DNA from: Owenia fusiformis
Lineage: Eukaryota; Annelida; Polychaeta; Sabellida; Oweniidae
Assembly (NCBI GenBank): GCA_903813345.2
Contig: CAIIXF020000001.1
Span: 25,781,915-25,845,914 of the forward strand
Direction: 5' to 3'
Length of the DNA: 64,000 nucleotides
Of this stretch, positions 1 through 64,000 are shown in pieces (within the stretch, counting starts at the first letter, position 1; every line of letters begins with the position of its first letter). A program made the translations under genes and the position numbers. The notes under the pieces are model-generated. The model was given only the letters and a program-made list of their open reading frames with translations. It was not told where the DNA came from and did no database searches.

Positions 1-357
1 CTGAACAGCTGTGTTCATATCCATTGGGCCAGAGTCGACTGCAACAGGTGCTGCAGCAGCTCCGGCATCATCTCTGTAATGGGAATTAATCCATTATCAA
101 ATAAACAATACCATCACGTTGTAGGGATTACTCAAACCGATAGATTTTTCCAATAAATGTCACTGAAATTCTGAACGTGGCCCATACCAATAATAACTGG
201 TTTGAACCCAAGCAGATGAAATGGTGGATACATTTTACAAACACCATACTGTCACACAACACAATGCAGTATAATACTATTTTAATTTCATGTAGAACTC
301 ACGAATCTGAATGAAAATGTTTTTTTAAAGAAATTCTTACCCTTCCGCATCAGACAT
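1..357 (-). CDS. RPS12: Small ribosomal subunit protein eS12 (RPS12), N-terminal part
   Basis: Component of the 40S ribosomal subunit, of the L7Ae-like fold family. Coding exons seen are 341-357 and 1-73; the gene continues off the left edge. The ATG is at 357-355. The 17-nt first coding exon ends GG before a GTAAG donor, and the next exon restores the frame. The joined start reads MSDAEGDDAG and continues through an Ala-rich stretch to GPMDMNTAVQ, which resembles GVMDVNTALQ in vertebrate eS12. The short variable acidic/Ala-rich head before the conserved MD-NTA block is normal for the family. A non-coding exon at about 513-548 and the exon-2 leader at 358-383 make up the 5' UTR. I looked for C/D snoRNA boxes in both introns because vertebrate RPS12 introns host snoRNAs, and found none. 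Only about 30 residues are visible. Confidence 0.85.
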
Positions 358-512
358 GTTGGTCAATTTTTGCGGACGTCCTTCTGAAAATAGACATAAC
401 AACACAATATATATGTTGGTTAGTATAAATAAATGGCATAAACTCAAAACAAGTGACCGATGATACACAGAAGCAGAGATATTTTGAGATATTATGGATT
501 ATTTTCACTCAC

Positions 513-570
513 AATGATGCCTGTTAAAATCTTAAACGGAAAAGGAAGTTGCAAGGTGCACGTGATGAAT
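513..570 (-). promoter_or_regulatory. RPS12: RPS12 TOP promoter and non-coding exon 1
   Basis: On the minus strand a pyrimidine tract, CTTCCTTTTCC, begins near 548. This is a typical 5'-TOP initiator of ribosomal protein genes. It is followed about 35 nt later by a GTGAGT donor at 512. The matching acceptor is TTTTCAG just above 383. A CACGTG E-box lies at 559-564, about a dozen bases upstream of the inferred start. The transcription start is inferred from the TOP motif. Confidence 0.65.
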
Positions 571-900
571 TATGGGAAAATTTAATACTGAGCTACAGGA
601 ATACATCCGTATCTTCTTCTCATTTGTAACAGAGGGATGAAAAAGATACGTCTTAATATCATTCACGCGAAAATATTTATTGTTAGGTATACATTTCAAA
701 TGTAAAACAATATAATAAACGTATTCAATAAACCTAATGGTCTGCCCACTTATTTACACTGTACAAAAAAAGAAATAATTCCCCGGGAACAAAGTATATC
801 TTAACTTCTATATTCTATAAGTGGGCACTGGCGGGTCCAGAAGCTAACAGGCCTTGTTGCCACTTTAAATTGGTAACCGTCGTATAATAAAATAATGATT
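549..900. other. AT-rich intergenic stretch, nothing recognised
   Basis: Region upstream of the RPS12 promoter and before the 901-1950 inverted-repeat element. No exon, repeat boundary or RNA gene was recognised on either strand. Confidence 0.5.
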
Positions 901-1950
901 AGTAGCCGAGACAACACAAGTCCCAAGTCTGTCTTTACTCTCATTTCTTCACTTTTAAAAGTTAAGTCACCACTTGCACTGCATGCACATTCCTTGGAAA
1001 TTTCCTAACATACTTAGAATTTCATTGGTTTTGAATTTTGATTATAATGTATTTGTTAAAAATAGGGAAACATTTGATTTTGATTGGCCTATAACCCAAA
1101 TTTGCCATTTTGTAACAAATGCAACATTTTGACGAAATTAATAAAATTCACTACTTTTGGTGTAATGAACTCCAAAATGACCAAATGTTTTCTTATTCAG
1201 CACAAATGTAACTCTTTTGGGTAGTTGAGACATTTCCGAGAAAAATGGTATGCAGAAACGGGGCCAAAAACGACCAATGAACTGAGATGTCTGCATTATT
1301 TGAGATTTTGGCATGTTTCAATGGCCTGATAAATGGATGGGGTAGGGGAGTGGCATAACTTTTGAGCTTATTCCAGTTACCATGATTTTAATCAAATGAA
1401 TGATATTTGGTATCACTCTTAAAGCTTGTAATATGTGCTTAAATTTGGTACCCGTATTATGACATCAAATTATATATTATGACATCACAGTGGTACCAAA
1501 ACGACCTTAAATGATGTAAAAAGAAGCACCAAAATGCAGCAAAATAATGGTACGACTCAGACATTCTTTTGACAATTCACTACTTGCCACAATCGATGAA
1601 TGCATTTCTCATTGCGGTACTCCCAATGCACGATCTGATGACTGGCAAAAAATAAGTGATAGTTATTCAAATAAGATTAGATACACCATATTGTATCTGC
1701 CATTTATAACTTGGAGTTTTATAAATATTGTCAAAATGTTGCATTTGTTGCACAAAATGGAAAATTCTGAGTATAGACCAATCAAAATCAAATGTTTCCT
1801 TATATTTAACAAAGAAATAATCAAAACCATTGGAATTCTATGTTAGGATTTTTCCAAGGAATTTGCATGCAAAATGTGGTGACTTAACTATTAAAAGTGA
1901 AAAAATGAGAGTAAATATACAGACTTGGGACTTGTGTTGTCTCGGCTACT
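901..1950. mobile_element. Foldback element with long terminal inverted repeats
   Basis: The left arm, about 901-1135, starts AGTAGCCGAGACAACACAAG. It returns in reverse complement at about 1708-1950, ending CTCGGCTACT. The arms are roughly 235 bp with small gaps and share the CATTGG, TTTGATTTTGATTGG-type and CAACATTTTGAC blocks. The middle (1140-1700) shows weaker inverted similarity and no transposase reading frame. I see no clean target duplication in the flanks. A non-autonomous DNA transposon is the likely class; the superfamily is unresolved. Confidence 0.6.
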
Positions 1951-2968
1951 CATATGATAATTAACATAATTATCAATCCGATTGTTAATTTATGTACCGT
2001 AATATACGGCACTATAACATAAGTTGTTACATGTAGTCAAGAGATGGTACCAATCACAACTATATCGGACATAAAAAGTTAAACTCAAAGATGCAATGTT
2101 TTTGTGCCATGGCTACGGCTAGAACAGCAGAATGGCAGCCACTTCACCAATCGGGAGAGACGTACAGAGACTCACCATCATACCCCGGATCATACCATTA
2201 ATCCGCCTGCCATTAACCACCTTCATATTATCCATCTCAGTCAAGTTACAGTTTTCATATTTATTCACAGTTAAATTTTATTTACAGTTTACATGTAACT
2301 CATTTATAGTCACTTATATTTGAAAAATACATAAAACTAAAAACTAAAAGATAAGAAATTGTACAGGGGGCATCGGTATTTTATGAAAAATAAGAAGAAC
2401 TAAAAAGTTTTAGTAAACATGCTGAGTTTTTCCATAGTTCGTCATGTATTTTATTTTTGAGCATGTGCTTTCTACAAGTTCATCGCCGATATAGTCAGCT
2501 TTCCAACCGGTAAGTTTGTCCATCAGTGATGTGTACAAAAATTACTTTACCGTCACTTTGAACTTTACCTTTCCGCGGTATTACTCGGATTGTGTTACAT
2601 TATCTAATACTGCCATTAAGGATAAATCTCACACCCAATGCCTTTCCCAAAAACCCAGTGATCAGATCAAAATAAGGTACGGTTATAGCACTGGCTCGTA
2701 AGTGAAACGTTTCGTGCACAAAAACAGGACTAGTTTAAGCCCGGAGTTTAAGTCAAAATTTAATTTCGAAATTGAATAATTTTTAACACGTACAGACGCT
2801 AGCCGCGGTAGATAAAAGTCCTAGTACTTTTCATCTTCCTTGCAAGCAGGGGATTTAGGACTTCTCAATAAATTAGTTCATTTAATTCATATCGTCGACA
2901 TGTGACCATAGATAAGCCAATGGGCATCCAGAATACACGTCACGGTGCGGTACCCAAACTACGTGCGA

Positions 2969-3602
2969 ACTATGTACGCAGCTTTTAACCCTGACAAACT
3001 GCGCGCATATTTAAAAATGGCAGACGGGGAGGACACGACTCCCATAAGAATAAAAAGTACTGGAAGAATACAAGCTAGGTTTTCTGTGTAAATTCATTAA
3101 GCTATGTGGAGACTAGCTTACTTTACTACAAGTAGCACTCGTTTTTTCCTGATGTAAACCTAGTTATCTCAATAAAAGGTTCCTAAGGAGCTTTCGTGTT
3201 CAAATTATACAGTGTTGCATCATAATGGCTGTTTGTTGTAGTTTTAAGTTTTCAGCCCTTGTGTTTGCATATACTGGGAGAAACGACTGCTGCACATAGT
3301 TTAGTAATATAGTATTTTCTTTTTTCTGTGAAAAATGCGATATCTTAACTTATGTGTCGGTAATCGAAAGACCGATGACAATTTTTTATTAATCTGCTTA
3401 TATTTTAAAACCTACGTTCATCTAGACATAACCTTCGCTATCACATGGTAGAATCATATAATCGCCACCAAATAGACGTATGAAACTATATATAAAACAA
3501 TGGAGAATAAATGTCTTAAAATGACGTTTGAAAAAACTTGTATGATGCAGTGTTTATATCCGCGCAGTTTGTCAGTGTTACAAACTGCGTGCATAGTGTT
3601 AA
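2969..3602. repeat. Possible MITE bounded by about 40-bp inverted repeats
   Basis: A segment near 2969-3010 containing CTGACAAACTGCGCGCATA is matched in inverted orientation near 3549-3600 (GCGCAGTTTGTCAG followed by CTGCGTGCATAG). About 30 of 40 positions pair. The interior has no coding potential. This could be a diverged MITE; no target duplication was seen. Confidence 0.35.
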
Positions 3603-3904
3603 CTCTGATGTGTTAGTGATCTGTTTGTGCTGTTGTTGATCTCAAACGAAAGATCAGGGAAATACTATGAAGATCAAAAGCGAGACTTCATTTAAGCATG
3701 TTGTTCTTTTAATATTTGAAATGTACATGAAGTTCCATTTTTGAGGGGCTGAAAATCACTTCTTCTGTTCTTGGAATTATTTCCAGGAGTGGATTAACGA
3801 CTTTCGGTTTTATTTCCATCATGTACAGTATGCTTAAATTAGTACTTTTTGTAGAGTATATTTTACCTTGTAAGGTCGATGCGATATGTAACTGACACTC
3901 TATC

Positions 3905-4005
3905 CACACCTTTGCATTCGTTCGACTTCCGAATTCTTAAAAGAGAGCTCCGTGTTCATAGATTATTGTAGTTTAACTAGACTCTGCACACAGGGTACAC
4001 CAGGT
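3905..4005. repeat. Fragment shared with the interior of the 21.2-kb hAT element
   Basis: The blocks TTTGCATTCGTTCGACTTC, CTTAAAAGAGAGCTCCG and TAGTTTAACTAGACTCTGCA occur here in the same order as at 21937-22310. There they are separated by about 300 extra bases. This looks like an internally deleted or partial copy of the same family. Confidence 0.5.
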
Positions 4006-4125
4006 TAACAACCGATTTGTTCCTTCGTTTACATTCTTTTTGGAAACAATATTGCGAGAGTAGATTTACTTTTATATATTTTACATAGTGAACCATTATT
4101 ACAATTTTTCGGGTTTTACAATTAT

Positions 4126-4150
4126 CATGGGCTCTACCATAGAGCCCATG
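4126..4150. repeat. Perfect 11-bp hairpin, 3-base loop
   Basis: CATGGGCTCTA and TAGAGCCCATG flank a CCA loop. The arms pair perfectly. It probably marks a junction between inverted repeats. It lies outside the UQCC1 coding exons, about 550 bp past the stop. The rest of 4151-4701 is AT-rich with no feature seen. Confidence 0.5.
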
Positions 4151-4701
4151 CAATTATTCAGCTGGGCAAAGTGATGAAAGTACTGAAAACTCGGATCTGT
4201 AGGATAAATAAAAATTCATAAATATTGTATACAGTCGATTGTTGATAATAATATTATTGATAATATAGTATTGTAATTAATGAAAATGAAGAACAAGCAC
4301 AGATACAATTTTTGCAAGTTATTGAACCTTTGTATTTTTATTTCATTAGTGTATTTTCATTTCATATTCTACATGCATAATTCCTTTCATTAGAAATACC
4401 TAATTGGTGATCTTACCTCTTATGAAAACTGTTTACTAGATTTTACGAGATAAGCACAATAACATGAGTAATGAGTATGAGGTAGAGGTAGTGTTACAAT
4501 TTTTTTTATAAATAACAATTTTGAAACCATGATACATTTTTTCTGACTATATAGAGACTATGTCAACAAATATCTGCTTACATATTGACAATGTCAACGT
4601 CTCTGAGGCTTAATAGTCGACTTACACAGAGTGGACCACTGAAGGTCTTTACAGGTTTCACTGTATTCACTAATGTTTAAAGTCTATTGTACAACCCTGC
4701 A

Positions 4702-7700
4702 TCACCTGGTGTTCACAGCATCAGAGTTCAAGATCATTTTCAATATTTTATCATTTTTCTCTTTTTCTTCTTTTTCCCCATATAATGGTAAAAAGGATAT
4801 AATACCATTGACAAGAATAATTTCTGTTGACTGAGACTCTAAGTATTTGATATTCTTCCTGATATATTGGACAACTGTCTCTATTTTCTCTGGTTCATCA
4901 GTGTCCTTGTTGAATACATTACGCCAGATGGCACCACTTAGGATGTAATCATCACCAAGGAGACCCTGGAATATAAAAATATCACGATAGATTGACTTTC
5001 TACATCCTAGGTCTATGGTAGTAATAACATTGTATAAAAACGATATGCTTTTTTGAAACATCTCTGACATTTCAGTTAAAACACAGTTACACTACAGGGT
5101 GACCAGAAAAAAGTGGACCATTGTTTTTTCTTTTAACTACCACATTAATGCCATGATTAGCGTAGAATCAAAGTTTGTCTTCAGTGCCAGGGAGCACATA
5201 TGAAACATGTCCTATAATGGCCATCAAATAAAAATAGAAGGAGATTGACATTTCATTGACATTAAAACTTCCACATCTGTTAAAACACCGACACATCTGA
5301 TAGCACACTAACCCATCAGATACAACTCAAGTTGGCACACCAAAAACAACTTACATACCTCATCATAACCAAATAAAGCTCCCTGGAAATGCTCATTCAA
5401 TTGTTGCACCCCACTCTTCCTTACTGTGGAAGATACTCCCTCCTGAAACAATATGTCACATGGATTAGATATAATATAGCACAAGTAGTGAGAACAGGTA
5501 TTAACGGAATACGGAACACACATGTGGCAATATTAATTAAAACTCAAGGCAATCACATAGAATATGAAGAAGTTCACATGCTATAGTAGAATTAAAAGTT
5601 GGAATTGTAACCACAGCGAATAATACAAATTTAGATATTCTCGTCAAATAGTAAGATCTTTCTCACCCCAATCTTCTTTGACCTGACTTCGATGTCACTC
5701 CAGAGAGCCTGTATGAGTTGATTCCTAACATAGCGCCCTTCTCGACCCTCTGAGCCAAGCCGCACCATTATCATCCTGCAAAACACAGTGCAAAATCAAA
5801 ATTGAACTGAACCAAATATCTATATGGATGAAAACACCAGGTATACAAACAACACAAAGAAGACTACAATTTATACAGATTGTGTACTTATATACCAGTA
5901 TACTATAATAACAATTCTGTAAAAACATACTTCTATTCTGAACACCAACAGGTTCCCTAATATGCAATCCATTTATTGCAAGTATAGCAACGGAACATAT
6001 TGTATAGGAAAGATGTTACGGTTCAGGCCCTTAGCCAAGGGGGTTTGGTGAGTTTGAGCACAAGGGTAATATGAAAAGTTCAACCACCTAAATATAGTAT
6101 ATCATGACTTAAAAAGATGCTTTGGAAATTTTCTGAAAAAAGTTATTGGTATTTTAATTTTTGAATAGTTGAATTTCCGCCATTTAGTAGCAAAGGTTTA
6201 AATTTATTGACCATCAAATATAACATTCAAATAAAGGCCTATATGTGTTGAAAAGAAGTGTTTATCTTTTTGTTTTGTTTCTCTACCATTGGTTTCAATG
6301 AGAATTTACATTTTTAATACCCTTTTCTCTGAACCACTTTTCTGCGTTTGTGAGTTCATTTCTCTCTTATTCTTCAACCAATCTTCTTAATTTTTTCAAC
6401 ATAAAATAGATTTGGGAGTATGGTATCTATTGGTGTGCAAATACTGCTTATTAATATATGCAGGTGACAACAAAAATTTAATTGAAATAAGTTAACAATT
6501 TTTCGAACAAAGAGTCCTTCAAAATCACCATTTTTAAATTAAATTGAAAAGTTTCACATACCACCCTTTGATAACATTAGGTAAGACTATAATATAAACC
6601 AAAGTGGTTTAAACTTTATATGGGGCCTTTAAGGGAATTTTCTTATATCCTGCCATGTTATCTACCCCGAATTAGCCACCTGGTGGTGAAACTAGCAACT
6701 ACCTACTCGCATCAGTGTAATTGGCAGAAGATTAGCAGATGAATTATTGCTTGTGCTATTACCAAATTCAAAACTCCAGCGAGCACATAGATTTCAAAAT
6801 CTGATGACTTACCATAGATGCAGTTCTGTCATTAGAAACCATGAGTTAAATGTATCTGGTAATCCTAATTCTGAAAATATAGGGATTCAAAAGACAAGTA
6901 GTACGTACAGTAAAGTACCGGTATATGACATACTGTAGCCTATATACTATACAGTTACATGATGCTGCTGTTAACATTCAAAAGATCCCAATGAAAAGTC
7001 AGGGAAACTGATAACCAAGAAATTACATTCTAGACTAGACTGTGGAATTTAGATGAAAGTTTCATTCTATGCAGCACTTACCTTTAACAAAATAATCAGA
7101 ATCTATCAGTTCAACTGCACACATATACAACCGGTATGCACCCCAATACATTTTCTGAAAAGCAATTGTTGTATAGATTAAAGTGGCAGCAACAAAATCA
7201 GTAAAAATTTGAAAGCAATCTTTTCAAAAAGCATAGGAATGTTTCCATTGTAACTAATTTTACTGTCTGAAAAGGAGAATTTAGATCATCAAATATGGAT
7301 ATTGTCAGAGATTAGGATGCAGAGAATCCAAAATCATTTGAATAAAATTGAAATGGGGGACACTATTGCCATGCAACCCATTGAACTATTGAACCTTTTA
7401 GAAAAATAGAAAGACTGTATGACAAGGAATGTTGTGAGCAATATTACAGTAGGCTCTTTCAAAATTGTGATATTTCAGAAATTTACTCTCAACTTTTCTC
7501 TCGTCAGTGTTACAGTTGCATCTTAAATATGCAGATTTGATCTCTAGTTTTCTACATACATTTCTATTTCCACTTCCAAAGATGAAGTAAATAAATTTAA
7601 AATTAGAATTTAGAAGCCAGTTGGAAAATATTTTCAAATAATTTTGTATACGCTACAATTTAATTTCACAAAAAAGGAGGATATTAAGCTATTTCATTAT

Positions 7701-8762
7701 TGGTCTATGCTCAGTCTATTAATGTACTTACAGCTTTTGGATATCTCATGGGAGTCATTCCAAGTTTATCTTTTACTTTCTCTGTTGCAGTGGCAATTAC
7801 ACCATAGTTTGTAGCAGGCACATACATGCAGTCCATCTAGAGAAAAGCAGTAAAGTGCTAAGAACATGTATATCACATAAAATAATGGAGTACTGTGCTA
7901 TAATACAACAATACATTTCTGATACTTAATGTAGGACTCATGAGATTTTCATCATGAAACACCAATTCCCTGATCATTACCATTGGTCGTGAGTGTAAAA
8001 TCACAGGCTTTCAAGAGAAACCCCATGGTAAAATGTTTTAGAGGTTGATTAGATATCGAGTCTCTTATCTAAAAATGAATGATTTCATTAGATACGAGAA
8101 TCAATATCTAGAGATTGTAATAGAAAGGGTTCAAGCAACATCCCCCTGGGTAAAGGTTTTTCAAAATCATGCAGTTTTTTTACCAGTCTGAGCACATGTG
8201 AATTTGGGCAAAAGTTGTCGAATGTAAACACCCCTCTGGAATTTTTGAAATGTGAGCCCTTTCATTGGCAAAATTTGGCGACGGCCCCACTGTCAGATCC
8301 AGTGGTTGTTTGGACCGTTTAGGGCATTATTTGGCATTTTTATCTTTAATTTATTTTTTAACTGGCCAAATTATCAAAAATGGGCTTCATATTTTCAAAA
8401 TATTCGCCCATTTTTGGGTTTTAGGGGCCCAAAATGTTTTCCCTGCAAGCGCTCTTGACTCAAAATTTGCCCCCCCCCCTTGTTATCTTGTTGATCCGCC
8501 AGTGGGTCCTGTGCAACATATTGACGTATGATCTTTCATTATTATATATTATAGTAGACTAAGATGGCAGACCTTCTAAATATCATGGGGTGGCATATGC
8601 ACATCAAATAAATTGAAATAATGGCAAATAATTGAATGGGCGATAATAGAGATAAAATCATACCTTTCTGGTGTAATGGTTCAAAACTTGATATTTGACG
8701 CTAGGTCGATTGCAAGTTGCTTGTTTTATGATTGTTTGTAATGCCCTACACCTCCGAAACAT
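4702..8762 (-). CDS. UQCC1: Ubiquinol-cytochrome c reductase complex assembly factor 1
   Basis: Mitochondrial factor (Cbp3 / ubiquinol-cyt-c chaperone family) that helps cytochrome b assemble into complex III. Exons in order: 8664-8762, 7732-7836, 7082-7154, 6813-6870, 5667-5775, 5359-5442, 4702-4965. They total 792 nt (263 aa plus TGA) and every junction keeps frame. Residues 1-33 (MFRRCRALQT onwards) are basic with no acidic residue, fitting a mitochondrial presequence. Family blocks seen: LPDTFNSWFLMTELHLW from the 58-bp exon joined to the next, VRLGSEGREGRY, FQGALFGYDEG, and the C-terminal block with AIWRNVFN and VQYIRKNIKYLES. These align in order with human UQCC1 (about 299 aa), with a shorter N-terminus here. 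The first exon was chosen for its in-phase ATG and presequence character. The tail after the last conserved block is Lys/Glu-rich and diverged. Confidence 0.9.
8285..8511. mobile_element. Short hAT-like MITE in UQCC1 intron 1
   Basis: The ends CCCACTGTCAGATCCAG and GATCCGCCAGTGGGTCCTG are roughly inverted. The interior is low in information, with a run of C. This resembles common hAT MITEs whose ends carry GGATC-CCACTGG motifs. Target duplication was not resolved, so the boundaries are approximate. Confidence 0.35.
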
Positions 8763-9918
8763 GTTTTTAGGTTAAAAATAGCGACGACGAAGTAAAAAGA
8801 GAAGAGTTTTTATTTTAAAGTTTCGTAAGTTTTCAAAGCCGCAGCACTCTTTAACAAATTTTAATTTTATCTGAGATTTTCGGGACTTTTCTCTCTAGAT
8901 AATACGACAAATAATTCAAAGATCCAATGCATATGCTTCTAGAAAAGCATTTTGTGTGCAATAATTAGCTCACAAAATAGGAAAATATCTAGGTCAATTG
9001 TCAATGTTGAAGGAACATCATGCATTCTCAAAAACATTTGACAAAATTGTTGAAGAATCTCTCTTTAGCGCAAATTAAAAATGTTAAGGTGGAGTTTAAT
9101 CCTTTCCATTCAAAGACTAGATCTATAAGGTATGTAGCTATCACAACTAAATAATTTAAAAGACTAAGAATAACTTGTACAAAGTTATTCAAAAAAAATT
9201 TCTATTTTTGGTGGGTGATAATTGAAAGTCAACTCAAAGGGCAAAAGTCCTGAACGTCCCTACAGGTTGTCAATCTGATTATAATATCTATGGGAGAATT
9301 TTCCACGCCTGACAAACTAAATGACCCACAGTACGGACTGGAGTGAACATATTAGCGAAACTTGGGTAAAGTGAGGGCCAAAAATAAATCTCAACCTTCA
9401 AAAGTTGTCACAATTAGCTAAATTCTAAGACTCCCAGAATGCAACATCAGTTAACTTTATTTACTCGTGACAGATTTCAAAATGGCGGAACGTCTTTTGA
9501 AAGCTGGCACGTGTCATGTTGCATTCTGGGACCCAATCCACATTGGGGCGCAATCGGGCTCTAAATTCACCTCAACATTTGAAGAGTCGGCATTAACATG
9601 TGAATATCCACTTCAAATTTTTAAGTTCTTATTTGTCATTATGGACACAAATTCCACTATATGTGGACTTACTAGGACAGAGAAAATAGAGCACTGAATA
9701 CACTGAGGTGAGAATTTATTACATGTGCGACAGCATGTACTTTCTTAGCTTTTGTAATTCTTTATGTTCCCAACTGTAGATGTCCATTTATAACAGCACA
9801 GAAAATATAAATTCAAAAAATAAAGTTATTTCTTTATTTTCTGAATCATGCCTAAATTAGCTCATCTTGGTGAGTGGAACTTGCACAACTGTCATGGGCG
9901 TAGCGCTATTTTTATGAG
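8763..9918. other. Upstream region of UQCC1
   Basis: Holds the UQCC1 leader (minus strand; a T-rich stretch precedes the ATG) and presumably its promoter. A 15-bp inverted motif pair at 9433-9530 is listed separately. A plus-strand open frame at 9467-9697 contains a good-looking AAAATGGCGG start but no recognisable protein, so it is not called a gene. Confidence 0.4.
9433..9530. promoter_or_regulatory. Inverted pair of CCCAGAATGCAACAT motifs
   Basis: CCCAGAATGCAACAT at 9433-9447 is repeated exactly in reverse complement at 9516-9530. The core CCCAGAATGC resembles the ZNF143/THAP11-type promoter motif. A further copy, with about 10 extra shared bases (GGGACCCAATCC), lies near 34404. It sits about 670 bp upstream of the UQCC1 ATG, so it could be a promoter site or a repeat terminus. 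Confidence 0.35.
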
Positions 9919-10312
9919 TGCAGTAAAATTTTTAATGTTTGGAACTACTTTGAATTTAAAAAATAAGCAATCAAAGGACCATATTGAAACAGTATATGTA
10001 AAAATAGAAACATTTATACATGTCCTAACTTTTGTATATTTTAGTTTGATTTGTAGTTTAGCTATCATATCTGTGGCCTCTTATATTTTGATGCTTCTCT
10101 GCCACGTTATTTTCGTAAAAATTAACATGGCGAAAACTCCCTAAATTACAAAAGGCCACAGCTTTACTGCGCATTATACATAACTATCTGAAATATACAA
10201 AAGTTAGGACAAGTACATATGTTTCTATTTTTATATGCTGTTGCAATATAGTCATTTGATTGCTTATTTTTTAAATTCAAAGTAGTTCCAAACAATTAAA
10301 ATTTTACTGTAG
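9919..10312. repeat. Hairpin-forming inverted repeat, arms about 125 bp
   Basis: Bases about 9919-10048 return in reverse complement at about 10190-10312. Shared blocks include TTTGGAACTACTTTGAATTT, AAGCAATCAAA and CCTAACTTTTGTATATTT. The loop is about 140 bp. Probably a MITE or foldback element. A plus-strand open frame across it is not considered genic. Confidence 0.6.
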
Positions 10313-10370
10313 AACACCACCACCGGAACATGAGTTGAGCGAAGTGAAAAAAGAGCGTCCAGGGTGGTCT

Positions 10371-10385
10371 GGGGGGGGGGGGGGG
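10371..10385 (+). repeat. Run of 15 G
   Basis: An uninterrupted homopolymer just after the 9919-10312 repeat. A similar G-run lies at 16705-16721 inside the long-TIR element. Run length may be unreliable in assembly. Confidence 0.7.
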
Positions 10386-10980
10386 TTCTCCCAAATCAGG
10401 TCCTATGTCAGGAAGAAATTTCTTTTTCATTTTAATATGAGACCAATTTTGTGTTGCAGAGAATTTCTCTTCCAAATAAGCGCCCAGAGGGTCAGAGAGA
10501 CAAACAATAAATGCAGTTTGAAAATAGATGTCAAATCTGATGGATCAGACCCAAATGTTGATGTCAAATTTGGTAAGATATCTTTAGATCATAGTTTAGA
10601 TGTGGAAGTTAATTATCTGGGTCAGATCCTTGTATTTTTGTGACTGATGAGGTACATAGGTGTTTGTTTGACTCTTTATAGTTTAAGGCATGTAGAGATT
10701 TTTCAATGTTGACAAGGATCTTGAAATATTGAAGTGAATTTCTCATATAACTTTCACCTACTTTTGCAGAAAAAAAGAAGGAACAACATAAAACTAGTAT
10801 AATCAATTAACTTTAAAATTAACTTTCGCCAGTCTATATTATTAGTTTGCCTCACATGCATGTTCATGTTTATTAAAATTGGATCAAAAGATCTAAGTGT
10901 CCTGGACCATTATATTTATTAAGAGCAAAAAAGAATCAAATGTTTTGGTGATGGAAGTGGTATATCAAGCATATGGTCAT

Positions 10981-12668
10981 TAGGGTGGCTCAAAATAATT
11001 TTTTTTTGGAAATGTTATGCTCCCTACGTGAATCGAGTTGCATTTTGGGGTTAATATCACCTGTGATTTTTTTCAAATTTTTTAGTCAACTTTTAGGGGT
11101 CCCCCACAGCCTTTGAAGTTTGCCCATAGGCTTAACATTAGTGGGCGTCGCCCAAAATCGTACTTTGTTGAAGTTTTCTTCTAGAGTGATTTATATATGT
11201 TGTGTGAAGAAAAACAACATTGTATATGATATTATTAGATGTTTAAATCATCATATTACTCTGTTTCATCATGTGAACTTATATAAAAGGTTATACTTAC
11301 AATATCCTATTAACAAAATATTAGGTACATTCGACCAGTATAATTATTTAAACAAGTACAGTTTTAGAGAATCATGTCTCATATATGATTTGGTATTGTC
11401 ATTATAATGGTTTAAACTGTAAAAGGTATATTCATTCTTGACATTCAATGTTTTAAACATGGTTCAGATCAGATTTTCTTCCTCTATGATCTGAGCGTTC
11501 AGCACATACATTGTCATGATGCGCCGCGTCACAGGTCATTTGAGATATTCCTGCAGATGATACCAGAACTTGAGACCGTGAAGAGGTGCTGTGGTTGTCA
11601 ACGGGGCACTTAAGAAATACCATCCGTAGAGACAGACCACAAATCCCACAAGTTGTGTTATCCTCTGCAGTTGCTGTGGAGTAAGTTGGACAAATAAGTG
11701 GCTGAGCATGAATATCTTCAAGAGGTTGAGACTCTTCCCCATGAACCTGACATGGTGGTAGGCTCCAGGTTGGTCGCAGCTCTTGGCAGTGTAAGACAGA
11801 GCAAGAGAGGAGAAGCAGGAGCTTGCTACAGCACTGCTCAACATCCCATGGCCTGTACAATTTGCAACTGGCAAACCAGGACAGCCTGAATTCAACCCAG
11901 TTGCTGCTTGATTAGGCAATGTTAAACCATCACTAGCAATGTTTGTAACTGAGAGATCTTGGCTCTTATCGTGACAATGTATGTGTTGTGCGCTCAGAGC
12001 AACTTATATTCAAACCCAGAATTTCTGTCAAGACCTGCATTCTGAGAATGATCCAGCTGAACAAGCAGTGAAGCTGGTACAGGAATGCTCTCAAATGACC
12101 TATGACGCGGCGCATCGTGACAATGTATGTGTTGTACGCTCAGATCATAGAGGAAGAGTGTCACATATAAGAAAATCTGATCTGAACCATGTTTAAAACA
12201 TTAAATGTCAAAAATGAAAATACCTTTTACAGTTTAAACCATTATAATGACAATACCAAATCATATATGAGACATGATTCTCTAAAACTGTACTTGTTCA
12301 AATAATTATACTGGTCGAATGTACCTGATATTTTGTAAATAGGATATTGTAAGTATAACCTTATATATAAGTTCACATGATGAAACAGAGTAATATGATG
12401 ATTTAAACATCTAATCATATCATATACAATGTTGTTTTTCTTTAAACAACATAAATAAATCACTCTAGAAGAAAACTTCTACAAAGTACGATTTTGGGCG
12501 ACGCCCACTAATGTTACGCCTATGAGCAAACTTCAAAGGCTATGGGGGACCCCTAAAAGTTGACTAAAAAATTTGAAAAAAATCACAGGTGATATTTACC
12601 TCAAAATGCAACTCGATTCACGTAGGGAGCATAACATTTCCAAAAAAAAATTATTTTGAGCCACCCTA
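10981..12668. mobile_element. Long-TIR DNA transposon (hAT-like), non-autonomous
   Basis: The terminal inverted repeats are about 570 bp (10981-11555 and 12093-12668), starting TAGGGTGGCTCAAAATAA and ending with its complement. The 8-bp sequence ATGGTCAT flanks both sides (10973-10980 and 12669-12676), a clean target duplication. Eight-base duplications with TAGGG/CAGGG ends fit hAT. The interior (11556-12092) carries overlapping minus-strand open frames, including one at 11536-11919, but no catalytic motif I recognise. The arms differ at scattered sites, so the copy is not fresh. Confidence 0.8.
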
Positions 12669-12676
12669 ATGGTCAT

Positions 12677-13606
12677 TAGAACAGGTTAAACAGTCTGATC
12701 ATGACTCTATTTGACAATTTGATTGAGTCTACAAATTTTTAATGAGTGTTTTTGTTTTTATTTTCAGTTGATGGGCATAAGCTACAAATAAATACAAGGA
12801 ATTTAACAACATATGAAATAGCAAACTTATTCAGTGAACACTGCTTGAAAAGGACAGAAAATAAAGCAGAAACTTAACCATAATCAAACAACAAATGAAT
12901 TCGAATGTCACAAATGATATGGTTGTACAATTTGCATAAAGCTTCACACAAAGAACTCGGCAACTGTAGACAGAACTATAGAGTGCAGGTGCCATGTGTT
13001 TAAATACACAAACATTGCACAATTCAGTCATTCCATATGGCTAGTTTCATGTACACTTGGTATTTACCCAAAATTACTTGATATTACAGTTTGTTTGCTG
13101 GATTTATTTAACAGATCAAGAACGAATCAACGACGAATCCATGTACATTATTTGTGGACTCCCAATTAATATGAATGCTGTAAAAGTAAATTGTTGGGCA
13201 CACCTTATTAATATGGATATTTCAAGTAGAATATAAAACTTCATCTGTAATCAATCAATTGGTTTTATCCTGGTAGGCTTCTTTTGAAGGAGCATTCTTT
13301 AAGATTGGACGCCCATATAAACCATTATATTCTGAGTGGAGGGCTTATAGTTAGCTTATCTGACATTGTTTTGTTAATTTTTATGAGATTATAGATCGCA
13401 AATTTAACCAACCATTTCTTCTATTTACAATAAGTGATACAATTCAATTTACAACTTTTTACTTGAACTTTGAATTCCCAAGGATTTTAAGTTTTCTGAA
13501 AAGGCAAGGATCAGGCTATACACAATGTTCAAAAAATCTTAACAAGGCATTAGCATGACAACATGTCACCACCTAGTTGCTCACAATATTTTTAGTTCAA
13601 TCTTAA
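12677..13606. other. Intergenic, nothing recognised
   Basis: AT-rich sequence between the long-TIR element and the tandem GGTCA-type repeat. No exon or repeat boundary was identified on either strand. Confidence 0.4.
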
Positions 13607-14070
13607 GTCAGATTTGAATTCCTGAGAACATGTAGATGATTTTGAAAATAAAAATTGGTCAATTTGAAGCAAGTTCAACAAAGACCTTTTTTGACCATGA
13701 AAAGGTCGACTAGAAATCTCAAATCTATTTAGTCAGATTTGAACTTCTGAGATCTTGTAAACAGTTTTGAAAAAATTGGTCAATTTGAAGCACTTCTTCT
13801 AGATGATTTTGAAAAAAAAATTGGTCAATTTGAAGCAAGTTGAAAAAGACCTTTTTGACCTCGAGAAGGTCATTGAAGGTCAAATATTTTTTTGACCTTG
13901 AGAATATCATTGAAGGTCAAATCTATAGTCAGATTTGAACTTTTAGATGATTTTGAAAAAAGATAAGCAAGTTGAAAGACCTTTTTTGACCTTGAGAAGG
14001 TCAATGAAGGTCAGATCTTAAATTTAAAGTCAGATTTGAACTTCTGAAAACGTGTAGATGATTTTGAAAA
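13607..14070. repeat. Degenerate tandem repeat, about 100-190 bp units
   Basis: AGTCAGATTTGAA recurs near 13607, 13733, 13929 and 14030. Each copy is followed by GTAGATGATTTTGAAAAAA and by TTTTTGACCTTGAGAAGGTCA-type segments. The same units occur at about 43480-43720, so this is an interspersed family with a tandem core. Confidence 0.65.
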
Positions 14071-14429
14071 AAACTGAAGTCAGTCTAAACAGTATTTGTT
14101 AAGTTGTTGGAAGTTTTAAGAATTTGTTACAGATGCCAACCACCGATCGCCGATCACCAACCGCCGTCACAAAAAAACAGAGACCATAACGATATACCAC
14201 CACTTTTTGGTGGTGACATAATGAAAATTGGTTTACTTTTTTTTAAATGGAGGAAATCAGTTTTTTCAATGTTTTTCATTGTGAAATTTTTTATGTAAGG
14301 AAATATAATGTGCAAAATATCACCAGCAGCCATTTGTTACAGATGCCAACTGCCGAACACCATCCACAAAAAAGTTGAAGAATAAAACAATATGTGACCA
14401 CTTGTGCTGACATATCACTTCTCCCTGCT

Positions 14430-15410
14430 CTCAAACTTTTATATCTTGTTATTCCTCATTCAAATTTTCAGAGACACATTTGACATTTTTCTAACTTCCC
14501 TGAAAAAATTATTGAGCAAAAAAGTGGTTGTCATAGCAGCATGGATACAGGTTCTGCTGAGCAATATTCTTAAAGTTCACAGCGTAGTAGATTTTGTTAA
14601 CCCTAGTTTCTGTCCTGTCTGTTTTGAACATACTTCTGTGGCTGCTTGATATTTCTACCATCAAGTTAACATTCCTTTTCATGTTCAAAATAGTTCTTAT
14701 TAGCTTTCACACGTAGCTGGTGTCATTTTTCCCAATTCTGGTTTATTCTGTGGAACCCATCAGCGAACGTTGAGCAGCATTCTGAAGCTTGTGTATGTTT
14801 GTCTGGATCTAACCACACAGACAATTTTTCAAACATAAAAATATCCCCAAAATCGCACAATGCCTTGTCAGGAGAATATGTTGGCTGACCTTGAATCTCT
14901 ATCTCCATTGTTGACAGTTTTTCTGGATAGTTTTCCTGCACCCTTTGTGACCTATCCGACAGCGCATTATCCTGATGGAATGTGTTCGAGTTGAGTCCTA
15001 TGGGGCCTCAGAATGCCGTTCAATTTCCGCTTACAAAGGACTTTCCAGATGGGTTCCACAGAAGTGGGTATAACCTGATAACACCAGCTACAGTGTGTGA
15101 AAGCGAAGGGGAACTACTTCGAACATGAAATTGAATGATAACTCGTTATTAAAAATGTCGAGCAGCCACATAACTATGATCAAAACATAAACAGGACAGA
15201 AGCTAACGTTAACAAAATCTAGTGCGTTGTGAACTATTAAAATTGCTCCGCAGAACCTGTATCAGCATTACTAACTATGACAACAGCTATTTTGCCATTA
15301 TTCATTATATCTCAATAATTTTTTCATCAGGGAAGTCAGAAAATGTCAAATACTTCTTCTCTGAAAATTTGAATGATGAATACCAAGTTGTAAAAGTTTG
15401 ATAGCAAAAT
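14430..15410. mobile_element. Mariner-like element with about 270-bp inverted arms
   Basis: Bases 14430-14690 and about 15125-15410 are inverted copies of each other. Shared blocks include TTCAAATTTTCAGAGA, TGACATTTTCTGACTTCCCTGA-type, and GTTAACCCTAGTTTCTGTCCTGT-like segments. They flank the decayed transposase remnant. Arms this long are unusual for mariner, whose ends are typically about 30 bp. The outer boundaries are not fixed. Confidence 0.5.
14723..14982 (-). pseudogene. Decayed mariner-family transposase, C-terminal catalytic fragment
   Basis: The minus-strand reading FHQDNA...PTYSPDKALCDFG corresponds to the mariner-type HQDNARPH block and the YSPDLAPCDF block that carry the second and third catalytic Asp. 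It ends with a Trp-Glu-Lys segment like the family C-terminus. Only about 85 residues are readable and no start codon or upstream catalytic domain is seen, so it is inactive. Identification rests on the spacing and content of these two motifs. Confidence 0.6.
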
Positions 15411-15465
15411 TATCTTTACTTGAAAACCCTGTAGATCTTTCCTATAAATCCTGCCACCTTTTGAT

Positions 15466-15621
15466 AATCAGAGAAACTTTGATATATTGGCTTGCACTGT
15501 GATGTCAAAGGTTGTATTTATTTAAATTAGAAATAAGTTAATCATGTTTTTGCAAGGTCAGATTTCTACCTACAACCAATGACATCATCAATTTAGCCAA
15601 TATATCATAGTTTTTCCGAAA
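15466..15621. repeat. Small hairpin MITE-like repeat
   Basis: AAACTTTGATATATTGGCT at the left pairs with AGCCAATATATCATAGTTT at the right. TGATGTCA and TGACATCA pair inside. About 155 bp overall; the superfamily is unknown. Confidence 0.45.
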
Positions 15622-16794
15622 TATCAAGATGTAATATTTCATGTTAGTAAGTTGATAGTTCTCAGTACTATACTAATTGGGTCATCTAAATATATGCCAC
15701 TATCTATCAGATTCATGTAAACTGCATCCAGACTTCTATTGTAACTAAAATTAATTGGCTTCACAACAGATTTTAACAAATAAGAGCCATTGTAGAAGCA
15801 AAGTTGCAGTTTGCACACATCTCTATCTACCTATAGCAATTCAAAAACCTAACAAACTGATTCTTTGTTTCACTTAAAAATTTTATTATACAAAATAAGA
15901 GACTACATCTATTCTTATATCAAGTTGATTAATATTTATGATTGATTTGAAATATGTAACATGTTGTCAACATACTAAAATGTATAGTTGGAAATGAATA
16001 TGAAAACAATATAGGTAGTAAGCTAGGACACAAAAATGTTTTTACCAGTGAACAAATTGAAATTACTTGTTTCTTATGTATTTTTATGTGATACTTCAGA
16101 ATTTTTTTGTCTGACGCGCCGTATCCGGGGCGAAAGTTGCCAAAGTGGGGTTTTAGACCCTAATATAGAAAATAACAGGGGGTACTTTATTATCCTTGAA
16201 TAACTTTTTCAGTTGATCCTTAATCATCACAATAACTTTACTGGAAGTTGTTAATATCATTCTTAACTAGTATGCAAAGTTTCAATGATCTGTCATTAAT
16301 GGTTGTCATGGAAACCATGATCTTTGTTGAAAAAGTCCATAATTTTGGTAAAACCTTTACCTCTACATCATACAGAATAGGCATTATTTTTCAACTCAAC
16401 AGATATCAGAACATGTTAGTACTCTAAGAATTATCAGGACAGTTCAGACATTTGTTTAATATAATAGATATTGTTATTCACATCATTGGTATGTGTCACA
16501 GACCATACAATTACATAGGTGATCAAAAGTGGGCGTCGCCCTTATAATAGTAGGTGATTACGTTTCCCTATAAATACAGATTTTAAGTTGACTTGAGATA
16601 CAATTATAATGTACTTCTATTACCATAATCTATATCAAGCAATTCTGGAAGATACGTATAAGTGTTGTAGGTATTACATCATGCTAGGGATGGGGGGAGT
16701 ATATGGGGGGGGGGGGGGGGGTAGAGGTAACCAGCCTTATATAAAACTCATATATAAAGTTTTAGTTTAAAAGTGGGGTTTGCCTTCATTATAA

Positions 16795-17870
16795 CAGGGT
16801 TCATACACCTTTTTAAAATGAAAATCCCTGACATTTCCAGGCAAAAAGGAAAGTCTTGCCCATCCCACTAAAAAGTCTCAAACAACTGTATTATTTAAGA
16901 CAAGACATATTATGAAACATTTTGGGGTTCTCATTTAGTACCATTTTCTCATACCGGTAACTTAGAATTACTTCTAAAAGCCATCTTATTCACCAATTTA
17001 TTCCTGATAGATTACATTTTTAATTTTACAGATTTTACATTGCATAAGGTTAAAGGTAAACATACTTGTACAGGGAGTACCCAGTAAATGTTAAGGGGGT
17101 GAAATTATTTGGGTTTGCATCACTATGAGTGAAGCGAAACCCAAAAGGGAATACTGCGGTTCACCTCCCGGAATTTTTAAAAATTTACATTGTAAATGGT
17201 GCATTCTAAGCATTTCAAACTATAATTTGTCAACTACTGATCATTGTTAACATTATATGATAACAATAACCTGGCATTACTATTGTCTTCTCCCTTTGGG
17301 AAAATCCACACCAAGACATGACACCATATTAGAAATTCCTTATCTAGTAGCGACACTATACGGAATAGTCCTATGATACCAAATAAAATATTCGGTATTT
17401 GTATTATCAGGAATCATGCTTCTTCTGAAAACAGCAACTTTTTGAGTAGCAACAACCTTTTTTCTAGAGCATGTGCCCATCTGCACAATTAATCTGAACC
17501 AAAAATGGTGAAAGTGTCTTTTTGAGCAGAGGCCCTATATGACCAAAGCATCAGTACATAAAGTTTGAACAAAATCTGTGAACTGATATTTGAGTTATTG
17601 CCTTGACAGATGGGCAGATGAATAGACTGATGTAAGACCAGACTGTGGAACAGACAGCTTTGTGGAAACAACTGAATGTTAGAATTTGGATTTCATTGAT
17701 ATCCTGTCATAGCCTAAAATGTATTTTGCTGGAACATTATATTTCAACATTGATACAAAATTCCCTGACATATCTACTGTTTCAAAATTCCCGGACATTT
17801 TTGACCCAATTTTAACATTCCCTGACCTTTCCAGCACCTGGAAATTAAATCAATTTCCCTGACATTTCTA
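16795..17870. mobile_element. Insertion with a hAT-like left end
   Basis: The inner inverted arm is interrupted here: the counterpart near 19560 runs on without it. The segment starts CAGGGTTCATACACC and carries repeated CCCTGACATTTCC motifs near both ends (16830-16860 and 17762-17870). Such subterminal motifs are seen in hAT elements. The expected inverted right terminus is missing, so the copy may be truncated. Confidence 0.4.
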
Positions 17871-18078
17871 TTCTTAATTCTAAATATGGAGTTTAACTTA
17901 TAAGATACAATTATACTGTATATCTGTTACCATAATTCATATCAAGCATTTCTGGAAAACACATATAAGTCTTGAAGTGGGGGGATAGAATGGGTGGGTG
18001 TGGGGGGGGGGCTATGCTAGCCAGCCTTAGGTATAAATCTCATCAACATAATTTTGTGTCTCATAGTCAGTATATTTC

Positions 18079-19240
18079 TTGGCCTTGCATTTTCTTAGCA
18101 TTATATTTTTCCCTTTGGTTAAGTTGCTGCCAAGCCTCTTCTCATCATTTCATACCGAAATATGTGAAGCCCTCCCAGCACTTCACACTTTCACTGGGTG
18201 TAACACTGTAAGTGCCATGGTTCGGAGGGGCAAAGTAACACCTTTCAAAACAATGGCAAAGGTGGAGAATCATACAGACACATTCAAAGGACTAGGACTC
18301 TCAGCAGACATAAATGACGAAACAACCAGTAAAGTAGAAAAGTTTGTATATACCATATACAGGGTGTTTCATATGTATGCACCTTATACATTAAACTCAT
18401 ACATGTAGCATTGCCACCGTATTATGTTATATATCATTTTGTTCCTTATGAAAAGTTAATTAGTACTGAAAAGTTTCAGAATCAAGAGGTGTCCCTGAAA
18501 AAAGATACAATCCAACAAAATATGTGGGTAAGGGGTCATTTATAAGCACTTTTGTAAGGATTTTTATGCCTGTCTGGAGATCTGTTCACTTTGTCTGCTA
18601 CCCAATTATGGCGATAAAGGTGGTCCCATGGTCCCTGAACTCCCTATAAGCCACACCATGAATCCTGTCTATACCTCTTTGTGCATAACTGCCACTGATA
18701 TGTGGACTGAGCTCTGCCATGGTGACAATAGCAAGAAATGTGCAATACGGAAACTAAATTTGTCCTTTAAATTGTCCTCAAAATCACCAGAAATTGCCGT
18801 CTAAATGACCGGTACCCACAATCTAGATTATAACTTTTGTCAGTGACACCCCTGGATTCTGAAACTTTGGAATCTTATGTAACTTTCCATAAGGCACAAA
18901 ATGATATGTAATATGATACGGTGGCAATGCTACATGTATGAGTTTAGAGGGGGGGTGCATACATATGAAACACCCTGAATACTAGTATGGGAAACCTCAA
19001 ATATCCCAAATCCAGATATGTGTTAAGCCAGATATGTGTTATTTAAAGAGAAGTTTAGGCCCCATACTAAAACAATAACTGACAATGAAGGAACAGATAT
19101 TAGTCTACTTCCCCCTTGTTAAGACTCCCCAATGCATCACTTAGCAAGAGCCAACTACCAGGCACTTATCTGGCGTATAGCCCATTTTGAAAAACCTAAT
19201 ATTCCAGGACCCGATGGGCACGGGTGGAAACTTAATGATT
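18079..19240 (+). pseudogene. Relic of an uncharacterised transposon-borne protein with HxFTGC(D/N)T motif
   Basis: Part one (18079-18359) reads ALPALHTFTGCNTVSAM and then a basic RRGKV segment, ending KFVYTIYR. Part two (about 19103-19240) contains ARANYQALIWR and PGPDGHGWKL. I recognise this order (LHAFTGCD-SAF, F-LYG, RANYQA-IWR, P-GHGW) from a protein family common in cnidarian and molluscan mobile DNA, usually annotated as uncharacterised. The GCD motif recalls PIN/FEN-like nucleases, but that link is inference. The frame is broken by in-frame stops and by a 618-bp MITE at 18360-18977, so it is dead. It sits centrally in the 16012-20964 element and may be a remnant of its coding gene. 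Confidence 0.55.
18360..18977. mobile_element. Mariner-type MITE inside the transposon relic
   Basis: The ends are CAGGGTGTTTCATATGTATG and its reverse complement. The imperfect inverted repeats are longer: TACATGTAGCATTGCCACCG also pairs. The left flank is TA and the right flank AA, consistent with a mutated TA duplication. It splits the coding relic, so it is younger than the host element. Confidence 0.65.
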
Positions 19241-21164
19241 CTAAAAAATCTGGAAGTTCAGTAGGTAACAATAGATATTCTACCACAAGAGATTGTTGAT
19301 ATCTTAACACTAGGGGAAGAATCAGAAGATGACCCAGAAGATATACCCTATAAGATCCAAAATTATGTTGATGAGATTTATAACTAATCCTGACTAGCTT
19401 TGCCCCCCCATCCCCACATTCGAACCCCCCTCCCAGCCTGTTGGAATAACATCAAGACTTAAATGTGTTTTCCAGAAATGCTTAATATGAATTAAGGTAA
19501 TAGAAATTCAGTATAATTGTACCTAGTTAAACTCCATATTTATAGAAAATGGTAGTAATCTATTATCATTATGAGGGCAAAGCCCATCTTTGATCACATT
19601 TGTATTGTTAATAGGATAGTTTCTAAATAGCAGAAAAATCAATGAAATCTCGTGCTGCCATCTTTTATTCAGCTTTTAACTCGGGCTAGAGCTCCATTCG
19701 TTTACATGCTAAAATCTTGGAAAAGTGGCTTAATTTCATGATTTATCAAAGTGTGTTTGTTAGATCTGTATAAAACTTGAATGATATACCACATGATGAC
19801 CCTGTTTATGTACATGATGTGATTAAACATGCAAATGTTGATTGACATACAAATAATCCACGGATTTAAAGAATTTTAGCATTGCATCTATGGACATTTG
19901 GCCCAAGTTTTTTCAAATTGTTATAGAAAATTATTCAAATTACATAACTGTGTAAATCAAAGCTATTAAAGGAGAAAACATTTCACTGAATTCAAATATG
20001 CCATTTAAAAGAAGGTAATGTAAGTCATTAGAGGTCTAATATGCAAGTCTCTTAAAATCTCACGAAAAACGAGATTTAGCGAGATTTCAAAAGCTATATG
20101 GAAACTATACTATTGTATGGTCTTTGACACTTTCCAATAATGTAAATTGCAATATCCTATATATTGAGATAAATCAGAGCAAGATCCAAAAGATGTACCA
20201 CATGAAACTAAAACTTTAAATATGAGTTTTATATAAGGCTGGTTACCTCTACCCCCATGTACCCCCACCACATACCCCCCCCCATCCCTAGCATGATGTA
20301 ATACCTATAACACTAATATGTATCTACCAGAATTGCTTGATATAGATTATGGTAATAGAAGTACATTATAATTGTATCTCAAGTCAACTTAAAATCTGTA
20401 TTTAAAGGTAATGGTAATCACCTACTATTATAAGGGCGACGCCCACTTTTGATCACCTATGTAATTGTATGGTCTTTGACACTTACCAATCATGTGAATA
20501 ACAATATCCATTATATTTAAACAAATGTCTGAACTGTCCTGATAATTTTTAGAGTACTAACATGTTCTGATATCTGTTGATTTGAAAAATAATGCATATT
20601 CTGTATGATGTAGAGGTAAAGGTTTTACCTAAATTATGGACTTTTTCAACAAAGATCATGGTTTCCATGACAACCATTAATGGCAGATCATTGAAACTTT
20701 GCATACTAGTTAAGAATGATATTAACAACTTCCAGTAAAGTTATTGTGATGATTAAGGATCAACTGAAAAAGTAATTCAAGGATAATAAAGTACCCCCTG
20801 TTATTTTCTATATTAGGGTCTAAAACCCCACTTTGGCAACTTTCGCCCCGGATACGGCGCGTCAGACAAAAAAATTCTGAAGTATCACATAAAAATACAT
20901 AAGAAACAAGTAATTTCAATTTGTTCACTGGTAAAAACATTTTTGTGTCCTAGCTTACTACCTAATAGTATCTTTTGTAAGTTTTTTCAATTTTTAAGAA
21001 TTTACAGTTTTTTATTTAAAGGGTGCATATCAATATCAAATGCTTAGAAAATGACTTCTGAGAAATATCATCAATTAGATTTAATAATTTCAGATTTTTG
21101 TTTTCTTTACATGGAATGAAAGCCGAGTATCCATTTCAAGTGCTTAAAAATCAATAATAAATAT

Positions 21165-22502
21165 TAGGGGTCAAACGGTTCAAAATTCCAACGGTTCGGT
21201 TCGGTCACGGTTTTTAGGTTCACGGTTCGGTTCTGTTCACGGTTCTCGCGGGTCTCGTAAATTGGTAATATTTCCTTAAAAAATTGTAAAGACAGCTCAT
21301 AAAGAAACAGGTTTTAGCTTTCTATCTAGCCTTGCCCAAGTCGGTCACTTTCTATCCTGGTCCCACTATCCTTTTTTTTACTAAATTGACTTGACAAAGC
21401 AAAGTTTATTGGCCTAGTGGCCCACTTTAAATTTTAAACTTTAGATTTTTCTGTCCTTGATAAGATTTCTGTCAGATAAGAGCTGAGATCTACATGTAGC
21501 ACAAGCAGTAACTAACAATGACTAATAGCCCAGGGAACATGCATAAAAAGATCGAGTCGAATACTGTACACCAAGTAAGAGATCTGTATTCAACTCATCT
21601 GAATCAGCACAGATGGCGCTGCGATTGTGCGGGAGATTTAAACACAAATATGTTTCAAGTTTTTAACAAAGACATTAGTAATGTTATAATTTCTGTAATT
21701 GTAGTATTTTTTAAATAATATTGATTAAAAACTAACTCATTATAACAGACAAAACACCTCCACGAAGCAAAATTAATTGTACTATGAATAGCGTAATCTG
21801 GCGAGACCAACTTCCGGTCTATTTATAGTCACAAAAATGTAAACAATTACTTGTCTATCGATTTGTGAGCGATCTGTTTCATATCTAAGGTAAGAATTGA
21901 ATGTTCTCTATTGCTATAAACATGTTTTTATACCCTTTGCATTCGTTTGACTTCACTTCTTAAAAGAGAGCTTCGTCTTCACTCTTTCAAACTAAAATAA
22001 ACCTGTGAACTCACCGCGCCAATCAGTGTTCGTCGGCCAAATTTGACCGACGTTCTATATATGGTCATTCCTTCTGACGTCATCGTTGAGCCCGGAATTG
22101 ACCAATGACATGCGCATATTTAATTAGAACGCATTTGGCGTATGTTTGTTCAGGCTCGCTGAATGGTGGAAGAAAGGTCAGCGCATAGGTCAGAAGTGAT
22201 TTATATTATTACCCAAACTGTCACCGGTACCCGTCGTGGGGGCGGGGCTACTAAACTGTAATATGGTCTCTACTAGGCAGAGTGTAGTTTAACTAGACTC
22301 TGCACGCAGGGTAATGTTTTTAAGGAATATATACATGAAGAATAAGTTCATGTCGAACGAAAGAGAGAATATTGAAGTCTAAAAAATTTCAGTTTTCAAT
22401 TTTTCCTCGAACCGTGGATGAACCGAATCTCATATTTATGAACCGAAAATACCGTCCTAGCATCGTGTACCGCGGTAACCGCGGTTAACCGTTTGACCCC
22501 TA
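21165..22502. mobile_element. hAT-type non-autonomous transposon with 8-bp target duplication
   Basis: The ends TAGGGGTCAAACGGTT and AACCGTTTGACCCCTA are perfect inverted repeats. They are followed inward by GGTTCGGTTC-rich subterminal sequence on both sides. ATAAATAT occurs exactly at 21157-21164 and 22503-22510. The 8-bp duplication and TAGGG end identify hAT. No transposase is readable. The interior includes a segment (about 21937-22320) shared with 3905-4005. Confidence 0.85.
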
Positions 22503-22510
22503 ATAAATAT

Positions 22511-23297
22511 ACAGCAGAATGCTATAATGAGGCTTTGAAAAGGAGTGAAAAACACTTTCATCTTTATATACAACCTTTAATTGGCCAAAATTAGAAGTAC
22601 CAGAACATTTCAAGTGTAACCATGAATATACAAGTCATCTAAGTTAATTGTGTTGACTTTGTTAACAACCACATATGTTGCGACAAAATAATAAATATTT
22701 AATAAAAAATTGCAGTTCATTTATAAGACATGGATGATTCTATGATACATGACAAATATGTGATAGAATTTTATGAAAATATTTACAATGTGATTTTACA
22801 TTAATATGACCTTGCTGATACATGACATCAGTTTCTTTCTTCACCCCTGTCTTCATTCACAGATTTTTCACAGACTACAGATATTTTATGTTACCCCTAT
22901 GGGCATGAACATATTTCAATGGGTAGATATTTATGTCTATTGTCCATTGGTTTACACTGATATGAGTCTTGGATGACCGTATAATTGCCCAGCACTATAC
23001 AGTTACAGTACATGGTAGTATTCACCAGATCCCAGGTATTTTCTGGACACAGCCTATGTAGCCAGAGTGGCCTAGCACAGTTTGTAACTGGATAAGTGAT
23101 AACCACATATTTGGTCCATAACGCCAGTGGGAGGCATTAGCACTGGCCAACCCTAAATGCCATTTCCCATCCACCATCACAGTCAATCCCATAGCACTTC
23201 CATCTGACACTGACAATACACTGACAAATGACAATACAGTGTATCCATTGCTAATCCACTGAATATTAAACTTATGGCAACATTATATTAACCCGAT
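22511..23297. other. RAD21 3' flank and probable 3' UTR
   Basis: Sequence downstream of the RAD21 stop on the minus strand. An ATTAAA hexamer lies near 22576-22581 (minus strand) and could serve as a poly(A) signal, but no clear single site stands out. Minus-strand open frames at 22897-23234 resemble no protein I know. Confidence 0.4.
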
Positions 23298-26200
23298 CTA
23301 GCAAACCTTTGCAAACTTTGGTCCCTTTCCTATTAAAATATCTCCATACGCTTCAGTCTGTTTCACGGTGATAGAGTCTGTCTTACGTAGCACTAGTAGT
23401 GAGTAGAATTTAGAAGCTGCCTGTTTGCGGGAATTTTTCACTAACAATTCCTGGAAGGTAAAGTCCTTACGTTTTTGTAGTGAACGTTGGAGTGTGTATA
23501 ACATCTGTTGACTACGTTTGTTCCACCTTTGTTCATCTTGCTCCTCAGCTGTCAGGTTCTCATCGTTCACTTCTTCCTCCTGAAATAGAAAATAAAATAT
23601 TTGTATATGTGATTAAGGAGAAATAAAGCTTTTTATTATTTAATGAATATAGCAACAATTGGATCTAACCTAGATCTTAGTGTTAATTAAGGCATCAATA
23701 GACCATTTTGGAAGGAAATTCACACAATTTTAGCTGAAATAAAAACTCCAAAAGATGCATTTTTTCTATTGACTCCTGGCTCCATTTTCATATTCGAGTT
23801 GCCTCTAGTTTTCTTCGCGACTTGCACCGCACGCTATGATACAATAAATCATATATTCTTGAACTTACATCTTCCCTCTCTACAGGTTTCACAGATTCAG
23901 GCATTTCAAGTGGAGGCATTTCAACTGGCATCTCCAGCTCTGGTTGTGCAAAAGTCTGATCTGGTAGAGGTTCTGGTTCAGGCTCCTGGAGTGGTGTCTT
24001 AGAGCCAGACTTGTCTCCCCTGGTGGATCTCCTAGATGGTTCCTTCTCCTTTGTGGATGTATCTACTCGTGAAGTCTCCTCTGTTATAGTGGACAGCTCA
24101 GGAATGACGGATGTATCTTCAACTGAAAGATTAATGATATTAAGGTTATTTTCCTATTGCAAATATGATGATCTAGAGGTTCACAACTTTACTAATTCTA
24201 TCTTTTTAAATCGCTTTTGAATTCAACACTATGACAAGTACCTATGTGTAATACACTATAATTACCTGGTGGTTGTTGTTCTTCTGTCTGTTCTCTGTTT
24301 ATTTCAGGAGATTCCAGCTCTAACCTGTCTTCTTCTTGTTCTTGCTCATCTGTTAGAGGTCGCGTCACCAAATTACGACCAAACAACTGAAATAACAACG
24401 TTATACATTTAACATTGGTTCAAATGGTGACTAAGACACCAAACACTGAAAATGAATCTCTGGAAAAAATAAAGTAAATCAAAAAAATTTGGATGTTAAG
24501 TTCCAAGAAAAAAATCAATCTTAGTATTTGTGAAGTACCCTTTAATCCAAATATATTTACCCTAGACAGCCTCTTGGAGGGAATACTGCGACCTGGGAGG
24601 GAGAATAGCTTCTCAACACCACCAGTCTCCTTCCAGTGCATCAGTTTCTTAGTGGGTGGTGCCAGATCTAAGGTAGTTACAATATCTGAGGTGTCAGACA
24701 GTTGCATCTTCATCGTGTCACTAGCAATACCCTTGGCTTCATCTACAATCAGCTTCCTTTTCCTTTTGGCCTTTCTTTCAGTTCCTATTCAAGAAAACAA
24801 GGCATGACAAAATCTCACCATCTGCAAGTAGTTACTGTAAGTTGGAGACTATAACAACATGTTACCACCATAAAAAAACGGAAGCAATATAATAAGACAC
24901 TAGACAACATTGAGAACACTTTCAATGAGAAAATATTATTAGGCCATCACTTTGATTTTTGAATGAAAACAATCTCACCATAATAAAATTTCAGTCTAAG
25001 ATAGTCTTGCAAATCCCCATATCTACTTGGTGGAGGACAAAGTATTAGCAAGATCAAGTTTCTTACATGGGTGAAAAATTAACATATCGCTCCTATAAAT
25101 GAAAACTTCACCTACCTGCTACTGTGGTTACATCTAGGGGTTCAAGGGCAAAGGCCTCCTCCTCATTAGGCACTAGGGTTGTTTGGTCTGGCTGCACAGA
25201 AGATGCATGACTTGGAGCCTCTGTCTCTATGGTGTGGCCAAAAGTATCATGCTCTTCTGAATCTAGAGGTTTTTCTGCAAATAGAAATGATCTTCTTCAT
25301 TAAATTTTTATAAAATGTACACTAGCAGTTCAATTTGTCACACATATTTGAGTCAATACAAATATGAAATAATCAGCAAAGAAAATTCTTTACTATTTGA
25401 ATTTAATTATTTTTGGAAAATACATGTACCCTACTAAGTGCTTCTGTTTCATTTAACATCAGGTCACTGATTTTGCTTTGACTATCTAACACTTTGTGGA
25501 TGAACAAGATTTGCATGACTTATATCACATGATAAAACACCATTTGTGGACGTCACTTTGGAAATCTTTTGCCTAACTCTTATCAAATTTCCTTCAGGTC
25601 TTTGGCAACCCTTGGTTGCAAAGATTCTGTTTTGACAGATAAACTGGTGTTTACCTGATGTTTCCTTTTCAAGTTCAGGTTGTTTACTGGTTGATGGTTC
25701 TACATCTTGGGCCATAGGTACCTCTGGCATTGGAGCATCTTGGAACAGCCCCCCATCAAAGTCACCTACAAGCATTAAGAAAGCAATGTAAACATTCTGT
25801 ACTGTATCCACAATATGTCTGTATTCTCAAAGAAATACAATGACGAGTCAATACCTCACATTTGATTTTTGCCTAAGTTTAAATATTTTCACAAACAATG
25901 GAACAGCTCAGCAAAACAGAACATTGAAGAGAATAGTCACATCTATTACTTATGGCTTTTTGCGCTTTTAAAAAACATAATTTCGCTTCACACATTTATG
26001 AAAAATATGATAAATTCATAAATCCTGGTTACATAATATCATGCCATATAGTTACATACCAAACAGTTCATGGTCCATGCCTCCACCAAAGTTGTCATCA
26101 TCGTCTGAACTTTCTGCGCCAGGTGCATCATCATCTGATTATATAACAGGGTAATGTGGAACATGTTAACAATAGAACAGTGGAGTGAACTTACTACATA

Positions 26201-28762
26201 TTTGTTATTAACTAATTAATGTATTTAATTCTTAACTATGTGTGTACATCAATAATAACAGCTTATAGTAATGAAACATTAATAGATTTAACACCAGTGT
26301 GGGAATATGGCCTGAGACTGGACAAATAACTGATCTTAACAAAAATTTGCCCAGAGTGTTTCAAAGTGGTATTTGGACAAAATTTACAAGACACAAATTT
26401 CCCACACTGTTAGTTACACCATGCTCTCACATCATGTGATCAAAATATTATGGTTAATTTAAATAACTTTTGAATATATCTGTTAGATTGTTATATTAAT
26501 TGTAAATAAATAAAATGTCAAACTTGATAAAATATTTAGAACTATCAAAATTGAGCATATCACTCAAAAAATGTTGAATCTCCCCATATAGCATTTTCAG
26601 TGAACTCCAATGATATTTCAGATCTATCCATAATGAGATTTTTTCATAAGTATCAAAGAGAGAGTCAATATTTGAGTTGGGTGATACAAAATTATGATCA
26701 ATTAAAGTTCTATTCATACCTAGCATATCTGCCCCACCCATACTTCCACCAAAACCATCGTCTTGTATAGGCGCTTGGAATGGATCCACTTCCATGGATT
26801 TCTCTGGAGGTGCTATGACAGAGGAATCATCTTTCTTATGTGAACTATCAAGAAGAATACTGGAAGATCCTGGTTTCTTGAAAAGGGAGTCATCTATGTG
26901 TTCATCACGCAAAAGCTCTCTGTCATCAAACCCAATGTCACCTACAATCAAATCAAGTTTTGTGAAATTACCAGCTTAAAATTACTCAAATTACTTCTAC
27001 TTCAATTATTCTATCAAAATGACAAAATGGTTATACATTATCAGGCTAAGTTACACGTTTAAATTTGAGGCAAAAATTATCTTCATCACCATCAGTTACT
27101 GTTTCTTAAACTTATCTTAATTAGGTAAGCAAAGGCATCAATCCTAACACGAAAGATGAAAAGTTTTGATTTAGAATAATTTATATAGGACAAAGAACAG
27201 AATGACTCACCAAAACCATCATCATTGACTAGAGTAATATTTCCAAAGTCTTCCCTCATTGTAATTTCTTCTGGACGGCTCTGGTTAACTGAGAACTGTG
27301 CCTGCACATCTATATCACTAGAAATGGAGCAAATCAATTTGACTAAAACTTAAACTATTCTGAAACCTCGATTGTTCAGACATGTTACTATACAATTATT
27401 TTTCAACTACTTATAATACTTTACTCAGAAAGCTACTAATTTCTTGGATATAATATTAAGAAATACATATGATATATAAGATACAATGATACATATGATA
27501 TCTAAGATAAAATGCAACTTACTTAAGATCTGCGAGTGTTGTGTCAAAGTCATGGAAGTTTTCAGGTAATGTGATAGCAGCAACTGCAGCTTCTCTATTG
27601 TCTTCAGGTAGATCAACTACACCTGGTCTGAACGCCATCTTAATCTTGACAAATGCCTCATTACAATCTGCTAGGAGATACTTGGCCTTTCTAGAGTAGA
27701 TTCTCACCACACCAAGCAACAAGTGACCAGATGTACGTAAGGCCATCTTTACCTGGAGAGACAAGTAATTTATAATCAAAAGCAAGAATTAAATCATCAA
27801 AACCATTCTTCCAAAGATATATAATGTTGATCGATTTCTCCTGTGTTGCAACATACATATCATTATACTTGTAAATGCATGGTTGGATCATAGCAAATTC
27901 GCTTCCTGATTTGACATTTTACTCCAAAAACTTGGTGGGCGGGAACAAATGATTGCTACCTCAAATCTTAACCAAAGAATCTCATGTATTTCAACCCTTC
28001 CATCGCATAGAATCAATGGAACTTACCACTCCGTTATTTTTTCATCATGTTTCCGATAGCGACAAACAATCTCAATGCTGATTGGTTGATATGAATCCAT
28101 AGTGAAACATACCGAGATTCTCATGAGTCAAAAATGGTTATTTCGTTCAGTACAAAAAGCGGGAATAACCGGGGATTTGTTATAAGACAAGATTGAGACA
28201 GATATCAGTCTAAAAAATGGTATTTTTGTTGCTACCTGAATATGGCAATTTGCTACTTGTTTTTGTAGACAGCACAGGAAAACATCATGAAAAAAATATC
28301 ATGCTTTCTAGAAGGTTTGAGAGATTTTATACCATGTTCAGATGAAAAGTTGAGACATAGTGATTCTAGAGGTATATCTGCATGGTATGGTCAATGTTTC
28401 TACAAAAAGGAAAAAAAACATATTCTGTCAAAACGTCGAAACAAATGAGTACTTACAAGTCTCCTCCCCCCCGAAAATACTCTCATAACGTCATTAACTT
28501 CAGTAAGTTTATGACTTATAAAAGAATGGGCTGTGGACGGTAGCAAATCCTTGCGTAAAAAAAGTTAAGGTCAGTCCCTGGCATGCATTTAATTTTTTTG
28601 CAGATGATCAGTGCTTACCTTAGGCTCTATGATGGCTTCTACACTGCTCTCTACATTGGTTTCAAACACATGAGCCTTGGTCAGCTTTTTATCCCAATGA
28701 GCTGCCAGCCAGATTCTAGCCAATGGCCCCTTCTTACTCAGCACAAAATGAGCATAAAACAT
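23298..28762 (-). CDS. RAD21: Cohesin subunit RAD21 (kleisin)
   Basis: Alpha-kleisin that closes the SMC1-SMC3 ring of cohesin in the nucleus; separase cleaves it at anaphase. Eleven coding exons: 28619-28762, 27523-27752, 27211-27317, 26720-26941, 26060-26134, 25655-25765, 25116-25274, 24561-24784, 24266-24386, 23869-24122, 23298-23579. They total 1929 nt (642 aa; human is 631) and all phases fit. The N-terminal Rad21/Rec8 domain (residues 1 to about 105) starts [20 protein letters not shown]. Central landmarks are [26 protein letters not shown] and the [16 protein letters not shown] block. The C-terminal winged helix shows [10 protein letters not shown] and [15 protein letters not shown]. 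Separase-type sites are kept: DDRELLR, with Arg at residue 172, and EETSR, with Arg at about 483, matching the two human cleavage regions. No 5' UTR exon was identified upstream of 28762. The gene is divergent from the Bfr1-like gene. Confidence 0.95.
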
Positions 28763-29037
28763 GATGCTATTCTCCTTTTACACCAGATTGTAGTTATACT
28801 GAAAGCAAAAAATATTACTGTTTTATAGCTTCTAGTCAAAAGAATTATATCATGGTAAAATGGATTGACCTGTACAGGCAATCTAACAAGCCATTTCAAA
28901 GATTTATTTTTCATAGTTGTCAAGGGAACCTCAAATTTAAAGTTTGTTGACTATGAAAGTGATATCGAACAAATACATTCTCTGATAGAACTTCTATGAA
29001 AGATGCACAGTGTACAAAATCACTTTTTGTGTGACTA

Positions 29038-29832
29038 CCACTGCTCCCAGGATTCCGTGTTTGCAGAGCGCGGACGGAATTTGCCTCTGCCCGCGGAATT
29101 GCAGAATCAACTATTTTGGTCAATTTCCGCGGAATTTTCCGCAGAATCCATATATTTTCCAAAAGTTTAAAAAGTCAGTCTTACCTGTAACAATTTGACA
29201 CGTTTTCAGTCAAATCCCTTGCAGAAATAACCCAAATTATGCGAAGTGAAAATTCTAAACGCCATCGTTTGATTTCTGCCGTTAGATGGCAGCATGTATG
29301 TAGTGACTGAGACTGACTACCTGACTATCACGATATTTTCCCGTTTACTGGTTCGAAAACCATTAGTTTTTCTTTCGGTTCTCGTCAGAAAGTTAAACAA
29401 AGACATAAATTAATAACAGTTATTTATATTATTAAGTTATTGATCGAAAACTTCGAACTCCAATGAGATATTACACTTAAAACCTGATTTACATATATCG
29501 TGATTCCCATTATGCGCCCGATCCTCCGTGTTTGAAGTTTCGAAAAATGTGAAATTTGATTAATTACAGCATTTTCATGGAAATGGAACTTTCAGTGGTC
29601 AAATTTGTTTGTGGCAGGGTTTAACATGTAGGAATATGATTATCAAATCATGTTTTTAGAATATATGATACTGTTCTTGTTAAACCAATCTTGATTTTTT
29701 TATAATAACCGTAAAAAATGCCGCGGATATCCGCTGAATTTCTGCAGAATTAGCCCTTTCTTCTTGCAGAATTCACTAATTTCACTTGCAGAATTGAGCA
29801 TTTTAACTTGCAGAAAACTGGGGGGAGTGGAC
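29038..29832. mobile_element. Possible hAT-like element, CAGAATT-rich ends
   Basis: The left end CCACTGCTCCCAGGATTC and right end GAAAACTGGGGGGAGTGG are approximately inverted. Both are followed inward by repeated TTGCAGAATT and CCGCGGAATT motifs. The interior is non-coding. No target duplication was resolved, so the boundaries are tentative. It lies upstream of RAD21. Confidence 0.35.
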
Positions 29833-30059
29833 TACATTGTACAACGAACCCCATGACTTTTTTGAACCGCATGCAATTTTATTAGTCTAAAAACATTGGC
29901 ATCACTGCACTCACAATTTTAGAACAATCGTTGTTCGCTGCATTAGCAATGTTACGTCCATTGCATCAGTTTGAAAGATTTATCACTTACAACAATATAT
30001 AAACACTAACAAGATGTTTCGATATCAACCTCCTTAAATATATATAACAATTGATTAGA

Positions 30060-30240
30060 ACGGGGATATAAGCTGATAATCTGCAAATGTGTTCATAAAG
30101 GTATGTTTTATATAATTGTGCAATAACAACTGTGCATGTGTCACCATGATTTACAAATACTGAATATCAGGGTGACTGTAAAGAATCACTCAAAGCCGGA
30201 ATATAGAGAAGGCTTTGGACCTAAAGTAAGGCTAGGTAAT
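30060..30240. repeat. Copy 1 of a roughly 175-bp dispersed repeat
   Basis: Shares with 35115-35295 the blocks CATAAAGGTATRTTTYATAT, ACTGTGCRTGTGWCAC, ATGATTTACAA and ACTCAAAGCCGGAATATAGA, the last continuing into GAAGGCTTTGGACC. AAAGCC and GGCTTT could pair as a small stem. Function unknown. Confidence 0.55.
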
Positions 30241-30301
30241 AGTATATAACTAGGCCAAATCCAGTCCCCATTGGATGTAGGCTCAATGAAGTACTTTACT
30301 C

Positions 30302-30883
30302 AAATCACTTATTCTGGTGACCAGTTCATATGGTTAAAATTAGTGTTGTCGCGATGTGCCATCATCGTACATCGAGAAAAAGTCCACTGAAATACCGAAC
30401 GCCAATGCACTAAAATACCGAATAGAACAAATTAATAAGAGTATGCTGGTACATCCGGGAACTTCTAGTAACGGTAAAATGAAAGTAAAGTAATTTTTAG
30501 ATTAATGGTTCACTTCGACTAACTAAAACAGTTTTAAAGCGAAAGAATATCAGAAAACATTGGAAAATGAAATAAGACATGAGAAAGGTAAGCGATTTGT
30601 GTCAAAATAAGATAAGGGAAAATTTTTAGCAAATTAAATTTTTTTTAAAAACAGACATCGATGCATCGCCAGAATCAGCTTAGGCGATGTATATCGCGAT
30701 GTATCGATTAATCGCGACAACACTAGTTAAAATAACGAAATGATCTAATGTTAACATGTGTCTACTTACCAGTTTGTTCTATGTCATCCGACTATGTAAC
30801 TGGTAAGTAGACACATGGTAACATCACATCATTTCGTTATTTTAACCATATGAACTGGTCACCAGAATAAGTGATTTGACGCT
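30302..30883. repeat. Foldback repeat interrupted by a hAT MITE
   Basis: The left arm (30302-30340 plus 30726-30777) and right arm (about 30797-30880) are inverted copies. They share CAAATCACTTATTCTGGTGA, CCAGTTCATATGG, ATAACGAAATGAT and AAGTAGACACATG-type segments. The loop between them is about 20 bp. The left arm is split by the MITE at 30341-30725. Confidence 0.75.
30341..30725. mobile_element. hAT MITE, 385 bp, 8-bp target duplication
   Basis: The ends TAGTGTTGTCGCGAT and ATCGCGACAACACTA are exact inverted repeats, with GATGTATCGATTAATCG-like subterminal sequence. GTTAAAAT flanks it at 30333-30340 and 30726-30733. The unoccupied site (single GTTAAAAT in inverted orientation) is preserved in the other palindrome arm near 30838-30850. 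This makes the insertion unambiguous. Confidence 0.9.
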
Positions 30884-30914
30884 AAGACAAGAAGCGTAGG
30901 AGATGGTCTTGGGA

Positions 30915-32415
30915 CTTACTCACTTCGAGAGCCATGTTTGATTTTGAAACTTATGGCTCTCAAACGGGGAAGTGAACAGCTGATTAAAAGTGACCTTTGA
31001 AATCGAATTAAGTCGATCCGCGGCTTACTTTTGGTCCATTACTGTGTCTTACATCAGTATCATCAATCCGTGTAAGTATTGGAGCGCTGAAGTACTTCCT
31101 TTTCGATCAAGACTTGTAATTGTTAGTTGAGTGAATGTTTTTACTGCTAAATTCCAATATGGCGTTTTCTGCTCGGACATTTTTGTAAATCTCTGGAGGT
31201 TGTCCGAACCTAACTAATTCTCAAAATTAATTTCGTTCGTTCCGTATCTCGCTCCTAGCAAACCGCCATATTGGAAATAGGTCTAAAAAACATTCACTCG
31301 ATGAACAATTTACAAGTCTTGATCAAAAAAGAACTATTTCAGCGCTCTAATACTTACACGGATTGATGATACTGATGTAAGACACAGTTAGATCTAGAGA
31401 CCAAAAGTAAGCCGCGGATCGACTTCATTTGATTTCAAAGGTCACAATCATTCAGCTGTCCAAATGCTCCGTGGGAAAGCTACTATATCAAAATCCAAAT
31501 AGCTTTCGCAGGAAGTAACTTGGGACTAGATAAGAAGCAGCCTAGGGTTAGATAACTGGACCAGAAAGGTTTGGAGTTACTTCCTGCGAAAGCTATTTGG
31601 ATTTTGATATAATAGCTTTCCCACGGAGCATTTGGACAGCTCAATGATCGTGACCTTTGAAATCGAATTAAGTCGATCCGTGGCTTACTTTTGGTCTCTA
31701 ACTGTGTCTTACATCAGTATCATCAATCCGTGTAAGTATTGGAGCGCTGGAGTACTTCTTTTTCGATCAAGACTTGTAATTGTTAGTCGAGTGAATCGTT
31801 TTACTGCCAAATTCCAATATGGCAGTTTCTGCTCGGACATTTTCGTAAATCTCCGGAGGTTGTCCGAACCTAACTAATTCTCAAAATTCATTTCGTTCGT
31901 TGCGTATCTCGCACCTAGCAAACAGCCATATTGGAAATAGGTCTAAAAAACTTTCACTCGATGAACAATTTACAAGTCTTGATCGATAAAGAAGTACTCC
32001 AGCGCTCCAATACAGTTGGGGACAAAAATAAATGACAGGTCGATTTTCGATCACCATTTCCTAATTATGGTGGTCTGAAAGCCCATAATTTCCAATATTG
32101 TCTAGATATATATCCCTTAAAATTTGTATATTTTACATTTTGTATAATCTCATCCACTGATGTATGGCCTCTTGTAAATTCTCTTATTTTTAACATGGGA
32201 AATCCTCACTTCAGCAAATCCACCTGTCATTTATTTATGTCCCCAACTGTACTTACACGGATTGGTGATACTGATGTAAGACACAGTTAGAGACCAAAAG
32301 TAAGCCGCGGATCGACTTAATTCGATTTCAAAGGTCACTATTGATCAGCTGTTCACTTCTCCGTTTGAGAGCCATACGTTTCAAAATCTAACATGGCTCT
32401 CGAAGTGAGTAAGTT
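30915..32415. repeat. Nested palindrome complex, about 1.5 kb
   Basis: Outer arms 30915-30985 and 32340-32415 (ACTCACTTCGAGAGCCATG and its inverse) enclose two units of about 460 bp, 30990-31444 and 31650-32335. Each unit is itself an inverted repeat about an ATTCTCAAAATTAATTTCG-type centre. The two units are inverted across a further palindrome centred near 31540, with arms 31450-31510 and 31570-31640 carrying CGCAGGAAGTAACTT or its inverse. Read outward, the order is P-L-L'-C-C'-R-R'-P'. Identity between copies is high. No coding frame is seen. Confidence 0.8.
32013..32249. mobile_element. Tc1/mariner-type MITE, 237 bp, TA target
   Basis: The ends CAGTTGGGGACAAAAATAAA and the inverse TTTATTTATGTCCCCAACTG lie between TA dinucleotides (32011-32012 and 32250-32251). 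The homologous uninterrupted site with a single TA is present at about 31352-31358 in the sister unit, proving the insertion point. There is no transposase inside. Confidence 0.9.
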
Positions 32416-33240
32416 TGGAGGATTTGGTGACCTACTTTTATTTAGCCTAGGCCTACATCTCTGTACACTAGGCATATGCACTAGCCTAGGCTAGTATAGA
32501 AATCTAGCTCGACATGAGTAAATATATAAAGACGTTTTTATTCATAATTTCAATATCTATCGTAAATGAAAAAATAAAGGAACAGATTGATGAGAAATTC
32601 TTGAAATTTTTATTATTTTTCTTGGCGATGTTCGGCATGAAAGTTCCCCGTTTATTTTCAAAAAACTTACCTCAAGAAGACGTTTCTGAAATGCCTGATT
32701 ACATCTGCAATCTTGCTGCATACACAATATGTTCAGATCTTATATAATATCGTTGATATCTTGAAAATATGTGAGCAAGTACTATCAATTTTGTCCAAGA
32801 TGGCGTCACTCTGTGTTCCCGCTCAAGAAAATGTTCGAAAATGGCCGATTCACGTAAAAATAATTACGCACGGAATCAAGTACTATGAATGAAAACTTGA
32901 TATCGTTGCATAAGCAGGTATCATATGCCAATTATTTTTGAAGTTAATGGTGAAATAATATAATGCCCTGATATTTAATGTATAAAAGTATACAGATCGC
33001 TTCAACGTGAATCTATATGTTGACCTAGATATGTGTAACAGCGGATTGATATTTTGCAATCAAAACACAAACCAAACACATTTATTGATTAGCTCCAATT
33101 TCTCTCTATTTCTTTGTAAAAACGCCTAAAATTTGTTGAAGATGCATTGAATTATGATACTTATGAATCAAGTAATAATAAACGAACTGCGAAATTGATC
33201 ATATTGCAGGATATCACAAGAAATTGGCGTCTGAACAGCA
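32416..33240. other. Intergenic upstream of the Bfr1-like gene
   Basis: Contains a YY1-like AAGATGGCG site at about 32798 and a 77-codon open frame at 32514-32747 with no recognisable homology. A CCTAGGC-rich imperfect palindrome lies at 32440-32500. No exon was recognised. Confidence 0.4.
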
Positions 33241-33310
33241 TGACCTTTAAAGGTCATCAAAGGGGTCAACATGTACTCTGACGTCACGTGATACCAATAT
33301 TTTCAAGATG
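33241..33310 (+). promoter_or_regulatory. Candidate promoter of the Bfr1-like gene
   Basis: TGACCTTTAAAGGTCA (33241-33256) is a perfect everted pair of AGGTCA half-sites with 4-bp spacing. A further GGGTCA follows 6 bp later. CTGACGTCACGTGAT (33279-33292) combines a full CRE (TGACGTCA) with an overlapping CACGTG E-box. A YY1-like CAAGATGGTG follows at about 33305. The ATG is about 100-170 bp downstream. Transcription start was not determined. Confidence 0.45.
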
Positions 33311-33407
33311 GTGAGAGTAAAAAAAGCTTGAGTTGCAAATCTTTTTATAATTTGATGAATGTAGAAGGGATCCGCACTAAAATTGATAACAGACAATCAC
33401 ATGAACA

Positions 33408-36400
33408 ATGGCTAGTGCTGAAGAAAGCACTGAGGGAGAAGAAAAAGCTGTTGATAAAGAGGCGGTTGCTGCAGGTAAGTTTGTAAACATGTGTCCTGAT
33501 GAATCACAACTTTTGGCGAGAAATCATTTCTGGAATTTATTGTTTCATCATCAGTTTAGAATCAATGATTCAGTTAGGAGTCTTTCTAACTGAGCCCTGG
33601 ATTTGTGCATTTATTCATCCATATTAGCTCTACTTCACTTGCATGTTTCTCTCAATTTTTATATCACAACTTTCTGTTTTTTGCTTTTCTGCCACTGGAT
33701 TTCCAGTAGATGTCTAAGTTCAATAAGAATTTATGGTAGTTTACTGTAATTGACCCAACTTGTTTCCATTCTGTTGGTTTGAGTGACCACAACATTGTAG
33801 GTGAACATCTATAGTTCCAAAGACCCTCTGATTATTGCAATCTGTGAACCCTTCCCAAGGCATTTGATAAGGGTCACGTAGGGCCGTGCCATTCGACCGG
33901 AATCGGTCCGAACCGCGGACTTTTGTTAAAATACCGGAATTCGGAATTTTAATATCATGTTCCGAAGGGTTTCGGAACAATATCGGACCCTTACCTTAGT
34001 ACTTGCTTTGAATCGTTAATATCCGTGACCATTGTTCCTCCAGTGATGTTTTCCTTCAAACTACATCCAATTTGCATGTGTATTACTCGCATAAACAAAA
34101 TAAATAGCGGAGAAATCAACAGAAATCAAGTTTTGTTTTACGAACTTTGACCTTCGGATTTCATTGGAAGTAGGAATCGACGGGGCGAAAATACTCATAG
34201 ATAAATGAATAAATTTACTTTTCCATGACGTCTTACAATCTAACAGCGTTAATTAATTACATTTTAACTCTTACAATATATATATGCCGCCATTTTGTTC
34301 ACTTTAACATTTGAATCGTTAATTTTGGTCTTACTTTCAAACGAAAAAGCAGTTTGAATTCAAATTTTGTAATCAAGACATCAAGAACATCGAGAGAGCA
34401 TCGATGTTGCATTCTGGGACCCAATCCTCCTTGGGTTTCACAGTTTTTCAATTTCGTTGATTTCGTTTCAAAACTTTTTCAATTACGCATGCGCATTATG
34501 GTCAGAGCAGCCGGAAGTGAAAACAAGTAGAAAAAAGATCGAATTTTCTCTCTTTTTACAGATTTTAGAGTCTATTTCTTTCGTAAAAACATTCAAACTT
34601 GCTTGACAGGAAAGGTAAGTGTTAACCTGACAAACTTGGACGACGATATCGTCATGATCGCCGTCGAACTCACTCATACATAATTATTTTCATTTGTGAA
34701 CCAAAAGGGGTTCCGAAAGTTCCGATTCCGTGAGACCAAGTTCCGGTTCCGATTCCGAACCGTCCGAACCGGTTCCGGCACAGCCCTATTTAAAGGGTGT
34801 GTCTTACTCGAGTCTCTAGCTTACAGCTAGATGTAACTTCATTGATTTCGTATGTAATCGTATTTCGTATGTAAAAATGCTACACGCACCTAGAAATCAT
34901 TTTTAATAAATTTTATAAATATATTTAAGAATATTAATTATATTTAGGATGAAGCATTGCATGTCTGGATTTAGATATTTCAAAATTTCTTTTCGGAGTT
35001 CGACAGATGGTGAAATTTACTCGCTGTAGCTAAAAATGGCTTCCGGTTCCGAACGTGAATAAATGGAGGAAACTTTGAAATTATTCTCGCTAAAAGAAAT
35101 CAAATATAACAATAGATTCAGACGGAGATGTGTGCTGATGTTTCTCAAATCTATACATAAAGGTATATTTCATATTATTATGCCGTATTTACTGTGCGTG
35201 TGACACAATGATTTACAATATTTACAATACCAAGGCAGCTCAATCTTTCGACTCAAAGCCGGAATATAGAGAAGGCTTTGGACCGAAGTAAGGTGTGTCC
35301 ATCTTACAAGAATATCTCAGAGTAATAGACATATTTTCTTGCTGAGAAAATTGCCATTGATATCTGTTATAAATTGGGAAATGTTTTGGCTGTGTGCATT
35401 GCAACTCCAAAATCTACGTTAAATTCAATTTTGAAAGCTTCTTTGCAATCGTCCAATGATCTCTATGATTTCCAAGAAAACCATTTTGACCTCCCCATTG
35501 TAAAATCAACATTTTTCTCTTAGCTCAAAATTTTAATTCCGGGTTAATGACTTAAAGAAGTTCCGTAATTAATGGCTTCCTAATTTGAGTCTCATGTTAA
35601 TTATTTTCAGGTACACATAATTACTCATTCTATACATGGTCTAAGACATTCAGTTCGGCACTAAGAGTGTGTATAAATAGCATTAATAAACATTTTACTT
35701 AAAATTAAAAAGGAGAAAATTCAGTGACCTACATTTTTTCCCTTTTGAAAAATAGGTCACTGAGATTTTCTTTATTTTCATACATTGAAGAAAAATATTC
35801 ACCCTCTCATGATGTAGATTGTAGATACATAAATGTACTTTTTGTGCAAAACTGAAAGATGTACGTGTAAACCATGTATGGAATGAAGGTGCATTAATGA
35901 CACCTTTATACCCTACCCTTTCGCGCCTTTTGAAAATACAACAGGAATTCAGAAAAGGTATTTTTTCAACCAATTATTTCTTATCGATCAGTGTAATTAA
36001 TTATTTTGTGACTATCCAGAAAATTATTAATTTTGTCATACAGTTGTGAAATTAACACCTGTAGAATAAGAGTTGTCAATTGGTATATAGATAAATTAAA
36101 ATCACACATCCATTTGTAAAAAATGAAGGAATACCAAAATTTTCCCCACTCACTAATAATGCTCATGTTTAACTGTTTGATTAATTATCCCATCGAACAA
36201 AGTTCGGAGGGCTATAACTCAAATACCGTTGGCCAGATTTTGTTCATATTTTGTACACATATACCCTATGGGGGTAGAAGTTCTGCTTTAAAGCCGATGG
36301 TTTAAAAATGGCGGCCATTTTAGTGCCGATTTCACAGTAATTTAGGTGCAATATGTAAAACTGTAATAGCTATATGTTTTAAATGTAAAAAAATTATATA

Positions 36401-39400
36401 GGACATTAGTAAAGCTAGAAATGTAGATATTAAAGAAGCACATGGCAGCCATCTTGAAAAATGGGGGCCTTTACTCGTTATTTTACGATTTTTGCTGTAA
36501 CTCGAAAAGTAGTGGAGCGCACATCATATAATCTTAAGAATTTGGTAAAGATTTCACGTTTCAAATAACTTTTAAAGAGGCATTTTGTTCTCAGGATCAA
36601 AAAATTGATATTTTATACATGTATTATTCAACATCAAGGTTTTACAAGGCTTTTAAGCATATTTATTAAAATAAGTTATAAATAAATAAGTATCATCAGT
36701 TTGTGAAAATCTTTCTTTGCCCATGTTTCAAACCTGAGCTCGTTAGGGTTGGTGTCAGAACCAAATTGAAAAAAATTGTTGACATTTTGCCATCTTAATA
36801 CATGTACTATGTGTAAGTTTTATTCATGATATGTTTTACCTCCAAACCAAAGGAATGAGAAGTGAAAATCAACCCACTAGTGGTCTGCAATGTGGCATCT
36901 ATACAAGTCTTCAAATACGTTGGTTTTATTTCAGAATTCCGCCGTATGAAAGCTCCCAACAAGAAACGACTAGAGGATGATATAGAGGTACTGATGACCC
37001 AAATAAAGGAGAAAGAAAGTCAACTTGTATCCTTTTTAAGTGTTTGGTTTCATTTTTAATCTCTGGTTTTGGAAAACAATTGCTGCATGAAGTGTAATGA
37101 AGAAACAATGAAATAAAGATAATTGAGATAAAGTTCGAAAACATTGAGGTATTTTATCTATAATATTTACAAACTCTTTTACAGAGCAAATTCCAATTCC
37201 TGTTTTTAATTTTTTTTATATTTATTTTATAACTTAAGTTGTTTGGTGGATTTATTCTCATATTAGGCTTAATAACACTTGCATGAAGTAACCAAAGGGC
37301 TTGGAATAGATAATGCCAAAAGGAGGAACAAATACTGACTGATTATTTTCATCATGAGGGAGAATTTGATAAAATGTATGCTGTTTGGTGTGACTCCATG
37401 GCATTCCTGTTGTTCTTTTTGGATATTATTATTGATTAAAGAAATCATTCTAACTGAGTCACATCTCCTTAACCCAAGAACCACAGAAAGCTAACAACAG
37501 CAAATCAGACGAAAGAAATCAGGAAGAAGGCCGTAATATACGCGCTGAAAAGGAGGCCAATAATGAAAGGCGAAAGAAGAAAGATGCCGAATTACGACAA
37601 CTTGGAGTCACCATTAGATCACAGGTAAGTACAGTAAGCCAGTATGTACAGATCTATTTTCTTGAACAAAATAAAGTGTGAAGACATGCATATATTTTCT
37701 TGGCTTTTTTCTGGAGTTTGCTATTAAATTCCCTCGAAACATCATGGCATTAAGGCTCAGCTGGAAAGTAACATTTGGGTAAAAAATTGCTATACCTGCA
37801 CATGTTATTTTCTGGTACAAAATAAAGTCTGGAGGCATGTATGTATTTCCTTGCTTTTTTCAGGAAAGTATCATTACACTGACCTACTTTTAGTAAACCT
37901 GGAAACCAGGTCAATGGTAGCTCCTGTGTTGTCTGGAAACTTTGAAAGAAAATTTGGAAAAATAGAAAGTGTGAAATATCAGAATTTCCTGGAGTTCCCA
38001 TTGAACTCCTACCAGAATGATACTTTCCTGAAAAAAGCAAGAAAATTGACACATGCCTTCATACTTTATTTTGTACCAGAAAATAACATGTGCAGGTATA
38101 GCAATTTTTTACCAAAATGTTATTTTCCAGCTGTACCTGGATACATCAAAGATAATCTCTTTGTTTTGTTTTCTAGCTGGACTCTCTGGCTAAAGTGCAG
38201 GCTCAGTTGACATACAAAAGAGAAGACCGTATCAATGAGGCAATACGCAGACTGGAATACCAACTGAAAAACCAGAATTTCTCACTGAGGGAAGAAAAGA
38301 AGATTGTCAGTGAAATAGATAGTCTTAAGCGCTCAAAGAAGGCTTTGGTGTAAGAGCTATATATTTATATGCATTTATTGTTGTTCTTTAACATTTCAGC
38401 AATCAAAATTATTATATCATCCAAAATGTCAAACAGGAATAAGTGATTTTGAATTTTTTATTTCCATTTTTTCAGCCATAACAAACTTTTATCTCTGTCA
38501 GACAAGAGCTCTCTCTCTTTCTTTCGTTTGGAAAAATTCGGGAATGTATGGAAAGTTATGAATGCATTGTTGATATTGTAACTTATTCTGATGGTATTTA
38601 ATCTGGGATCCATCTTCCCCCTCTATTAACCCTTCTGATGATGCATCAAGACTGAATAACCGAAGTACAACAGCAATTTTTCAATAGAGATCCAACAAAG
38701 GATTTAATGTATATATTATTGTACATTTCAGTCAGTACACTGCTATGAAGAGAGAGTTGGATTCTCTGAGGGACAAGCAGAGAAGAATCAGGGAAGAGAT
38801 AGGGGTAAGATAATTAATTAATTATGTATCTCGTGTGTAGTGGGCATACATGTACATGTATATGCAAAACTATGATATGATAGGAAGTTCCCTTGAACTT
38901 AAATATTCATTAGTTTTAGTCAATCAATTTTCATATTACCCTTACAAATGAACATGTCCTGTATAAGGTCTATGGGGATTCTACCCGGCATAGAAGTCAC
39001 CTTTTCAAAGAAAGTTAAAATCTCAAAGTTGATAAACAATTTTTGAAACGTTATTTCTAGATGCAATTTTACATATTTTTTCACTTTGACTGAATTCTGA
39101 ATATTTAATGCTGCAACTTAAGATTATTTCTACTTGCATCTAGTCCATTAATTATCACTTGACTAGCTTTTTATTTCATTTCAGCACTACAGCAAAGCAG
39201 TGACGGGGCTGAAGAACAGGGAGGGGGCTATTAGGAACTCATTTAAAGCAATGCGAGAGCACAATGAGCAACTCAGGAAAGGTAACAATCCAACTTAAAG
39301 TATTTACCTTAATAGATTGTAAAATGGCAAAGTTAAAGGGCACATCTTTTTGATAAAGTAACAGCTTAAAAAGTTCATGATGTCAGAGAAATGTAATTTT

Positions 39401-42400
39401 GTAATGTTGATTTAGATTATACATAATACGTATTTATGAGAGTACAGTTGCTTTTAATTCTCAATTTCATTTCCGGTCTACAATTGTTTAACAAATTAAT
39501 GTGTAACAAAAGATCATGGGTCGTCTCAGATAAATATTTTGAAGTTCAATTGAATCTATCTGTTTCAGAAATCGATGCCTTATTTGATGAGAAACGAAAA
39601 ATGATTGCAGACTTCAAAAAGTATGAGAATGAATATTATAATTGCAAACGTATAACTAAGGAAGTTCAGTCAAAGAAACGAGAAGAAGAAAAACGTGCTC
39701 AATTGGCTGCCAAACAAAAGGAAATGTAAGTTTTTTTTTACATCTTTTGTAGGAAAATAACTTTTGTTATAACTACAAAATGTGAGTACTTAGTACTATA
39801 GTAAAAAATACTAAAGTGAGAGAAACACTATTAGCTCATGTTACAGGGTTCTCATCAGGAAATTTTTAGACCCCGGATTTTCAGCGGATTGAGACTACAT
39901 TTTTTGCGGTATCGCGACTACTTCTCCTCATTTGAGATCAGAGATATCCTATTCGTATACTTTTCAACATACTTCTTAAGATTATCTTGCTTTTTTAATC
40001 CCAATATTTATTTCTAAAAGGTTTCTGACTGACTATTTCTTGTTTGTATCCAGTTTTATGTATTTTCTCAAGAGTTTTACCGCAAATAATGTGACAAAAA
40101 TATAAAATTAGACTCTGGAGCAAGAGGGTTTTAAGACAATAGACTCTGGAGAATCTCCGGAGTCTAAAAGCCTAATGAGAACCCTGTGTTATATGTAGGT
40201 CACATAATAAGTATTTAAAGACATAACTTTAATGTTTTGTTCCAGTGCTGAAATAGAAGCCCTAAGGGAGCCCTATGAGCAGGAGAAACAACTATGTACA
40301 ACTTTGATAGTTTATTTACAACGGTTTCTGTCTCAGGAGACAACGCAGGACAACCAACAAGATACTCCCTCAACACCAGGTTAGTACAGACCCACCACTC
40401 TTGTTTGGTCAACTTTATTTCTCTTGACAATATGTTAGTACACAACCACCACTCTTGTTTGGTCAACTTTATATCTCTTGACAATATGTTAGTACACATT
40501 ACACAACCACCACTCTTGTTTGGTCAACTTTATTTCTCTTGACAATATGTTAGTAAACAACCACCACTCTTGTTTGGTCAACTTTATATCTCTTGACAAT
40601 ATGTTAGTAAACAACTACCACTCTTGTTTGGTCAACTTTATATCTCCGAATCTTGACAATATGTTAGTACACAACCACCACTGTTGTTTGGTCAACTTTA
40701 TTTCTCTTGACAGTATGTTAGTACACAACCGCCACTCTTGTTTGGTCAACTTTATTTCTGATGACAATATGTTTGTACACAACCACCACTCTTGTTTGGT
40801 CAACTTTATATCTCTTGACAATATGTTTGTACACAACCACCACTCTTGTTTGGTCAACTTTATATCTCTTGACAATATGTTTGTACACAACAACCACTCT
40901 TGTTTGGTCAACTTTATATCTCTTGACAATATGTTTGTACACAACCACCACTCTTGTTTGGTCAACTTTATATCTATTGACAATATGTTAGTGTTCTACA
41001 TTCACCCAGTGTGAAAACAAATCATATTTTATAGCTAGTAAATGCATTCAACTCTTGTGACACATTTTACTCTGTTTGAATTAATTTTCTTTCCCATTTT
41101 AATTAATTGTAAAACTGAGTCATTGTTGAACATTTGTGTACACAAAGAGCAAAATAATTGTTATTCATTAGGACTTTGCTTTCAAAATGGTAACCATGTC
41201 AGCCATCATGCTGAAGAAAATATTTGTTGTTGATCCAGATGCAGTAAAGGCAGTTGAAAAGGAGGCTGGTATGTTTGTGTTGCGTAGGAAGAAAAGTGAT
41301 GAAGATGATGTGTTCTGGGGAGCTGGACGTGGCAAAGCTGGCAAACGAAACAAGAAAGACAAGAAAAAGATAAGTGTGGTATGTGTCTTGTATGAATTTT
41401 CAAGGTAGTTCTGCAATTTTAAAAAAAGTTGAAAATATATTTCTAGGAAAATTTCATTTTACCATTCAAACAAAAGATTCTGACTTTGAATGTATTCAAT
41501 TTAAAAAAATTATCTTTATGTGGATCTATCTACCTTAAAGTAATTGTGTGTGCATTTGGGGAAATTTCTTTTACTTACTCGCTTTGATTTCAAAGACACT
41601 GTCTAGATTTCAGATCATTCCACGACTGAAACAATATACTTTAATTTCTTTGAAAATGTATGTTTAATAATAGAACACTTGATCATTCCAGCCAAAGCAT
41701 ATTCAGCACAGTCCAGAGATATTTGCTCAGTTTGATGCATTGAACCTCACAGCTCCATCGACCATGACTGAAGTACAGATCTCAATTGAACAGTTACAAG
41801 CCAGAAAGGTCAGTTGCAAATTTTGCAAATAAGTGGATTTATGAATAGAAAGGAAATGTAAATAATCAAACATTATCATTAACTGTTTTTTGTAAACATA
41901 GTTTATTCTATATACAAATGCATATGTATTTGAACATTTCTCTTCCTTTGTTGATTGGTTGCAGTGCTTATTCCAATATTAGCCGGTCTGTATCAAATGT
42001 TTCCAGTTATTTTGTGTGCTCAGGTAGAACATTAGATACACAAATACATGAATATTGCTCAACACACATTTTGTATGTTGATATTGTTGTAAAATACTTG
42101 CAGGCATATTACCAGAATGCTCCAGCTATTGTGCCATCACAATTCTCCCCAACAAGTCAGGTGTCTACTGATTGGACAATCAGTGAAGCAACATCGCACA
42201 CTGGAAGTCTTGTTAGCGTAACTACACTAGATAGCACAACATCTGATGGTTCCGTCATCTCAGACGTCGACCTAGAGTCAACTCTCAAACAGCAGGACTT
42301 TCAAAATATTTTGGTAAGTGAAACTATAGACGATGCTGTGGAAGAAAGGTCCATATCCCCTATTGAAAAAGACATTAATAAAGATAATGTCGGAAAAGGC

Positions 42401-42871
42401 ACCACAGAGGGACCAGGTGTTAATATGGAGAAGGTTCCAAGTACAACTCTTGTCATGCGGAGTATAAGTAGTGAGAATGATGGATCAAGTATATGTAGCC
42501 TTGACAACCATGTTAACAATGCCCATGATGCAACAGACACTGAGGAATCAGGTATCGAGCTAGATGAATTCACGCACGATCTACCCAAAACTAATAAACA
42601 ATGTCCCAGAGATAAACTAAAATTGCATATACTTAAAGACAGTAATACTATCAACAACGCACATGCAGGAAATGAAGTGGATGCTGATAGTGCATTAAAT
42701 AATATGAACAACTGTAATGGCTATATAGATGATGCTGAAAACAAGGATGATATAGCTGATACCTGTAATAAAGACACTGTAGCCAATGAGAAAGTGACTC
42801 AATGTGAAGATTCTAGTGATAAGTTTGACACAGAGAATCTTGTTAATGGTGATGTTGTTGAGGAGTCATAG
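33408..42871 (+). CDS. Bfr1-like coiled-coil protein
   Basis: Metazoan relative of yeast Bfr1, an mRNP/polysome-associated coiled-coil protein. Eleven exons: 33408-33474, 36935-37026, 37487-37624, 38177-38349, 38732-38804, 39185-39281, 39569-39725, 40246-40379, 41203-41378, 41692-41808, 42104-42871. They total 1992 nt (663 aa). Residues about 23-310 are a Lys/Glu/Arg-rich coiled coil with KKRLEDDIEVLMTQI, QLKNQNFSLREEKKIVSEI and LFDEKRKMIADFKKYENEYY. After it comes DDVFWGAGRGKAGKRNKKDKKK, like the KSKKYKKKNQQK basic block of Bfr1. Then follows a helical module (FAQFDALNLTAPSTMTEVQI) matching LAELDVTVPINSDDVKI of yeast. The last 250 residues are acidic, Asn/Ser/Thr-rich and probably disordered; yeast lacks this tail. 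Phase requires the exon-9 acceptor at 41202 rather than the nearer-looking TTAG at 41171. The role in this animal is inferred. Confidence 0.8.
33879..34788. mobile_element. hAT-like element in intron 1 of the Bfr1-like gene
   Basis: The ends TAGGGCCGTGCC and GGCACAGCCCTA are inverted with one mismatch. Inside, CCGAACCG and TTCCGGTTCCGATTCCGAAC motifs recur near both ends. No 8-bp duplication is visible in the flanks, which may have decayed. It contains a copy of the ATGTTGCATTCTGGGACCC motif at about 34403. Confidence 0.6.
35115..35295. repeat. Copy 2 of the roughly 175-bp dispersed repeat
   Basis: Homologous to 30060-30240 in the same orientation; see that entry for the shared blocks. It lies in intron 1 of the Bfr1-like gene. 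The remainder of that intron, 35296-36183, shows no exon. Confidence 0.55.
36184..36520 (-). mobile_element. Truncated pearl-like element without its microsatellite
   Basis: In reverse orientation this matches the 3' portions of the elements at 51079-52246 and 61549-62837. It begins ATTATCCCATCGAAC and continues through ACTCAAATACCGTTGGCC, ATACCCTATGGGGGTAGAAG and AATGGCGGCCATTTTAGTGC. Relative to those copies, the ACGG microsatellite and its flanks are missing cleanly between GGAGGG and ATAACTC. The element ends near the AAAAGTAGTGGAGCG core motif. Confidence 0.7.
40380..40995 (+). repeat. 54-bp minisatellite, 11 units, in a Bfr1-like intron
   Basis: CTCTTGTTTGGTCAACTTTA recurs (CTGTTG in one unit) at 40398, 40452, 40513, 40567, 40621, 40681, 40735, 40789, 40843, 40897 and 40951. 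The period is 54 bp, apart from two units with 6-7 extra bases. The array begins at the donor of exon 8 (CCAG/GTTAGTACA), and several later units repeat TGTTAGTACACAAC or TGTTTGTACACAAC. Because 54 is a multiple of three, stop-free frames run on both strands, but these are not proteins. Confidence 0.9.
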
Positions 42872-43349
42872 CGTAAAGCTCATTCTATGTCTCACTAATT
42901 TTAGTGGCTTGTTTGAAATACTGTATGAGGGGGGACTGTAACAAATATATCAAGGACCTATTAATTGAACTGTTTTTTTAGTTAAAAAAACAAGCCATTA
43001 CATAATCAAAATATTGATCTGCCATTTTGAATTATAATCAACCAACACCAATTGGTATTCACTTCTAATGTAACAATTCATTACTTCAGGGAATTGGCGC
43101 ACATCGCACACATCAATGAATTATATTCCGATTTATCTAATAACATGTACCCTTAACACACAAATTTTATGTAACTCCAAATCATCTGGTGATATTCACA
43201 GGACCTCCTCTTATTAAGAACAATATTCAATAACTAACTCTCATTCTCAGATATTCTGAAATTTAAAAAATCATGACAGCCTGCAATGTGCACCATGAAT
43301 AGACATTGGTACATATCTCTTTTCAAGCTTAAATGAAGGACCCACGGTC

Positions 43350-44330
43350 CTATGCTCACACAGTTTGGAACCTTCAGAGGAATTTATATCCTGACTTTCA
43401 AACAAAAATATTGATTTGGATTTGTAGTCTCGAACTTTGAGAAACTTAGATAGCATAGTTATGTGACCTAGTTTGATGACCTTTGACCTTGAAAATTTTA
43501 CTTATTCAGAGCTCAGTAAGGTCTTTTGTGATTAAGCTGACCAAAATTTACATCAAAAAATCAATTTGAAAAATCAACTTTTTTGACCTTTCGAAGGTCA
43601 CTGAAGGTCAAGTAAAGGTGAAATCCTAAAACTAATGTCAGATTTGAACTCCTGGCAACTTGTAGATGATTTTCAAAAAAAAATTTGGTCAAATTGAAGC
43701 AAGTTGAAAAATAACTTATTTTTACTGTTTTTTGACGTCAAATATTTCAAAAACGGTAAAAATTTGATGCTGACATATATCGAGAAATATGTAGGGAATG
43801 CTTAAATCTATTAATGATGTAATTTATTGCAGGAAATGATCAAGTATAAGGCAAACTTTAAGAATCTTGTCAATCACAAAACCTGCCATTGACTTTATAC
43901 ATGAGAAAGTTTCCTGAAAATGACTAGTTTTTTTCAAATTTTATAGAGTAAGCACCAAAAACCGTAATTCCAAGAGCTTTGAAATCTTCAGAGGACATAG
44001 GTTGCATATACACCAACTACTAAAAGTTATTTGAAAGTTCTACTTCAACAAAGTGTCTAGTATTTACAGAAAATTTGAATTTTTGACGTCAAAATCCGCA
44101 ATTTCTCGGAAACCGGGCGAACTTGGGAAATCATGATGATAGGTCAAATAGGCATTATGGATATGCATAAAATGAATGTGGATATGACTCAATCCGAATA
44201 GCAGTTTTAATTTGTGCAGCCAATGGTGACGGACGGACGGACCAACGGACGGACGGACGGACGGACCAACGGACGGACGGACGGACGCCTGGTCAATCCC
44301 ATAGGCTCACTGTGTGAGCCAAAAATTGCT
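43350..44330. mobile_element. Interspersed repeat with GGTCA units and ACGG microsatellite
   Basis: CCTATGCTCACACAG near 43353 is matched in inverted orientation by the CATAGGCTCACTGTGTGAGC end near 44305. Inside are CGAAGGTCACTGAAGGTCA and AGTCAGATTTGAACTCCTGG units homologous to 13607-14070. An (ACGG)n array with two CCAACGG interruptions lies at 44228-44287. The layout (tandem core, then ACGG array, then end) resembles pearl-like elements but the sequence is a different family. Confidence 0.55.
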
Positions 44331-45574
44331 CACCTAATTAACAGCATGAAAATTTTTGATTTTTAAAGGTGATTAATTCACTTTTATAATCCATCTTAAG
44401 TATTTTGTACTGTACAATATACATTAATAAAAAGGAGGGTTTGTATGAAAGTCTATCTGATGAAGTTATAGGTTGTTCTGCTTTTGAAATTTGTTAGAGT
44501 ATTTTAGGATCAGGCTAAGAGACGGAGCAACTGAATTGTTTTTGAATAAACAAACCGGAAAATATGCTTTTAAATAATTTGGCTTATATGTGTGTACATA
44601 TACACATATGTATATTGTATATTGATGTATTGATCCAAAACAGTTGTACAGTAGAATGGATATATTTATATATAAGAAAGAATCAATGCAGTACTTAACC
44701 AAATATTAATACAATGCATGCATTCTCGAATAATGTTCAGTTAGAGTAATTTGAATGCACAATAAATCTTATTCTTAATATATACTGCATTTAATCGGAT
44801 ATTGTATGTTAGTCACTATATTATTGCAGACTTTAAAAGGTGTATACAGAAGATGCACAAATTTATAGACTCGTTGTACATTACATACACATTAGGGATC
44901 CACAAAATATTCTTCATTTCAGTCTATTGTGGGTTCCCTAATACACATTTAAAGGCCTTGTGTGTATTTATATAAATACCTCATAGTCATTTTGTCTGAA
45001 TATCTGACTGGAGTGATAAATACAACAGCAAAGGTCATACCCAGGGAGAGATTGTATATTTGGGTGTTTGTAGGGGAAAATATTATATCCTGAAGGGGAA
45101 CCATGATATATAACCCCCAAGCAGAGAATTAGCCTTCATCATATGGAGAGGATGAACTATTCATTGTAATTCACACTTGCATTTATTTTCCATTTACATT
45201 TATAATAGTAAATATATATATGTACTGTATGAAATGGTGTCTTAGTATTTGCAATCATTGTAATTTCACTAATCTGTCTATTCATAAAAACATGTTGGTG
45301 AATTTGAAAATGATGAAATGACAAGACCCCATGTTATACAATATGTGTGATATATCAGATCTTTAATCTACTTCATGCTTATAGGGATATTTGGAAACAG
45401 GAGCAATTAAATGTAGAGACTCTATGTATCTGTGGTTTTAGTGTATGCTGAGAATTTTCATAGTAGATATATTGATGATATTATACTATATTTAAGCAGA
45501 TAATTGATTGCAGTAGAGTAGCTTGTATACAAATGTGAATATAGGATAATGGAGTGATCTCACAAGCTGGATTA

Positions 45575-45725
45575 AGTGCTCACAAGTTGAATTGAGTGCT
45601 TATAAGCTGAATTGAGTGCTTACAAGCTAAATTGAGTGTTCATAAGCTGAATTGAGTGTTTATAAGCTGAATTGAGTGTTTATAAGCTGAATTGAGTGCT
45701 TATAAACAGAATTGAGTGCTGTACG
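45575..45725 (+). repeat. 20-bp tandem repeat, about 7-8 copies
   Basis: Unit GCTGAATTGAGTGCTTATAA with variants (GTGTTTATAA, GTGTTCATAA). It lies in the possible 3' UTR of the Bfr1-like gene. Confidence 0.8.
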
Positions 45726-47953
45726 CAGTTGAGTATTTTATAAAATTTTATTGCACTCAACTGGAGTCCAAAAATTAGAATTTCGTACCACTTTGCATAT
45801 TTGTTTGTGTATTACTTAGGAAAGAATTTTTACTCAGTTCCAAAACACAAAGTTTAACTCATTTGAGAAATCATTGTGGGATCTGCATAATATATTTTTT
45901 GGTCATAACTACTGCTTTTTTAACGAATTGATCTCTTGCTGAAACAAGTATTACTTGATAATTGATTGTCAATCATGGTATTCAGAGTTAGATATGTTGT
46001 TTTAGAGCATTTCAAATATTTTCTTACATACCCCTAGATTACAGTTTCACTTATTTTTTCACTTGGTTTAGGTTTTTTAAACATCTACGATTCTAGCAAA
46101 TAATGAATGTGATATTCATGATTGTTTTTGAATGTCCATATTTGGAGAGAAATTTAATCGATTAAACATTAACTATTGACTCAATTGATAACATTGATAC
46201 ATAGAATTATGATTACCTTGATGTGTTTGTTTGTTGTCATACAATCTTAGACAATGCATGTTATCCCCATGCAGCTTTGTGTTCATTGTAATTTTTGTAT
46301 ATCTTAGTCTAATCTCTGTTGTTACCACAAATCACTTTTTCCACATATGAATTTTAGAATTGTTTTGAAGCCCCAAATTGCAGTGGGCTTTGTAACAGAT
46401 ATGTCCTTTGTATTATGAAGATATGTGCACTCATGCATATGCATGTACGAGTGTAAAATGTGTGTTTTAGTCATATTAGCTTTTTTGTTGGGTGTTATGA
46501 TCGGCAAATAAAAGATGAATATCATTTTTCCCAAAACAGATTGTAGATTGTGGAGTATGAGAAACAGATCCTGAGCATTAAGGATTTTGAGACCCTAAGA
46601 ACTGAGACACATCCGTGTTCAATATAGTGTCCTGAAGCTTTATAGCCTATTGTGTTTATACAATGTGAAAATCTTCGCTTGTGAGCCTTTACAGAACAAA
46701 GTTCTGTTCCCATAAGGGGCGCTCACAATTGAAAGCAGTATGCATCAAGAAATTGTATTTCCTTACACATGCCATATATTCTGAAGTTCTACTCCTATCT
46801 GACATGCATTTATCATGTATTTTCTTACATTTGTTTTTATGAAGCTCTGTCTTACTTTACTATAGATTGTTTCACAAATCCTAATATTGAGATTTTTGCA
46901 TTTTATAATCTTTTAGCTATGACTGTAAGCATAGTATGCATGTAATGCATGTTAACCTTTTAATCAGTGATTGGATCAAAGGTTTCAATAAAGTAATTTT
47001 AGTGTGTGTTTAATGCTTGAAATCCTAATCAGGAATTCAGCATTACCAATCATGTATTAATTGCAATTTAGTATGAACACTGTACAATGAATCCTTGTTA
47101 CCTTCATTTTAGAATGTTCATGTCACTATGAAACCTCAGAAATTCTCAGTGAAGATGAATGTAGGGTGAAAATATGAATTTTAATAGAATATTGAGCATT
47201 GAAATGAAGTCTATTAAAATAGATGGAAGCTCAGTCAAATTCACCTTATGTAAATGTATATATTATTGATAATTAATAGTCTATTTAAAAAATAAATGAA
47301 TGATATAAAAATGTTAAGATTATTGTTGTTTAATCGAAAATGATATACTCTGCTTGGAATATCTGGCTTTTTACTACAGGTGTATAATACAGGGTTGTAA
47401 AAAACTTTTGTGAGTTAAAAAGATTACTCCCTCATATTTGACACATTTATACATCATTCAATTTTCTGCCACCCTACCATATCTCATGACCATCAGACTG
47501 ATTGTCACAATGTTTCAGCACTTTGAACAACATGCTTCAGGTTTGGCCATCATCATACTGTTGGCAAACCTGTTCATTTGTCAAAGACCCGAATGCATTC
47601 CTCGGCAGGTATGGCCTGAATGACACAGATGATCTCACTTTTGAGGTGTGCAATTGTCCTGAGGTTACCTTTGCTTGATACTGAACAGTGAAATTAACCA
47701 AGGGAGCTTGCTCTTTAAGTACTCAGGTTTATTGTATGACCTGTAAAATGAAGCCCTCTGATTGGTCAGTCCTTGTGCTGTACCAATCAGTATTACTATG
47801 AGATTGTCCCCATTGATCATCTCAGTAGCAATACAGAAACTATTGGTACAGAGAGGACAATCTCAGTAGCAATAGAGAACACAGAATATTTCCTAGGGAT
47901 AATCTTCTTAGTAAAATGTATTGGCCTAAGATCACATGATAAAAACGTTAAAG

Positions 47954-48077
47954 AATGATTTAAAGTGCAATACAGATATATTCTGGTCTCGATATTCTGT
48001 ATTGGCAGTCAACTTTGTCTCGTTCCAAAACAGAATTTCTCGAGCAGAATATATCCTGTATTGCACTTCAAATCATT
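47954..48077. repeat. Hairpin with about 45-bp arms
   Basis: AATGATTTAAAGTGCAATAC followed by AGATATATTCTG pairs with CAGAATATATCCTGTATTGC followed by ACTTCAAATCATT. There are a few bulges and a loop of about 35 nt. It could be a miniature foldback element or a hairpin RNA source. It lies about 750 bp past the MSH6 stop. Confidence 0.6.
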
Positions 48078-48819
48078 AAATAACTTAAAATTTTTTTGGG
48101 TAAATGGCAAAATTACAAAAATATTGACCTTTTTGTACTTGTACCTTTTTAATTGAGCCACTCTGTATATAGCAAAACAATTCTGGTATCTTGTGTGTAC
48201 TTGTCAGTTATTTTCAAAATAGCTTTCAAAAACTTTTTAAGTTTTTAGATCATGACCATGCCTTGATTTTCTTACACATAATTCAATTTTTCAAATCAAA
48301 GTGTCTACAAATACTAACAAAACTATTTTAATCAATTTCCTATAAAAAATAGTTGTATATTTTATCTAAATGTTAAAAGCTGAACACTTGAAATGGTGGT
48401 GAGTTTACAATTCTTCCTTTAATCATAACATAACAAACACTTGTTAAAGCAAATGACAACTGCATTTGCGCATGTCCAATATTTCATACATGATCTATAG
48501 AACTATGTATCTTCCAGACATGATTAAAATAACATCCTTAATATAATTGCAGTCTCAAGATTGGCAATTCTGCCTTGTCGGCAATATCCAGATTTAGCAT
48601 AAGTGACAGCCCCTAGGATAAGGCTATAATAGACTGATATTTACAAACTAAATCAACTGCATGATATATATATTTTTTGTAGAATATCTACTGTAGCGTT
48701 CCTATAGACTATCGACTATCATGTTGCCATAGTTGTATACAATACATTGTTAGACAAGTATGTAAGCTTTGTTTACAATATCCACAATACTGCTCCTATG
48801 GTTTTATGTAGAGTATCCT

Positions 48820-51800
48820 CTATGTTTGTGTTATTATTGGTATAGATGTTTGGAGCTTTTGCAAGGTACCTAGCGAATCTTTTGTAAGGTTCACAATAGA
48901 CCTAAAATGCAAAAAACAAATTGTTTAATCATTCCTTTAAGTCAATACATTTGAAATCTAAACTCAATAAAATTGTGCTAAAATTCAACAGAGGCTAGAA
49001 TCAAAGGGTGGTTGATTAGCTATTGGTTATCATTATTATCATTGGTCATTTTTGAAGGCTAATATTGTTTGATACATTGACCAACTAACCTGAACAATTT
49101 TAACTTCTCTATGCTTTCTTCAAATTCAATAGCTTTCTTTTGTCCTCGTAGAATAATCTGAAAAAATAAAACAACAATTAAATGGGGATTCTTTGATTAA
49201 ATTCATGTTCAATATTTTCTTACACTTTGAACAAATGAAAAACAAGATTTATCGTGACTTGCCCAGATTTCCAGATGCCCATCAGCATAAGAAATTGTAA
49301 AGCTATAAGCAATTTACTTTTGGGCATCCATAACATCATTGCATTGATCATTTTAAAGCCAAAATTCATTTGTGATTCGAACTTTACCTCATTGGGTAGA
49401 TCTGCCAGTCTGGCTGCATTAAAGCCATAACTCTTAGGACAAGCGCCACCTATAAACTTGTAGAGGAAGGTGATGGTCTCCTGACTTGGGTCATTCTCAT
49501 CTTCATTCTCCACCATACACGCCTGGAAAACAGACTTCATGTTCATTAAATATACACATTACAAGAGCAGTATTGATTTTTTTTTAAATGTTAATGAACC
49601 TGTCCATGTATAGCTCACACTAAAACCCCATGTCCTGTCACCATGCTCATCACTACCGGTGTAAAAGATGAAGAAATTGTTTCAACTTACCATGTGCCCT
49701 GTCCTGACATTGGGGTCATGTGAGAACTCCTCCACCAGAGAGTGGTAGTGGGTGCTGAACAATGTGCGACATTTAACATTCTGAGAAAGTTCCTGCACCA
49801 CTGCACATGCTATTGCTGTACCATCATATGTTGCTGTGCCTCGACCAAGTTCATCCATCAGAACCAGGCTATGTGGAGTTACATGCTGCAGGATGGCCGA
49901 TGTTTCACTCAGTTCCACGAAAAATGTACTTTCACCTGCAAAGCATAAGTTTAAGTTCAATACAAATACAAGACATTTAAACAATGTATGTATGTATCTT
50001 TTATTCCCGATTTCAAATCGGATTTCATATAAACTAATTACATTGTTAGATTAATACAATAAACATAAAACATAAACAAGGTCACAACATATTTACAATC
50101 TTTAAAAGTAATATAAAAATTTCAGATTACAAGGTCTAGATCTTCTGCAAGTTTATGCAAATAAGGGTACGAGACTAATCCCTGAGTCTGATATCACTAT
50201 ATGAATGTATCTCAGGATGAGCTCTAAGTTATGTATCTCAAATGACTCCGAGGCAGGACGCAACGTCAATAATGAGTTTATTCCTCATGTGATTGTACTT
50301 ATTACAGTCGATTAGCATGTGATTTATGGCATCCTTATAGAAATTGCCACATCTATTGCAAAGAAGGTTGGAGTCATTGACGGGCATGGCTAAAACTTTG
50401 ACTGCTGTGAGAATATACGGAAGTAGATAATTCCGTTTTCTGGCTAAGTTCCAAAGATTATGGGCTCTCAAAACAGAAATGGAAATTCTGATGTCATTGC
50501 GTTGAGATTCACTTTGAACTAGGAAGCGTTGTCTGACTACATATTTGCAAATGCGTTTCCACAAGATATTATTTGGAAAATAACCGTTATCTAGATATTG
50601 AATCAGGTATTGTTCCAATTCGTAGGTTTTCAGAATGTTTGAAATGTCGGCGACAAATCCTGCCTGCCGGTGATTTCCGCCGTAAAGCAAATTTGCTCTA
50701 AACAGAAAGATGTCCTTTGTCAACGTCAGCTGTTGCATGTTGCAAAGCAGACCAAGAAACGACAGCTTTCGTAGGTCAAGAGTGAACTGGACTGGTAACT
50801 GGACTGGTTTTTGTAGTACACTTTGATAATGCAGAACAGTAAAAATAGCAGGTCCTGGTAAAATGATAATTTGATATGAACTGTTCATTTGTTTAAAAAT
50901 CCCATAAATTCAAGTAATGTGTGAAGAGTACACTAAATAAAATGTACTTACCTGACATAATCCGATCACTGGCACCCAGGCGCGTGAACACTCGATCTAC
51001 AGGGGTCAGCTTACACTTCTCAGCAGGCACATAGCATCCCTACAACATAATTTATCAGAATATTTTAACTTAGAACCAGAACAACGGCAACGCCAAAGCG
51101 TAGCGAATCCCATCGAACAGAAATGGCTGGCATTTTTACAAACAAAATATATAGCAAATATCATAAAATAACACACATAAGAAAGGCCACCATTTTCAAA
51201 ATGGTTGCTCACTAGCCAAGTTGTCATCAGAAGAAGTAATATGCTTTTAAGTAGCCACATATGAAATTTTTAAAAATCGCACACACGTACATGTAAATGG
51301 TGGCCATTTTTATAAAATGGCCGCCTTCTACCCAAAATGTCATAAGACAGTATGCAATCCTTACGAGTATTCACATTTCAAATATAAACAAAATCGCTCT
51401 ATAACTTCTTGAGTTATCATAAAAAATGTAAATTAACACACATAAAAATGGTGGCCATTTTTCAAAATTGCCGACTACTCCCCAAAGTTTTATTAGACAA
51501 CGTGCCATGCTTAAAGTATTCACAAATCAAATATGAACAAAATTGCTCCAATACTTTTCGAGTTATAATAAAAAATGAAAAATGACAGCCATTTTTTTAA
51601 AATGGCCGCCTACTACCCAAAATGTCATTAGACATTGTGCCATGCTTAAAGTATTCACATACAAAATATGAACAAAATCGCTACACTTCTTTTTGAGTAC
51701 AGTAAAAAATGTTAAACACACGTAAAAATGGCGGCCATTTTTCAAAATGGCCGCATACTACCCAAATTTTATTAGACATTGTGCCATGCTTAAAGTATTC

Positions 51801-54800
51801 ACATACCAAATATGAACAAAATCGCTCCACTACTTTTCCAGTTACAGCAAAAATCGTAAAATGACGTGCGAAGGCAGCCATTTTTCAAGATGGCTGCCAT
51901 GTATTTCTTCTATATTTACATTTCTAGCTTAAACAATGTTCTATATAACTTTTTTGCATTTAAAACATATTGCTATTACAGTTTTATATGCAGAACCTAA
52001 ATTACTGTAAAATCAGCACTAAAATGGCCGCCATTTTTAAATGAGCGGCCATTTTGAAAATTGGCTTTCGAGCAGAACTTCTACCCTCATAGGGTATATG
52101 TGTACAAAATCGGGCCAACGGTATTTGAGTTATTGCTCGGACGGACGGACGGACGGACGGACAGACGGACGTAGGTACGGATGTACATACGGACGGACGG
52201 ACGGAGGCGTTCCCTATATCCCTCCGAACTTCGTTCGATGGGATAATAATGCAGCTTTCAACACTAATCAATGATAACTTAGTCCATTTTTCTGTATTTC
52301 TCTTCAAAAAGGGAACACTAATGGAAAAAGATAAAATTCTTGATATAGATAAAATAGATGTAAAAACGAATAAAGTTAGAGCAAATGAATTTGAATGTTA
52401 GAAAATACTGATTGCCTCACCAGCTGAGCCATAATGACAACGAGGCCAACTTGACGCATCAATGTCGACTTTCCACCCATATTTGGTCCAGTTACTATGA
52501 CAACACTGCTATGAGATTGATCTTCACCTTCAGTCTTCATAGCATTTTCCTACAACATAATGTTGCTTATAACCATTAAGATTGATTAGATCTGGTCAAA
52601 ATAAGAGAATTTAGAAATTACTATGCCTTATTTGGTCAATAAAAAATAAAATAAATTTATAGTGCATACATCTCTGATTCCAATCACTGTATCATTAGGG
52701 ATATAATCTCCGCCAGAGAATGTTCTTGAGACACAGGGATGTCTGGCGTCACGAATCTCCAAGAATGAGGTTGTGGCATCATCAGGGAGGATGAGCTCTG
52801 GCCGACACATAGCACCATCTGCTGACTGGCTGTAGCGGGAGATATTGAGTAGGACATCAAGGGTGGCGAGACATTGCACCGCAGCCTCCCAGTCTTTGTA
52901 CCTGGACATGATAAAGGAGAATGTCTTTAATGGTGAATGAGTGAGAATCATACATGAATGAGGCTGAACTTTTTACCTCATCACTTTTGCTGTAAATAGT
53001 TAAATACTCATTGAGATGTCAACAGACAGCATTGTTTTGTTCAGACTTTAGATATCGTGACAGGTGCAAAAACATACACTTAATAGTGTTGCATGTACTT
53101 GCAGTATCATACAGTGCATACTGTAGATATTCTTGGGCAATACAGTAAAGCAAGTACATGTACTTTTAAAGGTGGATCAATCAAATAACTCAACTTACTT
53201 TTTGTCAAAGTGCCAGAAGAGCAGTCTCATAGTGTCTGTGAGGGCTCTCTCCTTATCTAACTCCGTCCTCTCTAGTTGTTTTAGAAGATCTTCTATCTCT
53301 GTGGTTCGGTAACGTCGACATCCCTTCTTCTGTGACTGGAGTTCGAAATCATCTGGGACACGATCACGCAGGCTGTCTGGGACCTCAATCTGACAGCGAT
53401 TCTTGCCTTTGCCCCAGTACACAAGTGTCTATTGAGAAAACATGTTTGTTGTAAATTAAAGAGATAAAATGACAGTACTTTGATTAAAAGGTTGAATCGA
53501 TGAATGATACACCTTGCATAAATCATCTTCATATTAAGAAGTTTGATTCTATCATAAGATGTCAAATTAGTACCACCTTGCCAGGCCAGTTCTAGGGGTT
53601 TTATTGCTAGTTTAGAAGGCGTTCATTTGACTATATCGACCTAAGAAATGTGTGACGTCATAGTGGTGGTCCATATGGCCCGGTCTAGAATATATTCTGG
53701 ACCGGCAATTTTCCCCGGGAAATTAGATATCGTTCAATGCGTAAGCTTTTCTTGCTGTTTCAGTCCTGGTCGTTAACGGTGGTAATAATACTAATAACGT
53801 CATTTCTGCGAGCAATATAGTGAAATATTGGACCTTGGGCCTTCGGCTCTCGGTCCAATATTTCACTATATTGCCCTTAGAAATGACGTTATTGTACGAA
53901 TAGTAATTTGTGCAAACATTTGCTTTTGGTCAAAAACTATTTTCATGAACTTAATGGAACAGAATAAAAGTCAAGTTTTTAAAACTTCAAGAAAATACAT
54001 ATAATGTTTAAAAGTACTTACATTACATTTCAAACGTTTTCTTTGTTGCTTGAGATAGTCATCCAGCTCCTCTTCTATGCTATTAATGTGCTCAATGGCC
54101 TGGTCATAGTCAGGGTTGCACCCTGGTAAGGGCTTTATGACCCCGCTCTGTTTGGCCTTGGTATGGTCAAATGCACGCTAAAAATCATTCAATCAAAAAA
54201 TCAAAGTACATCTATTTATACCTTATTTATTATCATTTTCAGGAGTACTTAGTCAATACATGTGTAACCATTTCAAAATATTATCAAATCTTTATTTCAA
54301 TGAAAATAAATGAAATATAAAGGTTTTTTTACAAAATTATAAGACTTAAATCTTGATTTATATCATAGCAGCTGAATAAACCTTTAAACATTTAGTATTT
54401 TGACAATTCTTCACACTACTGAGTATTAATCGATATATGTCTTACATCTGTTGCAGCTAGATCCTTCCTAAGGTCAGGGAATCTTCCAAGTGGCACAGAG
54501 TCATCACTGGCAAAACTAACAGTTTGTTGCAAAAGCTTTGATCTAAAAACACATGACATATGGCATAGATTTAAGAACACATGACACATGGGAATATAGA
54601 GGAAAAATGAAAACAACAGAAGTGTAGAATGAATGTCTTTTTAATAGTACATGTATTTTTACTTAGAAACTGAAATCCTAAATTGTCTATTCAACCTAAG
54701 ATTTGTATGAGGGATTTTTTCAAAGGAATTCATTTCCTATTTTTCCATCAATTATAGGAAGGCTATCTGTAATGTTTTATGATTTTTAATTATGAGTGTT

Positions 54801-57800
54801 AATCATACATGCATGTTTTCCAGTTTCTGATTGATCAATCACTATGGTAACAACCATTTACCAAAGTAATCACTTTTCATTACAAAAGGTTGAAGCATTC
54901 AAGAGGGCAACTTACTTAAATGATGTGTTGTGACTCTTAAATTTCTCCATAATATCACAAGCCACCTTGAAGCCAGTTAATGCAGACACAAAATCCTCAA
55001 TCTTACGCTTGCTGGAACAAAATAAAAGTAACAGGATTTAAGATCTTTAAATGTTCCATAAATATCAAACATTGATGTGTGAAAATTACAGTACTCTAAC
55101 ACGATGATTAGATGTTTCTCATACATGTAGTTATAGTTTAATGTACAAAGGGTAGTGACGAGAATAACATATACCTGTAAGTGACATCTTCATACATGAT
55201 GGCCCTGGCATCTGGATGGTCTTTGGAACGCTTGAGGGAACCCAGTGTATGGATCCTAGGGCACATAGAGCAACATTTATATGTATATTATACAGACAGG
55301 CCAATACAGAGTTTAAGAAGCCTAAAGCCAATTTTGAAAGAATTTAGGCAGTTGTTCCTATTCTAGATGTTGCTTGAGCTTACATCATTATTATCAACTA
55401 CATTATCAAAGGGAGCCCAATTATTAATTCAACATTAATGAAACACAAAATATGTACCGGGTGTCCCAAAAAATTGTACTCAAATGAAACAGATGCAAGA
55501 GGATTAACTCATCGAAAAAAGCTGAACTTCGCACATGATAAAGAGAATTCATTTTCTCCGATTAACAGTCAAAAATTCATAGAATTTTTTAGTCCCAAGT
55601 ACAATTTTGAGACACCCTGTATCTCAAACACACAAGGTCAATGTGGCATCTTACTTGCTGAGTAATCGCTCCAGATCAGGCAGTTTCTTAAGGCTGTCTG
55701 TGACATCAGCTGTCACATCTGAGACACCCCATAAATCTTCTACTGCATCCAGTCTATCATTAATCCCTTCCGGGTTACACAGGGGGGCACATAGCCATTG
55801 CTGGAACAGCCTCTTGCCTAAAATGATCATCATTACTATGATTAAATAAATTTAATAACCAACTGGGGAATTGATTTCTAAATTGAATAATTAATTTGAA
55901 AAATGCAATAAATCAAATTTTTTCTGATTTACAGCAATCCAAATATTTAGAAATCCCGTCTTTTGAGAACCATTATTTGAGCCAGGCCACGGGAAAAGGG
56001 GTTTTATCACAGATTTTTTCAATGTTTTGATTTTTTGTTTTTCTTAAAAAGCACAAAGAGACCTTTCAAATGAGCCATGGCTTGTGTCTTAACAATTTTT
56101 CCTTGCAGGTATAGACCAAAAAGACTGTTTGAATTTTGCACATTTTCCTCTTAATCTTGGGCACATTTTTGACTCTGTAGCACAATTTAAATTTTTGTGA
56201 TAAGACCGGTTTTCCTATGGCGAGGCTCATTTGTTTGTGTGTCGCATGGTAGCAGTTCAGAGTACTTGTAAAACTGACATTTATAACTAACACATGTCAT
56301 TTCCTTCATATGAAATGAAAACAGAGAAAGAATGTTACGTCATTGGAGGAGAAGTTCTCCAAGCAATGGTCAAGCACTGCACTAAACTTAATTTCCTTTT
56401 CTAATCAATAAACTTTAAGGTGATTCTAACCAAATGGTGTAACGCAATGGTCCAGCCTCTGAAGTAGAGTCCCCTCTTGGTTGCCTCTTGTGTCCATAAC
56501 ATCCAGATTACTAAGGGTAATACCATCAAGCACCTGAAACAAATTTATTTTTTATTTAGTTTTTAGTGAGTTTAATACCCAGTGAGTTTAGTACCCAGCA
56601 GCCAGATCGCAATAGAATCAAGCAATAACCTACACTGTACTTGTCTTTTTAAATATACACTCTTTACCAACAACTATTCCACTTGAATCTACAAACCCCA
56701 TGGTACTTTCATTTGAACTTATGTACAATACAGAGCATGAATATTCAACTTTTATTTTTCTTCCATGAAAATGATAGTGTGACATAATTCAATGGTTTAT
56801 TATAGACTTTAACATGGAAACAGATTCCTGACATACATACCATTTTTTGTTTGTTTGTGAATTTCTTTTTCTCTACAGGCTTGCTCACTGCATTAGGCCC
56901 ACTATCCACTGGTATATATTGTGTAAAGTTCTTCATGGAGAGCACAGCATGGTCCATGAGACAATGCTGGAGATACCTAGAACACATAAAAGTCCACTTT
57001 AAAATATCATTTGTAAGGCCCTCAATAAAAGTTTGAACATGCTTTGCTTTAAAGCTTTTATTGTACCTTACTAGTTAGAACTGTCCAACTAACTACATTT
57101 ATTTTTAAATCCCTTGAATCTGAATTATACCAAATTCTGAACCGCAGTTAAAATAATCAACAAGAAAGAAAAAACTTGTACATGTAGTGTTATATTAATT
57201 ATTTCTATGTTTATTCACAAACCAGAAGAAATGACCATAAATATAAATGTTCCTCTTACCAAGTGATTGCACCAAGACTGCGTATTGCAAGGTCATATTC
57301 AGCAGAAGCAGTTTGCCCAAGAGAGTCAGCTGAAAAAAAAATCAAGAATTATAATATATACAGGGTGGGCCAAAAAAACGCCACTTTTTTTTTCAAAATG
57401 CTTTAACTTTTTTAATTTTTGATACAAAATCATAATTCACATACCAAATGAAACTTGAGGTTGTTATCTAGCCATTGGTCATGAATTATACACTTTTACT
57501 TGAATGAGATATGTCACCAGCGTCTCACTTAAACATGTGGTGTGCCATGAGAAATAAGCATAATTTGCATAATGTTCCTAAACTGATACGCCCTGATGAC
57601 CACAAGCTAATAGCCTTAATTCAAACCCAAGTGAGTATAGGGCATGGGGAGGTCTCCAGGAGATGGTATGAAGGCACCCGATCTAAAAAATTGCTTAACT
57701 AAAGCTGGCAATTAAGACACATTGAAAATAATATAGCTAACATTTCATTGATACTGCTATATCAGCGAGGCGACTAAAACTAAAATCTATCATCAAATGG

Positions 57801-60800
57801 GGTGGCGGACCAATTGAACTCCTCTTTTTAGATCAAATATAATCCCATTTGAAGGACTCGTTACATTATATTATTACTAAGAACCCTTGGCACTATATAA
57901 CTGCAAAATTTGGGGTATGTAGGTTGGAAAATAAAAAAGTTATAGTGTCTTGAAAAAAAAGTGGCGTTTTTTTGGCCCACCCTGTACATACAGGGTGATA
58001 AATTGCAATCCTTTCACTTTTGGGACACCCTGTACTAAAACATGTACACTGACCTCACCATTAGCTAAAGAAGATTAGTTTTACCTTCTGAGATCATAAA
58101 TTAAAGAAAATAAGTTTTACCTTCTGAGATCATATTCTTGAGAGTTTCTGGCCATGAAAACTCCCTAGTTTTGTCATCCTTGAAGAATTCCCCCTCACTG
58201 AGATATTTCAATGTCTTAGTAGAATCCCAAAATTGTGAGTTTGAATTCAATGTCTCCCTGGGTACACCTGTGAGACAACTGTTAAACACCTGTTGGACCT
58301 TACTTGACACCTCTCCTCTCTCGATCAGCAACTATAATAAACATGCATACACCTTTAGTACAGCATTTAGTCTATCTGCAACTACTGTAATCAAAAACAC
58401 ATCTTTGCACATGTTACCAGAATCACATTAATAAGATCATATACATTGTTCATGGCCTACACTAGGTCACTTAAATCTAAATTGGTGAAATTTACATTTG
58501 GTATAGATGAGCGATTTTGATCACATGACCACTGCCATTTGAGGAGTGCTGCAATGAAGAACAGTTGACAATCTAAATGTGTTAATAGCAAATAGAGTGG
58601 AATGAGTCAATAGTTGTTAGTGATGACAGAGAGAAATAAGTGCAATGACCACATTGACAAGCTTAGTAGTGTATGCATACATGTGCAGGTACTACAGGTA
58701 TACACAGGCCCGTAGCCAGGGGAGAGGGATGAGGTGCAAGCGACCGCCCCCCCCCCAGCCAAAAATTCTTCCAACTACATGCAGTTTTCACCAATCTAAT
58801 CACTTTTCAAGTCATTTTCAGGTAAAAATGGTCAAATGTGAAATCCTTCCTCAGGATTTTTTCAAAAAGTGAACCCCCTTGGAAAAAGTTGGCTATGGGC
58901 CTGATACATGTAGTATATTGTGCAGAAGTACATTATTGTACCTCTGTTGGTGTGTGATGTGCCAGGATGGTCCTCAGTCTGGAGCAATGTCTGTCATCCT
59001 CAAACTGTCCAACATGGAACCTACCCACAGTTGTATCCACAAAACATACTCCAAACACACTGGTCTCTCCAGCAAGCCCACTCTGTGTCTACAAAATACA
59101 AAAAAATACAAATTAGATAAAAGAATCATTAAGTATTTTCATATTCATGAAATGGGCAGAAGTACCATTTTTATAGAGTTAATAAATTCTAGAAGTCTGC
59201 ATAAATGAACATATGTAATAGTTAAGCAACACTTTAAATAATGATATACTAGAAATCAACCAAAACCCCAAAAAGTCCTAGTTCTCAACTGTGTTACAGT
59301 ATAACATGGGTTTTTGTAACTTAACAAGAAATATTCTGATACCTTTTCACAAATAGCCATGAGATAGGCATTGTCAGCATTAGAGGCATCCCCATCAAGG
59401 AAGCTGTATGTCTTAGTGCCTGGTGTAGTTACCGCACAAACCTCTCTTTTTACAACCTTGTCAAACTTTGTAATTTTTCGAGTACCTACAGTTAGATAAA
59501 GTAATGATGATCCGAATACAAGTTGTACAATGTATTAACAATTTGGAATATATGAGGTGTACATATTTGCAAAGAATACTTTTCAAAATTTAAAACAACA
59601 TTTCTGAACATCAACAACGATCATATTTCTGTGCCGAACTGTATGAATGCCACCTAGAACTTGCATGATTAACTTATTGATCTCAGACACTCACTATTTT
59701 TGCAGCGTTCATTCATCATATCTGGATTCTCCGTCTGTTCCACCCTGGCGACTTTGTACCCTTTTTGAACCAATGTCTCAGAGTAGCGACCATAAGCAAT
59801 CTCAGGAAACCCAGAATGGGCATATGCTCCCTAAAGATTAAGATTTAGTGAACATTCTTAAAGGGTCAAGTCAAAGTAGTATCAATGTCCATCAAACAAA
59901 GTTATCTTATTTATAACTTAAGCCCCCTCGTTTTTTTAATGAAACCTTTAAATCTGCGATATCACAACAAAGCAATGGTGAAACCTACGAAATGATCTAT
60001 GGTCCCTACCCCTTAAAACAAGAAATGACAGCATTTGCCCTTTGAATATCAAAATTATATTGTAGGCTGAAAATCTTTAATATTTTGTTTCATGAATGAA
60101 ATCAGTTGAGTTGTTATAAAAGTTTACTCGTGGTGCACAAGATATTAGAAAATTGAGGGGAAAGTAATAGCTTATAGAAAAATAACAATCCAGACCATTA
60201 CGTTCTACTCCATGTATTATGTAGACCTATGTATAATGCAGTATATGAATCAAATTAAATCTTACCTTCATGTAGATAAGGCCAAGTTCATTGACTCCAG
60301 TAACAGCATCCATGTGGTAGAGCTCGTAGAATTTGCCCACTTTAAAGAACAGCACCGTGTCAAAGAGCTTTGCCTTGATGTCCCACCATTGTCTGTGGCC
60401 CTACACAAAAGTACACATATATACAGAGTAATGCAAATCACCAATAACCCAATGCCCAAAATGTGTATTGTACAGTCAAACCTGTGTAGGTGGAACACCC
60501 TTTGTTCTGCCAAAAAGTGTTCCACTTACAAGGTGTTCCATTTGTGGTTTCAAGTGGATTGTACGTGCCTTTTAACATAATACAGTTATCTATCTATCTA
60601 TCTATCTTGGCGAGTCATGCTCCTTGTAAATAAGGATACATCATACATAGCCTGGTTTTGGATAATTAAACTTTATCATAATCCCTATTTGTGAAGTCAG
60701 AATGGGTCTGCATTTTCACAACAATGATATATCTTCTACATGCTACCTCCCCCTTAGATCAATACCTAGCCCCTGAACCTTTGTCATGTGTCTTTAGAAA

Positions 60801-63800
60801 ACCCCATTAACTCACTGGTGTGCAATCATTGAGGAATCTCTCTGGTATATGCAAAGTTCTGGGGTCATAATCGGGGTGGCTTTTAAGTCTCTTTTCAGCA
60901 TCCCTGTAACATATGAATCAACATTACATAGCATATTCACAGCAATAGAAGCAAACTGACATGAAATTCTCGAGGCATTTTCTTTGGATGCATTGGTAGT
61001 GTCTCGAAATTTCAACAGGATTTTTAACCCAAGTCCATAAATGATATATTTAGGAAAAATGATCCAATTAAAAGGATACATTTTATGCAATAGATAATTT
61101 GAAATCCTCCATCAGCTGAATGTATCTAACAACTGTTTTATTTTTCTATTTTTTATAATCAGTTTTATTTCTTCATGTAACTTGTCATAATGCAATTGTA
61201 GTTAATGATAAGAGTGACACATTAGCATGTTCACTCTGGGTTTAAAAGAACATTTAGCTTTATAAACTGGTAGATAGCTGTAGTGGCAATCTATGCTGTG
61301 TGACCAGTTTCACTTACTTGATCTTGTCTGGCTTGAGGAAGTCAAGAGTGAAATGTGTATATACTTGCTCTTCTACCCCAGGTCTGCTTGGACTAGACAC
61401 CTAGAGAAAAAATCTATAGTATTACCACTTTTCCCTACTTTGATCATCTCAACTTAACATTAGCATATTTCATTAACATTACATAGCTCAACTTAACATT
61501 AGCATATTTCATTGGCATTTCATGAACACCAAATTATTGCAGGAAAAAGAACAACGGCAACGCCAAAGCGTAGCGAATCCCATCGAACAGAAATGGCTGG
61601 CATTTTTAAAAACGAAATATATAGCAAATATCATAAAACAACACACCAGAAAGGCCACCATTTTCAAAATGGTTGCTCACTAGCCAAGTTGTCATCAGAA
61701 GAAATAATATGCTTTTAAGTAGCCACCTATAAAATTTTTGAAAAATTGCACACATGTACTTGTAAAATAACACGCATAAAAATGGTGGCCATTTTTCAAA
61801 ATGGCTGACTACTCCCCAAAGTTTTATTAGACAATGTGCCATGCTAAGAGTATTCACATATCAAATATGAACAAAATCGCTCCACTACTTTTCGAGTTAT
61901 AGTAAAAAATGTGAAAATGAAAGCCATTTTTTAAAATCGCTGAACTACTTTTCAAGTTATAGTGAAATACGTTAAAATGGGGCCAAAATGGCCACCTTCT
62001 AATGGCGGCCATTTTTCAAATTTTTTTTCAAAATGGCCACCTTCTACCAAAAGTGTCACAGGACTGTGTGCCATGCTTATAGTATTCACATACCAAATAT
62101 GAACAAAATCGCTCCACTACTTTTCGAGTTATAGTAAAATACGTTAAAATGGTGGCCATTTTTCAAAATGGCAGCCTACTACCCAAAGTGTCATTAGACA
62201 GTGTGCCATGCTTATAGTATTCACATATAAAATATGAAACGTACCAAATATATGAACAAAATCGCTGAACTACTTTTCAAGTTATAGTGAAATACGTTAA
62301 AATGGGGCCAAAATGGCCACCTTCTAATGGCGGCCATTTTTCAAATTTTTTTTCAAAATGACCGCCTTCTACCAAAAGTGTCTTTAGACAGTGTGCAATG
62401 TTTATAGTATTCACATACCAAATATGAACAAAATCGCTCCACTACTTTTCGAGTTACAGCAAAAATTGTAAAATAACGAGTAAACGCCGCCATTTTTCAA
62501 GATGGCTGCCATGTGCTTTTTTAATATCTACATTTGCAGCTTAATTAATGTCCTTTATAATTTTTTTACATTTAAAACATATTGCTATTACAGTTTTACA
62601 TATTGCACCTAAATTACTGTAAAATCGGCACTAAAATGGCCGCCATTTTGAAATGAGCGGCCATTTTGAAAATCGGCTTTCGAACAGAACTTCTACCTCC
62701 ATAGGGTATATGTGTACAAAATATGAACAAAATCGGGCCAACGGTATTTGAGTTATTGCCGGACGGACAGACGGACATACGTACGGACGGACGGAGGCGT
62801 TCCCTATATCCCTCCGAACTTCGTTCGATGGGATAATTAAATATAGGTTGTAGAAATCTATAATTGTAGTTCATCATATCAACAATTTGAAAATTTGAGA
62901 TTTTTCTTACAGAATCTGGGGCCGAAAATGCACTGAGTCTAGACTTGGTAGCTTCATGGCATACTGTTGGTGTCTTCATTACACTAGGTGTACTTGGGGT
63001 CTTTGCGATGCTAGGTGTAGCAGGGGTCTTCGGTGTACTTGGTGTACTGGATTCTGCACTAAAACTGGCTAAAGCTGCTTGGGATTTTGAAGCAGTAGGG
63101 GGAGCATCTGATGAATTCTTTGCCACATTGTCCTTTCCACGCTTTCTCTTACGACTCTCCTGAAAATAAGAACATCTTTTTGTTAGCATTACCAAAAATA
63201 TCCAATTTAATAGTTCAGACTTTAATTTTGTGTCTGATGATGAACAGTTGTGGAAGAACAAAGTTTAATTCATTGTGGGAGGGGGGAGAGTGCTGCTTTT
63301 TGGAATATTTATGTCAATAAGCGGAAGACTAAGTCAGATTTTTAAATTTTGTTATATGAGGGAAGAGTCAAACAATAACGAGATAAACTTTCAACAATTT
63401 TGATAACTTACTGTATACCTCTAATTGTAAATGTAAAGTGACTGTACCCTTGTTAATATCAAACATACCTTAAAATCACTGTAACAACATAAAGCCCTGC
63501 TTTGAGAAATAAATGACCACAGAGGCCTTAATAATTTGTTGGTTTTTAGCAATAAGTTTAAAAGCCACAAAAGCTTTTTTAGCATATGGCGAAGATTTGG
63601 ATCTAAAGATTTGCAAATATGGAAATGATCTATGAACAAAAACTACCTGAGAAACAGGAAAATCATCAAAAACAAATTTAATTATCTAGACCACTGCATT
63701 TCTTGTGTTTTGTCACATTATTTTTGACAAACATTTACCTTCACTGGTGATTCAGCTTCATCAAGAGACTCAATATCTGAGATGTTTTCATCAACACCAC

Positions 63801-63854
63801 TGCTCTCATCATCTGAGCTTTCTGGAGCTGTCTTATCAGGGTTGTACTCATCAC
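48820..63854 (-). CDS. MSH6: DNA mismatch repair protein MSH6, all but the N-terminus
   Basis: Partner of MSH2 in MutS-alpha, which binds mismatches and small loops in the nucleus. Exons: 63739-63854, 62911-63159, 61318-61400, 60816-60903, 60266-60400, 59695-59830, 59343-59485, 58942-59088, 58121-58331, 57260-57329, 56841-56976, 56431-56533, 55655-55817, 55175-55255, 54916-55011, 54446-54542, 54022-54177, 53199-53428, 52670-52901, 52421-52549, 50952-51039, 49691-49935, 49388-49522, 49090-49157, 48820-48901. All junction phases agree, giving 1138 aa to the stop. Seen: a disordered Ser/Thr/Pro linker, the Phe-Tyr-Glu mismatch-reading motif in [11 protein letters not shown], the clamp and lever regions, Walker [10 protein letters not shown], signature STFFVELSE, Walker [12 protein letters not shown] and STHYHSL. 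The PWWP/PIP N-terminus lies beyond the right edge. The last exon is diverged from the vertebrate C-terminus. Confidence 0.95.
49985..50888 (-). mobile_element. 3' fragment of a LINE retrotransposon in an MSH6 intron
   Basis: The minus-strand frame 50238-50888 (216 aa) ends with a C-x2-C...H...C cluster ([19 protein letters not shown]). This is typical of the C-terminal zinc-binding tail of some invertebrate non-LTR reverse-transcriptase proteins. Downstream it runs to GAAATCGGGAATAAAAGATA and a short (CATA)n tail at about 49985-50000, the usual 3' end of such elements. The catalytic reverse-transcriptase part is missing, so it is 5'-truncated. It is inserted in the same strand as MSH6. Confidence 0.65.
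51079..52246 (+). mobile_element. Pearl-like element, copy A, in an MSH6 intron
   Basis: Starts AGAACAACGGCAACGCC...CGAATCCCATCGAAC and ends CTTCGTTCGATGGGATAAT, so ATCCCATCGAAC/GTTCGATGGGAT form a short inverted pair. The body is a tandem core of about 160 bp units, each with an AATGGCGGCCATTTT-type palindrome, GTGCCATGCTTAAAGTATTC and ATGAACAAAATCGCTCCACT. A (GGAC)n array follows at 52138-52205. This layout matches the bivalve pearl family, which literature links to Helitron-type transposition. No coding gene. Confidence 0.75.
53680..53705. repeat. 26-bp quasi-palindrome
   Basis: CCGGTC and GACCGG enclose a GAATATATTC palindrome with one unpaired dinucleotide on each side. It lies about 90 bp from the larger hairpin in the same MSH6 intron. 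Confidence 0.6.
53793..53893. repeat. Near-perfect 101-nt hairpin in an MSH6 intron
   Basis: AATAACGTCATTTCT pairs with AGAAATGACGTTATT at the base. After an internal loop, AATATAGTGAAATATTGGAC pairs with GTCCAATATTTCACTATATT without mismatch. The terminal loop contains GGGCCTTCGGCTC. The size and pairing are like a precursor hairpin RNA, but a tiny foldback element is equally possible. Confidence 0.7.
55457..55619. mobile_element. Tc1/mariner-type MITE, 163 bp
   Basis: CCGGGTGTCCCAAAAAATTG and the inverse ending TTTTGAGACACCCTG lie between TA dinucleotides. AAATTGTACTC and AGTACAATTTT also pair. It is in an MSH6 intron and ends about 35 bp from an exon. Confidence 0.75.
57361..57984. mobile_element. 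Tc1/mariner-type MITE, 624 bp
   Basis: The ends CAGGGTGGGCCAAAAAAACG and its inverse form repeats of about 35 bp between TA dinucleotides at 57359-57360 and 57985-57986. No transposase is readable; a plus-strand 63-codon frame inside is not recognisable. Intronic in MSH6. Confidence 0.85.
57991..58032. mobile_element. 42-bp remnant bounded by CAGGGTG/CACCCTG
   Basis: TA flanks both sides and the 7-bp ends are inverted. It begins 6 bp after the previous MITE and may be an internally deleted MITE with a different interior. Confidence 0.45.
58705..58903. mobile_element. hAT-like MITE, 199 bp
   Basis: The ends CAGGCCCGTAGCCA and TGGCTATGGGCCTG are inverted with one mismatch. ATACA flanks both sides (58700-58704 and 58904-58908). 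A 5-bp duplication is known for some hAT subgroups. Intronic in MSH6, close to the exon at 58942. Confidence 0.65.
60587..60607 (+). repeat. (TATC)n microsatellite
   Basis: Five copies of TATC in an MSH6 intron. Such tetranucleotides often mark old LINE 3' tails, but no adjacent coding relic was seen. Confidence 0.6.
61549..62837 (+). mobile_element. Pearl-like element, copy B, in an MSH6 intron
   Basis: Same ends and order as copy A: AGAACAACGGCAACGCC start, tandem core of GGCGGCCATTTT-containing units, then a shorter (GGAC)n array at 62760-62791, then CTTCGTTCGATGGGATAAT. The core holds more units than copy A, and about 160 bp beginning at GAACTACTTTTCAAGTTATA is duplicated within it. Same orientation as copy A, opposite to MSH6. 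Confidence 0.75.
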
Positions 63855-64000
63855 CTGGATATATGTTATCCACATTAGTGAGGGCATTCATAGTTCAAGC
63901 TACAGATTTCTAACAATAAAATTTCCCTGACCAGACTTGGAAACCAGTGAAAAACTGAAGCAAGTGGCAATAGGCAGCATAATAGTACTAATGATCACAC

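Follow-up and report, generated by a model that had tools for sequence, protein, structure and literature searches.

The palindromic region at 30302-32415 lies upstream of RAD21 in a 64-kb stretch of DNA that was analysed as a whole (hereafter, the window). RAD21, which was located by tblastn and by the Pfam family Rad21_Rec8_N, is encoded on the minus strand, and the start of its N-terminal coding exon at 28762 is about 1.5 kb from the first foldback of the region. The similarity of RAD21 points to an animal as the host. An earlier note had placed the region in the shared upstream region of two divergent genes. Only the RAD21 half of this placement was recovered; none of the three plus-strand frames that may belong to the candidate Bfr1-like gene (0/3) gave a Pfam match at E 0.01 or better. 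Elsewhere in the window, a MutS domain V fragment at 49682-50047 on the minus strand indicates a MutS-homologue gene on that strand. The longest stop-to-stop frame overlapping 30302-32415 was 89 aa, indicating that the region has no transposase coding capacity, as is the case for short non-autonomous DNA transposons (MITEs).

Self-comparison of the window sequence showed inverted repeats throughout the region. The simple foldback described at about 30302-30883 was found with its outermost arms at 30300-30340 and 30839-30879 (100% over 41 nt) and with inner arms at 30726-30774 and 30798-30846 (94% over 49 nt). Next to it, a 1.5-kb complex has outer arms at 30914-31078 and 32250-32414 (95%, 165 nt), a central palindrome at 31395-31520 and 31575-31700 (95%), and two internally palindromic units at 30973-31272 and 31633-31932, which match each other at 92% in direct orientation. 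No inverted-repeat match was obtained in five first-order Markov windows of equal length with the same BLAST settings, indicating that these repeats are above chance.

Five insertions and their target-site duplications

As judged from the sequence, the region is almost certainly made up of five MITE insertions, adjoining or nested, and not of one multi-level palindrome. Terminal inverted repeats (TIRs) were found in all five elements, designated A, B, D, U1, and U2, those of B being short ends only.

A palindromic element of 0.6 kb is present in two copies, U1 and U2, which stand 58 bp apart in opposite end-orientation. U1 (30916-31518, plus strand) is 603 bp in length, with end A on the left and end B on the right (TTACTCACTTCGAGAGC and TTACTTCCTGCGAAAGC, respectively), and is flanked by the target-site duplication (TSD) CTTGGGAC at 30908-30915 and 31519-31526. 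U2 (31577-32412, minus strand) is 836 bp in length, or 597 bp without D and one TA, and has end B on the left and end A on the right; its TSD is GTTTGGAG at 31569-31576 and 32413-32420, all four TSD copies being given on the plus strand. The gap between the two elements consists of 16 bp of inner TSD copies and 42 bp of host DNA (31527-31568, unstranded), the latter forming the centre of the third palindrome. U1 and U2 differ by approximately 4-9% in corresponding parts, their ends being 93-96% and their cores 91-95% identical. No further copy of U was seen within the window, and U may be a dispersed family, as suggested by these two copies in one window.

Element A (30300-30879) is a palindromic MITE of approximately 187 bp when B and one TSD copy are left out, with the ends TCAAATCACTTATTCTGG. 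No TSD of A was found; the one match in the automatic scan was of 4 bp and did not lie at the ends, and the printed flanks also gave none. Element B (30341-30725), a 385-bp element with the ends TAGTGTTGTCGCG, stands in the left arm of A between two copies of the 8-bp TSD GTTAAAAT (30333-30340 and 30726-30733), and its uninterrupted target site is supplied by the right arm of A. The TIRs of hAT elements start with a YAGNG-like motif, which the TAGTG start of B fits; with the 8-bp TSD, this start suggests that B is a hAT-like MITE. Element D (32013-32249) is a 237-bp MITE inside U2 with the ends CAGTTGGGGACA, inverted arms at 32011-32046 and 32216-32251 (94%), and the TSD TA at 32011-32012 and 32250-32251. 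We take D to be Tc1/mariner-like from its CAGT-type TIR motif together with the TA duplication. In U1 the site of D is empty, AATA being directly followed by CTTACAC. A, B, and D are given without strand. The palindromic hosts serve as their own controls, because the D site is empty in U1, as is the B site in the right arm of A.

TSDs were therefore present for four of the five insertions, namely perfect 8-bp repeats for U1, U2, and B, which stand exactly at the symmetrical ends of these elements, and TA for D. The background rate of 8/8 matches in this window was 201 in 3,617,418 sampled cases at spacings of 300-1500. All three 8-bp TSDs fit the pattern nTnnnnAn, for which 0.106 is expected each by base composition; this pattern is the TSD consensus of Hermes in the part of the source consulted (PMC2803484). 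The automatic TSD scan, which tried many shifts and whose 4-5 bp matches carry no meaning, permitted 9 bp (CTTGGGACT) for U1 alone, and U2 stayed at 8. We read 8 bp in both cases, because 8 bp with TTACT ends fits both U1 and U2 and 9 bp does not fit U2.

The history of the cluster is best explained as follows. A is a palindromic MITE into which the hAT-like B was inserted later. U1 and U2 belong to one MITE family and arrived by separate insertions, with opposite end-orientations and target sites that were originally about 50 bp from each other, each insertion making an 8-bp duplication. A transposase encoded elsewhere would have cut and pasted each element by its ends. The Tc1/mariner-like D was inserted into U2 later, at a TA.

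Read by the ends and TSDs of the elements, the outer arms of the complex are the A-type outer ends of U1 and U2, their B-type inner ends, facing each other across the host DNA, make up the third palindrome, and the units are the bodies of the two elements. At the smallest level of symmetry, all four U ends have a subterminal hairpin, and the first foldback is the separate element A, its left arm interrupted by B. The multi-level symmetry described in the earlier note is real as to its inverted repeats, but they form no single hierarchy, each level being the footprint of a separate insertion. The units that had been called mirrored are mirrored at their ends, whereas U1 and U2 agree in the direction of their loops and inner arms. 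Reading the TSDs thus decodes an impressive multi-level palindrome into ordinary insertions, and at this locus it would guard against wrongly claiming a super-palindrome of regulatory or artefactual nature.

With 95% complementarity over 165 nt between the outer arms, and with the 4 bp TTGG common to their outer flanks, 30914-32414 could be taken for one composite transposon that was bounded by these arms and moved as a unit. However, the outer 8-bp flanks differ (CTTGGGAC versus GTTTGGAG), each half has its own matching 8-bp TSD, and the arms are merely the A ends of two U copies; we consider such a unit extremely improbable. The earlier note had allowed for one ordinary composite transposon as an outcome against its own account, and ordinary transposons are indeed what the sequence points to, though as several separate elements instead of a single composite.

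Erroneous inverted duplications are common in assemblies, and an artefact of this sort, or the recent inverted duplication of a single unit, could also bring two similar halves face to face. The halves differ by approximately 4-9%, D is present in only one of them, their loops are not mirrored, and their TSDs differ. None of these four features would result from a false or simple duplication, so that this explanation was rejected as having virtually no probability. The independent TSDs, together with the divergence between U1 and U2, count against all three alternatives, whether composite transposon, assembly artefact, or simple inverted duplication.

Orientation of the U1 and U2 cores

The core, which consists of the inner arms and the loop, extends over 31115-31314 in U1 and 31775-31974 in U2 (both on the plus strand, and hence in the same direction; the limits are approximate and were set by hand from alignment columns). 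The four arms of U1 and U2 were aligned with MAFFT with D left out, and 47 two-by-two informative gap-free sites were obtained across them. In columns 6-71, all 23 informative sites pair end A with end A and end B with end B. This pairing, for which some A/B sites within columns 33-57 depend on the register of the alignment, indicates that U1 and U2 are in opposite orientation. On the loop side, in columns 217-306, all 23 sites group the two left arms together and the two right arms together, indicating that the cores are in the same orientation. The one site left, at column 181, groups by element. The two classes of sites do not overlap, and the log10 probability of such a split under random order is approximately -12.6, a figure that takes the sites as independent, which is not fully true.

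Between the two classes lies a middle zone (columns 76-205) with 92-98% identity in all six arm comparisons, and the left and right arms of U are alike to this degree over approximately 125 bp. The left and right inner arms are 64-68% identical. The A and B ends are 59-62% identical, which is probably a slight underestimate, because MAFFT shifted the right-hand halves of the end hairpins by one base between the A and B ends; the like-with-like end identity of 93-96% is independent of this register. The aligned arms of this single pair of copies show that the core of one copy is inverted relative to its ends. The cluster of nested MITEs is real but ordinary, with the inverted core as its one curious feature.

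An exchange within the middle zone that joined the left and right arms of a single copy would have inverted the core, and such recombination within one copy probably caused the observed arrangement. Crossover between U1 and U2 is disfavoured, because the two TSD copies of each element match and crossover would split these pairs. Chimeric copies of Galileo have been described with non-matching 7-bp flanks in the section of the report available to us (PMC3573991). Alternatively, two pre-existing subfamilies, A-core-B and A-inverted core-B, may stand side by side, with no local recombination having occurred. This variant concerns the core only and is compatible with separate insertions of U1 and U2; it is also consistent with the divergence between them, and the inversion may predate both insertions. 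One inversion in the family is nevertheless still needed, most simply via the arm zone of 92-98% identity, and we give the two subfamilies slightly less than an even chance. Recombination between the arms of one copy also bears on the high arm identity, which had earlier been ascribed to recent origin or gene conversion. The divergence of approximately 4-9% between U1 and U2 does not point to a very recent origin, whereas exchange between arms within an element is supported in the middle zone.

Subterminal hairpins of the U ends

Each U end has a subterminal hairpin (all unstranded): at 30927-30961 in end A of U1 (GAGAGCCAT...ATGGCTCTC), at 31475-31507 in end B of U1 (GAAAGCTAT...GTAGCTTTC), at 31588-31620 in end B of U2 (GAAAGCTAT...ATAGCTTTC), and at 32367-32401 in end A of U2. 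The A ends have the hairpin sequence given for U1, and the B ends can be summarized as GAAAGCTAT...(A/G)TAGCTTTC. Between the A and B hairpins, two of the nine pairs differ by changes in both partners and all nine remain paired, with a T-G pair in one B end. The pairs were counted by script, because MAFFT misregistered the right halves of the hairpins. By a rough count, two changes per arm at matching positions with matching bases have a chance of about 1 in 324, a figure that is an after-the-fact inference from two end types. Among 914 non-overlapping 70-mers taken from the window, 22 had a perfect 9-bp inverted repeat of the same kind, as did 94 of the 20,000 shuffled versions of end A, so that the hairpin alone is only moderately unusual.

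Template switching has been proposed to create and keep matched hairpins, according to the part of the source consulted (PMC8794818), and a palindromic transposase site is an alternative to it for the end hairpins. A more far-reaching explanation would be that U is an invertible foldback transposon, of which the core of approximately 200 bp flips recurrently via the homogenised zone of 125 bp, while the ends keep their 9-bp co-changing hairpin, as though recognition, or repair by templated switching, acted on the folded end itself. We regard this explanation as unlikely. In a partial search of the literature on loop or spacer inversion, covering titles and the beginnings of abstracts, we recognised no report of a MITE with a flipped core. 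The core inversion and the paired hairpin changes provide a small lead on how long inverted arms recombine and stay matched.

Predicted folding

The RNA of U1 was predicted to fold with a minimum free energy of -323.5 kcal/mol, compared with a mean of -133.7 for 10 base shuffles, and that of U2 without D with -364.6, compared with a shuffle mean of -134.9. The formation of double-stranded RNA or cruciforms, which had been suggested for this DNA, is possible in principle, given this strong predicted folding. We take this potential to be a by-product, and its use by the neighbouring genes is only hypothetical. The very strong predicted folding of U1 and the position upstream of RAD21 would also suit a functional palindrome that is the source of a long hairpin RNA, or a regulatory element common to RAD21 and the neighbour gene. 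However, Rfam gave nothing in the window at gathering scores, and the structure is explained by the ends of mobile elements; we hold a functional palindrome to be very improbable.

Other repeats in the window and searches for relatives

The palindromic locus is not isolated, since the window has several further foldbacks. One of them (10981-12668, approximately 1.69 kb) has arms that are about 94% identical and the ends TAGGGTGGCTCA; an 8-bp TSD, ATGGTCAT, was read by eye from its printed flanks and also fits nTnnnnAn. An element of 4.95 kb at 16012-20964 has arms of approximately 760 bp at 96% identity and the ends TAGGTAGTAAGC, and further foldbacks at 17881-19542 and 18356-18981 lie inside it, as does an open frame at 18067-18405, for which no Pfam match was found. 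The foldbacks at 18356-18981 and 57355-57990 both have CAGGGTG in their ends and possibly belong to related families. Among the other repeats, a dispersed one has two copies in the same orientation, at 30042-30231 and 35104-35293, one on each side of the cluster (192 aligned columns at 75.5% identity), and another repeat occurs at 36210-36519, 51.8-52.2 kb, and 62.4-62.8 kb with matches of 87-93%. GGAC-type microsatellites stand beside the last two of these copies, and tandem arrays were found at 51.3-51.9 kb.

The 1.5-kb block gave no match to phages by blastn. Exact-pattern scans for U gave 0 and 0 matches in genome contigs and 1 and 0 in viral contigs, and one exact pattern each for the B ends and the D ends gave 0 in viral contigs. 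The single viral match (L001) was treated as chance: it has 22 nt exact, or 36 columns at 86%, in common with the arms, and its E value of 2e-4 was obtained for a contig preselected by the same pattern. The 11 inverted-repeat pairs listed for L001 are 20-26 nt long at 73-88%, and several span the matching site; none of them is like the U arms. The absence of relatives says little, because the collections scanned are prokaryotic or viral.

Comparison with known systems

The U ends begin with TTACT and do not have the YAGNG-like start of hAT elements. Because of this start and the long arms, U was not filed as hAT. An affiliation with Mutator-like elements is possible on the sequence features, as is one with P-related elements.

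The comparisons with published systems draw on excerpts of the cited reports. Nesting of the kind seen here has a counterpart in the DcSto elements of carrot, where MITEs lie in and beside each other and the TSDs of nested elements are marked (PMC3695323); those elements belong to other families and to a plant host, unlike this cluster. DNA elements, MITEs among them, are over-represented in bivalves when compared with LINEs (PMC10294476).

The hAT MITEs Mar and Vege of Drosophila resemble U in being approximately 0.6-0.9 kb in length and non-coding and in having 8-bp TSDs (PMC3517528). The TIRs of hAT elements are given as 5-27 bp (PMC3517528), whereas U has arms of approximately 250 bp with diverged zones and the TTACT start. 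In addition, the TSDs of Mar follow the Buster consensus nnnTAnnn (PMC3517528), in contrast to the nTnnnnAn of U1, U2, and B.

Foldback/Galileo elements are similar to U in their long inverted arms, copying between arms, and inverted inner segments (PMC3573991). As described in the same excerpt, however, Galileo has 7-bp TSDs and internally repetitive TIRs, whereas the TSDs of U are 8 bp long, and Tandem Repeats Finder at a score of 50 listed no array between 29815 and 39877.

The Mutator/Foldback Tm1 family, with its MITE-like members, has long TIRs, TSDs of 8-10 bp, asymmetric end motifs, and an example of nesting in common with U (PMC3169594). According to that source, the TIRs of Tm1 consist for the most part of tandem repeats of 13-15 bp, and its TSDs are mostly 9 bp (45 of 53 elements). 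No such tandem repeats were found in U, and the TSDs of U fit 8 bp. Nevertheless, the arms of approximately 250 bp and the 8-bp TSDs of U are compatible with the Mutator-like range of long TIRs and TSDs of 8-10 bp given in the part of that report consulted (PMC3169594).
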